A stretch of DNA of 64,000 nucleotides, from the NCBI RefSeq assembly GCF_021389955.1, contig NZ_CP089980.1:5141001-5205000 (forward strand), given 5' to 3'. Below the pieces are notes generated by a model, which worked only from the letters and a program-made list of their open reading frames with translations, was not told the origin of the DNA and ran no database searches. Made by a program: the position numbers and the translations under genes. The DNA comes from Fulvivirga maritima. GTDB taxonomy: Bacteria; Bacteroidota; Bacteroidia; Cytophagales; Cyclobacteriaceae. Below, piece by piece: positions 1-64,000 of the stretch; the first letter of the stretch is position 1; every line of letters begins with the position of its first letter.

Positions 1-779
1 CCTGTAATTTGCAGGATGTTGACACAAAAACCATTAGCTACTTTAAGAGTGACATCAACGTAGTAGATGACGGAGAAATATGTAATGGAGAAACCTTTAC
101 CTTATCGGCTTCAGGGGGAGACCAATATAATTGGTCAGGAGACTCCATCAGTTCTACCTCAGCTTCATTATCCGTAGAGCCAGATACCACTTCTCAGTAT
201 TTTGTTACAGTGATAGATGAAAACGGCTGTATCTATCAGGATACGGTAAATGTGCGAGTAGTAAGTGAGGTAAACCTACAATGGGAACATCAATTGATCA
301 ATAATTGCTTCGACAGATCATCTGTATTAGTGCGCAACCTCACGCCAGATGAAGATGCCCAATTCCGTTTTGAATTTGGAGATGGAACCTCGTCTACAGA
401 GCCTGAAATAGAGCATATTTATGAAGCAGACGGCAACTATTCCTTGAAGTTTATAGCCCAAAGAGAATTTTGTGTATATGAAGAGATGATTCAGATACCA
501 TCATATTACATCATGATGCCCAATATCATAACACCAACAGCTACCCCCGGCTATAATGATGTGTTTCAGGTAGGAATGGGCGATGATTTAATCGCCTTCT
601 CTGAAAATGATATAGTGGCAGAGCTACAAGTATTTAATCGCTGGGGTAAGCTTGTATACGAGTCCTCAGACTATCAAAACGACTGGAATGGTGCCGGCCT
701 GGCCTCAGGAGTTTACTATGTACAACTTAAAGTAGGCGATTTGACCACCTGCGAGAGCTGGTTACATATTGTTAAGTGA
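1..779 (+). CDS. C-terminal part of a secreted PKD-domain protein with type IX type B sorting domain (partial at 5' end)
   Basis: The reading frame is open to the left edge, so the true start lies outside the window. The visible 259 residues hold an Ig/PKD-like segment (GETFTLSASGGDQYNWSG), a PKD domain with the typical FGDGT motif, and a C-terminal domain of the gliding-motility-associated type B kind (NIITPTATPGYNDVFQVG, then FNRWGKLVYES and GVYYVQLK). In Bacteroidota such a tail sends the protein across the outer membrane through the type IX secretion system, often together with a PorP/SprF partner. The product is probably a large cell-surface or released adhesin. No enzymatic domain is visible in this fragment. 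The partial gene at the right end of the window is of the same class but is a different locus. Confidence 0.85.
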   Translation, partial: CNLQDVDTKTISYFKSDINVVDDGEICNGETFTLSASGGDQYNWSGDSISSTSASLSVEPDTTSQYFVTVIDENGCIYQDTVNVRVVSEVNLQWEHQLINNCFDRSSVLVRNLTPDEDAQFRFEFGDGTSSTEPEIEHIYEADGNYSLKFIAQREFCVYEEMIQIPSYYIMMPNIITPTATPGYNDVFQVGMGDDLIAFSENDIVAELQVFNRWGKLVYESSDYQNDWNGAGLASGVYYVQLKVGDLTTCESWLHIVK

Positions 780-818
780 GTAGGACCCGTTTATATTATT
801 CAATTTCAGAAAAAAAAT

Positions 819-2057
819 ATTATCATTTCAAGCAAACAAGACATCTTAGAACAGGTTACTCGCATAAGTATTTTTTTACTTTTAAAGGAGCCATACTATT
901 CACATATCTTCAGTTGTTTAAATAAAGAGGTAGTATCAGATCCGCATCCAATAACCACTATGGCTGTTGGCTGTCGTAAGCTTAATCATGTACTCTATAT
1001 CAATAATGATTTTTGGAATAACGTCTTAACTTCAAAAGAGTATAGGCTGGGAGTAATTAAACATGAGGTGTTGCATATCATCTTTAAGCATACTTTGGTT
1101 AACCAAAAGAATTATGACTCTCATATTTTAAATATCGCTATGGATTTAGTGGTTAATCAAATGATTGAAAGGAATCAATTACCTGCTGAATCTATATTTT
1201 TAGATAATTTCCCCGAGCTGAACCTCGATGCTGAAATGGGATGGCAATACTATTACAGGCGGTTGATGGAGCTTCAGGAAAATCATAATGGTCAATTTTC
1301 TCACACAAAGGCCTATAAAAACCTACAATCAATAGATCGTAATTCTCATGGTTTGGAACGCCATGCTACCTGGTTTGAGATATTTCAACTACCAGAGTTA
1401 GATAAAAGTTTGTTAGAGTCTGGCATCGACTATCTTATAGTGCTGGCCCATGGAAAAATGTCTAATAAAGCGTGGGGCACTCTACCGGCTCACTTTAGAA
1501 GGTATCTTGAAGCTATTATTGTCCCCAAAGCTCCACAAGTAGATTGGAGGCGTGCTTTGAAGTTATTTACTGAGAGTTCAAGAAAAACATATATCAAGTC
1601 TACGCTTAAAAGACCATCACGCAGGTATGGAACTATACCCGGCGTAAAAGTCAGAAGAATACAAAAGCTATTGATTGCAATAGACACTTCCGGTAGTGTT
1701 TCAAAAAGTGAATTAACCAAATTTTTCCAAGAGCTTTACCACATTTATAGGAGTGGATCTGAAATTCAGGTAGTTGAATGTGATGCTAAAATTGGTAAAA
1801 TTTATAATTATAAGGGAATCACTCCAGATTTTGTAACGGGAGGGGGTGGAACCAACTTTTCTCCACCAGTGGAATATGCCAACACGCAATATCACCCTGA
1901 TGCTTTGATATATTTTACTGATGGAGTAGCACCTGCTCCTAACCAAAAATCAAGGTGCCCTATTATGTGGATTATAAGTGAAAATGGTCTGTCTTCCACT
2001 ACTGAAAATTATAAAGAGCTGCCTGGAATAAAGGTGAAAATGATTAAAAAAGATTAA
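819..2057 (+). CDS. Putative zinc metallopeptidase with C-terminal VWA-like domain (DUF2201 type)
   Basis: From the first ATG (960) the protein has 365 residues. A zinc-metallopeptidase motif HEVLHIIFKH (H35, E36, H39, H44) is followed by a VWA-like domain with the MIDAS signature DTSGS (about residues 242-246) and a GGGGTNFSPP segment. This is the architecture of the PF13203/PF09967 proteins that partner MoxR ATPases. The frame stays open upstream of 960 back to 780, and that stretch reads like the family's N-terminal helices (SKQDILEQVTRISIFLLLKE, then PYYSHIFSCL), but it has no ATG, GTG or TTG. An ATT at 819 or 825 is therefore a candidate non-canonical start; otherwise translation begins at 960 and the N-terminus is lost. 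The MoxR gene follows 5 bp after the stop, so the two are surely one operon. The substrate is unknown. Confidence 0.8.
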   Translation: MIISSKQDILEQVTRISIFLLLKEPYYSHIFSCLNKEVVSDPHPITTMAVGCRKLNHVLYINNDFWNNVLTSKEYRLGVIKHEVLHIIFKHTLVNQKNYDSHILNIAMDLVVNQMIERNQLPAESIFLDNFPELNLDAEMGWQYYYRRLMELQENHNGQFSHTKAYKNLQSIDRNSHGLERHATWFEIFQLPELDKSLLESGIDYLIVLAHGKMSNKAWGTLPAHFRRYLEAIIVPKAPQVDWRRALKLFTESSRKTYIKSTLKRPSRRYGTIPGVKVRRIQKLLIAIDTSGSVSKSELTKFFQELYHIYRSGSEIQVVECDAKIGKIYNYKGITPDFVTGGGGTNFSPPVEYANTQYHPDALIYFTDGVAPAPNQKSRCPIMWIISENGLSSTTENYKELPGIKVKMIKKD

Positions 2058-2062
2058 AACAA

Positions 2063-3175
2063 ATGAATAAGAAAGATCAATTTGATTTTATTACCTATGG
2101 AGCCAAGGTAGATAGTGAAAGGGTAACAGAGCTGGTAAATCATATTATGCAGGTACAGCATGGTAGTAACAATACTACTCCGTTATGTATTTGGGGTACT
2201 CATGGCATAGGTAAAACGCAGTTGATAGAGAAAATAGCAACAGACTCAGGCCTACAGTTTGTATATATAGCACCAGCACAGTTCGAAGAGATGGGTGATT
2301 TGATAGGCATGCCGCATATTTCTCAAACTGAATCAGGAGAGGTGAGTCAATTTGCTCCGCCAGAGTGGGTTCCTAAAGAAGAGGGTCCAGGAATTTTATT
2401 GATAGATGATGTAAATCGGGCTGATGATCGAATACTTAGAGGGATAATGCAGCTCTTGCAAAACTATGAGTTAATTAGTTGGAAATTACCCCGCAAATGG
2501 ATGATTGTGCTTACTGCCAATCCTGATGGAGGTGATTATTCTGTAACTACTATGGATGATGCCATGATTACACGAATGATCCATGTTACTATGGAGTTTA
2601 ATGTTAAATCATGGGCTCGATGGGCAGAGCAAGCAGGAATAGATGCTAGAGGAATAGAGTTTGTATTAACTTATCCCGAAATTGTTACAGGCAACCGTAC
2701 TACACCAAGAACTCTGGTTCAGTTTTTTGAATCTATTCAACCTATCAGTAATCTGTACGAAAACCTTGACTTAGTTAAAATGCTGGCTGATGGCTGTTTA
2801 GATGAAGAAACAGCTGTAGCGTTTATCAATTTTGTGAGAATGGATTTAGATAAAATTATATCGCCTGAGGAGATCCTTTCTTCAGGTCAGTTTAAAATTA
2901 TTGCCGGCCAAATTAATGAATTGATAGGACAGCAACCTAAGCGGTTAGATATTCTTTCGGTAATGATGACGAGGTTGACTAATCATTTACTTTTCAATAA
3001 AGAGTCATTAGATAATAAGGAGTTTGATAACCTAAAATCATTTATTCTTTTAGACATCATTCCGAATGACCTTAGGCTCTCTATGGCTCAGGAGTTAGTG
3101 AATTCTAGCAAGACTCATCTTAAAAAGATGTATGCCATACCAGAGATAGGAAAACTTATTTTAACTAAAATGTAA
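2063..3175 (+). CDS. MoxR-family AAA+ ATPase
   Basis: A 370-residue AAA+ ATPase. The Walker A motif GTHGIGKT is at about residues 45-52, Walker B ILLIDDV at 111-117, a sensor-1 segment VLTANPD near 149-155, and a C-terminal helical lid follows. MoxR proteins act as chaperone-like ATPases that remodel or insert metal into targets together with VWA-domain partners. Here the VWA partner is the gene directly upstream (5 bp gap) and an LRR/BRCT-like protein follows 11 bp downstream, so the three products probably work as one complex in the cytoplasm. There is no signal peptide. The family call is secure; the biological target is not visible from the sequence. Confidence 0.88.
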   Translation: MNKKDQFDFITYGAKVDSERVTELVNHIMQVQHGSNNTTPLCIWGTHGIGKTQLIEKIATDSGLQFVYIAPAQFEEMGDLIGMPHISQTESGEVSQFAPPEWVPKEEGPGILLIDDVNRADDRILRGIMQLLQNYELISWKLPRKWMIVLTANPDGGDYSVTTMDDAMITRMIHVTMEFNVKSWARWAEQAGIDARGIEFVLTYPEIVTGNRTTPRTLVQFFESIQPISNLYENLDLVKMLADGCLDEETAVAFINFVRMDLDKIISPEEILSSGQFKIIAGQINELIGQQPKRLDILSVMMTRLTNHLLFNKESLDNKEFDNLKSFILLDIIPNDLRLSMAQELVNSSKTHLKKMYAIPEIGKLILTKM

Positions 3176-3186
3176 TTAACTAATAA

Positions 3187-5682
3187 ATGTCTTCACTAAA
3201 AGGATATATAGAAATAACACCAGATACTTTAGAGTCTACCTTAACTCAAGATAGTTATGATCATATAATAGTAGTAACCGTTATTGATCTCGATGGTATT
3301 TGGAGTGATGGCTTGCCGGAGGGTATTCTAAGTAGGTTTCCGAATGTTGAAGGTTTGAAGCTTTTCGTTAAAAACCTTAGCTATTTACCCAAAGAGCTAC
3401 CAACCTGCAAAAAACTTAAAACTCTAATTCTGAGAAAATCAAAAATAACTAATATACCAATATTACCTTCATTAGAATCTATTGAATTTGATAGTGGTGC
3501 GTCCCAAAAAATAGGTCCAATCATTAAAAACTTAAATGAACAGCCGCAACTAAAAAGTTTAAGTTTGGGTGATCATTATGGTAAGGCAGTTCCTAAAGAA
3601 TTATCTAAACTAGACAATATATCAACATTAGTGTTGGGTTATGATTACTTTAAGAAGCGTGAATTATCTCAGCTTGTAGCCGTGGCTGCTGAGATGAATA
3701 ACCTTAAAGTGTTGAAGATAGAGACCTGGAGAATTCAGGAACAAATAGATAAAAGCATACTTCAGCTAGATCATCTGGAGGTGCTAGATTTAAGGCTATA
3801 TGAGCCCCTGCAGTCACTATCGCCTTATATTGCTGGCTTTGAACATTGCAAGCTTCATTCAGGTCTAGAAAAAATAGACAAATTTTTTGAGGAAATAGAG
3901 ACATATCAATTATCTCAAGACCAGAAAGTAATGGCTTTTGCATGGTACACTGATAATTATAATGCTTTAGATACACTGCAAAAATTTGATTTTAATACGC
4001 AGCAAGCTTCAAAAATTCGTGTATGCTTATCAAATTCTATAAAAGGATGGACTAAAAAGAGCATTACTGAAAAACTGATGGGCGTGGGATGGGAGTTATC
4101 GTCCTCTTTAGAAGATAGCGATTTGGCAGTGGTTTCAAACAAAACGAAGCTGGAAGAATTTGTTTCTATTTTAAAAGGAGGATTTCAGTTTGTCACTGAG
4201 TCTGCTTTTAAGGAATTCTTAGAGACGAGTCAGAACAAATGGTTACTTGATGAAGCGGTAGAACCTGAAGTAGAAGGAAATGTATACCGTTTGTTAGCCA
4301 GCTATGATCCTGATAACCTTCGATTAGCCTTTGAAATAGTGAGTGGCGGTGGAATTAATAAAGAAGTATTATCCATGATAGCTGCCATAGCACTAAGCCA
4401 TCCTGATAAACAATTATCAAAAGAGGCCGAAAAACTATATGTAACCAGAGCTTCAGATAGTCTATTCCAAACTCTTAAGAAGGATAGAGGGGTTAGCCTT
4501 AGAAGATCTTCAAATACGGCAAGAAAGGTAAATATACTTGCTAATGTTGCTGATGTCGATTTCCCTGCATTTGTATTGATGCACCATGTGATCGCTGGGA
4601 ACAACCCGCAAATACGAGATGTTCAACTTGGCTATTTAGATCTAAAACCTTCAGTTTCTACTACTGTATCTCCACTTATTGTTTATTTTGATCAGATAAA
4701 AAGTATTAACCTTGATACCAGAAAGGATTTTGATTACGAGTCATTAGCTCAAGTGTTGCCAAAGCTTACTTTAGAGTCATTATCAATGGCAAATTGTCAT
4801 TTTACCATTGGAGAAGAAATAGGTAAACAGACCCATTTGAAAAAATTGGTTCTATCTTATAATAAGCTAAAAGATACCGTTGATTTAAGTGGTTTATCTC
4901 AACTGAAAAATTTACATCTGGCCGGGGTAGAAGGCATTAGTCAGTTTAATTTCCTTAAAGGGCTTTCTAATCTTCAAGAACTGAATCTTGATGCCTTAAA
5001 GCTTCAAGAAATGCCTGAAGAGATCGATGCATTAACAAATTTGAGAATCCTTTCAATTAAGAAAAATAAGATCAAAAAGGTGGCAGGTAAGTTATCTCAA
5101 AATATGCTTCGTGAAATAGATCTATCTACCAATAAATTGGAAGAATTTCCTGAGCTAGCCTGTTTAAACCATCTTCAAAAGCTGAACTTGAGATCTAATT
5201 CAATTAGTAATTTCAGCATTAAAGAATCTCCCTTTCTGGGTAAGTATGAGTTGGCTTTAAGAGAGCTAAATTTAGGAAAAAACAAACTAAAGGAAATAAG
5301 CTTTGAGGGCATGAATATGCCCAATTTATTCAATCTAAATATCGAGAGTAATCAAATTAGCAAGATAGATAGGTCCGTAATAGAGCAAACGCAAATTACA
5401 GAGTTACAGGCCAGCAAAAATAATTTGAATGAGATACCCCGTGCTTTGAGTGCTAGAATGAGGTACAGGAAACTTAATCTAGCTCATAATAATATCCAGG
5501 TGTTACCTCAGTGGTTTGCCGCTATACACGTAGATAATTGTCAATTGAACAATAATGAGATTAATGAAGTGCACCCTGATTTTAACAATCAACCAGTAGA
5601 AAAGTATGCCAGGCTATATTGGAATGTAAAGAATAACCCTTTTAAACCTGAGACTAATCCATACGGCGATATATATTGGTAA
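3187..5682 (+). CDS. Leucine-rich-repeat protein with central BRCT-like domain
   Basis: An 831-residue protein with no signal peptide. Residues about 50-220 are an irregular LRR block. Residues about 277-347 look like a BRCT domain (SITEKLMGVGWELSSSLEDS, then DLAVVSNKTKLEEF and FQFVTESAFKEFLE): two strand-helix units with the usual 'not-quite-identical partner' pattern. A helical region (about 360-480) follows, then a long, regular LRR block (about 490-800) with LxxLxLxxNxL repeats such as LREIDLSTNKLEEFPEL. It lies 11 bp behind the MoxR gene and ends at a clear terminator, so it is the last gene of the operon. LRR and BRCT modules both bind partners, so it probably supplies target recognition for the MoxR/VWA pair. 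That role is inference. Confidence 0.75.
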   Translation: MSSLKGYIEITPDTLESTLTQDSYDHIIVVTVIDLDGIWSDGLPEGILSRFPNVEGLKLFVKNLSYLPKELPTCKKLKTLILRKSKITNIPILPSLESIEFDSGASQKIGPIIKNLNEQPQLKSLSLGDHYGKAVPKELSKLDNISTLVLGYDYFKKRELSQLVAVAAEMNNLKVLKIETWRIQEQIDKSILQLDHLEVLDLRLYEPLQSLSPYIAGFEHCKLHSGLEKIDKFFEEIETYQLSQDQKVMAFAWYTDNYNALDTLQKFDFNTQQASKIRVCLSNSIKGWTKKSITEKLMGVGWELSSSLEDSDLAVVSNKTKLEEFVSILKGGFQFVTESAFKEFLETSQNKWLLDEAVEPEVEGNVYRLLASYDPDNLRLAFEIVSGGGINKEVLSMIAAIALSHPDKQLSKEAEKLYVTRASDSLFQTLKKDRGVSLRRSSNTARKVNILANVADVDFPAFVLMHHVIAGNNPQIRDVQLGYLDLKPSVSTTVSPLIVYFDQIKSINLDTRKDFDYESLAQVLPKLTLESLSMANCHFTIGEEIGKQTHLKKLVLSYNKLKDTVDLSGLSQLKNLHLAGVEGISQFNFLKGLSNLQELNLDALKLQEMPEEIDALTNLRILSIKKNKIKKVAGKLSQNMLREIDLSTNKLEEFPELACLNHLQKLNLRSNSISNFSIKESPFLGKYELALRELNLGKNKLKEISFEGMNMPNLFNLNIESNQISKIDRSVIEQTQITELQASKNNLNEIPRALSARMRYRKLNLAHNNIQVLPQWFAAIHVDNCQLNNNEINEVHPDFNNQPVEKYARLYWNVKNNPFKPETNPYGDIYW

Positions 5683-5724
5683 TCAGTTGTTTATGTTCAT
5701 TATTGAAGTTTAATTCTTACTTAC

Positions 5725-5756
5725 AAAGCTGGCTTATGAAGTCAGCTTTTTTTTTT
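5725..5756 (+). terminator. Rho-independent terminator of the VWA-MoxR-LRR operon
   Basis: A 9-bp stem (AAAGCTGGC with GTCAGCTTT, one G-T pair) around a 7-nt loop is followed by a run of T on the + strand. It lies 43 bp after the LRR gene stop and between convergent genes. The A-run needed to serve the opposite strand is only weak. Confidence 0.8.
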
Positions 5757-5774
5757 GAATGGTAACGTACTGAC

Positions 5775-7091
5775 TTAATGCAACATCAAACCCAAAGACA
5801 CGCCCGTCCAGGTTTTGATGTGCTTGTTGAACAGGGTAGCATCGGTTATGAAGAGCGGGTTTTCTGGTTCGTAGTTACGACCCCAGGCTATTTTTTGGCC
5901 TACAGAGAGAAAGGCATTAACGCCTGACAACTTAGGAATAACTCTATGGCCTAAGATTATGTTAAAGCCTGAAACCAAAACCTTCATATCCTTTATTTCT
6001 ATTTCATCTTTTTTGATCATTTTAAAATCAAAGGCGTACCCAAAAAACTTAGTTTCAGTCATATTTGGAGTATTAGATCTGTTGAAATATAGCTTTTTTA
6101 GGCTATAGCCAATTCCGTAAGAATGGTTTATACCAGGATCATGAGAATAGGATAGGGCATTGACAACATACTTGTTCCATTTTACCCTGATTGCCTTTCC
6201 ATTTTTCATATTACCGGTAGATATTTCATAGTTAAGTCGAAACATTTCATCGGCATAGGCAGAAAGGCTTACAAAATCGCCTATATTAATCAAGCCTATA
6301 GCAGTGCCATCTAATGTATTGCCTTTGATAGGATTCGGTTTATATAGATTGATAAGGCCAATTTGCGTTCCTCCTGACTGCTGCGCTATATTAAAAAGGC
6401 CGATTTGGAAGCCAAATAGCTTAGTCGCTTTATTGATCATACCAATTTGTACACCTGATCGGTCTTTTACCGTACTGTTTTTACCTTCAATATTGTAGGC
6501 TTCGTTAAAAAGCCCTACTTGTAAACCAGACATTTCTGCACCTACCGTATTTTTACCCAAAGTAAGTTGTAAACCACTCAGGCCTAGCTGTGTTTTATTA
6601 GCTAAAGCACCGACCTGTGCTCCTAATGAGAAGCTACCTACATAATTGGCCAAACCTGCTAACTGTATACCCACCATTTCTTTTTCACTCATATTGAAAA
6701 CAGAAGATATTTGTGCTCCGGAGACATCCCCACGAACCAGATTCACCAGTCCACCGATCTGTATTCCTTGCATATGTACTGTGCCCAATAAGCTCTCTTT
6801 ATAATCTTTATCTATAGAAGCTAAATTAGCACCAGTAATATTGGCAATGCCTGCTATATGTAAACCGCGAGATAAGGTTCTGTTATTTCCATTAATACCA
6901 CTCAGCTGCAGTAGGAGGGTACGGTCACTGTAACCAGAAAAGAGATTGATAGCTATTACGTTTCTCCGTTCATCATGATTTAAACCGGCAGTACCTAAAC
7001 CAGGCACCAGATTAATGTCCAACGGAACTAATTGGGCCTTAGTAATATGAAAAAGTAGTAAGAATAGGGTGAATGCTAATGAATGTTTCAA
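5775..7091 (-). CDS. Secreted LA_2272-like surface repeat protein
   Basis: A 438-residue protein starting at ATG with a classical signal peptide (MKHSLAFTLFLLLFHITKAQ). The middle, about residues 90-275, is built of glycine-rich short repeats of the form G-x-Q-[IV]-G-x-[LIF]-x-N, for example GVQIGMINKA, GFQIGLFNIA and GTQIGLINLY. This is the hallmark of LA_2272/LA_2273-like surface repeat proteins. The C-terminal 150 residues look like beta-strands of an outer-membrane or surface domain. It is convergent with the LRR gene and is transcribed alone. The exact function is unknown; surface location is inferred from the signal peptide and repeat type. Confidence 0.7.
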   Translation of the reverse strand: MKHSLAFTLFLLLFHITKAQLVPLDINLVPGLGTAGLNHDERRNVIAINLFSGYSDRTLLLQLSGINGNNRTLSRGLHIAGIANITGANLASIDKDYKESLLGTVHMQGIQIGGLVNLVRGDVSGAQISSVFNMSEKEMVGIQLAGLANYVGSFSLGAQVGALANKTQLGLSGLQLTLGKNTVGAEMSGLQVGLFNEAYNIEGKNSTVKDRSGVQIGMINKATKLFGFQIGLFNIAQQSGGTQIGLINLYKPNPIKGNTLDGTAIGLINIGDFVSLSAYADEMFRLNYEISTGNMKNGKAIRVKWNKYVVNALSYSHDPGINHSYGIGYSLKKLYFNRSNTPNMTETKFFGYAFDFKMIKKDEIEIKDMKVLVSGFNIILGHRVIPKLSGVNAFLSVGQKIAWGRNYEPENPLFITDATLFNKHIKTWTGVSLGLMLH

Positions 7092-7214
7092 AAACGGTTG
7101 GCGGTTGATTGTAAATGTTTCTAAATTATAAATATTGGTTTAATATTTATATTATTTAGTATGAAAATGGTAATAAACCGCCAAAACCGTATTGTCTACA
7201 CAACTTTTGATATC

Positions 7215-7545
7215 CTACACCTTCCTCGCTATCAGTAAGGCATTAGTAGGAGGGTAAGGCAGTTCTTGCATATCAGGAGTAAATAGCTTCACCTTTTCTT
7301 CAAACCTGTTTTTGGTGATCCATGGGTTGGTGTAAGCATGAGAGTTTTTAGCCAGTTGAAAACCAGCCTTTTTGAGCTCAGCTTCCCAATCTTTAAAACT
7401 CCAGAAGCAAAAGCGCTCATGCATTTCGCTATACCAGTTATCAGTGAAATCCTTAGTCAGCATATATTCAGCAGCATCACGAAGCTTTAATACAATGTAC
7501 TTTTGATGATCAATCTCTTTGATGTTGTAATCAATAGTCTCCTTT
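7215..7545 (-). pseudogene. C-terminal remainder of the frameshifted methyltransferase
   Basis: This stretch is in the +1 frame relative to the preceding gene part. It reads KETIDYNIKEIDHQKYIVLK and ends NALLIARKV, a normal ending for a Rossmann methyltransferase. Removing one A from the A5 run would join it seamlessly to the upstream frame (QTEKETIDYN) and give one protein of about 527 residues. The longer open frame back to 7763 has no independent coding character, because it overlaps the methyltransferase core. Either the gene is a recent pseudogene or the extra base is a sequencing error. Confidence 0.6.
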
Positions 7546-8799
7546 TTCTGTTTGTCTGAAATCCTTAGTGAAGCGCAGAAACCTACTATAAGTAGAAAGA
7601 CCTTTGAGATGGGCCGAAAGCGCCTTACTATCCGTAAATTGCTGATCAAAGGCATCATTAGAGCCATCTTCCTCATTAAGTAGCATGTAGACTTCCTGAT
7701 CACCGTTTTCCGGACCAATAACATCTCTGTTGATCCACACGCCGCCAGACACCAGTTCATCATAGCGGTTTTGAATGAAGCTCAACAAATCATTACGACT
7801 ACCATAAGATTCTATTTCATGGGTAAGAGATGACGTGTGAATAGTATTCATAGCATTCTTTTCAAACACCAATGATGTTACGGCATTCTTCTGAGCAAAG
7901 AACACATTAGGGTTACTAAACTCCCCATTATGCTTGCGCTGATTACAGATGTCAAACAACTGACGGGCTACCTCAATACCATAGAAATCAGATTCCCGAA
8001 GCTTAGAGTCATCACTGGCCTGCTTAATCCATGAGCCTACAGCACAGCCAATGTCTCCAATTCGGCCAGGCAAAATATATGGACTGGTTTCCTTGAACTT
8101 AATTTCCGCGATTTCATCCATCTGCCGCACATAGGTATTGTAATCCCTGGAGGAAGTGATATCACCATCTTCACCGATAATAGGATCTGAAAGGATGTTT
8201 TTCACCTTCTCAGCCAAGCCGTAGGTTTGCCATATTTGCTGTGTAGAAGCGTGGATTTTAAGCGTAATATTGTCATCATGCTGCCATTGTGGTGAAGCTG
8301 CTATTTGTTCTACCATATCCCAGGGTAGCTCCGTTTCAAACACCTGCTTTTGGGCATCTTTCAGCTCTGCAGGCAGCACCTTGTAGCCCAACTCCTGATA
8401 CATATTATGGACTGACGTAGAGCAGATTACATACGTGTTATTAGGATTTAGATCTAAGCTCAAATCACTCTGATGCCTGATCTGCTTCACAGTATACGCC
8501 GCAAAATTAGGCACATGCCCCACATCATCAATACCATATACATAGCAGGGCACCGTCAATTCCTTACAAAACTCCTGAATCATCATGGCCCGCAAGTAAA
8601 AAGGAATAGGATTACGCTTAGTACCACTATGATTAGCCGAAGTAACTGCAAAAACGACTCCCTCAATAGTATGCTGCTGATCTATAACCTCACCCTCAAC
8701 ATCCTGAGCCTGGTACAGGCCACTCTCAATAAGATTCTGAAGATAACTAAACTGAAAACTCGACATTAAATGATGACGCCCCGGAAATAATAAATACAT
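7531..8799 (-). CDS. Nucleotidyltransferase-like / SAM-dependent methyltransferase fusion, main part before a frameshift
   Basis: The 422-residue frame begins at ATG 8799. Residues about 1-130 resemble the NadM-type nucleotidyltransferase fold: FPGRHHLMSSFQ sits where the GRFHxxxxGH active-site loop lies, SANHSGTKRNPIPF where SxxxSHTxxNPF lies, and ICSTSVHNMYQELGYKV matches the later strand. Residues about 240-400 are a class I methyltransferase with the motif I segment IGDIGCAVGSW and the acidic FYGIEVA strand. The frame stops early, right after an A5 run (T5 at 7543-7547 on the + strand), and the rest of the protein continues in another frame. No substrate can be named. Such fusions may modify a nucleotide-activated compound, which is inference. 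Confidence 0.65.
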   Translation of the reverse strand: MYLLFPGRHHLMSSFQFSYLQNLIESGLYQAQDVEGEVIDQQHTIEGVVFAVTSANHSGTKRNPIPFYLRAMMIQEFCKELTVPCYVYGIDDVGHVPNFAAYTVKQIRHQSDLSLDLNPNNTYVICSTSVHNMYQELGYKVLPAELKDAQKQVFETELPWDMVEQIAASPQWQHDDNITLKIHASTQQIWQTYGLAEKVKNILSDPIIGEDGDITSSRDYNTYVRQMDEIAEIKFKETSPYILPGRIGDIGCAVGSWIKQASDDSKLRESDFYGIEVARQLFDICNQRKHNGEFSNPNVFFAQKNAVTSLVFEKNAMNTIHTSSLTHEIESYGSRNDLLSFIQNRYDELVSGGVWINRDVIGPENGDQEVYMLLNEEDGSNDAFDQQFTDSKALSAHLKGLSTYSRFLRFTKDFRQTEKGDY

Positions 8800-8900
8800 A
8801 ACTAATAATTAGACCACTAAGTAATTGAATTCCTCGGGATTTTGTGTGGTTGGGGGGGATTTAATGTTTGATTATGGGCAATTGAGATGGGTAGGAGGGA

Positions 8901-8921
8901 AATGCCTAAGGTTGGGTATTG
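8901..8921 (+). promoter_or_regulatory. Candidate operator, near-palindrome ATGCCTAA-GG-TTGGGTAT, copy 1
   Basis: The 21-mer here is identical to one at 37320-37340, and a closely related palindrome lies at 38316-38333. All three lie 40-111 bp upstream of + strand genes (here the PKD-LamG lipoprotein at 9033). The half-sites ATRCCYAA and TTGGGTAT are mirror-related, as expected for a dimeric regulator. The regulator is not known. Confidence 0.45.
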
Positions 8922-9032
8922 AAACAAATTAAGTTCTTTCGTATTATGATATGAATTAAACTTTAGATGACAAAAAATAGCCAATCAGCAGTTTATAAAC
9001 TATAAGGATCATTATTTCAATAAATTCTCAAA

Positions 9033-10031
9033 ATGTTTAGTGGCAATAAGTTAATTTCAACCAATCAGTTTCTCGCAATTATTATCTTTTTTCTTATTAG
9101 CGGTTGCAAAAAAGAAGACTCTCCTGTTCCATTACCTGTTACTGCCAGTTTTTTAGTAAGCGATTCCATTACAGTTACCAATGATACTATACAGTTTACA
9201 AACAACAGTAGAGGGGCACCACAGCTATTGAAGTGGATTTTCGAGGGAGGCTCACCATCTTCATCTAAAGAAGAAAACCCGAAAGTAACATACACTAAAA
9301 CAGGTAGGTATACAGTAAAATTGGTTGCCACCAGAGGCGAGTTAAGTGATGTAATAATTAAAAAACGTTATATAAATGTTCTTCAACCGCTTAGTGGCAT
9401 GATTGCCCATTACAAAATTGATAATAGCTTTCGAGATGAAACCGGAAATCATGGCTTATTAGTTAACGCAGACTGGTATTATCCTAAGCTCGTCGATAAT
9501 CGGTTTGGCAATCGACACTCTGCCGTTGACTTTAGTAAAAAGTACACAAGTGTCTTTTTCGAAAAATGTGAAGAAATGAATAATCTTGAATCTCTATCTT
9601 TTTCCTGCTGGTTAAAGATTGATTCTCTCATTGATAAATATAGATTTAATAGGCACATAATAAGTTCACAAGTTTATAATGATGATAGACGTCTTTACGA
9701 TAATGGCTTCGTAATAGGCCTTAGCAATACAGGGGTTTACATGTCAATAGGGCATCAGTTTAATTCATTTGGCACCACTTTTATCTTCAATGAATGGGTA
9801 CACTTAGTCTGTACATACCGAAATGAGGGAGCTATAGCCTCTATATACATTAACGGTAATTTGGCTAATTCAAGAGAATTGAGTTACGGTAGTTTGGCTT
9901 TATATTCCACCAACCCAAGGGTTACCATAGGTTATTCCGATAGAAATTTTGATGGTATATTAGATGATTTAAGAATATTTAACCGTGCTATCAATCAGTA
10001 TGAAGTGGATTCATTATATAATTCAAAATAG
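9033..10031 (+). CDS. Lipoprotein with PKD and LamG-like (concanavalin) domains
   Basis: A 332-residue protein with a lipoprotein signal (FLAIIIFFLISGC, lipobox cysteine followed by KKED). Residues about 40-115 form a PKD-type beta domain (FTNNSRGAPQLLKWIFEGG, then TYTKTGRYTVKLVATRG). Residues about 125-330 form a LamG/concanavalin-like jelly roll, with the diagnostic ending GILDDLRIFNRAINQYEVDSLY. Such modules bind glycans on the cell surface. It is a single gene, with a candidate operator at 8901. Domain calls are good; the ligand is unknown. It has no type IX sorting tail, which fits lipid anchoring. Confidence 0.82.
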   Translation: MFSGNKLISTNQFLAIIIFFLISGCKKEDSPVPLPVTASFLVSDSITVTNDTIQFTNNSRGAPQLLKWIFEGGSPSSSKEENPKVTYTKTGRYTVKLVATRGELSDVIIKKRYINVLQPLSGMIAHYKIDNSFRDETGNHGLLVNADWYYPKLVDNRFGNRHSAVDFSKKYTSVFFEKCEEMNNLESLSFSCWLKIDSLIDKYRFNRHIISSQVYNDDRRLYDNGFVIGLSNTGVYMSIGHQFNSFGTTFIFNEWVHLVCTYRNEGAIASIYINGNLANSRELSYGSLALYSTNPRVTIGYSDRNFDGILDDLRIFNRAINQYEVDSLYNSK

Positions 10032-10080
10032 GAGCACCTCACAAAACTTGTGCAGCCGTCTGTAAGGCCTGAACCTATAC

Positions 10081-10239
10081 TCAAACATTAATTATCCAAT
10101 AGAGCCCCCTGAATCCCAATTCTTTACCACCAGCAGCTTTCATTTTCTTAACATTCCTCAAGGCTGTTTTTAAGGATTTACTTATATTCGATCCTGATTG
10201 GTAAATGGATAGTGCAATATTAAAAATGCATTTAATCAT
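10081..10239 (-). CDS. Possible small basic protein (52 residues)
   Basis: A short frame from ATG 10239 to TGA 10081 encodes MIKCIFNIALSIYQSGSNIS followed by a lysine-rich stretch and GFRGLYWIINV. Codon use looks coding-like, and the frame fills the otherwise empty gap between the LamG lipoprotein and hsdM. It could instead be a remnant of a longer gene. No family was recognised. Confidence 0.25.
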   Translation of the reverse strand: MIKCIFNIALSIYQSGSNISKSLKTALRNVKKMKAAGGKELGFRGLYWIINV

Positions 10240-10269
10240 ATACTTGGTGAAAAGGATGAATTGATATTA

Positions 10270-11703
10270 ATGGCTAAGAAAACAAGTAGTAAGAAAGAAC
10301 AGTCCATTGAGGAGTCTCTATGGAACACTGCAAATAAGCTGAGAGGAAAGGTAGAGTCTTCAGAGTACAAACACGTAGTACTCGGACTGATCTTCTTAAA
10401 ATTCGCTTCTGATAAGTTTGAAGGTCGCAGAGAAGAACTCATCCAAGAGGGAAAGGAGAAATACCTGGACATGAAGGAGTTCTACAACATGAAGAACATC
10501 TTCTTTCTGCCTGAAGAAGCCCGCTGGTCATACATCATGCAACATGCTAAGCAGGAAGATATTTCCTTGAAGATAGATACAGCTTTGCACACTGTCGAAA
10601 AGCACAATCCTTCACTGAAAGGAGCACTTCCCGATAACTACTTTTCCCGACTGGGAATGGATGGAAGCAAACTATCTGCTTTGCTCGATACCATCAATAA
10701 CATTGACACCATTGCCGATGAAAAGGAAGATATCGTAGGCCGAGTGTATGAGTTTTTCCTGGGGCGCTTTGCTGCAGTAGAAGGAAAAGGTGGCGGAGAA
10801 TTTTATACGCCTAAATGCGTTGTGAATCTCATTGCTGAAATGTTGGAGCCATTCAGAGGAAAGATCTATGATCCGTGCTGTGGGTCTGGAGGGATGTTTG
10901 TGCAGTCCATCAAGTTTGTGGAGAGCCACAACGGAAACAAAAAAGACATCTCTGTTTATGGACAAGAGTATACAGCTACTACTTATAAGCTAGCCAAAAT
11001 GAACCTTGCCATTCGCGGAATCTCTGCGAATCTGGGAGAAGTACCAGCCGATACCTTTTTCAAAGACCAGCACCCGGATCTCAAGGCTGACTACATTATG
11101 GCCAATCCTCCTTTTAACCAAAGTGAATGGAGAGGCAAGAATGAACTGGTAGATGATCCGCGATGGAAAGGCTATGACGTGCCTCCTGTAGGCAATGCGA
11201 ACTATGCCTGGATCATGCATATGCTCTCAAAGCTATCTGAGAATGGTACAGCAGGCTTTGTGCTGGCCAATGGCTCCATGAGCTCCAATACCAGTGGAGA
11301 AGGAGAACTCAGACGCAGCATGATCGAAAATGACTTGGTAGACTGTATGATTGCCTTACCGGGACAGCTTTTCTACACCACGCAGATACCAGTGTGCCTC
11401 TGGTTCATGACCAAAACTAAAAAAGAAGACAAGGAACATGGCTACCGCAACCGTGAAGGCGAAACGCTATTCATAGATGCTCGGGAAATGGGCACCATGA
11501 TAGACAGGGTGCATAAGGAACTGACGGAAGAAGATCTGGCGAAAATAGCCCAGACTTATCACAGCTGGCGCAATGCTCCTCAAAAGCTCTCCTCCGTGGA
11601 AGGTGAAATACCCGAAGGGAACAACCCTCAAAAGCTCTCCTCCTTGGAAAGTGAAATACCCGAAGGGAACAACCCCCAAAAAGCTCTCCTCCGTGGAAGG
11701 TGA
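10270..11703 (+). CDS. hsdM: Type I restriction-modification DNA methyltransferase subunit HsdM, interrupted near its C-terminus
   Basis: ATG 10270 is preferred over the in-frame TTG at 10261. HsdM is the N6-adenine methyltransferase subunit of type I systems. An N-terminal helical domain (SIEESLWNTANKLRGKVES) is followed by the SAM motif DPCCGSGGMF at about residue 201 and the catalytic NPPF at about 279. The normal sequence runs to AQTYHSWRN near residue 435. After that it turns into repeats PQKLSSVEGEIPEGNN and ends out of frame in the third repeat. The natural C-terminus (EIAANDYVLTPGRYVG...) is found 540 bp further on in another frame, behind a DUF559 gene. The gene is thus split by a repeat/DUF559 insertion. 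Whether the shortened HsdM still works is uncertain. Confidence 0.88.
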   Translation: MAKKTSSKKEQSIEESLWNTANKLRGKVESSEYKHVVLGLIFLKFASDKFEGRREELIQEGKEKYLDMKEFYNMKNIFFLPEEARWSYIMQHAKQEDISLKIDTALHTVEKHNPSLKGALPDNYFSRLGMDGSKLSALLDTINNIDTIADEKEDIVGRVYEFFLGRFAAVEGKGGGEFYTPKCVVNLIAEMLEPFRGKIYDPCCGSGGMFVQSIKFVESHNGNKKDISVYGQEYTATTYKLAKMNLAIRGISANLGEVPADTFFKDQHPDLKADYIMANPPFNQSEWRGKNELVDDPRWKGYDVPPVGNANYAWIMHMLSKLSENGTAGFVLANGSMSSNTSGEGELRRSMIENDLVDCMIALPGQLFYTTQIPVCLWFMTKTKKEDKEHGYRNREGETLFIDAREMGTMIDRVHKELTEEDLAKIAQTYHSWRNAPQKLSSVEGEIPEGNNPQKLSSLESEIPEGNNPQKALLRGR

Positions 11704-11773
11704 AATACCCGAAGGGAGCAACCCTCAAAAGCTCTCCTCCTTGGAAGGAGGAGTACCCGAAGGGGGAGGTGGT
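11581..11773 (+). repeat. Four tandem 48-bp repeats inside hsdM
   Basis: Units start at 11581, 11629, 11677 and 11726. Each begins CAAAAGCTCTCCTCC and continues through CCCGAAGGG. Units 1, 2 and 4 are 48 bp (16 codons), so they keep the reading frame; unit 3 has one extra A (A5 instead of A4), is 49 bp long and shifts the frame. Each unit can fold into small hairpins (CTCCTCCTT..AAGGAGGAG in unit 4; CCC-GAA-GGG in all). Unit 4 is nearly identical to the single copy in hsdS at 13039. Confidence 0.9.
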
Positions 11774-12239
11774 TCTAAACAAACTCCCGAATCGGAAAGT
11801 GGTTACCAAATCAATCACGCCGACCTACAACCACCTCTCCTTGAAAACGAGGGGGAGATAAGAGGAAGTATGAACCTTCCATACCTCAAAACCTTCCGAA
11901 AAAATCTAAGGAATAATAGCACTGCTGCAGAGGCTACTCTTTGGACTATGCTAAGTAAAAAACAACTGGAGGGTCGTAAGTTCAGACGACAGCATAGTGT
12001 GGAAAATTATATTCTGGATTTTTATTGTCCCTCGGAGCGATTGGCTATTGAGCTAGATGGTGAAGTTCACAATGATGTGATTCAGGCTGAATATGACCAT
12101 GAGCGAGACTTGTTTTTAAAGCATGTTGGGATCAAAGTGCTTCGTTTCGAGAACAAGGAAGTTTTTGATCATGCTGAGAATGTTTTGGAAGCGGTCAAAA
12201 AGGAATTTGGTTGGTATAAAACAACCACCCCGGCCTACG
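11581..12239 (+). mobile_element. Repeat-bounded DUF559 insertion in hsdM
   Basis: About 660 bp separates the HsdM sequence ending YHSWRN from its continuation TLKEIAANDY. The insert consists of four 48-bp repeats, a further hairpin (CCTCTCCTTGAAAACGAGGGGGAG at about 11833), a DUF559 gene, and a right end CCACCCCGGCCTACGGCCACCC with a GGCC-TAC-GGCC palindrome. The exact borders and any target duplication cannot be fixed from this copy. Part of the HsdM linker seems to be missing. That it moves is inference from the insertion pattern. Confidence 0.55.
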
Positions 12240-12307
12240 GCCACCCTCAAAGAAATAGCCGCAAACGACTATGTGCTCACTCCTGGGCGCTATGTGGGCA
12301 TGGCTAA
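11870..12307 (+). CDS. DUF559 endonuclease-domain protein
   Basis: ATG 11870 opens MNLPYLKTFRKNLRNNSTAA, the typical start of DUF559 (PF04480) proteins. These are Vsr-like PD-(D/E)xK-fold proteins, and the residues RQHSVENYILDFYCPSERLA, the acidic IELDGEVH and the late VLRFENKEV match the family. The family core ends near residue 122 (VKKEFGWYK). The last 20 or so residues are read from the insertion's right end and from hsdM sequence in the wrong frame. The frame is open upstream through the 48-bp repeats back to 11573. If the single extra A in repeat 3 were absent, the gene would be fused in frame to HsdM. Nuclease activity is assumed from the fold, not shown. Confidence 0.8.
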   Translation: MNLPYLKTFRKNLRNNSTAAEATLWTMLSKKQLEGRKFRRQHSVENYILDFYCPSERLAIELDGEVHNDVIQAEYDHERDLFLKHVGIKVLRFENKEVFDHAENVLEAVKKEFGWYKTTTPAYGHPQRNSRKRLCAHSWALCGHG

Positions 12308-12440
12308 TGTGGAAGATGATGGGGTACCGTTTGAAGAAAAGATGGGAGCACTGACCCAACAATTATATCAGCAAATGAACCAGTCTAAAGCACTGGATCA
12401 GGCGATTAGGGAAAATTTAAAGCTGTTGGGGTATGATTGA
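12240..12440 (+). pseudogene. hsdM: Detached C-terminal segment of HsdM
   Basis: Frame 3 reads ATLKEIAANDYVLTPGRYVG, then MANVEDDGVPFEEKMGAL and RENLKLLGYD, which is the conserved HsdM ending. It is cut off from the main hsdM by the DUF559 insertion, lies in a different frame and has no start codon of its own except an ATG at 12300. Its stop overlaps the hsdS start by 8 bp, the normal hsdM-hsdS junction. Confidence 0.85.
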
Positions 12441-13779
12441 GTTTAGAGAATATGAACTTCAAGATGTTGTTAATATTCTTGATTCAAAACGGAAACCTAT
12501 AAAAAGTAGTGAAAGAGTTTCTGGACCATATCCATACTATGGGGCATCAGGAATAACAGATTATGTTGAAGGTTATTTGTTCGATGGTGATTACTTATTG
12601 TTATCTGAGGATGGTGATAATATAAGAACTCAAAATACACCGATTGCATTTATGGCAAAAGGGAAGTTTTGGGTGAATAATCATGCTCACATACTTGAGG
12701 GAAAAAATGGAAACATCACGCAATACATTTGTTATGCCTTACAAGTTGCTGATATCAATAGTTTTGTGTCTGGATCAACACGGCCTAAGATTACTCAGGG
12801 AGATTTAAAAAGAATAAAAGTTTTACTTCCTGATCCCAGTGCTCAAAGGTCTATAGTGAGAATTCTTGATTCACTAGACGACAAAATAGAACTCAACCGC
12901 CAGATGAATGAGACCTTGGAGGAGATGGCTAAGGCGTTGTTTAAGAGTTGGTTTGTGGACTTTGATCCGGTGATAGACAAAGCACTGGCAGCAGGCCATG
13001 ACATCCCTGAGTCACTACAGCAAAAAGCCGAGAAGCGTAAAAAGCTCTCCTCCTTAGAAGGAGGAGTACCCGAAGGGGGAGGTGGTATTCTGGATTTATT
13101 CCCGGACAGCTTTACCTTCACCGAAGAGCTTGGCTGGATTCCTGAAGGGTGGGAGGTGACAGAAATTCGTGAGCTTGTATCCAAGGTTTCAAAAGGAACA
13201 ACTCCGAGAAAAAACGAGATTATAGATCTTGACGAAGTGATTCCATTCTTAAAAGCTAGAGATATTTCTGATGATGGGACTATATCTTCTGAATTGGATA
13301 TGATTCCAGAAGAAGTTCATTTATCATCTTTAAAAAGGTCAATATTAGAATCTGGAGATTTGCTAATTACTATAGCAGGAACCATAGGTAGAATAGCTCA
13401 ACTTCCTGTTTCTTTAAATAATTCTAACTGCAATCAAGCTATTGCTTTCATAAGGCTAAAAGATAAAAGCCAATACAATAATTTGGTCCTATTCACTTTG
13501 AAATCTGACTTTACATTTAGATTTATTAGTGAGAAAATCGTTCAAGCTGTACAAGCAAATATTAGTTTGGAAACAGTAAATTCAATATTAGTCTGTATTC
13601 CTGAATATCACATTTTAAAACATTGGAATGCCCTTTCTGATCCAATTATGGATCGAATAAGAGCCAACAAAGAGGAAAATTCAGTACTCTCTTCTTTGCG
13701 AGACACCCTTCTTCCAAAACTCATTTCAGGAGAGCTCAGAGTGCCTGAAGCTGCACAAATCATTGCTGATCATGTCTAA
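12433..13779 (+). CDS. hsdS: Type I restriction-modification specificity subunit HsdS
   Basis: A 448-residue protein with two target-recognition domains, each followed by a conserved helix. TRD1 covers about residues 1-135 (PYPYYGASGITDYVEGYLFD) and its spacer helix carries LDDKIELNRQMNETLEEMAK. TRD2 starts at ELGWIPEGWEVTEI (about 233) and ends with the second helix (SSLRDTLLPKLISGELRV). It chooses the DNA sequence for the HsdM/HsdR complex. Between the two halves, residues 203-218 (KKLSSLEGGVPEGGGG) are encoded by one copy of the 48-bp repeat also found in hsdM. The insert is in frame and lies in a linker, so the protein can still be made. The start overlaps the hsdM remnant and the stop overlaps hsdR. 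Confidence 0.9.
   Translation: MIEFREYELQDVVNILDSKRKPIKSSERVSGPYPYYGASGITDYVEGYLFDGDYLLLSEDGDNIRTQNTPIAFMAKGKFWVNNHAHILEGKNGNITQYICYALQVADINSFVSGSTRPKITQGDLKRIKVLLPDPSAQRSIVRILDSLDDKIELNRQMNETLEEMAKALFKSWFVDFDPVIDKALAAGHDIPESLQQKAEKRKKLSSLEGGVPEGGGGILDLFPDSFTFTEELGWIPEGWEVTEIRELVSKVSKGTTPRKNEIIDLDEVIPFLKARDISDDGTISSELDMIPEEVHLSSLKRSILESGDLLITIAGTIGRIAQLPVSLNNSNCNQAIAFIRLKDKSQYNNLVLFTLKSDFTFRFISEKIVQAVQANISLETVNSILVCIPEYHILKHWNALSDPIMDRIRANKEENSVLSSLRDTLLPKLISGELRVPEAAQIIADHV
13039..13086 (+). repeat. Single 48-bp palindromic repeat inserted in frame in hsdS
   Basis: The 48 bases encode 16 residues (KKLSSLEGGVPEGGGG) between the normal HsdS text LQQKAEKR and ILDLFPDSF. The first half is a perfect 9-bp inverted repeat (CTCCTCCTT, 2-nt gap, AAGGAGGAG) and the second half holds CCC-GAA-GGG. 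It differs at only a few positions from repeat unit 4 at 11726 in hsdM. Confidence 0.9.
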
Positions 13780-16700
13780 GTTTAATGAATCATCGCTAGA
13801 GACTACTTTCATCGCCTTGCTGGAAGATCAGGGCATGGAGTTCCTTGCTGGAGCAGCCGTCAGGGCACAATCTGGCGTGCAAGAGCCGGAAGAAAAATAT
13901 GGTCATGCCTTTAGTGCAGAGGTGCTTATCAAGTCAGACCTTACGGATTTCCTACTATCGCAATACAAAGACGAAGGAATCACTTTCGCTGAGGTCACGC
14001 GCATCATTCAGGACCTGGAGCGCTTACCCGCATCAGACCTCTATGATACCAACAAGGCCATAATGAAAAAGGTCTGTGATGGCTTTGTCTTCAAGCGAGA
14101 TGACCACACCCAAAAGGACCTGTTCATTGAGCTGATCGATTACTCAGCAGCAGACAAGAATACCTATAAAGTGGTGAGTCAGTTGGCTATAGATGGCCTG
14201 GAGAAGCGCATACCCGATGTGATCGTTTACATCAATGGGTTGCCGCTGGTGGTGTTTGAGCTAAAGTCCACTTCCAGAGAAGAAGTGAACATCTATCAGG
14301 CATATCGCCAAATCACCAATCGGTATAGAAAAGACATTCCGGAGCTGTTTAAATACAATGCCTTCTGTGTGATCAGTGATGGCATCAATACCAAGGCAGG
14401 TTCCTTTTTTGCTCCTTATGAGTTTTTCTATTCCTGGAGGAAAATCACTGGAGATGAATCAATAGAGAAGGATGGAATAGACGGTACTTACACGCTCATT
14501 CAGGGCATGTTTGATCGCAAGCGGTTGCGAGACATTATCCGAAACTTCATTTTCATCCCTGATAGCAGTAAGAAAGAAGCGAAGATTCTTTGTCGGTATC
14601 CGCAGTATTATGCATCCAGAAAACTCTACGAAAACATCAAGGCACACATGAAGCCGGATGGAGATGGTAAAGGAGGTACTTATTTCGGTGCTACAGGTTG
14701 CGGCAAGAGTTTTACCATGCTATTCCTCACACGCTTACTGATGCGGAGCACTTTCTTTTCCAGCCCTACCATTGTGGTGATTACCGATCGTACTGATCTG
14801 GATGATCAGTTGTCAGAGCAGTTCGAAGGAGCCAAGGGCTACATTGGCGATCAGCTCGTCAAAAGTGTAGGCAGTAGACAGGAACTCAGGGAACTGCTGA
14901 GAGGCAGAAACTCTGGTGGCGTATTCCTTACCACTATTCATAAGTTTACCGAAGATACCGAGCTGCTCACCGAGCGCACCAACGTCATTTGCATTTCCGA
15001 TGAAGCGCACAGAAGCCAAGTCAACCTGGATCAGAAAATTCGGGTAGCAGATGGTCAGGTCAAGCGCAGTTATGGTTTTGCCAAATACCTGCATGACAGC
15101 TTGCCTAATGCCACCTATGTTGGCTTTACAGGAACTCCGGTAGATGCTACACTGGATGTATTTGGTGCAGTGGTAGACTCCTACACCATGAAAGAGTCAG
15201 TGACGGATGAAATCACTGTGAGGATCGTTTATGAGGGTCGGGCCGCCAAGGTGCTGCTGGATCATGATAAGCTACAGGAGATCGAGCGCTATTACAAAGA
15301 AGCCGAGGAGGCTGGAGCTAGTGAATATCAGGTAGAGGAAAGCAAGAAGGCGACCACTCGGATGAATACGATTATTGGAGATCGAGATAGATTGCGAGCC
15401 ATAGCCGAAGATTTCATTCGCCACTACGAAGAGCGTGTTAGTGAAGGCGCATCGGTGAAAGGTAAGGCCATGTTTGTATGCTCAGCCCGTGAGATTGCTT
15501 ATGACCTGTATCAGGAAATTCTGGACATCCGACCAGAATGGGGAGAGGTCAAAGCTTGTGAGGAAGGCGCAGAACTCACTGATAAAGAAAAGAAAGAACT
15601 CAAGCCCATGGCCAAGATCAATATGGTCATGACCAGAGGCCAGGATGATACCAAGGCGCTTTACGATCTATTGGGCAACAAGGAATACAGAAAGGAACTA
15701 GACAGACAGTTTAAAGAACCCAAATCCAATTTTAAAATCGCCATGGTAGTGGATATGTGGCTGACCGGATTTGATGTGCCTTTTCTGGACACCATTTACA
15801 TCGATAAACCCATTCAAAAACATACCTTAATCCAAACCATTTCCAGGGTAAACCGAAAGTTTGAAGGCAAGGACAAAGGGCTTGTAGTAGATTACATTGG
15901 CATCAAAAGACAGATGAACCAAGCCCTTGCGATGTACTCCAAGGAAGAGGAGCGAAGCATAGAGGAAGTGGGCCAATCCATCATTGTGGTAAAAGACATG
16001 CTGGATGTATTATCCAAATACTTCCATAAATTCGATACCTCAGACTTTTTCACTGGAGTACCGAAACAACAATACGATTGCCTCAATAGGGCCTCTGAGT
16101 TTGTGATGCTTACCCAGCAGCAGGAGCGCAGATTTGTAGACCTGGTGAAGCGCCTCAAAGCTTCTTATGATATCTGCTGCGGCAGTGAAGAGTTTACAGA
16201 GGATCATCGTGATCATATACACTTTTACCTCGCAGTGAAATCCATCGTGTTTAAGCTCACGAAAGGTGACGCTCCAGACACGGCTCAGATGAATGCCCGC
16301 GTGCGAGAAATGATACAGGAAGCCATCCGTAGTGATGGTGTGGAGGAGATCTTTAAGCTCGGAGATGACAAGCAAACACAAATCGATCTGTTTGACCCTG
16401 ACTACCTGGATAAGATTGATCGCATCAAGTTACCGAACACAAAAATCAAACTACTCCAGCAGCTGCTGAAGCAAGCCATTGGTGAGCTGAAGAAAACCAA
16501 CAAGACCCGAGGAGTGGACTTCTCTCATAAGTTTGAGCAGCTAGTCAATCAATATAACGAGCGTAAGGAACAAGATACGTTTGAAGGTCGCGTTTACGAT
16601 GAAATGGCTGAAAGTCTCACAGATATGATTCTAGCCATTAAGAAGGCCTACTCAGAAGGCGAAGAGCTAGGCATCTCCTTTGAAGAAAAAGCCTTCTATG

Positions 16701-16960
16701 ACATCTTAAATAACCTCGCTCATAAGTATGATTTCTCCTATCCAGAAGATAAACTCATCACCCTAGCAAAAGCGGTAAAGAACGTAGTAGATGACAAAGC
16801 CAAATACACCGATTGGAGCAAGCGAGACGATATCAAGGCCGAGCTTAAGGTGGATCTAATCCTACTACTCGGAGAGCACGATTACCCACCAGTAGATCGC
16901 GATGAAGTCTACCAGGAGATCTTCGATCAGGCTGAGAATTTTAAAAAGTATAGGGGGTGA
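13772..16960 (+). CDS. hsdR: Type I restriction enzyme subunit HsdR
   Basis: ATG 13772 overlaps the hsdS stop by 8 bp; a TTG at 13763 is the other option. The 1062-residue protein has the N-terminal PD-(D/E)xK nuclease (IPDVIVYINGLPLVVFELKS, about 145-165), then an SF2 helicase/translocase with Walker A ATGCGKSF near residue 307 and DEAH near 410. The motif TGFDVPFLDTIYIDKP and QTISRVNR (helicase motif VI) follow, and then a helical C-terminal region. HsdR pumps DNA and cuts unmodified DNA away from the recognition site. All motifs are intact. With hsdM split, the complex might lack methylation, a risky state unless HsdM still works, the system is silent or the split is an artefact. Confidence 0.93.
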   Translation: MSKFNESSLETTFIALLEDQGMEFLAGAAVRAQSGVQEPEEKYGHAFSAEVLIKSDLTDFLLSQYKDEGITFAEVTRIIQDLERLPASDLYDTNKAIMKKVCDGFVFKRDDHTQKDLFIELIDYSAADKNTYKVVSQLAIDGLEKRIPDVIVYINGLPLVVFELKSTSREEVNIYQAYRQITNRYRKDIPELFKYNAFCVISDGINTKAGSFFAPYEFFYSWRKITGDESIEKDGIDGTYTLIQGMFDRKRLRDIIRNFIFIPDSSKKEAKILCRYPQYYASRKLYENIKAHMKPDGDGKGGTYFGATGCGKSFTMLFLTRLLMRSTFFSSPTIVVITDRTDLDDQLSEQFEGAKGYIGDQLVKSVGSRQELRELLRGRNSGGVFLTTIHKFTEDTELLTERTNVICISDEAHRSQVNLDQKIRVADGQVKRSYGFAKYLHDSLPNATYVGFTGTPVDATLDVFGAVVDSYTMKESVTDEITVRIVYEGRAAKVLLDHDKLQEIERYYKEAEEAGASEYQVEESKKATTRMNTIIGDRDRLRAIAEDFIRHYEERVSEGASVKGKAMFVCSAREIAYDLYQEILDIRPEWGEVKACEEGAELTDKEKKELKPMAKINMVMTRGQDDTKALYDLLGNKEYRKELDRQFKEPKSNFKIAMVVDMWLTGFDVPFLDTIYIDKPIQKHTLIQTISRVNRKFEGKDKGLVVDYIGIKRQMNQALAMYSKEEERSIEEVGQSIIVVKDMLDVLSKYFHKFDTSDFFTGVPKQQYDCLNRASEFVMLTQQQERRFVDLVKRLKASYDICCGSEEFTEDHRDHIHFYLAVKSIVFKLTKGDAPDTAQMNARVREMIQEAIRSDGVEEIFKLGDDKQTQIDLFDPDYLDKIDRIKLPNTKIKLLQQLLKQAIGELKKTNKTRGVDFSHKFEQLVNQYNERKEQDTFEGRVYDEMAESLTDMILAIKKAYSEGEELGISFEEKAFYDILNNLAHKYDFSYPEDKLITLAKAVKNVVDDKAKYTDWSKRDDIKAELKVDLILLLGEHDYPPVDRDEVYQEIFDQAENFKKYRG

Positions 16961-17260
16961 GAAAGTCTGAATGAGGATTAGAGGATGTAAAAGTGTCTTA
17001 ACCATGATTCAAAAGGATTAGAGGATTACATGATTAATTATTTGTAGGATGGAACATGTCTTAACCATGATTTTCATGATTTAAGGATGACTTGATTAAG
17101 TTTATAAAGTATGAAAAACTGTCAGAATCACGGATTAAAAAGATGACGCTGAAGACACGGATTTAAAAGTATGAAGTGCTTAATCTGTACAATCCTCTAA
17201 TCCGGACAAATCCGTGGTTCTGACAAAGAGGATGATTAGATTATTGAAAACGGATTTTAA
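16961..17260 (+). repeat. Repeat-rich gap between hsdR and the GxxExxY gene
   Basis: No gene is visible. The motif CTTAACCATGATT occurs at 16997 and 17060 (and again at 17927). An imperfect inverted repeat has its arms at 17119-17135 (TGTCAGAATCACGGATT) and 17208-17224 (AATCCGTGGTTCTGACA), 16 of 17 matching. The last 21 bases before and across the next start codon recur at 17896. Confidence 0.6.
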
Positions 17261-17638
17261 ATGGCTGAACTGAAATATAAAGACATAACAGAGAAGATAA
17301 TTGGTGCCGCTTTTGATGTGCATGGATTCTTGGGTAATGGATTTCAGGAAGTGATTTACCAACGTGCCTTGGCATGGGAAATGACTCAGCGTAAGCTTGA
17401 ATTTGAACGTGAGATCGAACAAGACATATTTTATAAGGACCTGCCTGATCCTGTTGGTACGAGAAGAGCAGACTTTGTGGTAGAAGGAAAAGTTTTGGTA
17501 GAGCTCAAAGCTATTATAGAGCTCCAAGACGTACACCTGGCCCAAGCCTTGAATTATCTCAAAGCTTACAAACTTGAGGTAGGCCTGCTGATCAACTTTG
17601 GTAGTAAGAGTTTAACCTTTAAACGCCTTGTTTCATGA
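17261..17638 (+). CDS. GxxExxY protein
   Basis: A 125-residue protein of the GxxExxY family, named after the motif seen here as GNGFQEVIYQRAL (about residues 25-37). The rest also fits: KDITEKIIGAAFDVHGFLGN at the start, then RRADFVVEGKVLVELKA, a likely PD-(D/E)xK-type core (D, then E-x-K), and a C-terminal VGLLINFGSKSLTFKRLV. These small proteins are common in Bacteroidota as single genes in repeat-rich DNA, and their function is unproven. This copy is intact. A decayed second copy lies 340 bp downstream and shares the same bases across the start codon. Confidence 0.85.
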   Translation: MAELKYKDITEKIIGAAFDVHGFLGNGFQEVIYQRALAWEMTQRKLEFEREIEQDIFYKDLPDPVGTRRADFVVEGKVLVELKAIIELQDVHLAQALNYLKAYKLEVGLLINFGSKSLTFKRLVS

Positions 17639-17693
17639 AACACTCCTTAATCCGTGTAATCTGTAAATCCGTGAGAATCAGTGATTCTGACAA

Positions 17694-17875
17694 TGAAGGA
17701 GGCTTACAATTCGAGAAGGTATTTAACCCGAAGTACAACTCAAATCCTGACATCCTTAAATCCTGAAAATCATTATTCAGACAACTTCGGCTCAAAATCC
17801 CTTCAATTAAAACGGGTACACAATAAAAAAAAATCAAGTAATCAGGTAAATTATAAGAAATCAAGGTTTAGACAA
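17694..17875 (+). repeat. Long repeat (modules x-y) upstream of mcrBC
   Basis: The x module (about 91 bp, containing CTTACAATTC and CCTGACATCCTTAAATCCTG) is followed by the y module (about 91 bp, containing CAAAATCCCTTCAATTAAAA and AGAAATCAAGGTTTAGACAA). The same modules recur as y-x-y-x at 21692-22069 on the other side of the McrBC genes. Confidence 0.85.
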
Positions 17876-17895
17876 TAGAAATAATTAAATTATGC

Positions 17896-18265
17896 AAACG
17901 GATTTTAAATGGCTGAGCAAGTAAGTCTTAACCATGATTGAAAGGATTAAAGGATTACTTGATTAGGTATTTGCAGCATGGAACATCAGGAATTAACTCA
18001 TTAAATAATTGGCGCCTGTATGGAGATTCATAAAGTATTAGGTAATGGATTTCAATAGGTAGTATAAGAACGAACATTCAGTATTGAATTGAACTTGAAC
18101 AATATTTTACAAGAACGAGAATTGGAAATGCCACTAGAATTCAAAGGGCATGATGTTGGGGGCCGTCGGGTAGATTCCTTTATCAAAGAGGTTTTAATTT
18201 TGGAAATCAAAGACATTGAACACCTAGAAGGACTCCATAAGGCACAAGACATCAATTACTGTGAG
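17896..18265 (+). pseudogene. Decayed second GxxExxY gene
   Basis: The 5' bases (AAACGGATTTTAAATGGCTGA) repeat the start of the intact copy, but the frame stops after ten codons at a CTTAACCATGATT repeat. From 17978 the family text returns: IIGACMEIHKVLGNGFQ, stop, VV, stop, ERTFSIEL, then GGRRVDSFIKEVLILEIKDI and HKAQDINY. Three in-frame stops (18002, the codon after GNGFQ, and two codons later) break it. It is clearly non-functional. Confidence 0.8.
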
Positions 18266-18463
18266 TCATATAATTGGGATAATTTATTTCTTGCTTGTCA
18301 ACGGTGTAACGAAAGAGAAAAGCTAGAATTGTTTTCTTTGGCAGCGGGATCTCCCCGAGCTATAAATCATCTTGATAGTATAGGAGATGAAAGACCATCT
18401 ATGGATCCGAAATCACCTTTCTCCAGTATGATTGGTGAGAATGTTAAGAAGGGAATTTTGTAG
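18256..18463 (+). pseudogene. Remnant of an HNH-type endonuclease, joined to the dead GxxExxY gene
   Basis: After HKAQDINY the frame continues CESYNWDNLFLACQRCNERE, then KLELFSLAAGSPRAINHLD and ERPSMDPKSPF. This matches the core of HNH proteins in which a Y-x-W-x-N-L-L-x-C-x-x-C-N segment is followed by FPL, an RA..H stretch and an E-x-P-x-x-x-DP motif. The N-terminal part of the nuclease is missing. The open frame 18089-18463 is therefore a chance join of two remnants. Two C-x-x-C cysteines remain. Confidence 0.5.
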
Positions 18464-18491
18464 AAAAAGTATTGATAGATCACAATAGAAT

Positions 18492-20327
18492 ATGACACCA
18501 AAAGATTTTGCGGAAAAACTCTATACATTCCTAGGGAACTTAATTCATGGTAAAAAAATCGATTCCTGGGAGTATGTTGGCATTGCTAATGTAGCTTTTG
18601 GAACACCGAATGGGGCTTGGGATAAAAGTAAATTTCCTGGATTCCAATTTAGAAAAAGTGAGTTGAGCATTGAGTTTATATTACGAGCTATTCCAGATAC
18701 CGGAAATGGTAGTTGTTATATGGTAGTTGAGTCGATTGATATGGGCGCTCAGCTGGCCAATTTTCATTTGAATAAAAAGCTTAAGTCTAAAAATGGAAAA
18801 AATAGTTTAATTGAGAACTATTCGATGACTGTTGGGCTTGGAGCAAAACCAAAAGCGAAAGTAAAAGAACTTTTTATTAAGCATGGATTTAACTCTGAAG
18901 GTATTATTACTCAATTCGATGAAAACTTAGATTTAGATCTTGTTCTTTCTGATATATTGAAATGGGCGACCATCAGGAGACAAGTTAAAATCGAATTTCA
19001 ACAAGGGGATTCTGATGTGAATGGAAATATGGTTCGTTCTATGATTAATATTGAAAATTCTCATTCTTTAAACCAAATCCTCTATGGCCCTCCCGGAACA
19101 GGAAAAACGTACAAGTTAAGTTCACAATTTTTTCCAAAGTTCACAGAATCTAAACCTGTAGAGACGGAGGTGGAAAAACTGCAAAAAATTGCCGCTAGAT
19201 ATTCATGGTGGCAAATTGTGGCAGCTGTAGTGGTGCAATTAGGTTCTGGAAGAGTTACTGATATTTTAAATGCACCTTTACTTAGAGCCAAGGATGAAAT
19301 AAGCAACCAAAAGAATCCAAGAGCTATGATTTGGGCAATGCTACAGACCCATACTAAAGCCGATTGTAAGCACGTAAAATACTCAAAGCGAGCAGAACCT
19401 TTGTTTTTTTGGAAGAATGATAAGGGAATGTGGTCAATTGATCAAGCTGTAGTTGAAAGTGACTCTCCTGAAATTTTGGATATTCTTAAAGAAGTGAATC
19501 AAGGAACTCAAGAATCTCTGGAAATTAAGAGGTATTCTTTTTGTACGTTTCATCAATCAATGGCCTATGAAGATTTTGTAGAAGGTATAAAGCCTAAACT
19601 AGATGAAAGCGGAGAGATTGGCTATGAGATAAAAGATGGCATTTTCAAGGAAATAGTGGCTAAAGCAATCAAAGATCCAAACCATGATTATGCCCTGTTT
19701 ATTGATGAAATTAATAGAGGCAACGTGTCATCCATTTTTGGTGAGTTAATTACTTTGATAGAGTCAGATAAACGTATAGGTCAACCAAATCACCTTTCGG
19801 TAATACTGCCGTATTCAAGAGAGGAGTTTTCTGTGCCGTCAAACCTTCACATCATTGGCACAATGAATACTGCAGATCGCAGTGTCGAAGCATTGGATGT
19901 GGCATTGAGACGTAGATTTAGTTTTGAGCATATCGTACCACAGTATAGTTTGCCATCACTCATGGAATCATCTGAGGCTCTTGGTGTTTCTGTTTCCAGG
20001 CTCCTCGAAACAATCAATGAACGAATTACATACTTAAAGGATGAAGACCACCAGATAGGTCATAGCTACTTCATAAACGTATTGAGTAAGGAAGAGCTGG
20101 CTGAGACTTTTAATAAGAACATTATCCCACTTCTGAAAGAGTATTTCTACAATGATTATGGAAAGATCAGGTTGATTTTGGGAGAAGAGTTTGTTGAGAA
20201 GGTGGAAAATGCTCCCAAAATGGCGGTTTATGATCAGGATGACTATTTACCAACCATCCGATATAAATTAACAGACCTAACTTCTGACAATATATTAGAA
20301 AAGGTGAAAACGATCATTGGTGACTAG
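18492..20327 (+). CDS. mcrB: McrB-type restriction NTPase with N-terminal recognition domain and inserted winged-helix-like segment
   Basis: A 611-residue protein. Residues about 1-180 form an unrecognised N-terminal domain that probably reads modified DNA. The AAA+ motor has Walker A YGPPGTGKTYK (about 197-206), Walker B ALFIDEINRGNVSS (about 401-414) and the McrB signature GTMNTADRSVEALDVALRRR (about 456-475). Between Walker A and Walker B lies an insertion at about 225-320. It reads YSWWQIVAAVVVQLGSGRVT, then PRAMIWAMLQTHT and FFWKNDKGMWSI, which resembles an HB1/HARE-HTH winged helix. McrB loads on DNA with modified cytosine and drives cleavage by McrC, encoded next door with an 11-bp overlap. 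The gene is intact. Assignment to the family is firm; DNA specificity is unknown. Confidence 0.9.
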   Translation: MTPKDFAEKLYTFLGNLIHGKKIDSWEYVGIANVAFGTPNGAWDKSKFPGFQFRKSELSIEFILRAIPDTGNGSCYMVVESIDMGAQLANFHLNKKLKSKNGKNSLIENYSMTVGLGAKPKAKVKELFIKHGFNSEGIITQFDENLDLDLVLSDILKWATIRRQVKIEFQQGDSDVNGNMVRSMINIENSHSLNQILYGPPGTGKTYKLSSQFFPKFTESKPVETEVEKLQKIAARYSWWQIVAAVVVQLGSGRVTDILNAPLLRAKDEISNQKNPRAMIWAMLQTHTKADCKHVKYSKRAEPLFFWKNDKGMWSIDQAVVESDSPEILDILKEVNQGTQESLEIKRYSFCTFHQSMAYEDFVEGIKPKLDESGEIGYEIKDGIFKEIVAKAIKDPNHDYALFIDEINRGNVSSIFGELITLIESDKRIGQPNHLSVILPYSREEFSVPSNLHIIGTMNTADRSVEALDVALRRRFSFEHIVPQYSLPSLMESSEALGVSVSRLLETINERITYLKDEDHQIGHSYFINVLSKEELAETFNKNIIPLLKEYFYNDYGKIRLILGEEFVEKVENAPKMAVYDQDDYLPTIRYKLTDLTSDNILEKVKTIIGD

Positions 20328-21333
20328 GCAAGCAGATAAAATATTAGTTTATGAGTGGAGCTGGCTTACCTTAGGTCAAGAGGTGCAAGGCCTTCAATTC
20401 AAAAAGAAGCATCTGGATGCTCTGGCTAGGTACGAGCAAGCCAATCAAACCGGATTCTTTCAGGTCTTTTTCAATAAGGTTCGCTTCAATGAACATGTTG
20501 GAGTAATCAAAGTAGGCGACCTCACCATTGAGGTGCTGCCTAAGACAGACAAACATCAGCTAAACAAATCCGAGTGGCAACAAGTGTTATTAGATATGCT
20601 GCTCATAAGTCTGCAAGTAGAAGCGAAGACTACTACGCAAGCGAATATTCTAATACGTCAGCATAGTGTACTGGAAACTTATTTTCAGTTGTTCTTATCA
20701 GAAGCGGAACGACTTATCCATCAAGGATTGATCAAGAAATATCGAACGAATACCAGTAATCAGTCTGCCTTGAAGGGTAAACTATTGGTGCATCAGCAGA
20801 TCACGAAAAATGCGGTGCATGCCGAACGCTTTTATGTGGCGCATACGGTTTATGATCAGGACAATGTCTTCAATTTCATTCTTAGAGCTGGTCTGGAGTG
20901 CGTGGCTAAGGTTGGTTCGGATGCTGTGAGAAGAAATGCGGAAGCTTTATTACTATTTTTTCCGGAATCTAAGAGTAGAGTGATCAATGAAAAGCTCTTT
21001 CGGACACTCGCCTATGAGCGAAAAACTGAAAGCTACAAAGGAGCCATTGAGCTGGCCAGAATCATTCTTCTCAATTATCACCCGGATATCAAAGGCGGCC
21101 CCAATGACATTCTAGCTATCATGTTTGACATGAACAAACTTTGGGAAAGCTTTATTTATTGGAGTTTGGTGAGGGCTGCATCTGGCAAAGGGGTGAAGGT
21201 GTTGGCTCAGCCATCTAAGGCCTTTTGGAAGCCAAATAATGGCTATTCTCGACCTCTTAAACCTGATTTAGTCATCGAACTCTCAGATGATAAAAAAAGT
21301 AGTGATCGATACCAAGTGGAAGTTTCAGTCTAA
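20317..21333 (+). CDS. mcrC: McrC nuclease subunit, N-terminal part before a frameshift
   Basis: The start is TTG 20317 or GTG 20320 inside the end of mcrB (translational coupling). The protein has the McrC N-terminal beta domain (GDLTIEVLPKTDKHQLNKSE), the helical middle (YFQLFLSEAERLIHQGLIKK; YDQDNVFNFILRAGLE) and enters the PD-(D/E)xK core at RPLKPDLVIEL. The frame then breaks at an A7 run (21292-21298) and ends KSSDRYQVEVSV. Without one A it would read DDKKVVIDTKW, the catalytic D-x-K. As written, McrC lacks its lysine and would be inactive, leaving McrB without a working nuclease. Confidence 0.85.
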   Translation: MVTRQADKILVYEWSWLTLGQEVQGLQFKKKHLDALARYEQANQTGFFQVFFNKVRFNEHVGVIKVGDLTIEVLPKTDKHQLNKSEWQQVLLDMLLISLQVEAKTTTQANILIRQHSVLETYFQLFLSEAERLIHQGLIKKYRTNTSNQSALKGKLLVHQQITKNAVHAERFYVAHTVYDQDNVFNFILRAGLECVAKVGSDAVRRNAEALLLFFPESKSRVINEKLFRTLAYERKTESYKGAIELARIILLNYHPDIKGGPNDILAIMFDMNKLWESFIYWSLVRAASGKGVKVLAQPSKAFWKPNNGYSRPLKPDLVIELSDDKKSSDRYQVEVSV

Positions 21334-21619
21334 AGTTTCTTTGGAAGATCTTCGTCAGGTATATGCTTACCTCCATTACTTTGAATCAAATGAAGGTTAT
21401 TTGCTTTATCCAGATCAAGTGAAAGACGCTGTGAGAAAAGAGGATGGTGATTTTCAAAATATCAGTAAAGACAAACTTAGCGATCTTTCCTGTGGATTGA
21501 TGTTTGCGGATTTGATTATAGTACAAGAGAATAAAAAAGTTTTGAATCGAGAAATAGGTGAAGCTATTCTTAAAGCCATCCAACTGGATTCTGCTGAAAA
21601 GTCATCGCGTAAAAGTTAG
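21287..21619 (+). pseudogene. mcrC: McrC C-terminal part in the next frame
   Basis: This frame reads KKVVIDTKWKFQSKVSLEDL, then RQVYAYLHYFES and a normal McrC ending. It completes the nuclease core of the preceding frame, and together they would make a protein of about 433 residues, normal for McrC. The ATG at 21287 is inside the conserved DDKK segment and is not a natural start. Confidence 0.8.
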
Positions 21620-21691
21620 ATGTCTCTTCCTTTACTTTCAAATGCTCTAATATTTCCCAGAGCAATTGACAGGAAATTGGTATATTGATCT
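21620..21691. other. Short gap after mcrC
   Basis: Non-coding. It holds no clear hairpin or promoter and leads into the repeat array. Confidence 0.4.
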
Positions 21692-22069
21692 ACTCCGGTT
21701 CAAAATCCCTTCATTTTAAACGGGTACACAATAACAAGAAAATCATGTAATCAGGTAAATCACGCGAAATCAAGGTTTAGACAACTTCTGAAGCAAAGCT
21801 TACAATTTAAGAAGATATTTACTCCGAAGTACAACTCAAATCCTGACATCCTTAAATCCTGAAAATCACTATTAAGACAACTCCGGTTCAAAATCCCTTC
21901 AATTTAAACGGGTACACAATAATAAAAAAATCATGCAATCAGGTAAATCATGAAAAATCAAGGTTTAGACAACTTCGGAGGCAAAAGCATACCATTTAAG
22001 AAGGTATCTAATCTGAAGTATAATTCAAATCCTGACATCCTTAAATCCTGAAAATCATAACTAAGACAA
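21692..22069 (+). repeat. Long repeats (y-x-y-x) downstream of mcrBC
   Basis: y at 21692-21784, x at 21785-21880, y at 21881-21972 and x at 21973-22069, so the composite period is about 189 bp. They match the x-y pair at 17694-17875 in the same orientation. The shared words include CCTGACATCCTTAAATCCTG and TTCAAAATCCCTTCA. Confidence 0.88.
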
Positions 22070-22132
22070 TAGAAGAATTAATTAATTTTTTTAAAGACAA
22101 TATTAGATCATAATCCATAGCTTTGACTCGCT

Positions 22133-22297
22133 ATTGGTTTCATTCTCCTCTCAGGCTGCAATGAATTAAAATGGGAATTCGGTGAAAGTCCGGAGCTATC
22201 CCCGTAGCTGTAAGTTTCTGAAAGTTGTTTTACCTCTTGCCACTATTCTGTAGAATGGGAAGGCCAAAAACATTGGAAGCGAGCCAGAAGACCTGCC
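22133..22297 (+). promoter_or_regulatory. Cobalamin riboswitch
   Basis: The conserved blocks appear in order: GGGAATTCGGTGAAAGTCCG, GCTATCCCCGTAGCTGTAAG and the B12 box GAGCCAGAAGACCTGCC (22281-22297), with a variable stem between. It stands 56 bp before cobU. An adenosylcobalamin-bound fold is expected to shut off the cob operon. Confidence 0.93.
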
Positions 22298-22353
22298 AGT
22301 GGCTTATATTTTAACGGCTTTCGGAGGAAGAGTCAGGAATAAGCTGATAAACC

Positions 22354-22857
22354 ATGATCTATTACATTTCAGGAGGGGAAAGATCCGGAAAGAGTGGCTA
22401 TGCGCAAAAACTGGCGCTGAGCTTATCGGATAACCCCATATATCTGGCCACTGCCCGCCAGTGGGACGGTGATTTTAAGAAAAGAGTAGCGCGCCATGTC
22501 GCCGATAGAGATGACCGCTGGACTACCATAGAGGAAGAAAAGCACCTCAGTAAACTGGATGTCTCTGGCAAGGTAGTGGTGCTGGACTGTATTACACTTT
22601 GGCTCACCAACTGGTATGTTGATACCAAGAACAATGTAGATGAATGCCTTGAAAAGGGTAAAGCAGAGCTCTCAGCGCTCTTTCAGCAGGAGGGAACCCT
22701 CATCATTATCTCTAATGAAATTGGGATGGGCATACACGCACAGACTGAAGTGGGCCGTAAATTCACAGAACTGCAAGGATGGATGAATGAATTCATAGCC
22801 AGCCAATCTGATAAGGCCTTTTTTATGGTTTCTGGCCTTCCTTTAACATTAAAATGA
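22354..22857 (+). CDS. cobU: Adenosylcobinamide kinase / guanylyltransferase
   Basis: A 167-residue CobU with the P-loop GGERSGKS at residues 7-14, the second-strand YLATARQWD, RDDRWTTIEE and VVLDCITLWLTNW, and ISNEIGMGIHAQ near the end. It phosphorylates adenosylcobinamide and then transfers GMP to give AdoCbi-GDP, which CobS uses. It is the first gene after the riboswitch, and a GGAGGA-like sequence at 22324 lies in the leader rather than next to the ATG. Length and motifs are normal. With cobT, cobS and cobC it makes up the nucleotide-loop assembly route. No corrin-ring genes are visible here, so salvage is at least possible. Confidence 0.95.
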   Translation: MIYYISGGERSGKSGYAQKLALSLSDNPIYLATARQWDGDFKKRVARHVADRDDRWTTIEEEKHLSKLDVSGKVVVLDCITLWLTNWYVDTKNNVDECLEKGKAELSALFQQEGTLIIISNEIGMGIHAQTEVGRKFTELQGWMNEFIASQSDKAFFMVSGLPLTLK

Positions 22858-22898
22858 CTTACTACATACCTGATTATTATTATTTCTAAAACTCAATC

Positions 22899-23951
22899 AT
22901 GCTTCACTTTACTATCCAACCTGTTGCTGATCATCTGGATGATGCTATTCGCAGTAAAATAGACCTTAAGACTAAGCCCATTGGTGCACTGGGGCTTTTA
23001 GAAGACACCGCTTTTACCATTGCGCGTATTCAGCAAACGCTAACGCCATCGTTAAATGCACCCACTATTGCCGTATTTGCCGGTGATCATGGTATTGCTA
23101 AAACAGGTTTGGTTAATCCCTACCCGCAAGAGGTGACCTACCAAATGGTGATGAATTTTGTAAACGGTGGTGCGGCTATCAATGTGCTATCCAAGCAAAA
23201 TAACATTGATATAAAGATCATTGATGCCGGTGTAAACTATGATTTCGGCCCTTTTGATAGCATTATAGATGCTAAAATAGCTTATGGAACGGCCAATTAT
23301 CTGGAAGGTCCCGCCATGACTATTGCCCAATGTGAGCAAGCTATAGCCAAAGGGGCTGAGGTAGTTCAAGGCATTTTTAATAATGGCAGCAACGTTATTG
23401 GTTTTGGAGAAATGGGGATAGGTAACACATCATCGGCATCGCTATTAATGAGTGTTATTTGTGATAAGCCTGTAGCAGCCTGCGTGGGTAAAGGCACAGG
23501 GGCTAATCAGGAGCAACTAGCAGGGAAGATAAAAACATTGCAACAAGTATTGGAAAAGCACCAAGATCTGGATAAGAATGATCCCATAGCTGTACTCGCT
23601 AGTTTGGGTGGGTTTGAAATAGCTCAGATATGTGGTGGAATGCTCAAAGCGGCTGAATTAGGCATGATTATACTGGTAGACGGCTTTATTTGTACTGCTG
23701 CTTTGCTGGTGGCCCAAATGATAGAAAAGGCCATTTTAGGTTATTGTGTATTTACTCACCAATCTGAAGAACATGGCCATCAGATGATGCTAAAGACTTT
23801 TAACGCCAAACCATTGCTTAAGCTAGGCATGCGACTAGGCGAGGGGACAGGCTGTGCGGTGGCTTATCCTATTGTGCAGTCGGCTTGTACTTTTCTGAAT
23901 GAAATGGCCAGCTTTGAAGGGGCAGGAGTAAGCCAGCAATCCACGATATGA
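22899..23951 (+). CDS. cobT: Nicotinate-nucleotide--dimethylbenzimidazole phosphoribosyltransferase
   Basis: A 350-residue CobT. The conserved parts are KTKPIGALGLLEDTA at the N-terminus, FAGDHGIAKTGLVNPYPQEV, the glycine-rich GEMGIGNTSSASLL and the catalytic-glutamate region LRLGEGTGCAVAYPI close to the end. It makes alpha-ribazole phosphate from dimethylbenzimidazole and nicotinate mononucleotide. It starts 41 bp after cobU, and its TGA overlaps the cobS ATG by 4 bp, so the two are translationally coupled. All expected motifs are present. Confidence 0.95.
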   Translation: MLHFTIQPVADHLDDAIRSKIDLKTKPIGALGLLEDTAFTIARIQQTLTPSLNAPTIAVFAGDHGIAKTGLVNPYPQEVTYQMVMNFVNGGAAINVLSKQNNIDIKIIDAGVNYDFGPFDSIIDAKIAYGTANYLEGPAMTIAQCEQAIAKGAEVVQGIFNNGSNVIGFGEMGIGNTSSASLLMSVICDKPVAACVGKGTGANQEQLAGKIKTLQQVLEKHQDLDKNDPIAVLASLGGFEIAQICGGMLKAAELGMIILVDGFICTAALLVAQMIEKAILGYCVFTHQSEEHGHQMMLKTFNAKPLLKLGMRLGEGTGCAVAYPIVQSACTFLNEMASFEGAGVSQQSTI

Positions 23952-24736
23952 AAGAACAAATCAGAGTATTTTTTACGGCTTTGATGTTTTATACGCGCAT
24001 CCCATGCCCTAAATCGGTAGATCATAGCCCGGAATATATTAACAAATCCATTCGTTACTTTCCTTTGATCGGTTGGATAGTTGGTGGCATTGCTGCAGTA
24101 GCTTTTTTAATAGGAGCGTGGGCCGTGAATCCTGCGGTGGGTATTGTGCTAAGCATTATCGCTTCGGTGCTGACTACCGGAGCCTTTCATGAAGACGGTT
24201 TTGCTGATGTATGTGATGGCTTTGGTGGTGGCTGGACTAAAGAAAAGATTCTGGTTATTATGAAAGATAGCCGAATGGGAGCTTATGGCGTCATTGGCAT
24301 GATTCTCATCCTGTTGCTAAAGACTAGTCTGTTAGTGGAAATAAGCAATTTGACCGATTTGTGGATTATACTGATGATTATGGTCAGTGCCCATGCCCTG
24401 AGTCGTTTTATGGCCGCGACCTTCATATTTACCCATGCTTATGTAAGAGATACAGACGACAGCAAGGCCAAGCCTGTGGCTCAGCAAGCGCATAGAGCTA
24501 ACCTGATAATAGCTGCATTTTTAGGAGTTATTCCTTTGATAGCCTTGTGTTTGCTTTCCCATAATGCTTTTGTGTTGGCCCTCATTCCGATTTTATATGT
24601 TGTGAAGATGTGGTTGGCCAGGTACTTCACCAAATGGATAGGAGGCTATACCGGCGACTGCTTGGGGGCAACGCAACAAGTAACAGAAGTGGCTTTTTAT
24701 CTATTTTTAATACTGATATGGAAGTTTACTTTATAA
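23948..24736 (+). CDS. cobS: Adenosylcobinamide-GDP ribazoletransferase (cobalamin synthase)
   Basis: A 262-residue integral membrane protein with about six hydrophobic segments. The family motifs are FYTRIPCP near the start, the metal-binding HEDGFADVCDGFGGG (about 77-91) and MKDSRMGAYGVIGM (about 107-120). It joins AdoCbi-GDP and alpha-ribazole (phosphate), the last step of nucleotide-loop assembly, at the inner membrane. It overlaps cobT by 4 bp at its start and cobC by 19 bp at its end. Confidence 0.95.
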   Translation: MKEQIRVFFTALMFYTRIPCPKSVDHSPEYINKSIRYFPLIGWIVGGIAAVAFLIGAWAVNPAVGIVLSIIASVLTTGAFHEDGFADVCDGFGGGWTKEKILVIMKDSRMGAYGVIGMILILLLKTSLLVEISNLTDLWIILMIMVSAHALSRFMAATFIFTHAYVRDTDDSKAKPVAQQAHRANLIIAAFLGVIPLIALCLLSHNAFVLALIPILYVVKMWLARYFTKWIGGYTGDCLGATQQVTEVAFYLFLILIWKFTL

Positions 24737-25248
24737 GACATACCACGCCGCAGGTGGCTAAAGGCATCTGCTATGGCCAGAGTGACCTTGACATTACTGA
24801 CTCATTTGAAGCTGAATGCCGACAGCTCAAGCCACAGTTACCCGAGAAGTTCGATACGGTGTATAGCAGCCCTCTCAAACGCTGTACTATTTTAGCGCAG
24901 CAACTGACCAGCCAGGTCATAACCGATGACCGGCTCAAAGAAATGAATTTTGGTGATTGGGAAATGAAAAAGTGGGATGAAATTCCTAATGAACCATTAG
25001 ACTATTGGATGGAGCACTTTGTGACAGCCAAAACCCCCAATGGTGAATCAATGGAAGGCCTTCATGCCCGCGTAAAAGAATGGTGGCAGTCTATTCAAGT
25101 AAATGATTCAAAGCAAAAGATTGCGGTAGTGACTCATGCCGGAGTAATAAGAATCATGCATGCGCACCTTAACAACATTCCTTTAAACAAAGCCTTTGAA
25201 AATTTCAATATAGGGTATGGGGAGGTTTGGAAATATGATGCCGTATAA
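24718..25248 (+). CDS. cobC: Alpha-ribazole phosphatase (histidine phosphatase family)
   Basis: ATG 24718 gives MEVYFIRHTTPQVAKGICYG, with the phosphohistidine RH at residues 7-8 at the expected place. The frame is open further upstream only inside cobS. Later motifs are VYSSPLKRC, the DDRLKEMNFGDWE segment with the proton-donor glutamates, and VVTHAGVIR with the second histidine. It removes phosphate from alpha-ribazole-5'-phosphate (or cobalamin phosphate). At 176 residues it is of normal size. It is the last gene of the riboswitch-led operon. Confidence 0.92.
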   Translation: MEVYFIRHTTPQVAKGICYGQSDLDITDSFEAECRQLKPQLPEKFDTVYSSPLKRCTILAQQLTSQVITDDRLKEMNFGDWEMKKWDEIPNEPLDYWMEHFVTAKTPNGESMEGLHARVKEWWQSIQVNDSKQKIAVVTHAGVIRIMHAHLNNIPLNKAFENFNIGYGEVWKYDAV

Positions 25249-26413
25249 TTGCGGTCGAGTCATGCTGCCTGACTTGGAAGAGTTGATGCTTCCCGAGTCA
25301 CTCTGATGCCTGGCAGAGTCGATGCAGCCCGAGTCACTCTGAGGTTCTCGAAAAGTAGACGGTGAAGTACTGATACAAGTGCATTAAGCGACAAACCATT
25401 TACTCCTAATCCAGTAGAAAGTCTCCTTCGAGTGCCTCAGGATGACTTTGGGAATGTATTATTACATTTCCTTTCATTGAACTCCATGGTTATTAGAATG
25501 AACGGGGTATTGAAGAGCCATTGAAGGCTTACAATCCATAATGTAATCACGATTGAGCCATGCTACCCGAGTCACTCTGAGGTTCTCGAAGAGTAGACGG
25601 TAAAGTTCTGATACAATTGCATTAAGAGTCAAACTATTTACTCCTAAGCCAGCAAAAAGTCTCCTTCGAGTGCCTCAGGATGACTTTGGGAATGTATTAT
25701 TCCATTTCCTTTCATAAAACTCCATGATTAATAAAATAAACGATAGCATAACAGAATCATTGAAGGCTTATAATCCACAATATATTTCCGATTGAGCCAG
25801 CGTTCCGAGTCACTCTGAGGTTCTCGAAGAGTAGACGGTAAAGTAGGGAATGTATTATTACATTTTCTTTCATTGAAGTCCATGATTATTAGAATGAACG
25901 GTGGTATAGCAGAGCCATTGATAGTTACTATTGCAATATAATTGAGGTCGAGCCATGCAGTCCTAGTCACTCTGAGGTTCTCGAAGAGTAGACGGTAAAG
26001 TTCTAATACAATTGCATCAAGAGACAAACCATACGCTCCTAAGCAAGCAGAAAGTCTCCTTCGAGTGCCTCAGGATGAATTTGGGAATGTATTATTACAT
26101 TTCCTTACATTAACTCCATGCTTATTAGAATGAATTGTGGTCTAGCAAAGCCATTGAAGGCTTATAATCCACAATGTAATCGCGATTGAGCCAGCGTTCC
26201 GAGTCACTCTGAGGTTCTCGAAGAGTAGACGGTGAAGTTCTGATGCAAGTGAATCAAGAGGCAGACCATACGCTCCTAAGTCAGCAGAAAGTCTCCTTCG
26301 AGTGCCTCAGGATGACTTTTGGGAAGGTATTTCTCGAAAGTACGCGGTAAATAATTAACACATTGATTTTTAAATAATTATATATCAATATCTCAAAAAT
26401 GGTTGAGGCTTGA
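25249..26413. repeat. Tandem array of five 238-bp units built on an inverted repeat
   Basis: Units begin with GAGTCACTCTGAGGTTCTCG or a close variant at 25331, 25569, 25807, 25964 and 26201, so the period is 238, 238, 157 and 237 bp. The third unit has lost about 81 bp. In a full unit the left arm GTCACTCTGAGGTTCTCGAA is followed some 85 bp later by an inverted right arm ending CTTCGAGTGCCTCAGGATGAC. A single degenerate arm pair lies before the first unit (25250-25320). No convincing gene is present; open frames here are by-products of the repeat. The array follows cobC directly. Confidence 0.9.
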
Positions 26414-26851
26414 TTAACTCTTTTTAGGATACAATTTCAAATGCTCATCATGCAGCTTTTGAGGATCTAATCCATCAAAATCGATATCAACTTTAACGGC
26501 AGCAGGGAGGTCTACTTTTTCTAGCACATCAGGAAGTTTAGCTTCTACTTGCCATCCTTTTCCCGAAAGGGTAATATAGACACCGCGCTCATGGTCATAG
26601 TAAACATCATAGTCTTTGAAATACACATAACGGGTTTTGGCTCTATACCCATGAGCTGGCGCCCAAGGTGGTGGTCCTTGTTGTTTACGCTTGCCCTTGT
26701 ATTCCGATTTATACTCTTTTACGTATTCCTTATCTTTATTGTTGTTTTTATTTTTCCCTTTTCCTCTGCCTTGACCTAGCACATCACCGCTAGACATGAA
26801 GAAAAGAACCAACAACACCGCAGACGCTAAATAAACAAGTGATCTTTTCAT
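26414..26851 (-). CDS. Small secreted basic protein of unknown function
   Basis: A 145-residue protein with a signal peptide (MKRSLVYLASAVLLVLFFMS, cleavage after VLG). A low-complexity basic stretch follows (GKGKNKNNNKDKEYVKEYKS). The folded C-terminal part, about 65-140, has the pattern RYVYFKDYDVYYDHERGVYI, then GKGWQVEAKLPDVLEKVDLP, known from small uncharacterised Bacteroidota periplasmic proteins. It is transcribed alone, between the repeat array and the antiporter gene. No enzyme motif is visible. Confidence 0.7.
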   Translation of the reverse strand: MKRSLVYLASAVLLVLFFMSSGDVLGQGRGKGKNKNNNKDKEYVKEYKSEYKGKRKQQGPPPWAPAHGYRAKTRYVYFKDYDVYYDHERGVYITLSGKGWQVEAKLPDVLEKVDLPAAVKVDIDFDGLDPQKLHDEHLKLYPKKS

Positions 26852-26968
26852 TTAATTGATTATGAATTAGTTAAACATCGTAATGAAAACGTATCGTTTC
26901 CTTTCCATATATACGTTGATTGATACTAAAGTCACTCTCGGTGTCCTTCAAGGTTATTCTCCTATGTA

Positions 26969-28210
26969 TTAAACACCCTTCACCCATTTCAGCACTTTCT
27001 CCACCGTTAAACCTTGCACAATGATACTGAATACTACTATAATGTAGGTTATGGCTACAATAAGTTCACGGTTCATTTCGTCTGTGAGGGAAAGGGCCAA
27101 AGCTATGGATATTCCACCCCTTAGGCCACCCCAGGTCATAATTAGGCCAGTTTTTGGCACAAAATCCATTTTATTTTTAAAGATTTGGATGGGGCCGGAA
27201 AGTGCGATGTACCTACAAATAAGTGCTACCGGAATTAAAATTAGTCCTGCTAAAATATAATTGCCTTCGAAGCTTAAAATTAATACTTCCAATCCAATTA
27301 ACACGAAAAGAACAGCGTTAAGCAGAACGTCTAACAGTTCCCAGAATTTATCTACATAACGTTCCGTTCTTTCACTCATTGACGACTGTCTTCTGGTATC
27401 ATTACCTATAAATAGCCCGGCGATTACCATAGCCAAAGGCCCAGAAAAATGGAGGCTACTGGCTAATAAATAACCACCCATCACCATTGCTAAGGTGATC
27501 ATTACTTCGGTCTCATAGTTATCTATTGATTTCATCATCCAATAGGTCACATACCCCAAACCCAGGCCTAACAGTATGCCGCCACCAACTTCTTCTACAA
27601 ATAATAATGTAATATGACTTACAGAAATATCGGCATCAGGACTTGCCGCCAATTGAAAGAGTGTCAGGAAGATAACTACACCAACTCCGTCATTAAAAAG
27701 GCTTTCGCCTACAATTTTGGTTTCCAACCTTTTAGGCGCTCCGGCTTGTTTCAAAATACCCAAAACCGCTATAGGATCAGTAGGGGAGATTAATGCGCCA
27801 AACAGTAGGGCTTGCAAATAGCTGATAGGCAAGTTCATAGCGTTAAGCAAATAATAGGCGATAGTACCAATAAGAAAAGTGGATACCAGCACGCCAAAGG
27901 TAGCAAACATGAGGATAGGCCCCCGTTGCGCTTTAATATCGGGCAGTTTGGTATGCAAGGCCCCCGCAAAAAGAAGGAAGCTCAACATTACATCAAGTAG
28001 CACTTCTTTAAAATCTATAGATCCTATGATATTCACGGCATTGTTAAGCAAAACATCCGTAAAAAGTGAAGAAATGGATATACCCAAGGTGAAAATCATG
28101 GCCATAATCATGAGCCCAATGGTAGTGGGTAACTTGAAAAACCGCACATTGATGTAACTAAAAAGTGCAGAGATAACAATTAACAAGGTGATAATTTGGA
28201 ATATACTCAT
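26969..28210 (-). CDS. NhaP-type sodium/proton antiporter (CPA1)
   Basis: A 413-residue polytopic inner-membrane protein with about 12 hydrophobic segments. It carries the CPA1 core motifs ISPTDPIAVLGILK, ESLFNDGVGVVIFL (the ion-binding Asn-Asp) and TWGGLRGGISIALALSL near the C-terminus. It exchanges Na+ (or K+) for H+ across the membrane and helps with pH and salt balance, as expected in a marine bacterium. The length is that of short NhaP proteins without a cytoplasmic tail. It stands alone. Confidence 0.92.
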   Translation of the reverse strand: MSIFQIITLLIVISALFSYINVRFFKLPTTIGLMIMAMIFTLGISISSLFTDVLLNNAVNIIGSIDFKEVLLDVMLSFLLFAGALHTKLPDIKAQRGPILMFATFGVLVSTFLIGTIAYYLLNAMNLPISYLQALLFGALISPTDPIAVLGILKQAGAPKRLETKIVGESLFNDGVGVVIFLTLFQLAASPDADISVSHITLLFVEEVGGGILLGLGLGYVTYWMMKSIDNYETEVMITLAMVMGGYLLASSLHFSGPLAMVIAGLFIGNDTRRQSSMSERTERYVDKFWELLDVLLNAVLFVLIGLEVLILSFEGNYILAGLILIPVALICRYIALSGPIQIFKNKMDFVPKTGLIMTWGGLRGGISIALALSLTDEMNRELIVAITYIIVVFSIIVQGLTVEKVLKWVKGV

Positions 28211-28348
28211 TTCAGGATTTTAAAAATATATAGCAAGAATTGGATTTGGAAAGAGCTCATCTGCATTTCAACACAACTTGGTTGATGACATTATACGACT
28301 ATATCATAAACCAATTAAATACCTATCTCTGACAGTAACTCTTTTCTA
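28211..28348. other. Gap between the antiporter gene and the IS element
   Basis: This 138-bp stretch was the natural 3' flank of the lipoprotein gene now on the far side of the IS. The old stop codon (TAG, minus strand, 28347-28349) lies at its right end. No gene is seen. Confidence 0.5.
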
Positions 28349-28357
28349 GTCCCAAAT

Positions 28358-29749
28358 CACTAGTGTCCGACTAAACTCTGGTCTAAGAAATTTTAGCGAT
28401 TCTAAGCAAAAATAAAGTGGTTTTCTTCTAATCTGGAAAAGTGAGCCCTCTATGGACTAAATAAAGGGTATTGATTGGTTTTATATATTGTTTTTTGAAG
28501 TTCTAGGTCTGGATTGTTTAGAAAGCGGGTAAGGTGAACATAGGCCATCAAGTGAAACCTTACCAATGAGACCATATTAGAGAAGGCCCATCTTTTTTTG
28601 ATCTGTTTTCGGACTACTTCCATCAATAATAGACAGATCAGGGCACTCCAAATTTGGATCTCAATAGCATTTTGGTTGTCCCCCAGAAAATATTTGAGAG
28701 GAAAGTTCTGCTTCAGCTTTTTAAATAAAAGCTCTATCTGCCATCGGTATTTATAAATGGCCGCTATTGTGGCTGCTTCCAACTCCATATTATTGGTCAT
28801 AAACACTAATAATTTATTATTGAGGTCATCATAATAGGCTATTCTTCTATTTTGAAGCTCTTGCACTTGTCCATCAGTCTTGAAACTGATAACAACTTTT
28901 TCATCCTTAAGTACACAAAAGTCTTTATCTTCAGGCAGTTCTAGCTCATCTATTGATTGATATCTGGCATTTTCCTTCATTCTAGTAATGTAAAATATCC
29001 CTTGATGACTCCATTGTGCGTATTGTCTATAATCGATATACCCTTTATCCATCACCACATAGGATCCTTCTGGGAGTTGTAATTGCTTTAAAAATGTATG
29101 ATCATGCTGACTTCCCTTGGTCAACCGTACTAAACATGGCATTAATTCTGCCGCATGAATCATTACATGAGCTTTAATGCCTCCCTTGCTTTTGCCATCT
29201 TTTCTAGGGCGTCCTGCTACCTTGAGAATATCTTTAAACAGACTAATAATCGTTGAATCAACAATATAAAGTTTATTGAGAACTTCCATTCTCAAGCGGC
29301 TGTCCGGCAAAAGGTGCCGATACTTTTTAAACAATTTCATGTAAATGTCTGCAAAGACTATACTACTGCGTTTTTTGTTGCTATCTGATAAAGTGGAACG
29401 TCTGGGTATAAATTGAATACCTAAATGGATCAGCTTGTTTTGGCAGGCCAAAAGCCCCGTAGTAAGCTCTCTGAGAGCACTTGCCCCACTGAAACAGCAG
29501 TATAACATGCTTACTAGGTGATGCCAAGTATTCAATTTCTTGTAATATCTGTCAGATTGGTGTTTTGATATTATTTGATTTAACACCGATTTATCTATCA
29601 GCGATAATAGTTGAGAAAAGATTGGCTGTCCGTAGAAATATGTATTTTTACTCATGTGTGATTTTTTGTTGTGGTAAACCGAAAATACACATTATGGGGC
29701 ACTCTTGAAATTATTCAGAGGCCCCTATCTTTTTTCTCGGACACTAGTG
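28358..29749 (-). mobile_element. IS4-family insertion sequence, 1392 bp
   Basis: The ends are inverted repeats: CACTAGTGTCCGA at the left and TCGGACACTAGTG at the right. On both sides lies the 9-bp direct repeat GTCCCAAAT (28349-28357 and 29750-29758), the target duplication. One intact transposase fills the element on the minus strand. The perfect duplication and intact gene suggest a recent insertion. Confidence 0.93.
28450..29655 (-). CDS. IS4-family DDE transposase
   Basis: A 401-residue protein. The N-terminal 75 residues (FSQLLSLIDKSVLNQIISKH) are of the DUF4372 type seen in one IS4 subgroup. The catalytic triad is visible: the first Asp in LYIVDSTIIS, the second in YVVMDKGYIDY, and the Glu in the YREK signature, which reads YKYRWQIELLFKKLK with exact spacing Y-2-R-3-E-6-K. 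The gene is intact and lies inside 1392 bp bounded by inverted repeats. It moves the element by cut-and-paste. Confidence 0.95.
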   Translation of the reverse strand: MSKNTYFYGQPIFSQLLSLIDKSVLNQIISKHQSDRYYKKLNTWHHLVSMLYCCFSGASALRELTTGLLACQNKLIHLGIQFIPRRSTLSDSNKKRSSIVFADIYMKLFKKYRHLLPDSRLRMEVLNKLYIVDSTIISLFKDILKVAGRPRKDGKSKGGIKAHVMIHAAELMPCLVRLTKGSQHDHTFLKQLQLPEGSYVVMDKGYIDYRQYAQWSHQGIFYITRMKENARYQSIDELELPEDKDFCVLKDEKVVISFKTDGQVQELQNRRIAYYDDLNNKLLVFMTNNMELEAATIAAIYKYRWQIELLFKKLKQNFPLKYFLGDNQNAIEIQIWSALICLLLMEVVRKQIKKRWAFSNMVSLVRFHLMAYVHLTRFLNNPDLELQKTIYKTNQYPLFSP

Positions 29750-31369
29750 GTCCCAAATATAATAATTTATCAAGGCTCCATTGGCATCAAAATATTCTAC
29801 GTCAGGATCTTCCGTTTCTTTCACCTTAATCCCTTTATTCACGCTAAAATCACTCCCGGCATCAGTATCCTTAACTATGAGTTTACCCTTATAATCATCA
29901 AATTCGTTAATAAATGCATCTTCTCCGGCACCACCATATACGGTTATCTTAATGGTCGTTCTATGCTTACCAGTAAAATGAAAGCTATCATTACCCGCTA
30001 ATCCTACCAGCTTAAGTTTTTTGGTTTCCTGTTGCTTAAAAGTTTTATCATAAAGCAGATGTCGTAATTCTCCATCCTTTTTAGTCTTGTAAATTTTCAC
30101 CTTAACATCTCCATTATTGAGAGCTTCCAGCTCAAAACGCTCATGCTTATCAGTGCCATACACTACGGGTTCTTTCATGAGATAGAGGTAATAATCCATG
30201 ATTTTATCTGGTAATTGATCTCTTCTGTTCTTTAACTTTTTGGCTATGGTAGCACCACTTAATTCATAGATTTCTTCAGGCATGGCATGCATGGCAGAAT
30301 CAATCACTTCATCCGTTAATTGATCTTTTATGGTGTTCGACATGGCTACCCAGTCCTCTGAGTCTAAACCAGAAAGCAAAAGCATATCCAGCTTTTTACC
30401 ACTGCGGTTGAGCTTTTTTAAATTCGGCAGGTCTTCATGAAACGAGCGGAAATGAGGTTTAAACAGGAACCTGATAATGTTAGGAAAGAAGCCATCCATA
30501 TAATAGTAGGCATGATCACGGTCTCTGGGAACGGCTTTATAGAGTTCTCCTTTGTCTTTTTCATAAGAAGCCCACCGCCAGTTGCTCTCATGACGACTCC
30601 AATCGCCAATAAGCATGTCAAACAAACGTGATTTTAGAAAATTCTTCGTATCAACTTCAGAATCATTATCCTTGAACAAGTCATCCAGCATATTTTGACT
30701 GCCAATTACATTTTTAGAATTTCCCAGATAATCAAATTCCGATTGATCTTCATCTGGACGATGTTCAAGCATAGCGACCATACCGGGAAAATTATTGGAA
30801 TATTGATTCAGCTCAGGATCTGGTTTAATGAGCACTACCTTTGGGTTGGTATGATAAATTCCTAAGGCATCTGACATAATGGGCAAAGTGAGAGGAGCGT
30901 AAGGATGCCCGGAAGAGACCTGGTCTTTCAGTGCTTCCCCCACAAAAGAATGCGCCAGAAAGGGCGACAGTACCTTGGTAGGCATTTTATCTATAGACCT
31001 CAGCACAAATTGATTACCTGCACTATCATAAACCTGCAAGTTAAATGACTGTCGTCCACCACTTACCTTACGGAAAGTGTAGCCCTGATTAAAAACATCT
31101 ATAGTTTGCATCTTCACAGGCTGCGCCCACAAGTCGCGGTACTTACCACCAAAAAACACCTCGTGAACTTTACTTTTTCCATATTCAGGCCTGATCGCCA
31201 CCACCACTTCTTCAGCATTAGCCATGTCCTGACCTTGAAGTTGTTCGCGTTGATGCACTTTATCTACCCATTGATTACTGCAGCCAAAGAGTAGGGGAAG
31301 AGTCAGGAAAAGTAGTGTATATATCCTTTTTAATTGAATAGATTTAAATAGTAGCTTGTTTAAATTCAT
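29738..31369 (-). CDS. Lipoprotein with kinase-like GDWxRHxxxWRW motif
   Basis: A 544-residue protein whose hydrophobic start ends in a lipobox (LFLTLPLLFGC). A first domain (about 50-180) is beta-rich. The middle carries LKSRLFDMLIGDWSRHESNW, then RWASYEKD and AVPRDRDHAYYYMDGFF. This GDW-x-RH and PRDRDxA pattern is known from C-terminal regions of some Bacteroidota metallophosphoesterase/outer-membrane proteins and recalls CotH/HipA-like folds. The C-terminal part is beta-rich. The catalytic role is unknown. The C-terminus was edited by the IS: the natural end WD-stop is now WDH-stop, with the TAG supplied by the IS inverted repeat (29741-29749), so the protein is practically unharmed. Confidence 0.65.
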
Positions 31370-31532
31370 ATAAGATTATCCTGCTTAATATTCTAATGTT
31401 TCAATTAAAGTAACAGGAGAGAAGGCGCGATGGTTATGAGATTTGGAGGTATAGATAGTCTCTCGCTATAGTAAATAGTTTAAGCCATTAAGGTCCGAGA
31501 TATTTAAAAATTATGTGTTTTGGATCTAGTAT

Positions 31533-32711
31533 TTATGAAGCTTTATGAACCGTGTTGGCTTTTTTTATTCTTTTAGATGCCTTCTTTATGGCCAAATCTG
31601 CGATATCATAAGCACCATTCATTTTCAGATCCTGTAGGGTTGATCTCATGGCATCAAAATCATAAACACCATTATTGATCCTTTCGGCAATCAATTTACC
31701 TTGTTCGTATTCGCTAAGTTGCATCTCCTTTTCAGATAATGCCCATTGGGTGAATCCCTTCGCATTGGACCAGTTGGCATTATCAATTTCCTGAAGGCCA
31801 ATAGGATAGAGGAGAAGGTAGGCGGTACCCGCACTAGTTACATCTCCGGGTTTGGCAATGCATGCCTTAGCATATTGCCTTACTTCTTCGAAGGCTTCAA
31901 GGGCAGTGCGCTTGTCTTCATGGTAGATGATAGTGTATTTCTCCGTATAGTAAAACGGTTCAGAGACTTCTGTGATTGTTGACTGGGCAATCAGCTTCTG
32001 ATAAAACTCCTGATTGCTATGCGCAAAGACTACCATATTGTCATGCTCAATATGTTCTAATATGGCCAAAAGCAGGATTTGTTGTGCTCCAGCTCCGCCT
32101 AACTTTATTAGTAAGGTGCCGTCATCCTTTTTGTATGACGCGCTTTTGGGATGAGTAATGGTGCCCGTATTGAAAATGTTTGATTTTTTGGGTTTGATGG
32201 TCAACGCTGCTTCCTTACCCTTGGCAATCCTCTTTTTAAGCTTTTTTGATGATACTACGTAGGTAATGGGGCGTTTGCTTTCTTCAAAATAAAGATCGTG
32301 CGCATAGATATCAGGCAGTAATCTTATGATAGGTACCTCTTTAGCAATCTTTGCCACCTTGTCTATGGTAGGATAGGTAGAAATGATACAATCATATTCA
32401 AGCGCCGGTCCTTTAGCATTCAGTTTAGATATGACGTACTCAAACCATCCGGCCAGGTAGGAATTCTTACCGCTTGATATGAATTCGTTGATCTTCTGCA
32501 GCACCCTTGATTTTGAAGACATATTGTAGATACCCTCAAAGAACTTCATCGCCTTTTCTGCACTTGGGCTTAGCGCATGTGATTCATCCACTATCTCAGC
32601 CTCTACACCTCTTTCCTTAAGCGCGGCCTGGATGGCTATGGCCTTCATCCAATGGCCATTTCCCATGGAGCAAGTAGTTATCCCGATCCTCAATTTTTCT
32701 ATCTCTCTCAT
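31533..32711 (-). CDS. GT-B glycosyltransferase-like protein, full-length copy (copy 1 of 4)
   Basis: A 392-residue protein. It opens MREIEKLRIGITTCSMGNGH, followed by WMKAIAIQAALKERG, the N-terminal pattern of GT28/MGDG-synthase-like GT-B enzymes (G-x-GH and AA-x-AL). IISTYPTIDKVAKIAKEVPI ends the first Rossmann domain. In the second domain KPGDVTSAGTAYLLLYPIGL and QEIDNANW correspond to the sugar-nucleotide-binding P-G-G...E...QExxNA region. Donor and acceptor are unknown. Three defective copies lie downstream at 34.9, 36.8 and 41.0 kb on the same strand with almost the same leader. This one has the complete C-terminus and is presumably the parent or functional form. Confidence 0.72.
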   Translation of the reverse strand: MREIEKLRIGITTCSMGNGHWMKAIAIQAALKERGVEAEIVDESHALSPSAEKAMKFFEGIYNMSSKSRVLQKINEFISSGKNSYLAGWFEYVISKLNAKGPALEYDCIISTYPTIDKVAKIAKEVPIIRLLPDIYAHDLYFEESKRPITYVVSSKKLKKRIAKGKEAALTIKPKKSNIFNTGTITHPKSASYKKDDGTLLIKLGGAGAQQILLLAILEHIEHDNMVVFAHSNQEFYQKLIAQSTITEVSEPFYYTEKYTIIYHEDKRTALEAFEEVRQYAKACIAKPGDVTSAGTAYLLLYPIGLQEIDNANWSNAKGFTQWALSEKEMQLSEYEQGKLIAERINNGVYDFDAMRSTLQDLKMNGAYDIADLAIKKASKRIKKANTVHKAS

Positions 32712-33065
32712 CTATAATTTTAACAAGCCGGATTCCATTACCCGGTTTGCGCGGCAATAGTAAGCAAATAGGATTAAGATTGAGTTGTGAGGAAGTTAAG
32801 TTAGTGTGAAGGAATGTGTCCTGATTTTGTGTATTTCAAAATTTATGCCGGTATCAGACTGATAAAATAAAAATATATCAAATTCTTGAAATTTTGCTTT
32901 CATAACAAAAAGTACTTTCATTAACAACAGCGCAGCTGGCTGCCCTATGAAAAATAATTATTCATGTACATAAAATGCCAAACAAATTGATCCACGCTGC
33001 ACTATCAGCTTTGACGTGAAGGCCAAATAGTCAATTTCATCTAATTGCCCGAGAGAACATTTATC
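32712..33065. other. Leader of GT copy 1 and 3' flank of the WG-repeat gene
   Basis: The right-hand 100 bp before copy 1 (32712-32815) is the leader shared by all four copies, with a hairpin (ACCGGG...CCGG) 15-45 bases before the ATG. The remaining part up to 33065 has no gene. An ACAGCGCAGCTGG word at 32929 has a relative at 34513 on the far side of the WG gene. Confidence 0.5.
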
Positions 33066-34367
33066 TTACTTGAGTATTAACTTGCCTTGGTAATCATAAA
33101 ATTGCACATGCTGGGCACCATCTAAAAATTTTCTTAAATAAAATGGACCTGGGTAGGTATTAACAATTAAAGGATTTCCTTCTTCCGGCCATTTTATTAT
33201 TTCTTGCCCATTTTCGCTTATCCAATACGTTTGCTTATAACCTGTATATAAGTAACCAAAATCAATTTTCCTTGGCAAATGTGAACTTCTCTCAATTTGA
33301 AATGTCTGAACAACCATGCCTTTTTGATCAATAAGTACAAAGTCAGCAAAGGTCTTATAGTAAGTATCTCCAAGCATTTTTTGCAGCTCTGCCTTATGAA
33401 GTTTCACCACCGTATATTTTCCGTAAAACGGCATACCACCAGCATACTTCATTGGTATTTTCAAATTACCTGACTTGTCAATATAACCAAGATTGTAATC
33501 ATCATCATAAACCGCCAACATCCCATTACTGAAAGTTCCGAGTATATATTTATATCTAGGCTCGACTGTAACTTTACCATCACTATCAATCACCCCATAA
33601 TAATTTTCGGCACCAGCATCATCATAAAATTGCGCGGGGGCTGACCCCTCACTGAATTGTCCTATCGCGGCAAAGCATCTATTACTTTTCAACTTGCCAT
33701 GCAAGTCATAAAAATAGAAGCATGAGTTTCCTGAAGTATTTGTATAACCAGTTACGCCAGCACCATTAAGCCTAAACTGCCTTAAAATTTCCTTGGCTTT
33801 TTTTATTTTTGAAGCTGCCTGCTTCGTAGATTTCTTTTCTTCTCTATTTATATCCGTATCTAAACAAACTACATCAATTTCATTATCGGAACTGGATGTT
33901 GTAGGTTCCTCAATTTTTCCTATTTCATTGCCATATATATCAATAATGAGTACTTTACTTTCGTACATTACCAACGCATGATTCATATAGAAAGGCCTAG
34001 CAGCATCATATTTTGGCTTAATTACAATATTACCTTTAGTATTTATAAACCCATATTTATCACCTGATTTGATAATACAACGTTCATTGGAAAAGACTGG
34101 TAGCGTATTGAAGGGGTGATACATATAATCATTGCGAAGATTCAAATACCAATCCGGATCAAAAGGGGGGCCAAAAGTTTCAATATCATTACGATAATCA
34201 ACGATTAATTCACCTTGTTCATTTACAAAACCCCATTTATTGTCCTTTTGGACAGCCAGTAACCCCTCATAAAAATAACCCATCTTGTCGGCTTTAATAC
34301 TTACCTGCGCCTCAACTGATGTAAAAAATACAATCCATAAGAAAAAAATAATTGTTGATCTAGCCAT
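33066..34367 (-). CDS. WG-repeat protein, secreted
   Basis: A 433-residue protein with a signal peptide (MARSTIIFFLWIVFFTSVEA). It carries several WG-type beta repeats: GYFYEGLLAVQKDNKWGFVN, GDKYGFINTKGNIVIKPKY, YYGVIDSDGKVTVEPRY and LGYIDKSGNLKIPMKY. Such repeats form beta-propeller or solenoid surfaces on exported Bacteroidota proteins. A lysine-rich spacer (about 185-200) splits the repeat blocks. No enzyme domain is visible. It sits between GT copies 1 and 2, apparently as a passenger gene with no partner. Confidence 0.82.
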   Translation of the reverse strand: MARSTIIFFLWIVFFTSVEAQVSIKADKMGYFYEGLLAVQKDNKWGFVNEQGELIVDYRNDIETFGPPFDPDWYLNLRNDYMYHPFNTLPVFSNERCIIKSGDKYGFINTKGNIVIKPKYDAARPFYMNHALVMYESKVLIIDIYGNEIGKIEEPTTSSSDNEIDVVCLDTDINREEKKSTKQAASKIKKAKEILRQFRLNGAGVTGYTNTSGNSCFYFYDLHGKLKSNRCFAAIGQFSEGSAPAQFYDDAGAENYYGVIDSDGKVTVEPRYKYILGTFSNGMLAVYDDDYNLGYIDKSGNLKIPMKYAGGMPFYGKYTVVKLHKAELQKMLGDTYYKTFADFVLIDQKGMVVQTFQIERSSHLPRKIDFGYLYTGYKQTYWISENGQEIIKWPEEGNPLIVNTYPGPFYLRKFLDGAQHVQFYDYQGKLILK

Positions 34368-34714
34368 ATCAGATATAATTTAACTATTTCAAATATACTT
34401 CAATTTGAGTTAAACCCTTTCTGAAAATAATTAAGAATGCACCGTATTTTGCTTTACCATAAAATCATTACCGTTACAACACTAAAGTGACAATAACTGA
34501 TTTTAAATTAAACAGCGAGCTGTCGGCAAAACACTCTATTTGTTATATAATGTCCTGCGTTATGTTACTTGACTTGTGCTGATTTTTTAGTAAAAATTGA
34601 ATTAGTTCTCAAATATATTCTACCTTCATTTGAAAATTACCTAGGAACGGTTATTGTTTTTTATTTAGTATTAACGTAAATATCCAATCAAATCAAGGCT
34701 CAATAATTTCAAGG
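34368..34714. other. AT-rich gap upstream of the WG-repeat gene
   Basis: No gene is seen. It should hold the promoter of the WG gene (minus strand). The segment at about 34490-34580 has short mirrored words (ACAGCGAGCTGT; TATAACAAAT reading the other way) but no complete recombination site could be recognised. Confidence 0.4.
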
Positions 34715-34882
34715 ATGAAAGTAAAACTCCCGCCAATCGAGACAGTAGAAAAAATTTCGAGTAAGAACCTTATTATAAATCATATTCAGTCAGCATTACA
34801 ATTCGAGTCGGACGAAGTTGAATCAGGTGCCGGTTATTTAAAAGTGAAATACGGAGATTCATGGTATTTCTTTATATCAAAG
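34715..34882 (+). pseudogene. N-terminal fragment of an unknown gene, cut by GT copy 2
   Basis: From ATG 34715 the frame reads MKVKLPPIETVEKISSKNLI, then NHIQSALQFESDEVESGAG and YGDSWYFFISK. At 34883 it runs into GT copy 2, and the last five codons (MASKS) come from the antisense of that copy. So the gene lost its 3' part at the junction. No family was recognised. Confidence 0.4.
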
Positions 34883-35946
34883 ATGGCATCAAAATCATAA
34901 ACACCATTATTGATCCTTTCTGCAATCAATTTACCTTGTTCGTATTCGCTAAGTTGCATCTCCTTTTCAGATAATGCCCATTGGGTGAACCCCTTCTTAT
35001 TGGACCAGTTGGCATTATCAATCTCCTGAAGGCCAATAGGATAGAGGAGAAGGTAGGCGGTACCCGCACTAGTTACATCTCAGGGTTTGGCGATGCATAC
35101 CTTAGCATATTGCCTTACTTCTTCGAAGGCTTCAAGGGCAGTACGCTTGTCTTCATGGTAGATGATTGTGTGTTTCTCTGTATAGTAAAACGGTTCAGAG
35201 ACTTCTGTGATTGTTGTCTGGGCAAGTAGCTTCTGATAAAATTCCTGATTGCTATGCGCAAAGACTACCATATTGTCATGCTCAATATGTTCTAATATGG
35301 CCAAAAGCAAGGTTTGCTGTGCGCCAGCTCCGCCTAACTTTAATAATAAAGTGCCGTCATCTTGTTTGAATGTCGCACTTTTAGGGTGGGTAATGGTTCC
35401 CGTATTGAAAATATTTGATTTTTTGGGTTTGATGGTCAATGCTGCTTCTTTACCCTTGGCTATTCTCTTTTTAAGCTTTTTTGACGATACCACGTAGGTA
35501 ATAGGCCGCTTGCTTTCTTCAAAATAAAGGTCGTGCGCATAGATATCAGGCAGTAATCTTATGATAGGTACCTCTTTAGCAATCTTTGCCACTTTGTCTA
35601 TGGTAGGATAGGTAGAAATGATGCAATCATATTCAAGCGCCGGTCCTTTAGCATTCAGTTTAGATATGACATACTCAAACCACCCTGCCAGGTAGGAATT
35701 CTTACCGCTTGATATGAATTCGTTGATCTTCTGCAGTAACCTTGATTTTGAAGCCATATTGTAAACACCCTCAAAGAACTTCATCGCCTTTTCGGCACCT
35801 GAGCTTAGCGCCTGTGATTCATCCACTATCTCAGCCTCTACACCTCTTTCTTTCAGCGCGGCCTGGATGGCTATGGCCTTCATCCAATGCCCATTTCCCA
35901 TAGAGCAAGTAGTTATCCCAATCTTCAATTTTTCAATCTCTCTCAT
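34883..35946 (-). pseudogene. GT-B glycosyltransferase-like gene, copy 2 (nonsense and truncated)
   Basis: The sequence is close to copy 1 from ATG 35946 through KVCIAKP, 288 residues. There a GGA glycine codon has become TGA (35080-35082) right before DVTSAGTAYLL. Beyond the stop the homologous frame continues to about 34883 and then ends abruptly, so the last 40 or so residues of the full-length gene are missing as well. The stop removes the sugar-nucleotide part of the second domain, so activity is unlikely. The leader upstream of the ATG is conserved. Confidence 0.8.
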
Positions 35947-36145
35947 CTAAATATTAAACAAACCGGATTGCATCACCAGGTTTGCGCGGCAATAGTAAGC
36001 AAATAGGATTAAGATTGGGTTGTGAGGAGGTTAAGTTAGTGTGAAGGAATGGGTTATATGGGGTTTTATTGTTTTAGCTTTTAAACCGAATGAAAAAATG
36101 GGCATCTGTTTCAACTATGATCAGTGCAGTTACTGCAGACAGCAA

Positions 36146-36622
36146 TTACTTATACCTCATTTGAGTGGCCACTCGTAGCAATGATTCTTTTTTTAAGATA
36201 TATCTTTCAAAATCTTCTGGCATTGTTAAATGTTCATATTCCTCGTCATAAAAATGCAGCTCCAGGCTAAAGATAATAGTCTTAAGCTTGAGTATTTTAA
36301 ATGAAAGTGATGCCTCTAATTCCATAGGAGCAATAATAATTTCAGCCTCTCCATTCAGATATCGCATCCAGCTACTTGTATAGTTCAAGTGATCTATTTC
36401 GCTAACATTATATAGCTTAAAGCCCGTAATAAAATCGGTTAAACTATCATACTCAGTGGCTATACTAACCTCATATGGCCCCTGATCATAACTTTGGTGC
36501 ATTAGAAAAGTCCAAATACCCGTTTCTTCTGACCATCCGATCTGCATACCAGACAAGTTGGTAAAACGATTATTTTTATCATTGAGGAATTCTCTTAACT
36601 CCAGCTCAGAGATGTAGTTCAT
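36146..36622 (-). CDS. Unknown protein of 158 residues
   Basis: ATG 36622 opens MNYISELELREFLNDKNNRF. The protein has no signal peptide or membrane segment and an alternating hydrophobic pattern (SGMQIGWSEETGIWTFLMHQ, LEASLSFKILKLKTIIFSLE), suggesting a small alpha/beta fold. It lies between GT copies 2 and 3 like a passenger gene. I recognise no family. Composition is like that of its neighbours, and the frame is well separated from other genes, so it is likely real. Confidence 0.6.
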   Translation of the reverse strand: MNYISELELREFLNDKNNRFTNLSGMQIGWSEETGIWTFLMHQSYDQGPYEVSIATEYDSLTDFITGFKLYNVSEIDHLNYTSSWMRYLNGEAEIIIAPMELEASLSFKILKLKTIIFSLELHFYDEEYEHLTMPEDFERYILKKESLLRVATQMRYK

Positions 36623-36780
36623 ACCGGATATAACATTGATTTCAACACAAAATTAAGTATCCTGCATGACTATTTAATATAATTTGACAAATGCTCTTTT
36701 AGCAATGCAAAAAGTATTTGCCCGCTCGGCACGAGGGCATTGCGAACACCAATAAAAAATAGACGCCCCGTCAGCTATCT

Positions 36781-37051
36781 CAAACCATCCGGCCAGGTAC
36801 GAGTTCTTACCGCTAGATATGAATTCGTTGATCTTCTGCAGCACCCTTGATTTTGAAGCCATATTGTAGATACCCTCAAAGAACTTCATCGCCTTTTCCG
36901 CACCTGGACTTAGTGCCTGTGATTCATCCACTATCTCAGCATCTACACCTCTTTCCTTCAGCGCGGCCCGGATGGCTATGGCCTTCATCCAATGGCCGTT
37001 TCCCATGGAGCAAGTAGTTATCCCGATCCTCAATTTTTCAATCTCTCTCAT
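36781..37051 (-). pseudogene. GT-B glycosyltransferase-like gene, copy 3 (N-terminal fragment)
   Basis: From ATG 37051 about 90 residues match copy 1 (MREIEKLRIGITTCSMGNGH to SYLAGWFE). At 36781 the match breaks off and the frame runs on into unrelated sequence to 36674 (IADGASIFYW...). Only the first part of the first Rossmann domain remains. It differs from copy 1 at a few residues (RAALKERGVDAE). The leader upstream is conserved and has the best version of the hairpin. Confidence 0.8.
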
Positions 37052-37388
37052 CTAAATTTTGAGCAAACCGGACTGCCTTACCCGGTTTGCGCGGCAATAG
37101 TAATAAAATAGGATTAAGATTGGGTTGTGAGGAGGTTAAGTTAGTGTGAAGGAATGGGTTGTTGGGGGTAATACTTTGTTTCTGGTTTCAGATAGACAGA
37201 TCAAGAGGTTATTAGATTCTATCCGTTCTTGGAAGAGCTACTGTTACAGCAAGAGGTCGATTATACTTCCAGCAACAGTATGAGTTTAGGGTGGCTTTGT
37301 GTAGGTATTTCAATAGTAAAATGCCTAAGGTTGGGTATTGTGGATGACACATTTTAAATGAAAATTGAAAATAAAATTTATCAATACA
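37052..37388. other. Leader of GT copy 3 and promoter region of the 37389 gene
   Basis: 37052-37155 is the shared GT leader (minus strand), containing a perfect 9-bp stem GCAAACCGG / CCGGTTTGC around an 11-nt loop (37066-37093). Then unique AT-rich DNA follows, with the candidate operator at 37320. No gene is seen. Confidence 0.55.
37320..37340 (+). promoter_or_regulatory. Candidate operator, near-palindrome ATGCCTAA-GG-TTGGGTAT, copy 2
   Basis: Identical over 21 bases to 8901-8921 and 48 bp before the ATG at 37389. A perfect-half variant stands in front of the next gene (38316). Confidence 0.45.
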
Positions 37389-38267
37389 ATGAAAACATAT
37401 CCAAAATTGTTTGGCTTAATTTTATTTATGATAATGAATATTTCTCAAGCCCAAGAGTTAGAGTTATACCAGCCAACAAATAAATCAGCATTTTTCCAAC
37501 CTTATGACTCCGTTCCGGAGAAAAGTGCTACTATTGAGTTTGTTGGTCAGGGAAATCTGCAGGAATCTTTTACATCTCAATCAAAAATACCGGTAAATAC
37601 CGGAATAGGTGTACAATTCAGGGAATACTTGGATCAGCAAGCATGGAATCAACATAATGGTTATCTCTTTCTCTATGGAATAGAAGTAGAAGTGATTATA
37701 AATGTTGCAAGTACGAGAGATTCACTTGTTGCAGAGTATGAAAATGATTCCACAATCTCCAATAATACCATTTTTGGTTCTTCTGTATTAACACCTTTAA
37801 ATTCCGGAAGGTCTGGTGCCATTAATCTAAGAGGTTATTTTAGAGAAAAATTATGCTGGGGTATTCTATCAGGTTTTGAAACTCATTTCTTGGGCTCAAG
37901 TTTGGATTACTATTTAAAAGACTCGAAGCTTCAGGCTACAATAATTGATTATAATTTTAATCTATTTCATGAATTTATACCAATGGGAAAACGAGATCAG
38001 TATTCCATTACATTTGGCATTGGACTTAATGCCAGAAATATAGGAGGTGATATTAAATCCAAAGAAGATCAAAGAGAAATGATCTTTCATACTAAAGAAC
38101 GATTTTTCATTGGCCCTCATGTTAAGGTCGGTTTAAGATTAAAAAACCTAAAGGCCGAATTGTATAATAATTGGCTTTATCCCAATGATAATGCAATAGG
38201 TTTAACCGGGAACCAGATTATAACTTCAATAAGTTTTACGGGAGGTTTTCCACTGAAATTAGAATAA
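37389..38267 (+). CDS. Unknown exported beta-rich protein
   Basis: ATG 37389 (MKTYPKLFGLILFMIMNISQ, then AQ) gives a clean signal peptide; the TTG at 37365 is less likely. The mature part of about 270 residues is rich in aromatic beta-strands (FREYLDQQAWNQHNGYLFLY, LRGYFREKLCWGILSGFE, YSITFGIGLNARNIGGDIKS) and ends in a strand closing on phenylalanine-glycine-proline-leucine-like residues, so a small outer-membrane barrel is likely. It lies in the GT-copy region, 109 bp upstream of the hydrolase gene, and both genes carry a similar operator. The function is unknown. Confidence 0.6.
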   Translation: MKTYPKLFGLILFMIMNISQAQELELYQPTNKSAFFQPYDSVPEKSATIEFVGQGNLQESFTSQSKIPVNTGIGVQFREYLDQQAWNQHNGYLFLYGIEVEVIINVASTRDSLVAEYENDSTISNNTIFGSSVLTPLNSGRSGAINLRGYFREKLCWGILSGFETHFLGSSLDYYLKDSKLQATIIDYNFNLFHEFIPMGKRDQYSITFGIGLNARNIGGDIKSKEDQREMIFHTKERFFIGPHVKVGLRLKNLKAELYNNWLYPNDNAIGLTGNQIITSISFTGGFPLKLE

Positions 38268-38315
38268 AACAACTACTAGATTCCATCTTAATAAGGTCCT
38301 TTACAATTAATTAAA

Positions 38316-38333
38316 ATACCCAAACCTGGGTAT
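38316..38333 (+). promoter_or_regulatory. Candidate operator, palindrome ATACCCAA-AC-CTGGGTAT
   Basis: An 18-bp near-perfect palindrome 43 bp before the hydrolase ATG at 38377. It is related to the 21-mers at 8901 and 37320, sharing the right half TGGGTATTG. Confidence 0.45.
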
Positions 38334-38376
38334 TGAACTATGTTAAAATAATTTCGATTTTGTTTAAAAAAATTCC

Positions 38377-39435
38377 ATGGTAAAGCATTATATAATAACA
38401 AACCGACTCATTACCACCCATGGTGATCAGGAGAAATTTTATAAGGTAAATGATGAAGAATATTTGCGAATAGATGGCAGTGAACAAGCCAGAGATGAGA
38501 TAAGGTATGGAACAATCTCTTTCAATAATGCGCAAAATACCAAGTTTACTATTGAAATATATAAAGACCCTAGTGAGAATGTAATGAAAAATTATATCAT
38601 TAATCGTGACAGGCCTGAGCGTCCGAAACTAGGGTCTGAAGTAATGTTTAATGAGTTGTATGAATTAGGATGCGCCGCGGAAAAGCGGGAAGATATCTTG
38701 GTATTTATTCATGGTTACAAAACAGACCTTAATAATGCTCTTGAAACATTAAAACATCTGCATGATACTTATGTAGAGAATGAGGAAAGCCCTATAAAAC
38801 ATATTGTGTTATTTACTTGGCCCGCGAAGGAGAAAATTCTGGAATATCGTGATGACGTGAGAGATGCTGTGATATCTGGTTACGCATTGGCACGAGCTAT
38901 TTCCAAGCTTAAAGACCTGTACTCAAAATATTTCTCGGCACCTTATGATATAAAACCTCTATTGGAACCCTGTGACCAAAAAGTTCATCTTATGTGCCAT
39001 TCTATGGGCAATAGAGTCTTAGAGTCAATGTTTATGGAGATGGAATCAATGAAGAGCAAAATAAACAATCTCTGCGGGGAAATTTTTCTGATGGCTGCTG
39101 ATATCGACTATGACGCTATTCATGAGCCTAAGCCACTAAGTCACGTGATAGATATGGCGGAACGAGTACATATTTATTACCATAATCATGACCGCGCCTT
39201 AGGAATTTCTGAGAAAACAAAGAATGCTTTTAACCGATTAGGCCGCTGGGGTGCAAAAAATTCCCTTAAACTACCTGATGGAGTATTTCAGTCTAACGTT
39301 ACAGGAATAAGAGACGAAAAAGGATTAAAGTCCGATTTCGTTCATCACTGGTACTATATTGATAGTGTCAGTGTAGCGGAGGATATTATAGACGTTCTTA
39401 ATGGTAAAACCTCCATTTTTAGTGCTGAATTCTGA
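38377..39435 (+). CDS. Alpha/beta hydrolase (DUF900-like)
   Basis: A 352-residue protein without a signal peptide. The oxyanion strand LVFIHGYKTDLNNAL is at about 108-122, and the nucleophile elbow is VHLMCHSMGNRVLESM, with Ser209 in C-H-S-M-G (a cysteine replaces the first glycine of GxSxG). This, together with HLHDTYVENEE and the late FVHHWYYIDSVS, places it in the DUF900-type serine hydrolase group. The acid residue is probably in DIDYDAIHEP. Its stop is 4 bp before the ATG of an M19-like metallohydrolase, so the two form an operon. The substrate is unknown. Confidence 0.78.
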   Translation: MVKHYIITNRLITTHGDQEKFYKVNDEEYLRIDGSEQARDEIRYGTISFNNAQNTKFTIEIYKDPSENVMKNYIINRDRPERPKLGSEVMFNELYELGCAAEKREDILVFIHGYKTDLNNALETLKHLHDTYVENEESPIKHIVLFTWPAKEKILEYRDDVRDAVISGYALARAISKLKDLYSKYFSAPYDIKPLLEPCDQKVHLMCHSMGNRVLESMFMEMESMKSKINNLCGEIFLMAADIDYDAIHEPKPLSHVIDMAERVHIYYHNHDRALGISEKTKNAFNRLGRWGAKNSLKLPDGVFQSNVTGIRDEKGLKSDFVHHWYYIDSVSVAEDIIDVLNGKTSIFSAEF

Positions 39436-39439
39436 TACC

Positions 39440-41026
39440 ATGATAGCGGATATACATAATCATAACCACTCCAGAGCATATTTTTGGTTAAAAGCTAAAG
39501 AAAAGCAATATCGTAAGCAAGATATGTTTAACCCCTGGACTATAGTGGCCTCCAATATGCGTAGTTTGGAGAAAGCCGGAATGGCTTCCGGATATGGTCA
39601 AGCAGACCTCGTCAAATTATTGAACGGCAAGGTGTCACTAACCTTTAACGCACTATACCCCATTGAAAAGGGATTCTTCGATTCAGAGGCTTTTAAAGGT
39701 GATCATTCTGGTACCGTTAAAGAGCGGCTAATCAGATTTCTTACTTCAAAAGAGCTTCCAATTAGGGATTTTTTGCAAATGTATGTTATGAGAATACCTG
39801 ACCGCATTATTGACTATATCCAATCATCAGACTATACGTATTGGCAAGCACTCAATGATGAATATCAGTTTGCCATTATACGAGAGGGACTAAAAAGCCG
39901 TAGCAAAATTTTAATACCCGGTTTAAGACGAATATTTGAAAATGCAGAACGCAGAAGAAGCAAATATCCTCAGTTACTAGATGCCTCCGGAATATTTCGT
40001 ATCCCTAAAAACCTTATAGCCCTGAAGGAATCTTTAAGCAATGACGCAGAAATCACTATGGTTCTTACTATTGAAGGAGGGCATTCACTGGGCACAGATC
40101 AAGGTACCATCATCGACTGGTTGAAAAACATTGAGTTCATAAAAAAGGAATGGAAGCATCCAATCTTTTTTATGACTTTAGCACATCATTTCAATAATCA
40201 ACTGTGTGGGCATGCTCATAGTTTTCCGGATGTAGGTTCACTAATATTAAATCAAAAAACAAATCTGAATGGTAAATTTAACAATGATGGCTGGAAAGTA
40301 ATAAGAAAACTGCTTGCCCTGACTGAAGACAATGAAAAAGATCCGTCGGAAGCCTACAGAATACTGATAGATGTAAAACACATGAGTGCCTGCTCCAGAA
40401 AAGAATATTATGAACAGATTATAAGGCCTTGTCAGGACAAGGGGATAAATATTCCGGTTATTGCCAGCCACTGTGGACACAGCGGAAGAAAAACCCTTGA
40501 CGAGCTCATTTCTAATTATAATCAGGAAAAGGACGATAGTTTTGATCCAACCGATGTATTAAACAACTGGAATATCAATGTTTGCGATGAAGACATTAAC
40601 ATGATTTATGAGACGGCTGGATTATTGGGACTGTCATTAGATCAACGGATTATGGGGGTACCTAAAGAACAAAAAAAGACAGGAGGTAGAAATACTATCA
40701 TAGCTTTCTGGCTGAACTTGAAGGCTACATTAGATGCGGTTTATAAACGTACAGATCTTACCTCAGAAGAAAAATTTATCATTTGGAATCGAATTACCCT
40801 GGGGTCAGATTTTGAGGGCTTTATTGACCCTATTAATGAATTCAAAACAGCCTTGGAATATAGAGGATTAAAAACTAAACTAATTCAACATATTGAAAAT
40901 GAGCGCCTTAACACATCACAAGCATTTTATGGTTTACAAAGTTTTGGGGACGTAGAAAAAGTGGTTGAAAGACTCTTTGTAGAAAATGCCAAAGCCTTCG
41001 TTATTGAACATTATCCAATCCAATAA
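39440..41026 (+). CDS. Metal-dependent hydrolase of the membrane-dipeptidase (M19-like) type
   Basis: ATG 39440 gives MIADIHNHNHSRAYFWLKAK with the H-x-H metal motif at the very start, as expected; the ATG at 39401 overlaps the hydrolase gene and is less likely. The protein has 528 residues. Later metal/active-site pieces are TIEGGHSLGTD, IASHCGHSGRKTL and LGSDFEGFIDP, matching M19 dipeptidase motifs EGxH, SHS and GSDFDG. It is longer than usual (about 350-400), with extra helices at 40-150. The neighbour upstream is an alpha/beta hydrolase. Together they may take apart a peptide- or ester-linked compound, which is inference. Confidence 0.7.
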   Translation: MIADIHNHNHSRAYFWLKAKEKQYRKQDMFNPWTIVASNMRSLEKAGMASGYGQADLVKLLNGKVSLTFNALYPIEKGFFDSEAFKGDHSGTVKERLIRFLTSKELPIRDFLQMYVMRIPDRIIDYIQSSDYTYWQALNDEYQFAIIREGLKSRSKILIPGLRRIFENAERRRSKYPQLLDASGIFRIPKNLIALKESLSNDAEITMVLTIEGGHSLGTDQGTIIDWLKNIEFIKKEWKHPIFFMTLAHHFNNQLCGHAHSFPDVGSLILNQKTNLNGKFNNDGWKVIRKLLALTEDNEKDPSEAYRILIDVKHMSACSRKEYYEQIIRPCQDKGINIPVIASHCGHSGRKTLDELISNYNQEKDDSFDPTDVLNNWNINVCDEDINMIYETAGLLGLSLDQRIMGVPKEQKKTGGRNTIIAFWLNLKATLDAVYKRTDLTSEEKFIIWNRITLGSDFEGFIDPINEFKTALEYRGLKTKLIQHIENERLNTSQAFYGLQSFGDVEKVVERLFVENAKAFVIEHYPIQ

Positions 41027-41036
41027 AAGAGCTCAA

Positions 41037-42143
41037 TATCGTAGGCACCATTCATTTTCAGATCCTTAAGGGTTGATCTCATAGCATCAAAATCATAAAC
41101 ACCATTATTGATCCTTGGGCAATCAATTTACCTTGCTCGTATTCGCTAAGTTGCATCTCCTTTTCAGATAATGCCCATTGGGTGAATCCCTTCGTATTGG
41201 ACCAGTTGGCATTATCAATTTCCTGAAGGCCAATAGGATAGAGGAGAAGGTAGGCGGTACCCGCACTAGTTACATCTCCGGGTTTTGCAATGCATGCCTT
41301 AGCATATTGCCTTACTTCTTCAAAAGCTTCAAGGGCAGTACGTTTGTCTTCATGGTAGATAATTGTGTATTTGTCTGTATAGTAAAACGGTTCGGAGACT
41401 ACTGTAATATTTGTCTGGGCAATCAGCTTCTCGTAAAATTCCTGATTGCTATGCGCAAAGACTACCATATTATCATGCTCAATATGTTCTAATATGGCCA
41501 ATAGCAAGGCTTGTTGCGCACCCGCGCCACCTAATTTTAATAGCAAGGTGCCGTCATCTTCTTTATATATCGCGCTTTTGGGATGAGTAATGGTGCCAGT
41601 ATTGAAAATGTTTGATTTTTTGGGTTTGATGGTCAACGCTGCTTCCTTACCCTTGGCTATCCTCTTTTTAAGCTTTTTTGATGATACCACGTAGGTAATG
41701 GGGCGTTTGCTTTCTTCAAAATAAAGATCGTGCGCATAGATATCAGGCAGTAATCTTATGATAGGTACATCTTTGGCAATCTTTGCCACCTTGTCTATGG
41801 TAGGATAGGTAGAAATGATGCAATCATATTCAAGCGCCGGTCCTTTAGCATTCAGTTTAGATATCACGTACTCAAACCATCCGGCCAGGTAGGAATTCTT
41901 ACCGCTAGATATGAATTCGTTGATCTTCTGCAGCACCCTTGATTTTGAAGCCATATTGTAGATACCCTCAAAGAACTTCATCGCCTTTTCGGCACCTGGG
42001 CTTAGCGCCTGTGATTCATCCACTATCTCAGCCTCTACACCTCTTTCTTTGAGCGCGGCCTGAATGGCTATGGCCTTCATCCAATGTCCATTTCCCATGG
42101 AGCAAGTAGTTATCCCGATCTTCAGTTTTTCTGTCTCTCTCAT
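41037..42143 (-). CDS. GT-B glycosyltransferase-like gene, copy 4 (frameshifted C-terminus)
   Basis: ATG 42143 (MRETEKLKIGITTCSMGNGH) aligns with copy 1; the upstream in-frame ATG at 42170 is in the leader. The match is full through KPGDVTSAGTAYLLLYP and LSEYEQGKLIA. There one base is missing relative to copy 1 and the frame ends QGSIMVFMILML at 41079. The homologous bases continue to 41037 and stop 10 bp after the hydrolase-pair operon, so the last 30 or so codons are lost. Both GT domains are otherwise intact, so the protein of about 354 residues may still fold. Confidence 0.72.
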
Positions 42144-42685
42144 CAATAATTTGAACAAGCCGGATTCCATTACCCGGTTTGCGCGGCAATAGTAAGCAAA
42201 TAGGATTAAGATTGGGTTGTGAGGAGGTTAAGTTAGTGTGAAAAAGGAAAGGTACTGTGGCCCCAACCTTATATTCTCTTTATTCTCATTTGCAGATACC
42301 TTCTTCTGCTGCTTTTTATATTTCTTTTTTGATGAATGGGTTAACACATCTTCATTGGCAGCAGCCTTGAACACAAAAGAGCCAATGACCTTGTTAAATT
42401 AAAAATTGATTTGGTTAAAAATTTTAGGCTAGTGCCTGACTGGATTAAATGGAAAGCGCGACTAGAAAAGATTATGGTTTGATATAGTAATTGTCAACTT
42501 GTTATATAATTTATATTATGTTAAATAGAGAATTAAGATCCTCATGCTCCAACCCTTTCCTCTCGAGTATATTTTCCCCACTATCTCCATAAATTAATTC
42601 CTCTACAGTTCAGATATCTGTCACAAACAAAAAAGCCCCTCCGATGATTATCGAAGAGGCTCTTAACAAAAGTTATTATCTAATC
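42144..42685. other. GT copy 4 leader and gap with possible coding remnants
   Basis: 42144-42240 is the shared GT leader. After that, two overlapping stretches look like decayed coding sequence: minus strand about 42235-42402 (NKVIGSFVFKAAANEDVL, then a lysine-rich part) and plus strand about 42348-42481 (HIFIGSSLEHKRANDLVK, ending WKARLEKIMV). Neither has a start codon and at most one can be real. 42490-42625 shows nothing. Confidence 0.3.
42628..42660 (-). terminator. Terminator of the YtxH-domain gene
   Basis: On the minus strand an 11-bp stem (GCCTCTTCGAT with ATCGGAGGGGC, two G-T pairs) is followed by TTTTTTG. It lies 26 bp after the stop of the YtxH gene. Confidence 0.8.
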
Positions 42686-43069
42686 TTATTTAGCATTTAC
42701 CGGCACTTTGCTTAATGCGCTCTTAGCTGTGCTGTTCATCACGGCTTTGTTGGCGGCTGATGTATCGTTCACATTTTCTTTGGCGTGGTGATCTTCAGGA
42801 TGCATGAATTTGTCGTTAGCCATTTTTCTGTTGGCGTTATAAGCTTCTATGGTGTTCTTGTTGAGTTCAGCTTTCTTTTTCTCAGAGATAATTCCCAGTT
42901 TATAGGCCACCTTATTTAAGGTCATTCTGATATCTTTCACCGGCTTGCTTAAGCTAGTGTCTATATTTTTTAAGGTTTGCTTTCCACTACGTGGTGCTAT
43001 TAATGTGGCGGTTAAATATCCTGCTGCTGCGCCGGCAATGGCTCCTGATATTATTTTTACTGATCTCAT
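42686..43069 (-). CDS. YtxH-domain protein
   Basis: A 127-residue protein. The N-terminus MRSVKIISGAIAGAAAGYLT is a glycine/alanine-rich membrane segment followed by LIAPRSGKQTLKNIDT, the YtxH (gas vesicle protein-like) signature. The rest is a charged helix and an alanine-rich tail. It is a common stress-related small protein of unknown mechanism. It is transcribed alone and ends at a terminator. Confidence 0.8.
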   Translation of the reverse strand: MRSVKIISGAIAGAAAGYLTATLIAPRSGKQTLKNIDTSLSKPVKDIRMTLNKVAYKLGIISEKKKAELNKNTIEAYNANRKMANDKFMHPEDHHAKENVNDTSAANKAVMNSTAKSALSKVPVNAK

Positions 43070-43237
43070 TTTCTAAAGTTTTTTGGTTCTGATATATCAA
43101 ATGAAAATATCATACCATGACCCGAAAATGTGTTTATAGCTTCTATTTTGACTTATTTTTGCATGAAATTGTTGTGAAATGCGTATGAGGTGTGGAATTT
43201 TCGTCACGGTTAGCCCTACACTATTACTTTTTCCGCA

Positions 43238-43264
43238 TAAAAAAAGGAGCTCCGAGAAGCTCCT
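43238..43264 (-). terminator. Terminator of the gyrA-TPR operon
   Basis: A minus-strand stem of 7 bp (AGGAGCT, loop TCTCGG, AGCTCCT) followed by TTTTTTT. It lies 27 bp after the TPR gene stop. Confidence 0.82.
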
Positions 43265-43290
43265 AATATTTTGTAATCCGTTAGTGTTGC

Positions 43291-44472
43291 TTATTCAGCG
43301 TCACCCATAGATTCTAATTTTTCACTTACTTTTACAGCTTTCTCGTTTAATTTCAATTGGCTGTAGATGTATTGTAAAGACTCAAGTGCTGCTCTGTTTT
43401 CAGGCTCAAGATCTAAAACTTTTTCCCAGTAAGGCATAGCATCTTTTAATGCTTGTTGGATATCGCCTTCCATTGCTTTAGCTTTTTTCTGATCTTCAGA
43501 AGTAATACCTAAGTTATTCTTTTGCTTAATCAAGTCTACTGCTTTGTTGTAATAAAGCACAGCCAGGTTAAAGTTAGCGTTAAAGTTCTTAGTATCAAGC
43601 TCTACAGATTTAGCATAAGCTTCAATAGCTTTAGGTCTGTTCTCCAGCTCTTCGTACATTACTCCTAAAGTAAAGTACAAGTTACTGTTGTCTGGCTCCT
43701 TCGCTATAGCTGTCTCAATTTCGTTTCTAGCCTCATCAATTTTATCCATTTGGATCAGGTAATTGATTTCAGACTTAGCAAAGTCAGTGTTGTTAGGGAA
43801 TGCTTCTTTTGCTTTTTTCACAAGCGCTAAAGCTTTCTCTTTGTCCTCGTTTATAGTACCTTCAATATAGATTAAAGAGTTATAAATGTCTTCGCTCTGA
43901 TAATCAAGGTCATTAATAAGTGTGTAGTAGTTTTTAGCTGCAGTAGCATAGTCTTCACCAGACTGAGCTGCCAAACCAGCATAGATATAACCAGTAGTAT
44001 CTTTAGGCTGTACTAACTGAGTTTTAGTGAAATATTTCACTGCCTGATCAGTTTTTTGTGCCTGATAACCTTCCACACCTTTGTTTAAGTAATATCCCCA
44101 AAGTGTTTGCATTTGCTGACTTTGAAGGATTGGCAAACCGTTGGCATCACTAATGTAATATTCGTTTTTACCACCTAGTTCTTCAGCTTTATCAAAAGCC
44201 TTCATTGCTTCTTTCAATGGATCGTTAGCCAGGTTCTGAAACTGAGGATTGCTAGTTGTATCTAAAGAAGCGTATATTAAGCCTCTGTAGTACCATGTTT
44301 TACCATCATCCTTAGTTTTTTCGTGTTCTATTGCTGCATCTATTATATCTTTTGCTTCACCTAAGTTACCCTCTTCACGTGCTTTTTCCGCCTGGTTGAT
44401 CTTAGGCTTCTTTTGTCCAAAAGAATATCCGGCTATAGTAACTGCAGCCAGTAATAAAATCATTCTTTTCAT
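43291..44472 (-). CDS. Periplasmic TPR protein
   Basis: A 393-residue protein with a signal peptide (MKRMILLLAAVTIAGYSFGQ). It is built of TPR units, for example GLIYASLDTTSNPQFQNLAN, AAKNYYTLINDLDYQSEDIY, NLYFTLGVMYEELENRPKAI and AALESLQYIYSQLKLNEKAV. TPR proteins are scaffolds. It follows gyrA by 41 bp on the same strand, so it is co-transcribed, and it ends at a strong terminator. Its job next to gyrase is not clear. Confidence 0.85.
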   Translation of the reverse strand: MKRMILLLAAVTIAGYSFGQKKPKINQAEKAREEGNLGEAKDIIDAAIEHEKTKDDGKTWYYRGLIYASLDTTSNPQFQNLANDPLKEAMKAFDKAEELGGKNEYYISDANGLPILQSQQMQTLWGYYLNKGVEGYQAQKTDQAVKYFTKTQLVQPKDTTGYIYAGLAAQSGEDYATAAKNYYTLINDLDYQSEDIYNSLIYIEGTINEDKEKALALVKKAKEAFPNNTDFAKSEINYLIQMDKIDEARNEIETAIAKEPDNSNLYFTLGVMYEELENRPKAIEAYAKSVELDTKNFNANFNLAVLYYNKAVDLIKQKNNLGITSEDQKKAKAMEGDIQQALKDAMPYWEKVLDLEPENRAALESLQYIYSQLKLNEKAVKVSEKLESMGDAE

Positions 44473-44513
44473 AATCGGTGTTTCTATTCTTTGTTTAGTT
44501 TGCTTAAAGTTAA

Positions 44514-47072
44514 TTATTCTTCATTATTATCATTAGATGTTTCCTGGTTGTCATCTGCTCCTTCCTGTCCTTCTTCCAGTTCATCATCTATTTCTTCAAT
44601 CTCATCTATCTTCTCTATTTTCTCTACTGAAGAAATGGTATCGTTTTCATTTAATCTGATCAGCTTCACTCCTTGCGTAGCTCTACCCATCACACGTAAG
44701 TCTTTCACTTCCAGCCTGATAGTAATTCCTGATCGGTTGATAATCATCAGATCATCAGTATCTATTACTTCCTTAATTGCAACAAGCTTGCCAGTCTTCT
44801 CTGTAACGTTGATGGTCTTCACTCCTTTACCACCACGTTTCGTGATACGGTAATCTTCTACTAATGAGCGCTTTCCATAACCATTTTCTGATACTACCAG
44901 CAGGTTAGACTCTTCACGGTGTATGTTTACCATGCCCACTACCCTATCATCTTCGTCTTCCAGCGTTACACCTCTAACACCTGTAGCGGTACGTCCCATT
45001 GGTCTTACATCTGATTCATGGAAGTGAATGGCCTTACCATTTCGCTTGGCTATTACAATGTGGTCATCACCATTAGTAAGTCTTACAGAAAGTAAACGAT
45101 CATCATCTCTGATGGTAATGGCGTTAATACCGTTAGCTCTTGGTTTAGAATATGCTTCCAAAGTAGTCTTTTTGATGGTACCTTTTACTGTACACATCAT
45201 TAAGAAGTTATTTTTCACATAGTCTTCATCAGAAAGGCTTTCTACGTTTATTACCGCTCTTACGTTATCGTTAGGCTCTATATTGATCAGGTTCTGAATG
45301 GCTCGTCCTTTAGAAGTTTTGCTTCCTTCAGGTATGGCATATACTTTCTTCCAGAATACTTTACCGTTATCAGTAAAAATCAATAGATAGTTATGCGCAC
45401 GGGCTATAAAGAGTAGTTCTGTAAAGTCATCATCTTTGGTAGATACTCCACGGCTACCTACTCCACCACGTCCTTGAGTACGGTAGTCAGTAAGAGCTGA
45501 TCTTTTAATATATCCTTGGTGAGAAATAGTGATTACCATTTCATCATTAGGAATCATATCTTCTACTGTGATGTCATCAGCACTATGAACGATCTGCGTT
45601 CTTCTGTCATCTCCATATCTCTCTACCAGCTGATTAACCTCATCTTTAATGATCTCCATTCTACGTTCCTCTCTGGCCAAAATATCTTTCAAGTCATCGA
45701 TTAAGGCTTTCACCTCTTCGTATTCCTTCAATATTTTGTCTCTTTCCATTCCGGTAAGCCTTTGGAGTCTCATTTCCAATATGGCTCTGGCCTGAATTTC
45801 TGAAAGTTCAAATTTCTCCATCAATCCTTGACGAGCACTGTCAGGATCTTGTGAGTTACGTATCAATGATATTACTTCGTCAAGATTATCTAAAGCAATA
45901 AGATAACCTTCCAATATGTGCGCTCTTTTCTCTGCTTCGTCAAGCTCATATTGCGTACGTCTGATCACTACCTCATGGCGGTGCTCTACATAGTATTTAA
46001 TAAGATCTTTCAGATTCAGTGTTTCTGGTCTTCCTTTAACCAGGGCAATGTTATTAACCCCAAAAGAAGATTGAAGCTGCGTATATTTATAAAGGTAGTT
46101 AAGTACGATGTTAGGGATAGCATCCTTTTTAAGATCATACACTACTCTTAATCCGTTTCTATCAGATTCATCACGGATATCAGAGATACCTTCTATTTTT
46201 TTGTCGTTCACCAGGGCAGCAGTCTTTTCGATCATGCTGGCCTTATTTACCATGTATGGTATTTCTGTAACGATGATTTGTTCTCTTCCGGTGCTGGTAG
46301 TTTCAAACTCGGCTTTAGCACGCATTACCACGCGGCCTCTTCCTGTTTCAAAAGCTTGTTTTACACCAGTATAACCATATATGATACCTCCTGTAGGGAA
46401 ATCTGGGGCCGTAACGTACTCCATAAGTTCTGGCACAGTGATATCATTATTTTCTATATAGGCGATGATACCTGCTCCTACCTCTCTAAGGTTATGCGGA
46501 GCCATGTTAGTAGCCATACCTACTGCGATACCTGATGAGCCGTTAAGTAACAGGTTAGGCAGCTTACCAGGCATTACAGAAGGCTCCTTTAGGGAGTCAT
46601 CAAAGTTAGACTGGTAGTTAACGGTGTTTTTGTTGATGTCTGTAAGCATCTCCTCAGCGATACGCTTAAGGCGAGCCTCAGTATAACGCATGGCCGCAGC
46701 AGAGTCACCGTCTATGGAACCGAAGTTTCCCTGGCCATCTACCAATGGGTATCTCAAAGACCAGGGTTGAGCCATACGCACCATAGTGTCGTAAACGGCT
46801 GAGTCACCATGAGGGTGATACTTACCTAGTACCTCTCCTACGATCCTGGCAGATTTTTTATAAGATTTATTGTAATTAACACCCAATTCGAGCATACCAT
46901 ACAAAATCCTTCTATGTACAGGTTTTAAGCCATCTCTTACATCTGGTAGTGCCCTGGATATGATCACCGACATAGAATAATCTATGTAGGCTCCTCTCAT
47001 CTCATCCTCAATATTGATGGGTATAATACCCTGTCTGCCTGCCGGCAGATTCTCATTAGATTCGTCAGCCAT
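44514..47072 (-). CDS. gyrA: DNA gyrase subunit A
   Basis: An 852-residue GyrA. The catalytic tyrosine is Tyr130 in [10 protein letters not shown]. The quinolone region reads [11 protein letters not shown] with Ser91 and Asp95, the susceptible-type residues. The C-terminal part carries the DNA-wrapping beta-pinwheel with GyrA boxes ([30 protein letters not shown]), then an acidic tail. With GyrB it introduces negative supercoils using ATP. Residues 9-15 (LPAGRQG) are extra compared with normal GyrA starts, which run straight into [10 protein letters not shown]. They are encoded by a palindromic element at 47031-47050. A TPR gene follows. Confidence 0.97.
47031..47050 (-). repeat. Palindromic element inserted in frame in the gyrA N-terminus
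   Basis: The 20 bases contain the perfect palindrome CTGCCGGCAG (47039-47048) and a second CTG/CAG arm. In the gyrA frame they give L-P-A-G-R-Q. Related CTGCCGGCAG-type repeats are known, from memory, as dispersed elements in Bacteroidota, sometimes read as PAGRQ peptides. Confidence 0.65.
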
Positions 47073-47258
47073 AGAGTAATTTAAAGGTCGTTTATTTGTA
47101 AAATCATGGCGAATTTACGCAAATAAGCTAGTAATTAACAGCCTTAACCAACAATTATTAGCTATTACGCATCAATAGTTATTAACTTATGATCCGCCGT
47201 ACCAAGTATTATTTAAAAAAGCCAAATTATAAACAAAAAAGCAGGTTAATGCCGCCCT

Positions 47259-48323
47259 TTAATAAGCATTCAGTTTGTTCCTGTTCTTCTTTTTATACTT
47301 AATTAAAGTAGGGTAATTCTCACCGTGGTGAGGGTTTTGCTTTTTATAGATAGGATGCATTCTGCTCCTATACTCTCTTTCGCCGTGCTGGTGGTTTACC
47401 TGTGTGGTACATTGCTTTAAAAAGCATTTTGGCAGCTCGGGTATGCGGTAGGTAAATCCAAAGGTTAGATAGGCCGCATTCATACTTTGAGAAATGGAAA
47501 GGTTACTTTCCGGCATGTTGGTAGTAAAGCTCTTAATATCAAAAGAAGGCCTTACAAACAACTTAAAATATTCAGACATGTCACGTTCAAAGGTAGCTCC
47601 CAGGTTTACATACACTCCTTTGTCCATCACTTCTTTATTAAACTTTTTAGAGAGGTTGAAAGCCCCAATATTAGCATCTACAGAAATGCTGTATTCATAA
47701 TAGCGATATACCCTTGCTCCGAGTATCAGGTAATATTTTTTATAGAAAGCACTACCAAAATCAGGCTCAAAGCTGCTGATCTGGTCTTCATAAACGGTAG
47801 GCTTAAAAGTACCCGGGCGATGGTATTCAAACATAACACCCCCTCCTATTTTATAGCGATCAAACTCCATATGCACGGTGAAGTTGAGCGGTATGCTGGT
47901 GCCTGGGGCTTTAAATCTAAGGTCTGTGGTGTCACTGCTTACGGTAAAATCATTAGGTCCGGCCGCGATGTTATTAGTGGTTTTTACATCATTAAACCAA
48001 TAGTTATAGCCTATGCCTCCAGTTCCGCTGGGGTTAGCATCATAAATAACGGGGCCATTATCCTGCTGGTTCACCAAGGCAAAACCATCCAAATCTTGTC
48101 GGTAAAAGGTATGACCATAACCGGTAGAGAAGCTCCAATGAAATTTACTCAAAAAGGTTCTCAGGCCTCTTCCTTTAGGCTTAAGGTAAAAATGATCTAA
48201 CGGAATAGACGCTTCCTCATCATCCTGCTCTACCTGTGCAGTAGCGGTATGGAATGAAAAAGCCACCAGGCCCATTACGACTGTGAAAATATAAAAAAGT
48301 ACTTTAATCCTTTCTAAGATCAT
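47259..48323 (-). CDS. Outer-membrane beta-barrel-like protein of unknown function
   Basis: A 354-residue protein with a signal peptide (about residues 1-29, ending FSFHTATAQ). The mature part shows repeated amphipathic strands with aromatic residues (HWSFSTGYGHTFYRQDL, YKIGGGVMFEYHRPG, YKKYYLILGARVYRYYEYSI, SMNAAYLTFGFTYRIPELP), as in outer-membrane barrels. The last 50 residues are unusual: basic and histidine-rich (QVNHQHGEREYRSRMH), with an additional RNKLNAY. The gene stands alone between gyrA and the 203-residue unknown. No specific family was recognised. Confidence 0.6.
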   Translation of the reverse strand: MILERIKVLFYIFTVVMGLVAFSFHTATAQVEQDDEEASIPLDHFYLKPKGRGLRTFLSKFHWSFSTGYGHTFYRQDLDGFALVNQQDNGPVIYDANPSGTGGIGYNYWFNDVKTTNNIAAGPNDFTVSSDTTDLRFKAPGTSIPLNFTVHMEFDRYKIGGGVMFEYHRPGTFKPTVYEDQISSFEPDFGSAFYKKYYLILGARVYRYYEYSISVDANIGAFNLSKKFNKEVMDKGVYVNLGATFERDMSEYFKLFVRPSFDIKSFTTNMPESNLSISQSMNAAYLTFGFTYRIPELPKCFLKQCTTQVNHQHGEREYRSRMHPIYKKQNPHHGENYPTLIKYKKKNRNKLNAY

Positions 48324-48452
48324 TTTATAATATCTAGCTGTGGGACTCAGGCTTCACTAACTCAATTAAACTGGTATCCGAAAAAAATGCCCACATCTCT
48401 TAAAACAGGCAAAATTAAAAAATATTATGTTCAGGACATCAGTTTTCTATCC

Positions 48453-49064
48453 TTATTTTACCTCAAAGGTTCTACAGAACGAGTCGAATACAGGTATTTG
48501 GTGAAGTCCCAATTTTTCTCCGATATCTATAATCTTCTCATATTCCACCTTAGAGATGCTTCTTTGCTCCACTATGTCTGATTCATCATTTAAAATAACA
48601 GTACTCAAAAACCGTACAAAAATATAAGGCACGGTCATCAGATCTCTGGCAAAGCGCTGCACAGGATCTATCATATCACTTGATTTCATGCTGAGCAGTT
48701 GCTCTTTATTAAAAGTATGCTCCATACAATGTTTGATCACCTCAAAGAAAGGCTGCTCCCAAGCGGCATAGTTTTTAATGAGATAATTCATAGCATGAGC
48801 TACCGGATCTATCTTCATGAAATAACCGCCTTTAGACATTTTTCTGGCCATTTTATTGAGCGCCAATTCTTCAAACAGACTGATGCTGCCATTAGCTAGC
48901 GCCACTCCTATAGCGGGAGTCATCATGATAAGTGAAAGGAAGTCATGGTTAGTGATTTCCAAAAGGCTTACTTCGCCTTCAATGAAAAGCTGCTTAGCTT
49001 CTAAAGTCACCTTTCTTATCTCTGGCATTTCTACCAAAGTGGCTATTTCATTTTCAGAAAACAT
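48453..49064 (-). CDS. Unknown cytoplasmic helical protein (203 residues)
   Basis: ATG 49064 opens MFSENEIATLVEMPEIRKVT. The protein is predicted all-helical, without a signal peptide or transmembrane segments; the most hydrophobic stretch is LSLIMMTPAIGVALANGSIS (about 45-64). It ends FCRTFEVK. The pattern is consistent with a Cytophagales-specific conserved protein, but I cannot name a family. It is transcribed alone. Confidence 0.6.
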   Translation of the reverse strand: MFSENEIATLVEMPEIRKVTLEAKQLFIEGEVSLLEITNHDFLSLIMMTPAIGVALANGSISLFEELALNKMARKMSKGGYFMKIDPVAHAMNYLIKNYAAWEQPFFEVIKHCMEHTFNKEQLLSMKSSDMIDPVQRFARDLMTVPYIFVRFLSTVILNDESDIVEQRSISKVEYEKIIDIGEKLGLHQIPVFDSFCRTFEVK

Positions 49065-49121
49065 GAATAATTAATTGATAAATAGTTTGATTAATAGTCA
49101 ATATAATACTTTTTATGCTAT

Positions 49122-49152
49122 AAAAAAGGCCCGCAATAACATTACGAGCCTT
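49122..49152 (-). terminator. Terminator after the 49187 gene
   Basis: A minus-strand stem AAGGCTCG / GCGGGCCTT (one G-T pair, 10-nt loop) followed by TTTTTT, 35 bp after the stop of the 151-residue secreted protein gene. Confidence 0.75.
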
Positions 49153-49186
49153 CCTTAATACATTCTGTTATATCAGGTCATACTGA

Positions 49187-49642
49187 TTACTCAGCAGTTT
49201 CGCCTGTTACTTCAGCTTTAATAGCTGCATATTTTGTTTTTAGTTCTTCGTCAGAAGCTAGTTTAGATTTGATAGCGTTATATGCTTTACCTCCGTCAGG
49301 TAGCATTTTGGTAGCCAAGATTTTAACTACATCACCAATAGCCTCTTTTCTTTCTTCTACCATGTTGTTGATTTGATCCATGAACTTGTTTTCAAAGTCG
49401 CTAGCTGCTTCTCCTGATCCACTTTTCAATTCAGAATATCTTTTACCGTCTATTCCTTCTTGATTTTTAATCATGTCATTAAGAACCACACTAATTTCCG
49501 ACTTCATGTCATCGATAACCTCTTCCATAATGGCATATCTTCTTAAATTTTCGTCAGTTAAATACTCATCATCCTGAGCCTGAGCTGTTCCGAAAACCAT
49601 TACAGTAAAAAGTGTTGCCAAAATTAAATTGATCTTCCTCAT
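49187..49642 (-). CDS. Small secreted helical protein of unknown function
   Basis: A 151-residue protein with a signal peptide (MRKINLILATLFTVMVFGTA, then QAQ). The mature part is helical and charged (YLTDENLRRYAIMEEVIDDM; FENKFMDQINNMVEERKEAI). It lies downstream of the COG3014/LpoB pair with a 124-bp gap, on the same strand, and has its own terminator. No known domain was recognised. Confidence 0.65.
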   Translation of the reverse strand: MRKINLILATLFTVMVFGTAQAQDDEYLTDENLRRYAIMEEVIDDMKSEISVVLNDMIKNQEGIDGKRYSELKSGSGEAASDFENKFMDQINNMVEERKEAIGDVVKILATKMLPDGGKAYNAIKSKLASDEELKTKYAAIKAEVTGETAE

Positions 49643-49766
49643 TTATTCGTTTTGTTTTTATTTATAAATAATTGATTCCTTACATACAAAACCTCGAATA
49701 AAGGCTTTTTGATTTATTAATTCAACTTTTTCGCAAAAAAAAGCCTCAGTATCTGATAATTAGTGC

Positions 49767-51167
49767 TCAAGGATAAAGCTTTACTGCATAATCTAAAGAA
49801 GAAAAAGTCTGAAATATAGTTTCTCCTGATTTTACATTATAAACAAATTCCTCTTTCTGATCGCCTTTATTGCCTTTCATTTCTAAAGTAATGTGCTGCT
49901 CTCCTTTTTTTAAAGGTACACGCGTATAGTAAATGCTGTGCGGCAGCGTCTGCCAGTTACGTGTATCCGCCTTTTCTGTTATGGCATTGAAAAGGCTTAC
50001 GGCAGCACCTAGACCATCCTTTTCATTTCGGGCGGCCTCTTCAGCGGCCTTTTTTAAAGCTACTCTAAGCAGGGCTTTGCCAAATTCTTTTAACATTCTA
50101 TCTTTCAAGCTCTTAAAGGCTATTGCGTTAACATCTTCAGCCAGCTCTAACGGATATTGATTTCCATTAACACTCAGGTTAGCAGCTGAATATACCGTAG
50201 GTCTCTCTTTATATTTAGGGAAAGCTACCCTGAAAAACTCCAGGTCTTCAAGCCCGGACTTGCCTGTTTCTTTATCATAACTTACCGGGAAAGGAAAGTT
50301 AAAGCCATATTCATCATTAGTGAAGTTAACTACTCCGCCCTGGCCTTTTACCACGGCAAAATTGATGCTCCACTCTGTTTTAACCGGGCCAAGGCCGTTA
50401 TGCCAGAAGAAGACCAAATCACCACCATCAGTGCGTTGGTATTTATAATTTTCCATACCAAACTCCTTTTTATAAAGATCATACTCTTGCTGAAACCCTG
50501 TGAGATAAGCTGTTCTGAGTATGTCTTCTTTAAGTTGGTCAGGCACGCTTACGCCAAACATATCAGCGTAATCGTTTTTATATATTTCTAAAGCGTTTCT
50601 ATAAGCGATAAAGGCATTGTTATAATCATGCTGAGCATCATATATTATGCCCATTAAAGTATGAATAAAGGCATCTTTCTGATATTTCTTATCGCTTTTA
50701 TATTTGTCACTAAGCTGATCGAGCCTAATGTTGAGTCTTTTACATTCTACCAGCGCATTGTCATACTGGCCCATGCGCAGATAATTCATGGCTTTGTAAT
50801 AAAGCATCATGAGGTTTTCATGGTTCTCTCCTTTGTATGCTACAAAATTAGGGTTGGAGAGCATGGAAACGGCCTCATTGACATAGTTAGTTTGGTAGTC
50901 TTCTGTATATAGGTAGGCCTTTTCGAGGTAACGATTACTTTCTTCGTATTCGCCTAGCATAGAGAGCACTACTCCTCTATTGAGATAATATAAAAGCCTG
51001 TTTTTACTTTTTTCAAGCTTTTTGCTTTTTTTGGCAAGTGTCTGATTAGCAGCATTTAACTCCCCCTTCTCAAACTCATAGTTAAACTCCTGATTCACTT
51101 CATAGTAGGTGGCACATGAAGCAAAAACAGTTAATAGTATAACAACCTGAACTTTAAAACCCCTCAT
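49767..51167 (-). CDS. COG3014-type TPR lipoprotein
   Basis: A 466-residue protein with a lipobox (ILLTVFASC at about residue 18). The N-terminal half has TPR-like repeats (YLNRGVVLSMLGEYEESNRY, LMMLYYKAMNYLRMGQYDNA, FIHTLMGIIYDAQHDYNNAF). The C-terminal half is the COG3014 domain (GDLVFFWHNGLGPVKTEWSI, SLKDRMLKEFGKALLRVALK, NWQTLPHSIYYTRVPLKKGE). It lies 82 bp after an LpoB-like gene, a pairing known in several bacterial groups, so it probably takes part in cell-envelope (peptidoglycan synthesis) control in the periplasm. The exact partner is unknown. Confidence 0.8.
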   Translation of the reverse strand: MRGFKVQVVILLTVFASCATYYEVNQEFNYEFEKGELNAANQTLAKKSKKLEKSKNRLLYYLNRGVVLSMLGEYEESNRYLEKAYLYTEDYQTNYVNEAVSMLSNPNFVAYKGENHENLMMLYYKAMNYLRMGQYDNALVECKRLNIRLDQLSDKYKSDKKYQKDAFIHTLMGIIYDAQHDYNNAFIAYRNALEIYKNDYADMFGVSVPDQLKEDILRTAYLTGFQQEYDLYKKEFGMENYKYQRTDGGDLVFFWHNGLGPVKTEWSINFAVVKGQGGVVNFTNDEYGFNFPFPVSYDKETGKSGLEDLEFFRVAFPKYKERPTVYSAANLSVNGNQYPLELAEDVNAIAFKSLKDRMLKEFGKALLRVALKKAAEEAARNEKDGLGAAVSLFNAITEKADTRNWQTLPHSIYYTRVPLKKGEQHITLEMKGNKGDQKEEFVYNVKSGETIFQTFSSLDYAVKLYP

Positions 51168-51249
51168 AGATCTTGAATGATACGGAAATGATATCTTAAA
51201 AAAATACCGACTCTCAATTACAATTAATTAAGAGCCGGTGAAAGCCATA

Positions 51250-51840
51250 TTAGTTTTCTATATACTTTTTGATTTCCTCTTGTCCGTACCAAACTCTTTT
51301 GTTAGTCTCCAGGTCAGTAAGGTAAAGGGTGGTGATATAGTTCACTACTTTTTTCTTGTTATAAGTATCTGTTTCAGAAGTCATGGTTCCGAATAGCATA
51401 AGGTCTGCACCATATTCTTTTCCCCAGCTAGCAGCTGTTTCTGGTGAAGAGAACTCTTGTTGGTCTGCTCTTTCTTCTCTTAGTTTCTCTCTGAATTCAG
51501 CAGATTCTACTAGGTCAGCAAGGCCTGAGTTGAATATTTCCATCTCAAATTTCTTGATGTAGTTATCAGAATCAATATGCTCGCTGGTTTTATTTTTTAT
51601 GTAACCTACAATAATAGCTGGAGTTTTGCCATTATCACTTGAATATTGCTGATATCTGGGGCTGTTCAGGAATTGCTGAACCATTTTATTTGCCACCATC
51701 TTTGAGTCAACATCATTCCAACGGCCGCTAAGATCAATCTGCTGATCAGGACTCACTCTTGTTACTGTTCTCTGAGAACACCCAAAAAGCACAGCAACCG
51801 AGAAAATGGCCACAACTAAGGTTTTTATAGAATTTTTCAT
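51250..51840 (-). CDS. LpoB-like penicillin-binding-protein activator lipoprotein
   Basis: A 196-residue lipoprotein (IFSVAVLFGCSQRTV, lipobox cysteine at about residue 21). The core matches the LpoB/YcfM fold: DLSGRWNDVDSKMVANKMVQ, IIVGYIKNKTSEHIDSDNYI, EYGADLMLFGTMTSETDTY and ITTLYLTDLETNKRVWYGQE. In gamma-proteobacteria LpoB stimulates PBP1B from the outer membrane. In Bacteroidota the target is untested. It is upstream of the COG3014 gene in the same direction. Confidence 0.82.
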   Translation of the reverse strand: MKNSIKTLVVAIFSVAVLFGCSQRTVTRVSPDQQIDLSGRWNDVDSKMVANKMVQQFLNSPRYQQYSSDNGKTPAIIVGYIKNKTSEHIDSDNYIKKFEMEIFNSGLADLVESAEFREKLREERADQQEFSSPETAASWGKEYGADLMLFGTMTSETDTYNKKKVVNYITTLYLTDLETNKRVWYGQEEIKKYIEN

Positions 51841-51894
51841 AAATAATTGATTTAAAACAAACCTGACAAAATTAATAAGTGTTATAAGTAAGTA

Positions 51895-54249
51895 CTATAT
51901 TTTTACAGCAAATTTAACATTCAAAAACCTTGCCGATAATGTGTTAGGCACTGCAAATCGGTTATTAGAAACATCACTCACCCATGTATAAGATATAGGG
52001 TTAGAAGTACCTAAAAGGTTCAGTATTTCGGCACTAATTATCAATTGCCTTTCTTTTTTATACTTTTCTTCCTGTATAAAAATAATTTTCGAAAAGCCTA
52101 CATCTAGTCTGCGGTATGAGCCACCGTTAAAAATATTTCGTCTTTCTAAATCTTGTGGCGGACCAAAAGGCAGACCAGTACCAAACAATAAGTTGAGACT
52201 AACCCTTACAGTAGGATTTGAAGGCAAATGATCCTGAAAGAAAACGGCCATGTTTACTCGCTGATCCGTTGGTCTTCTGATGTAGCTCTTACTATCTCCT
52301 GCTACATCTTCTCGCGTATTCAAAATGCCTAAGCTAAACCATGATTCTGTTCCAGGGATAAATTCACCACTCAGTCGCATATCAAGACCGGTAGCGTAGG
52401 CTTTGGTGTCATTATTGGCAAAATACCTTACTTTAACATTATCAATGTCATAGGCAATGGCATTTCTGATTCTCTTATAATAGAGCTCACTGATAAATTT
52501 AAAATCTCTGTCCCACCACTTAAAGCTATAGTTCATGCCTCCAATAATGTGCATAGAACGTTGAGCTTTAAGGTCCTCATTCAGCTCACCCTGATAATTT
52601 CTTAGCTCTCTGTAAAATGGCTGCTGCTGATAAACACCAACCGCAGCATTAAAGGTAATATCTCTCTCCCACTTCGGACTGTATGAGATCTGCGCTCTGG
52701 GGCTTACTAGAAACTGCTCATTTACATCCCAATAATTTACCCGAACACCATAAGTGGCAGAAAACTCCGCGTTAAAATAATGGGTATGCTGTACATAACC
52801 GGTGTAACGATTGCTTTCCAGTTTGTTCTCCGCTTCCAATGATTCTATATCAATTACATAATCAGAAGAGTCCCTGAAAGAATATTCATTGAGCTGATCC
52901 TCAATGTTTTGATAAGAATATCCTAAACCAAATTCCAATGTATTCTTGTCATCAATTTGATAGACGTTGCGATCTTCTGCGTTAATTATGTTGGCTTCCA
53001 AAGTGTTTCGGCCATAGTCATAATTAGACCCGATTCCTCTTATATATACACATTCGTTAAAAGAATTGCTACCCAGGTTCCGATCCACATCGCATAAACG
53101 ATAAGCGCCTTCCACATCAGTATATTCTCGCTCAAGACCATAAACTCCAGACACAATTAACTTCGAAGTCCATCTGTCATTTATATGCTTGGTCAGCTTA
53201 ATTCCACCCTGGTAAGTGTCATACTGGAGGATTTCCTGACCATCGAACCCCACAAACAGCCTAAAGGATTGATTGAAAGTACCAAAGTCCGTTTCTCTAC
53301 TCTCAGGCTCAGTTAAATATCTATTTCTGGCGTAAGCGGCCAAAACACCAATTTCAGTGCTTTTATTAAGCTTATAATTAACAAAAGCCTGCATATCAGT
53401 AAATCGAGGTAAGTACTCACCTTCGGTTTCCAGCGTATTTAAAAGGTATTGTGCTGATTTGTGCCTCACACCAGCTACATATGAAAGCCTTTCGTCATTA
53501 TTAGTGCCTTCTATGTGGGCCGAGCCACCTAATAAATGTAAGCTTGCTGAAGCTCCAAAAGAGTTAGTTTTTTTATAGTTGACATTGAGCACTGAAGATA
53601 GCTTATCACCATACTTGGGCTGCCAGCCACCAGCAGAGAACGACACATTTTCCACCATATCCGTATTCACAAAACTAAGTCCTTCCTGCTGGCCATTGCT
53701 CACTAAAAACGGCCTGTAAATGGGTATTTCATTAACATAAACCAGGTTTTCATCAAAGTTACCACCACGCACAGAGTAGGCTGATGAAAGTTCATTATTG
53801 CTCACCACACCTGGCAATGTGGTTAAAATCTTGTTAAAATCTCCAAAAGGAGTCACTAATGATTCAGCTGAAATGGGTTTGATATGGGTTACACTGACCT
53901 CTTCATCATTAGTTCTATAGTCTTCTACACTGATTTCATGAAGTACAGCGGCCTTTTCTTTAAGGTGATAGGCTCTTTCTAAAAACTGATTTGACCGCAC
54001 TTTTATAGTATCGAAGACAGGGTTATAGCCCACATGCCTTAGTTCTATAATATAGGTGTCAGGTGCTAGCGTAAGTTTAAAAAGGCCATTAGCATTAGTA
54101 ACGGTTCCTTTAGTGCTATTAGCTAATTGTATGCTTACTCCTTCTAAAGTATGTCCTTGTTCATCATGAACAGTGCCTTTTAAGCCACTTTGGCCGTATG
54201 AGAAAGAGTAGGTTAAGGTTAGGAAGAATAATAAGGTTGAAAATTTCAT
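51895..54249 (-). CDS. TonB-dependent receptor with carboxypeptidase-like N-terminal domain
   Basis: A 784-residue outer-membrane receptor with a signal peptide (MKFSTLLFFLTLTYSFSYGQ). After it comes a CarboxypepD_reg-like beta domain (LKGTVHDEQGHTLEGVSIQL, about 22-100), then the plug (TPFGDFNKILTTLPGVVSNN, YSVRGGNFDENLVYVNEIPI, about 130-240) and a beta-barrel ending in NVKFAVKI. It takes up a substrate using energy from TonB. No SusD partner is next door, so the substrate class is open. It is the last gene of an operon with rpe, a subtilase and a lipoprotein. Confidence 0.92.
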   Translation of the reverse strand: MKFSTLLFFLTLTYSFSYGQSGLKGTVHDEQGHTLEGVSIQLANSTKGTVTNANGLFKLTLAPDTYIIELRHVGYNPVFDTIKVRSNQFLERAYHLKEKAAVLHEISVEDYRTNDEEVSVTHIKPISAESLVTPFGDFNKILTTLPGVVSNNELSSAYSVRGGNFDENLVYVNEIPIYRPFLVSNGQQEGLSFVNTDMVENVSFSAGGWQPKYGDKLSSVLNVNYKKTNSFGASASLHLLGGSAHIEGTNNDERLSYVAGVRHKSAQYLLNTLETEGEYLPRFTDMQAFVNYKLNKSTEIGVLAAYARNRYLTEPESRETDFGTFNQSFRLFVGFDGQEILQYDTYQGGIKLTKHINDRWTSKLIVSGVYGLEREYTDVEGAYRLCDVDRNLGSNSFNECVYIRGIGSNYDYGRNTLEANIINAEDRNVYQIDDKNTLEFGLGYSYQNIEDQLNEYSFRDSSDYVIDIESLEAENKLESNRYTGYVQHTHYFNAEFSATYGVRVNYWDVNEQFLVSPRAQISYSPKWERDITFNAAVGVYQQQPFYRELRNYQGELNEDLKAQRSMHIIGGMNYSFKWWDRDFKFISELYYKRIRNAIAYDIDNVKVRYFANNDTKAYATGLDMRLSGEFIPGTESWFSLGILNTREDVAGDSKSYIRRPTDQRVNMAVFFQDHLPSNPTVRVSLNLLFGTGLPFGPPQDLERRNIFNGGSYRRLDVGFSKIIFIQEEKYKKERQLIISAEILNLLGTSNPISYTWVSDVSNNRFAVPNTLSARFLNVKFAVKI

Positions 54250-54256
54250 GTGAAGG

Positions 54257-54910
54257 TTAAACGTTTTTTAAATCCAGTATAGTACCTTTTGGGTCTTCTG
54301 ATTTAAAAACAAAACTGCCTGCGACTAAAATATCTGCCCCCGCATTGAGTAATTTGCGAGCATTACCTTCCTTTACGCCTCCATCTATTTCAATCAGAGT
54401 ATGAGCATTAGCATCTATAATTATCTCCTTGAGTTGTTTCACTTTTTTGTAAGTGTTCTCAATAAACTTTTGCCCTCCAAAGCCTGGATTGACTGACATT
54501 ATTAATACAATGTCTATTTCTGAAATAATATCTTCCAGTAACTGCACATTGGTATGCGGATTCACAGCTACTCCCGCCTTTATACCTAGTTCTTTTATTT
54601 GCTGAATATTTCTATGCAAATGTGGACAAGCCTCATAATGAACGGTGATAGATGCAGCTCCGGCTTCATAAAATTCTTGCACATAATTTTCTGGTTGCTC
54701 AATCATTAGGTGAACATCCAGCGGCTTTTTAGCATGTCTGTTAATAGCTTCCGTTACCGGAATACCAAAGGAAATATTGGGCACAAAGCGGCCATCCATT
54801 ATGTCTACATGAATCCAATCTGCATCGCTCTCATTGAGCATCTCTACTTCACTTTGAAGGTTAGCAAAGTCTGCAGCTAAAACTGAAGGTGCAATAAAAG
54901 GTTTACTCAT
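54257..54910 (-). CDS. rpe: Ribulose-phosphate 3-epimerase
   Basis: ATG 54910 (MSKPFIAPSVLAADFANLQS) fits the family better than the TTG at 54928. The 217-residue TIM barrel carries WIHVDIMDGRFVPNISFG with catalytic Asp and the metal histidines (HVD; DVHLMIEQPE), VNPGFGGQKFI and IEIDGGVKEGNARKLLNAGA. It interconverts ribulose-5-phosphate and xylulose-5-phosphate in the pentose phosphate and Calvin-type routes. It stands between the subtilase gene (23 bp) and the TonB receptor gene (7 bp). Confidence 0.96.
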   Translation of the reverse strand: MSKPFIAPSVLAADFANLQSEVEMLNESDADWIHVDIMDGRFVPNISFGIPVTEAINRHAKKPLDVHLMIEQPENYVQEFYEAGAASITVHYEACPHLHRNIQQIKELGIKAGVAVNPHTNVQLLEDIISEIDIVLIMSVNPGFGGQKFIENTYKKVKQLKEIIIDANAHTLIEIDGGVKEGNARKLLNAGADILVAGSFVFKSEDPKGTILDLKNV

Positions 54911-54933
54911 GTCGCCAAAGATAGACAAATCAA

Positions 54934-56532
54934 CTAGTATTTAACCACTTTGAAGTGGTAGCTTTTGCTATCAGCTTGAAGATGGAGGAAATAAATTCCT
55001 TTACTTAAGTTAACTTTCATTGAATTTTCGCTATTGAGGCCGAAATCAATGGTTTCTTGCAGTACTAATGATCCATCTTTCGAATAGAGCTTGAGTTGTG
55101 TTTTTCCAATAATACCTGTAGTGCTGATATGAATTTCATCACCAATAATAGGGTTGGGATAAACCGTAAAAGGACTTTCTTCTCCCTGCACATCCACTCC
55201 CGAAATGATGTATCTATAATTAGGAACTCCGTAGCCATGTACATTGTCAGGATTGCTGGAACGAGTAGCATTTTGCAGCATAAGACTGCGAATGTCCTGA
55301 GCACTCAGCTCTGGGGTTTGTTGCCATAAGCAAGCTGCAAAACCAGCCACCAAGGGAGTTGAATAAGAAGTACCTGAAGCCGAAGTGGTGCTTCCTGATT
55401 CTGAAACAATGCTGGTTCCTGAGCCCAAAGCCATTAATTCGGGTTTCAACCTTCCATCGGCAGTGGGACCACCTGAGCTAAAGAAACTGACACCGTAATC
55501 AATGCCAACTGCTCCAACGGACACTACACCTTCAGCATCGGCAGGTGAAGTGATATAATTCCAGCTGCTTCCTCCTTCATTTCCTGAACTTACTACCACT
55601 AAAATACCTCTTTGGGTGGCATAATCTGCTGCTTGGGCTACGATAGTGGTATGACCATCAAAGTCATCATAATCATAATTCATACTACTATCATCGAAAT
55701 CAAAATAACCTAAAGAAGAACTTATAATGTCTACCCCAGCACTATCAGCTCTTTCTGCAGCAATGAGCCAGTTATATTCTTCAATGGTGTATTCGGTTTC
55801 ACTATCTTCTGTAATAAAAAGCATATAATCAGAATTGTAGGCGCTGCCCACATATGAATCTTCAATAAACCCAGCAATGACCGATAAAACCCTGGTGCCA
55901 TGGTTGCTACCAGCATCTATACTTTCATGGTTACTCACCATGTCATAAGTGTAAACAAGTCTACTAGAATCATATAAATGTTGGAAGGCTGCTATATCAG
56001 TAATTCCGGAAAAGCCGCCATCTAATACTGCTATAAACATACCATGGCCAGTAAAACCTTCTTCATGTAATAGGTTAAGCCCCATCATGCTTAGCTGGTC
56101 ATCTGTGTTGGCATTTTCGGTCATGGCCTCTGATTCATTTTGAACTCGACTTGTTCCGCTAAGTTTACTGCCTGGAGCCAGCAATTTTACTGAATCTACA
56201 AAATCGAGAGCGGTAATGTCATTAAGTAAAGAGGACTCTGTTTGTATTAAAAGACCATTGAGCCAGCGTGACTCATAAAAAACATCGATGCCTAAGTCTC
56301 TAATTTCTTGAACATAGTCCGGGTTTACAGGCAAATCCTTTTCATTGATTTCTATTCCTGACCGAGATCTTCTATCAATGGCCTTCTGAGATAAAAATTG
56401 TGCAGGATCGTTAATAGAATACGGTGTGTTATCCTTATCAGATAAAAATACCATATATCGGTTCTGAGCATTCGCCGCTGAAAGGGCTATAATGGCAAAT
56501 ATGACAGCAAGGACAGGTTTAATTCTTGCCAT
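54934..56532 (-). CDS. Secreted subtilisin-like (S8) serine peptidase with type IX type A sorting domain
   Basis: ATG 56532 (MARIKPVLAVIFAIIALSAA) gives a good signal peptide; TTG 56538 is an alternative. A pro-region (YMVFLSDKDNTPYSINDPAQ) is followed by the S8 domain with Asp in IAVLDGGFSG, His in SNHGTRVLSV and Ser in SGTSYSTPLVAGFAA. The tail after about residue 450 is a type A sorting domain (FTVYPNPIIGDEIHISTTG, ending GIYFLHLQADSKSYHFKVVK), so it is exported by the type IX system and cleaved or anchored at the surface. Its start overlaps the lipoprotein gene by 14 bp. Confidence 0.93.
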   Translation of the reverse strand: MARIKPVLAVIFAIIALSAANAQNRYMVFLSDKDNTPYSINDPAQFLSQKAIDRRSRSGIEINEKDLPVNPDYVQEIRDLGIDVFYESRWLNGLLIQTESSLLNDITALDFVDSVKLLAPGSKLSGTSRVQNESEAMTENANTDDQLSMMGLNLLHEEGFTGHGMFIAVLDGGFSGITDIAAFQHLYDSSRLVYTYDMVSNHESIDAGSNHGTRVLSVIAGFIEDSYVGSAYNSDYMLFITEDSETEYTIEEYNWLIAAERADSAGVDIISSSLGYFDFDDSSMNYDYDDFDGHTTIVAQAADYATQRGILVVVSSGNEGGSSWNYITSPADAEGVVSVGAVGIDYGVSFFSSGGPTADGRLKPELMALGSGTSIVSESGSTTSASGTSYSTPLVAGFAACLWQQTPELSAQDIRSLMLQNATRSSNPDNVHGYGVPNYRYIISGVDVQGEESPFTVYPNPIIGDEIHISTTGIIGKTQLKLYSKDGSLVLQETIDFGLNSENSMKVNLSKGIYFLHLQADSKSYHFKVVKY

Positions 56533-57205
56533 AATCAATTAAATATTGTCGATATTCATACCCTTCAATCACTTGCTGCTGCCCGATACAGTCTGCATCA
56601 GTACAGTATTGTAGAGAGATATCTTCTTTATAAACCAACCCCACATTTCTGCCATAAATTTCATACCTACGATCGAGCTGTACCGTAAAATCCTGATTAT
56701 CATTTTGAACTACGGTAACTGTTGAGTTAATAGTATCAGAAATGGAGGTTATATAGGAAGAATTGATACTATCCATTTCATAAATATCTTCTTCGTAAGT
56801 ATTAGAAGCATTACCATCCCATTCTTTGCCATTTTCCACTGGCAAGCTCAGTTTTATGTAAGGAATATTGTCTTCAGTCTGTATGATCTGATAAGGCGTA
56901 ATTCTTACTGGCCATGCAGAACGGAACTGCCACTCCATATTTTCATCAGCCCTTTCAGAACGATGTGTAATGTAAGTGAGCGTATTCGTTTGGTTATAAA
57001 AAGAATCTACCACTTCAACCTTTAATTCATAGCTGGTTTGTTCTACATCTCCAGAAATGCGATAATTAGTGTTATCTACATGGTAAATCTGAAAAGTCCC
57101 CACTTCTATCGGATAAAAATCAAGCCCCAGTCTGGATTCATCGGGCTCCGCATCTTCTGAACTACAGGCGGCAAAAAGTATAAATATTAAAAAAAGCTTC
57201 TTCAT
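56519..57205 (-). CDS. Lipoprotein of unknown function upstream of the subtilase
   Basis: ATG 57205 (MKKLFLIFILFAACSSEDAE) gives a lipoprotein signal with lipobox FAAC; TTG 57217 is unlikely. The remaining 210 residues form a beta-rich domain (LGLDFYPIEVGTFQIYHVDN, EKEWDGNASNTYEEDI-like strands, QLDRRYEIYGRNVGLVYKED). It has no catalytic motif. The stop overlaps the subtilase start by 14 bp, so the two are translated together. A role as its periplasmic partner is possible but not shown. Confidence 0.75.
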   Translation of the reverse strand: MKKLFLIFILFAACSSEDAEPDESRLGLDFYPIEVGTFQIYHVDNTNYRISGDVEQTSYELKVEVVDSFYNQTNTLTYITHRSERADENMEWQFRSAWPVRITPYQIIQTEDNIPYIKLSLPVENGKEWDGNASNTYEEDIYEMDSINSSYITSISDTINSTVTVVQNDNQDFTVQLDRRYEIYGRNVGLVYKEDISLQYCTDADCIGQQQVIEGYEYRQYLIDYGKN

Positions 57206-57254
57206 CAATATGGTCAAGTTAACTAAAGAACAGCAAATTTTAGAGACAATAAAA

Positions 57255-57301
57255 CAAAAAAGCTCCAGACATTCGAACTATTGCTCAAAATACCTGAAGC
57301 T
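57255..57301 (-). terminator. Terminator after the 57331 gene
   Basis: A minus-strand stem AGCTTCAG / CTGGAGCT (one G-T pair) with a 25-nt loop, followed by TTTTTTG. It lies 30 bp after the 80-residue gene stop. The loop is long, so confidence is moderate. Confidence 0.5.
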
Positions 57302-57330
57302 CAAAAGAACTTATATATTAGGATTATCTT

Positions 57331-57573
57331 TTAATTGATAGACTCTCTCACTTTACCAGTATATTCTCTAAGTGCAGTTTTAAAGTCTACATTATCGTCA
57401 TTCATCTTGTTAATGATAAAAATAGCCGCAAAAATATGCGTAAGTTGCTCACCTTCATCATCTCCTTTTACTGTGATTGCTAATTCATTTTCATTAACCA
57501 AATCTTCTTCAGCTTGGATCAATTCTTCTAACTGATGATTTTCAACCAGTCTCTTAATTTCCGGAATCTTCAT
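57331..57573 (-). CDS. Small acidic protein, DUF6952-like
   Basis: An 80-residue protein: MKIPEIKRLVENHQLEELIQ, then AITVKGDDEGEQLTHIFAAI and a C-terminal FKTALREYTGKVRESI. It has no signal peptide. It is probably a DUF6952-type protein, named from memory, found next to thioredoxin genes in Bacteroidota. It follows the thioredoxin-like gene by 7 bp and is thus in the same operon. Function unknown. Confidence 0.7.
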   Translation of the reverse strand: MKIPEIKRLVENHQLEELIQAEEDLVNENELAITVKGDDEGEQLTHIFAAIFIINKMNDDNVDFKTALREYTGKVRESIN

Positions 57574-57580
57574 TGCTCAA

Positions 57581-57898
57581 TTAGTTTAATTTACTTAATA
57601 ATTCTACTACGCCATCCTCTTTACTAGTAGAAACGGTTCCTAGTAACTCACCTTCTTTAAAAACAGCAAAGAAAGGGAGGTTAGTCACTCCGGCTAGTTT
57701 TCTTGCTTCTGGATTATTCTCAGCATCTACATCTACAAATTTTATGTCAGAAAAACGCTCATCACCAGAAAGCCTTTTAAACTTAGGAGCAAATAGCCTG
57801 CAGCTACCACACCAACCTGCGAAATATTTTACTATTACTTTATCTTCTTCTTTTATGGTTGAAGAAAAATTATCGTCTGTTAAAACTTCTACTGCCAT
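57581..57898 (-). CDS. Thioredoxin-family protein
   Basis: A 105-residue cytoplasmic thioredoxin fold. The active site is AGWCGSCRLF with Cys30 and Cys33 (CGSC in place of the classical CGPC). FVDVDAENNPEARKLAGVTN and LPFFAVFKEGELLG (the cis-proline before the strand) are normal. It is probably a dithiol-disulphide oxidoreductase. The CGSC variant changes the redox potential in known thioredoxins, but the effect here is unknown. A DUF6952-like gene follows 7 bp later. Confidence 0.9.
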   Translation of the reverse strand: MAVEVLTDDNFSSTIKEEDKVIVKYFAGWCGSCRLFAPKFKRLSGDERFSDIKFVDVDAENNPEARKLAGVTNLPFFAVFKEGELLGTVSTSKEDGVVELLSKLN

Positions 57899-58045
57899 GT
57901 CTTTTAGTTTTATGCTAATTTATAAAATTTTCTCTTTTGTAGTCTAACGTCCTTCTCGAACAATTGTCATGCGAATCAAATTATTTTGCCTTAGTTTTGC
58001 CCGAATTTTTAATGGATTTTGCTGATCAGCTAATAAGAATTATCT

Positions 58046-58657
58046 ATGGCGTTAAAAACATTTGTTAAAGTAAGCTCTGTAAATAACCTCTCTGATGCGC
58101 GTTATTGCGCTGGTATGGAAGTAAACCAGATAGGCTTTTCTTTAGAAGAAGGTAATGAAAGTTATATTTCCCCTGAAAAATTCAGTGAGCTCACTGAATG
58201 GTTATCAGGAGTTGAATATGTAGGTGAGTTTGAAAACTATTCTACTGATAAAATTAAAGAAGCCCTACAAAATTATGATGTAAGTTTTGTTCAAGTAATT
58301 GATGCTCAGCAGGTAAAAGAGCTAAGTAATGATTTTTCTGCACTTATACTTACTACTACGGCTAAAGAATTGATTGATATTGATAAAAATTTACCTATTG
58401 AATATTTATTGGTTAGTGGTAATGGAAATGAGTGGACAGAGGAAGAACTAGATATTATTCATCATTTTAAAGATACCTATCAGATTCTTTTGAGCTCAGG
58501 AGTAGATGAAAATAATATTGAAGAATTGCTCCAAAAAACGGGCGCGGCGGGCATTGCGCTTCAAGGCGGAAATGAATTAAGACCAGGCTATAAGGATTAT
58601 GACGAACTGGCAGATATTTTAGAATCGCTCGAAATGGACGATTTGGACGTGTCTTAA
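58046..58657 (+). CDS. TrpF-like (phosphoribosylanthranilate isomerase-related) protein
   Basis: A 203-residue protein. The start VKVSSVNNLSDARYCAGMEV, followed by NQIGFSLE, mirrors the TrpF opening KVCGITNxxDA...AD-x-xGF, but the Cys-Gly of KVCG is replaced (KVSS). Later AGIALQGGNELRPGYKDYDE resembles the end loop of the TrpF barrel (DVNSGVE.xPGVKD). No other trp gene is near. A catalytic Asp is visible only as a remnant. It may be a non-catalytic homologue or an enzyme with a new substrate. It stands alone and ends at an inverted repeat. Confidence 0.6.
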   Translation: MALKTFVKVSSVNNLSDARYCAGMEVNQIGFSLEEGNESYISPEKFSELTEWLSGVEYVGEFENYSTDKIKEALQNYDVSFVQVIDAQQVKELSNDFSALILTTTAKELIDIDKNLPIEYLLVSGNGNEWTEEELDIIHHFKDTYQILLSSGVDENNIEELLQKTGAAGIALQGGNELRPGYKDYDELADILESLEMDDLDVS

Positions 58658-58679
58658 AAGTATTTACAAAATTTATCAA

Positions 58680-58751
58680 AGTCACATTGAGGATCTCGGA
58701 TTGTCTTCCTATTCAAAAATAAAGAAGAATTTGAGTGACCTCAATATGACT
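58680..58751. repeat. Inverted repeat between convergent genes
   Basis: Arms AGTCACATTGAGG (58680-58692) and CCTCAATATGACT (58739-58751) match at 12 of 13 positions. They share the GTCA...TGAGG / CCTCA...TGAC pattern with the 238-bp array at 25.3 kb. It may act as a two-way transcription stop. Confidence 0.75.
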
Positions 58752-58784
58752 TAATGGTTATTTTCAAAACGGCTCTTATATTAT

Positions 58785-59597
58785 TTACCGCCTTTTAATA
58801 GAACTCTTTCCTTTCTTACGTTCAGAAATTCGTGTATCCATTAAATAAGATACTCCTATTTTAAGAGCCATATTTTTACTTTCCATAGAATCCGTAAACA
58901 GAACAATATCCCTAAATTCAGCGGCATCGCCTTTTCCTAGATAGGAATGTCCCATTTCAAATCTAACATCTACAGCCAAAGAGGATACTCCCGGAAATTC
59001 GAAAACTAGCCCCCCTCCTACGTTAAGGCCTAATTGAAGCCTGTTAGGATCAGGAACCCCAAGTTCATCAGGAGCGGCTTCTGAATAGTCACTATCAAAT
59101 TTCAATTTATAGTCAATTCCGTAAATACCTCTTTCTAGAAGTTCCACTGACGACACGGAACCATGACCACTTAACCAATAGCTAAGGGTAGGCCCAGCAC
59201 CAATATACCATTTGAAGGCCTTGTCTTTTCCTACTTCTTTCTTAAAATCCACTCTATATAAAATAGGTAGCTGAATATGATCAGTATACATGGTATACTT
59301 TAAAGATGGGTCTATTTTACTTTCTACTTCTTTACCCATTCTTGAATAAAGTAAGTCAATTTCTAAGAAGAAACGATTTTTCACTCTAAAGGCGGTAGTG
59401 ATGCCGGCAAAATAATTTAATACAGGGCTTACGCTGACTGAATCTCTATAATCTGCGTCAGAATATCTTACCCAAGTATATTGTACTCCTGCTCTTGGTC
59501 CAATTAATAATTGCGATTTGGCCGGAGAAATAGTCAAAAAATAGAATATAAAAGAAAAAAATATTATATTTAAAAGTCGGATTCCGAAGTTGTTCAT
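58785..59597 (-). CDS. PorT-family-like outer-membrane beta-barrel protein
   Basis: A 270-residue protein with an N-terminal signal (FSFIFYFLTISPAKSQ). The mature part opens LLIGPRAGVQYTWVRYSDAD and has the repeating strands of PF13568-type barrels (YFAGITTAFRVKNRFFLEID, YRVDFKKEVGKDKAFKWYIG, LAVDVRFEMGHSYLGKGDAA, KNMALKIGVSYLMD). PorT in other Bacteroidota belongs to the type IX secretion machinery. The next gene on the other strand is a PorP/SprF protein, supporting a role in secretion, though the family is broad. Confidence 0.7.
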   Translation of the reverse strand: MNNFGIRLLNIIFFSFIFYFLTISPAKSQLLIGPRAGVQYTWVRYSDADYRDSVSVSPVLNYFAGITTAFRVKNRFFLEIDLLYSRMGKEVESKIDPSLKYTMYTDHIQLPILYRVDFKKEVGKDKAFKWYIGAGPTLSYWLSGHGSVSSVELLERGIYGIDYKLKFDSDYSEAAPDELGVPDPNRLQLGLNVGGGLVFEFPGVSSLAVDVRFEMGHSYLGKGDAAEFRDIVLFTDSMESKNMALKIGVSYLMDTRISERKKGKSSIKRR

Positions 59598-59806
59598 GGG
59601 CTACGTCGATACATTTTTTGTCTTAAATTTTTTAAGCCAACTATTATTCATTTTTTTTGCACTTGTGAAGTAACCCAATTTATAATTTTTTTTACAGTGG
59701 GAATGTATTTATTTTGAGATAAATTTCAATTGATGTACTTTATGGGGTGGCTTTAAGGTATTTATGATTTTTTTATACCAGATTTTTCTGAATATAGGAC
59801 TCCTTA

Positions 59807-61096
59807 ATGAGTAAATATTTTTTTATAGTACTACTCTTTTTGGCATGGAAGGTTAATGCACAGCTTGCTCCAGTGTATAATCATTTCTATAATAACCCCT
59901 ATTTGATAAATCCTGCCGAGGCAGGAATATCGGGTTATATGAGTTTTGATTTTAATCACAGGCAGCAGTGGAGAGGAATTGAAGGAGCTCCTGTAGTTTC
60001 TACTTTTACGTTTCAGACACCGTTCAGCTATAAAAAGGCTTCAGTAGGCGTAACCATACGTAATTTTGAAAGAGGGTTGTTAAATACAAATGACCTCTTG
60101 TTTACCTATAGCTATAGGGCATATTTAACGAAGATCACTACGTTGAACTTTGGTATTTCTGCAGGATTAACCTCTAATACCATTGATCTCAATGCTATTG
60201 ATGATCCTGATGATCCTGTTCTTTTGGAATACACCAGCAATAATATGCAGCCGATTGCTAATGCAGGAATTAAGCTTACTTCAAAAAGTGGCCTTAATAT
60301 TGGGATAAGTCTGCCCAGACTTTTTAGCCCTACCTATTTGAATCCGGATAGTTTCACCTCTTATGAGTTTTCTCCATTTGATGAAGTGCAGTTTGTTACC
60401 TACTTCAAAAAGCCATTAGAAAAGAAGATTGTAACTCGTAAATATGGTAGAATGAAACGGCGGGTAGAAATTGAAGACCCTTATGCTCCATTACAGTTAT
60501 ATTTCTTATACAAATACTCAAAGGTACAGGATCAACGAATTGAGGTTCTGGCTACACTTAACTTAACAGAAAACTTCTGGGTAGGTGGTGCTTATAGAAT
60601 GAATTATGGAGCTTCTGCCCTATTAGGTTTCAAAATTAAAAGCTTCTTATTCAGTTATGCTTATGAACCGGCGTCAGAATATGTTGAAGGGCTGGCTCAG
60701 GGAACTCATGAAGTGCAGTTAACCCTTAGGATCGGTGAAAAGAAAAAAATGGAGCGTAGTAAACCAATACTTCGTACATTGGAGAAAACAGAGACGCATA
60801 GAGCACGTTTCTCTGCTGATGAGATATCTGAAGGTGGTGATGACCAGGGTGATGGCAATATGAAAAAGTATTATGTTGTTATAAAATCATTCAAAGATTT
60901 CAATTCTGCGGATGAATTCGTACGTAGAATGGCTGAGCGAGAATTGTATACCAACATTTTTTATAATAATATAGATAAGAAATACCATGTTTATAGCTTC
61001 CAGACCTATAAATTGAAAGAAGCCAATGAACAAAGAAGGGCTGTTCAGGAATTAACTAAATATAAAAGTGTTACCATCATTACAGTTCAGCAATAA
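59807..61096 (+). CDS. PorP/SprF-family type IX secretion membrane protein with C-terminal SPOR-like domain
   Basis: A 429-residue protein with a signal peptide (MSKYFFIVLLFLAWKVNAQ). The body is PorP/SprF-like: LAPVYNHFYNNPYLINPAEA, GYMSFDFNHRQQWRGIEGAP, FGISAGLTSNTIDLNAIDD, GTHEVQLTLRIGEKKK. The last 80 residues (MKKYYVVIKSFKDFNSADEF; VRRMAERELYTNIFYNN; YHVYSFQTYKLKEANEQRRA) look like a SPOR/SPOR-type domain, which normally binds peptidoglycan. PorP/SprF proteins serve in secretion of type B-tailed adhesins, and the next gene downstream, 43 bp on, is such an adhesin. That pair is a standard arrangement. The SPOR tail is less usual. Confidence 0.85.
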   Translation: MSKYFFIVLLFLAWKVNAQLAPVYNHFYNNPYLINPAEAGISGYMSFDFNHRQQWRGIEGAPVVSTFTFQTPFSYKKASVGVTIRNFERGLLNTNDLLFTYSYRAYLTKITTLNFGISAGLTSNTIDLNAIDDPDDPVLLEYTSNNMQPIANAGIKLTSKSGLNIGISLPRLFSPTYLNPDSFTSYEFSPFDEVQFVTYFKKPLEKKIVTRKYGRMKRRVEIEDPYAPLQLYFLYKYSKVQDQRIEVLATLNLTENFWVGGAYRMNYGASALLGFKIKSFLFSYAYEPASEYVEGLAQGTHEVQLTLRIGEKKKMERSKPILRTLEKTETHRARFSADEISEGGDDQGDGNMKKYYVVIKSFKDFNSADEFVRRMAERELYTNIFYNNIDKKYHVYSFQTYKLKEANEQRRAVQELTKYKSVTIITVQQ

Positions 61097-61139
61097 ATAT
61101 AAAGGTCACTTGATGTTATGTTTACTATAAACTCAGACT

Positions 61140-64000
61140 ATGCAAACTAAATCTTACCATGTAAGAAGAATCACTCTTCTATCCATATGTCTATTGTTGG
61201 TAAGTGGTGTTTTGTGGGCCCAAGTTCCTGATATTGCTTCCGTTTCTCCTGGATATGGATATGCCGGCCAGACAGTAACTATTACGGGTAGTAACTTTAG
61301 CGCCTCCTGTGTGGTAACATTTGGAGATGCCAGAGCTAATGTAATTTCTAGAACTTCACAGATTATACAGGTTGAAGTACCTGCTCATGCTACCTTTGAG
61401 CACGTTAAGGTAACTAATACTAATGGCAACTCTGCCTTTAGCCCCTACCCCTTCATTCTGAGTTTTGGAGGAGAAACCGGTTTATCAGCTAGTGATTTTA
61501 GCGCTGAGATTAATCAATCTACACAACCAACACCTTATGATCTTGTTATATCAGATTTCAATAATGATGGTAAAAATGATATTATAGTCACTAGTGCAGG
61601 AAGTAATTCAATTCAAATATTGCAAAACAATACTACAACTGTAGGCGCAGCCAGTCCGAGCTTTACGGCTTCCTCTTATAGTTTACCATCTACTGCAACT
61701 ACCTTAAATATCACTTCAGCAGACTTAAATGGTGATAATAAACCTGAAGTGATTCTCTCAGAAGCCAATGAAACTGATCCTTCTAGTCGAGTTTTCATAT
61801 TGACTAACAATAGTGGGGCAAGCATTGGTTTTGCTGCCGCACCATATATAGTAGATATAGCTTCTTCACAAACTAAATTAGTGGATATAAGTGATATTGA
61901 TGGAGATGGTAAGCCTGATTTAATAGTTTCTGATCAGGCCGATAATGGAAAAATATATGTGCTGAGAAATACTTCTGGTGGCTCTGTCTCATTTGCAGCA
62001 CCGGTATCCTTAAATTTGGGCAGTTCGTTGCAAACAGGCCCATTGTTAGTAGATGATTTAAACAATGATGGAAAGCCTGATATAGCCGCAAGTCTGTATT
62101 TTACAGATGGAGGTGGCCTATTTGTGTTCCGAAATAATAGCACACCTGGAAACATTCAATTCGGTACGGTGAGTGCCATAGCCGCTGCGGGTACAATTGT
62201 AAACTTAAGAGCCTCTGACATTAATAGAGATGGCAAGCTAGATTTAATAGCATCAAGATACCTCAGTAGTGATGTGGCATATTATTTAAACACGTCAAGT
62301 AATGGCGGCGCGCTTTCTTTTAATGTAAGTGCAAGTAATAGAGTTGCTGCAGGTAACCGCCCGTGGGGATTAGATTTAGGCGATATTGACGGAGATGGAT
62401 TTGAAGACTTTGTTGTTGGCAATTCTAATGCCGCCGTTGTTTCTGTTTTATATCGATCAGCCGCATTGAGCTATCAAACATTAAACTTAGGGGTTTCTGA
62501 CAGGACTAGAAATTTAAAAGTGGGTGACCTCAATATGGATGGAAAGCCAGATATTGTATTTACCATTTTTGCGCAGGCAAGAATAGGAATATTAATGAAT
62601 AGAAAGTGTGTAACCCCTGTTTTGAATGAAGAAGGTCCGCTAACAGTCTGCTCTTCTAACCCTGTAGATCTAGAAACTCAGGAGATTCCAAATGCCACCT
62701 ACACTTGGTTAATGGACGGGGCAGTACAACAAACAGGGGCTGACAATACCTATACGGCAAGCACCTCTGGTACTCATACTTACGAAGTAACACTTTCACA
62801 AGGAACATGTGCTGAAACCTCTGACCCAATCAGCATTGAGGTAGTTACTTCTTCAGCTGCCTCTTTCGCTATTACTCCAGTAGATCCAGTATGTATTGGC
62901 GGAACAGCCACTTTGCAAGTAACCGGTAATGTAAGCGGTAAAACTTTTGAGTGGTCGGGACCTGACAATTTTACTTCCACTTCAAACCCTGCACAAGTAT
63001 CATCTTTTGCTGCAATAGATGTGGGTGAATATAGTGTGGACATTTATGATAATTCTGCAGGTTGTTTAATTGCCACAGAGACTGTGTCTGTTCAATCGGT
63101 TGATGTTCCAAGTTTTGCTGTTTCCGCGTCTGAAACAGCTTCTTGCCAAGGCAACCCAATTACTTTAACAGTAAGTCCATATAATACATCAGATTATTCT
63201 TATCAGTGGGCGAATGGATCTGGCAATATTTCAGGTGAAACTGGATCTACCCTTTCGGTAAATACACCAGGAACACAGGAATATTATGTTAAAATAACAG
63301 ATTTAAACAATGGATCTTGTCCTGATATTGAATCTAATTCCCTTGAAATATCAATGCTATCAGAACCAACGGCTTCTTTTAGTGCTGCAGAAGATGCGTG
63401 CACCCAACAGAATGTGTTATTCACCAATAATAGTACGGTAGATGCTAATGCCACTGTCAATTATCGCTGGACTTTCGGTGATGGTGCCTTTTTGGAAGAG
63501 GAAGAAGTAGGTCACTCTTACGGGGTTCCAGGTACCTATGATGTAATATTGGAAGTAAGCTATGAGGGCTCTACTTGCTCTGATACTTTCACTAAAGAAA
63601 TTGAAATTATAGATGATGGGCTTGATGTAGAAATAGAGGCATCTCAAAATCCCATGTGTTTTCAGGAAGAAGTAACTCTAACTCTTGCTAACGTATCAGA
63701 CAATTATCAAATTGAATGGAGTACGGGTGAAACTAGTAATGAAATTACAGTATCTGAAGCCGGTAACTACTCAGTTATGCTTGTAAACACTGATAATGGT
63801 TGTGATAACCTGGGTAATATCACCTTGGATGAATATCCAGAAACCGTAGTTAATATCACTTCTGACAGTGTCACAGTATCTCCGGGAAGCAATGTACAAT
63901 TAAATGCTACAGGTCTCGCTAATTACTTATGGTCTCCTGGCAGCTCACTTAATGACTCAACAATTGCTAACCCAATAGCTACTGTAAATCAATCTGAAAC
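61140..64000 (+). CDS. Giant secreted adhesin with IPT, FG-GAP and PKD domains (partial at 3' end)
   Basis: ATG 61140 starts a reading frame open to the window edge (at least 953 residues). It opens with a signal peptide (MQTKSYHVRRITLLSICLLL, ending LWAQ). Then an IPT/TIG domain (VPDIASVSPGYGYAGQTVTI), FG-GAP/VCBS repeats with calcium-binding loops D-x-[DN]-x-DG-x-x-D (SDFNNDGKNDI, SDIDGDGKPDL, DDLNNDGKPDI, DINRDGKLDL, DIDGDGFEDF, DLNMDGKPDI), and from about residue 490 Ig/PKD domains (YRWTFGDGAFLEEEEVGHSY). It should end in a type B sorting domain beyond the window. It follows the PorP/SprF gene by 43 bp, its likely export partner. The length is probably well over 1000 residues. Confidence 0.9.
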   Translation, partial: MQTKSYHVRRITLLSICLLLVSGVLWAQVPDIASVSPGYGYAGQTVTITGSNFSASCVVTFGDARANVISRTSQIIQVEVPAHATFEHVKVTNTNGNSAFSPYPFILSFGGETGLSASDFSAEINQSTQPTPYDLVISDFNNDGKNDIIVTSAGSNSIQILQNNTTTVGAASPSFTASSYSLPSTATTLNITSADLNGDNKPEVILSEANETDPSSRVFILTNNSGASIGFAAAPYIVDIASSQTKLVDISDIDGDGKPDLIVSDQADNGKIYVLRNTSGGSVSFAAPVSLNLGSSLQTGPLLVDDLNNDGKPDIAASLYFTDGGGLFVFRNNSTPGNIQFGTVSAIAAAGTIVNLRASDINRDGKLDLIASRYLSSDVAYYLNTSSNGGALSFNVSASNRVAAGNRPWGLDLGDIDGDGFEDFVVGNSNAAVVSVLYRSAALSYQTLNLGVSDRTRNLKVGDLNMDGKPDIVFTIFAQARIGILMNRKCVTPVLNEEGPLTVCSSNPVDLETQEIPNATYTWLMDGAVQQTGADNTYTASTSGTHTYEVTLSQGTCAETSDPISIEVVTSSAASFAITPVDPVCIGGTATLQVTGNVSGKTFEWSGPDNFTSTSNPAQVSSFAAIDVGEYSVDIYDNSAGCLIATETVSVQSVDVPSFAVSASETASCQGNPITLTVSPYNTSDYSYQWANGSGNISGETGSTLSVNTPGTQEYYVKITDLNNGSCPDIESNSLEISMLSEPTASFSAAEDACTQQNVLFTNNSTVDANATVNYRWTFGDGAFLEEEEVGHSYGVPGTYDVILEVSYEGSTCSDTFTKEIEIIDDGLDVEIEASQNPMCFQEEVTLTLANVSDNYQIEWSTGETSNEITVSEAGNYSVMLVNTDNGCDNLGNITLDEYPETVVNITSDSVTVSPGSNVQLNATGLANYLWSPGSSLNDSTIANPIATVNQSE

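Follow-up and report, generated by a model that had tools for sequence, protein, structure and literature searches.

Homing endonucleases of the EDxHD type are carried by phage introns and possess extended regions for DNA binding, and their active-site plan is common to the PD-(D/E)xK homing enzymes, according to the accessible part of the report describing them (PMC3943268). Rickettsia palindromic elements (RPEs) are palindromic inserts of about 150 bp that lie in frame in unrelated genes; as far as the available text goes, they encode a conserved peptide and contain no nuclease gene (PMC10969869). RAYTs are described as tyrosine transposases in the available portions of two reports (PMC3116915; PMC3733652). 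Excerpts of two further reports state that YcjD detects Vsr by profile (PMC1189080), and that, in Caulobacter, the response of a methylase mutant to DNA damage depends on VsrA, which has a DUF559 domain (PMC12907096). The latter suggests that DUF559 proteins act on DNA in cells.

In this study, we analyzed a 64,000-nucleotide stretch of the Fulvivirga maritima genome (hereafter the window, which spans 5141001-5205000 of contig G000:C1, with positions counted from its first base), in which an array of 48-bp repeats and a DUF559 gene break up hsdM. A first-pass annotation had reported this break and had suggested a small mobile element in which DUF559 spreads the repeats as RAYTs spread REPs. 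We found that the feature is probably a palindrome-ended, non-splicing, in-frame element of the homing type, that is, a DUF559 nuclease gene between GC-rich hairpin end repeats, which has decayed at this locus.

Structure of the interrupted hsdM locus

The part of hsdM before the insert (10270-11574, forward strand) contains the Pfam domains HsdM_N and N6_Mtase. This text is genuine HsdM (328 bits to N6_Mtase), and its DNA is 92.5% identical (1207/1305) to that of the Fulvivirga sediminis locus L004. The left repeat array follows on the same strand at 11578-11764. It comprises 3.9 copies of 48 bp with 90% matches, that is, four units of 48/49 bp with start-to-start spacings of 48 and 49, and it contains GC-rich hairpins and one frame break. 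The 17-mer core of the repeat, CCCGAAGGGGGAGGTGG, had two window matches at up to three mismatches, against 0.02 expected from shuffles. Hairpins had been claimed for these repeats, and the last unit can indeed be folded into a possible 8-bp stem that pairs a GGAGGAG side with CTCCTCC (z -2.2 over a 136-nt stretch). An inverted pair of 15-nt arms, 87% complementary and 48 nt apart, has one arm where the array ends towards DUF559 (11763-11777, forward) and the other just before DUF559 (11826-11840, reverse).

The DUF559 domain, a predicted nuclease domain of the PD-(D/E)XK or Vsr-like kind, spans 11870-12220 on the forward strand. It was detected by Pfam at 114 bits (E 3e-33), and 347 of 348 bases were the same as in L004. 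The only Pfam matches of this ORF were DUF559 and MTES_1575; no Y1_Tnp/HUH transposase domain was found in it by Pfam. To its right, a remnant including the sequence GGCC-TAC-GGCC (12225-12246, forward) precedes the hsdM ending, which picks up again at about 12247 and extends to 12440 on the forward strand with 89% identity to L004. HsdM start, DUF559 gene and HsdM ending each have a frame of their own, and hsdM is therefore broken in the window. One frame break lies inside the array and the other to the right of DUF559.

The genome-wide distribution of the repeat was determined with its 39-base core. At up to three mismatches, the core was confined to two places in the genome of 6.39 Mb, the hsdM array and a solo copy in hsdS. 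The solo copy (KLSSLEGGVPEGGGG; 13041-13087, forward) lies in frame within hsdS and has one mismatch to the last unit of the array over the 39-base core. DUF559 itself had one match in this genome. High-copy dispersal of the repeat in the genome of the window was therefore rejected, since two places were all that was found.

Several other features of this genome were observed. The hsdS gene of L004 has no solo repeat, and the rest of it is only 55% identical to the window hsdS. The type I system is followed at 17261-20327 by genes for a PDDEXK_3 nuclease and a McrB-like AAA_5 protein (Pfam), which possibly form a defence island. Two adjacent tandem arrays with units of about 237-238 bp, two copies each, are located at 25328-26331. 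Y1_Tnp genes with identical scores are found far from DUF559 at 1909707, 1935868, 3642113 and 5383703 of the contig (G000:C1), and they probably represent an active IS200-type element.

An intact copy in Fulvivirga sediminis and the state of the HsdM site in relatives

The closest relative of the window gene, at 97% identity, was found in F. sediminis. In this species (L004), HsdM, repeats, DUF559, repeats and HsdM are read through as a single open frame of 747 aa. Compared with L004, whose left array is about half as long, the window array is 100 bp longer, and 170 bp are gone to the right of DUF559, the right-hand repeats included. The window copy is therefore regarded as decayed. The first-pass annotation had placed the resumption of HsdM at TLKEIAANDY. 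The natural point in L004 is earlier, at YKDIPGYC, where the window lacks the 170 bp, and in this alignment the GGCC-TAC-GGCC palindrome is what remains of the right end of the element.

The HsdM site could be read by pattern in 9 of 16 loci, of which five were empty, three had a longer loop and one was the window. The loop was empty in L206, from the same genus, and in L208, L209, L210 and L217. It was longer in L207, L218 and L220, and repeat-like only in L218, which has a short Ser/Gly-rich insert. In another genome of the genus (G010, L113), an in-frame DUF559 was present at the same HsdM loop. With five empty sites among relatives, the layout is not fixed; its fixation across distant taxa would have spoken against the first-pass suggestion.

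Synonymous differences between the window and L004 were 1/71 in DUF559 and 107/309 in hsdM (p 1e-10). However, blocks without DUF559 around the window hsdM are likewise 98-100% identical to F. sediminis, so that recombination alone could yield a young-looking DUF559 patch. Separately, a stretch of F. sediminis (L232, about 11617-13971) matched the window at 31560-32816, 34883-37168 and 41036-42245 with 91-95% identity, as a multi-copy family.

In-frame DUF559 inserts in host proteins

DUF559 was present in 35 of 58 relatives and in 171 of 296 Bacteroidota genomes, the best match being weak (E above 1e-15) in 45 of the 171. Among the best 150 matches listed in the Bacteroidota survey, ordered by E-value, 43 had an open frame of at least 290 aa around DUF559. 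Host families were assigned with NCBIfam for 46 of 52 proteins, that is, all except L111-L116, of which L111 and L113 were examined with Pfam. Of the 46 long-frame proteins, 28 scored above a curated host-family cut-off, and these fell into nine families: LeuRS (8), HsdR (6), MetH (4), HemF (3), IcmF (2), RecG (2), HisF (1), RNase HI (1) and QueG (1). The other 18 included HsdM, RecB-like helicases and DNA methylases below the cut-off, together with some proteins without an assigned identity. LeuRS had two DUF559 insertion sites. The HemF, HisF, RNase HI, QueG and TetR-like cases are putative terminal fusions, as judged by the open frame. One LeuRS (L090) also contained a second repeat-like stretch (SISSPSGGGREGAS) without DUF559.

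The fused inserts were joined to their hosts by Gly/Pro/Ser-rich linkers. No intein domain was detected in seven fusion proteins (Pfam, E 0.01), and no known intron RNA was matched by Rfam in five loci and in window positions 10000-14000. An intron or intein carrier was rejected on these grounds, and nothing appears to be spliced out of the product. As judged from the translations, the intact copies keep one reading frame throughout, which would give the hosts, some of them usually essential (LeuRS), an extra translated domain. This in-frame position is the most striking feature of the insert.

The DUF559 nuclease

Alignment of 18 diverse DUF559 sequences revealed invariant residues that include E18, W22, Q38, D47, E58, D60, H64, D73 and R76. 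All five of D47, E58, D60, H64 and D73 were present in each of 56 in-frame copies and in 55 of 58 standalone copies, so that the active-site residues are, by sequence comparison, preserved. The dN/dS ratios among recG inserts were mostly 0.06-0.25, and the recG inserts are thus judged to be under purifying selection. Against the PDB, the DUF559 profile matched 3hrl, an 'Endonuclease-Like Protein' (E 4e-35), and 3r3p, the solved structure of a 'Mobile intron protein' nuclease (E 2.5e-6), which we take to be I-Bth0305I. Further matches of the profile, at E 3.7e-6 and 0.003, were to families of phage homing endonucleases. PADLOC gave weak matches only. By these matches, the window DUF559 ORF is a nuclease of the PD-(D/E)XK type. 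A structure model was set aside, as its mean pLDDT was 47 and it was built from three sequences.

Palindromes flanking DUF559 genes

We then compared the flanks of DUF559 genes with those of control ORFs, mostly resident genes. A strict hairpin was defined as a perfect stem of at least 8 with at least half GC. The loci were top-scoring matches, in-frame ones having been chosen deliberately, and 96 of 100 had enough flank. GC-rich hairpins were found on both sides at 37 of the 96 DUF559 loci compared with 1 of 442 control ORFs, and on either side at 56 of 96 compared with 37 of 442; the remaining 40 DUF559 loci had no flanking hairpin by this test. Hairpin density peaked within 200 bp of DUF559. 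At 50-100 bp out, it was 6.5 per kb for in-frame and 4.0 for standalone copies, compared with 0.03-0.3 beyond 300 bp. The similarity of left and right flanks exceeded the 95th percentile of mismatched pairs at 57 of 96 loci in inverted orientation and at 45 of 96 in direct orientation. In the recG insert of G380, for example, the left end is AGCCTCCCCTAACCCCTCC, of which the right end is nearly an inverted copy. Inserts with DUF559 measured 447-450 bp, and solo repeats, as in the window hsdS and in the recG of L134, measured 42-48 bp. Neither a target duplication nor a clean insertion border was definable in the recG inserts examined. The end repeats of the element are shown by these sequence comparisons.

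Other phyla were sampled through 10 of 43 plasmid-collection records with DUF559. By the strict test, three loci had hairpins on both sides (L222, L224, L229) and four on one side (L223, L226, L227, L228). These seven came from Deinococcus, two Azospirillum, Sphingomonas, Photobacterium, Synechocystis and Sinorhizobium. L221, L225 and L230 were negative in the strict test, and imperfect GC-rich palindromes were seen in them by eye. In Sphingomonas parapaucimobilis (L224), the palindrome-flanked DUF559 gene lies between sufB and sufC. In one E. coli record, 2 of 15 palindrome matches lay 13 and 233 bp beyond ycjD, which presumably encodes the E. coli DUF559 protein, where 0.0025 were expected by chance. 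Because the reversed control pattern gave 12 matches against these 15, only the position beside ycjD was used. Repeats therefore do occur near DUF559 elsewhere, and their confinement to this one locus, which would have spoken against a mobile unit, was not observed.

These associations bear on the proposal that the DUF559 enzyme disperses REP/REPIN-like palindromes genome-wide in the manner of a RAYT, the palindromes being the mobile entity. The adjacency of palindromes and DUF559 in Bacteroidota and other phyla, the two E. coli copies less than 250 bp beyond ycjD, and the solo copies in the window hsdS and in recG (L134) would agree with it. A degenerate palindrome pattern, which had no match in the genome of the window itself, exceeded its own control by at least 3 in 24 of 296 Bacteroidota genomes, and a strong DUF559 match was found in 20 of these 24 compared with 106 of the 272 others (Fisher p 4e-5, kinship ignored). 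However, G079, G087, G142 and G160 are rich in repeats and have no DUF559 match, the E. coli pattern was hardly more frequent than its reversed control, the genome of the window has two repeat places only, and DUF559 is a PD-(D/E)XK-type nuclease without a HUH/tyrosine transposase domain. We therefore consider dispersal by DUF559 unlikely. The analogy with REPs holds in that DUF559 and palindromes are associated well beyond this genome and the unit lies inside genes; RAYT-style spreading of the repeats is not supported. Homing to cognate sites accounts better for the overall pattern than the scattering of numerous small repeats would. Among the repeat-rich genomes, G079 had 23 matches to the pattern and G142 had 17.

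Presence and divergence of the insert at the recG site

The recG site was examined in genus g52 (Flavobacteriaceae level), where RecG was recovered from 146 of 150 genomes. The frame was 844-869 aa long in 7 of the 146, frame length being uninformative for some twelve genes that are truncated where a contig ends. Fifty-three RecG sequences were read, of which 10 had DUF559, 2 had a short insert and 41 were empty. The insertion point was constant, between RSKLW and PPHVLVMTATPIP. Repeat-only alleles were considered as the cause of frames of 721-788 aa. Of 20 loci taken for this check, 18 had been picked for such frames, and all 18 were empty at the site; the length differences therefore lie elsewhere in the gene. 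On the RecG tree, the presence of DUF559 required 7 changes, at least 4 of them forced by well-supported branches. As 7 or fewer changes were reached in 10 of 500 shuffles, presence is partly clustered. By sequence comparison, the insert has been gained or lost repeatedly at this one site.

The insert was less diverged than the recG flanks in 36 of 45 pairs and not in 9 of 45. In the trio G140/G343/G407, synonymous difference was 0.02 in the insert versus 0.20-0.29 in the flanks, and identity between G140 and G343 was highest over the insert. The corresponding values were 0.43 versus 0.71 for G437/G380, and they were clearly reversed for G252/G159 (0.74 versus 0.57). In some close pairs, the synonymous divergence was 0.01-0.02 in the insert versus 0.20-0.39 in the host gene. 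In window/L004, the recG trio and G437/G380, the comparison indicates that the insert is younger than the gene that carries it.

In a tree of DUF559, which had 110 columns and few resolved forks, RecG and HemF inserts each formed one clade, MetH inserts nearly one and HsdR inserts two. One clade (support 95) combined two inserts from HsdM with two from other methylases. LeuRS was kept out of the site clustering, since all LeuRS rows were under one label despite two insertion sites. Host clades with one mixed HsdM/methylase clade are what would be expected if jumps to new genes are rare. Clustering by host site is seen in these comparisons, and it can also stem from vertical descent with loss.

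Under ordinary domain accretion, DUF559 would be an accessory nuclease domain, of use to restriction or repair proteins, that is inherited with its host. The grouping of the tree by host, the purifying selection on recG inserts and the many hosts that are restriction-modification proteins (HsdM, HsdR, methylases) are all compatible with this. We nevertheless regard it as improbable, given the sporadic presence at recG, the inserts younger than their host genes in several pairs and the palindromes at the ends. In addition, we know of no use of DUF559 for LeuRS, MetH, IcmF, HemF or RecG.

Discussion

Two further explanations were weighed against a homing-type element. The palindromes might be common terminator- or REP-like clutter around any acquired gene, with a non-functional link to DUF559. 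Some genomes do have many such palindromes, and the distribution of DUF559 is patchy, but the excess of two-sided hairpins over controls (mostly resident genes, as noted) and the position of palindromes inside the reading frames of core genes make this very improbable. Least probable of all is that the palindromes are REPs moved by a separate Y1_Tnp (RAYT-type) transposase of the same genomes with DUF559 as a passenger: Y1_Tnp occurs in 10 of 12 genomes examined, with ten matches in the genome of the window, but not in G140 or G049, both of which have in-frame DUF559 with palindromes, the nearest of the listed matches is about 230 kb from the window DUF559, and the palindrome-free flanks of other genes would be left unexplained.

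For the homing-type element, we infer the following order of events. A DUF559 protein, made either as a host fusion or from an internal start, would cleave the cognate site of the same gene in a related cell where this site is unoccupied. Repair off the occupied copy would then install the element, with little flank carried along. Rare transfers to a new gene may occur, perhaps via shared palindromes, and solo palindromes would be left after internal loss. The small mobile element of the first-pass annotation is retained here as a palindrome-ended unit inside genes, with the homing-type reading preferred to a repeat-dispersing mode.

More tentatively, DUF559 and its palindromes might constitute an undescribed class of mobile element across bacterial phyla, in which a homing nuclease gene without an intron or intein forms a wholly translatable in-frame insert. 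Such a class may also be the source from which the scattered palindromes of the CCCTCACCC type in bacterial genomes derive, including the ones next to E. coli ycjD. The available parts of the open-licence literature on DUF559 and ycjD hold no description of such an element. If the proposal is true, it would explain why DUF559, a nuclease family of unknown function, is found inside tRNA synthetases, methionine synthase and helicases, it would give an origin to a widespread palindrome type, and it would mean that a selfish gene can inhabit essential genes without splicing.

Among known systems, Vsr and YcjD/VsrA are related to the element by the DUF559 domain or profile; flanking palindromes or insertion into host genes are not mentioned in the available parts of the reports (PMC1189080, PMC12907096). 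Similar to REP/REPIN-RAYT systems, the element has hairpin repeats, often inverted, next to the gene of a DNA-processing enzyme. Unlike them, it has a PD-(D/E)XK-type nuclease in place of a HUH tyrosine transposase beside the repeats, and its repeats are few in the genome of the window, at two places and not many. As in RPEs, palindromic inserts lie in frame in unrelated genes, whereas the DUF559 inserts are about 450 bp long with a nuclease gene, or solo repeats of 42-48 bp. Homing inteins also place a nuclease in frame into conserved proteins, but the DUF559 insert consists of DUF559 and short linkers only, with no Hint/splicing domain in the seven fusion proteins. Compared with EDxHD homing endonucleases of the I-Bth0305I type, the DUF559 element has no intron and no further Pfam domain in its ORF, and its in-frame copies are neither intron- or intein-borne nor free-standing but are translated within the host. 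Like these enzymes, however, it is site-specific and sporadically present, its nuclease domain is related by profile to theirs (3r3p, E 2.5e-6) and to phage homing families, and one cognate site, in recG, is polymorphic among relatives.
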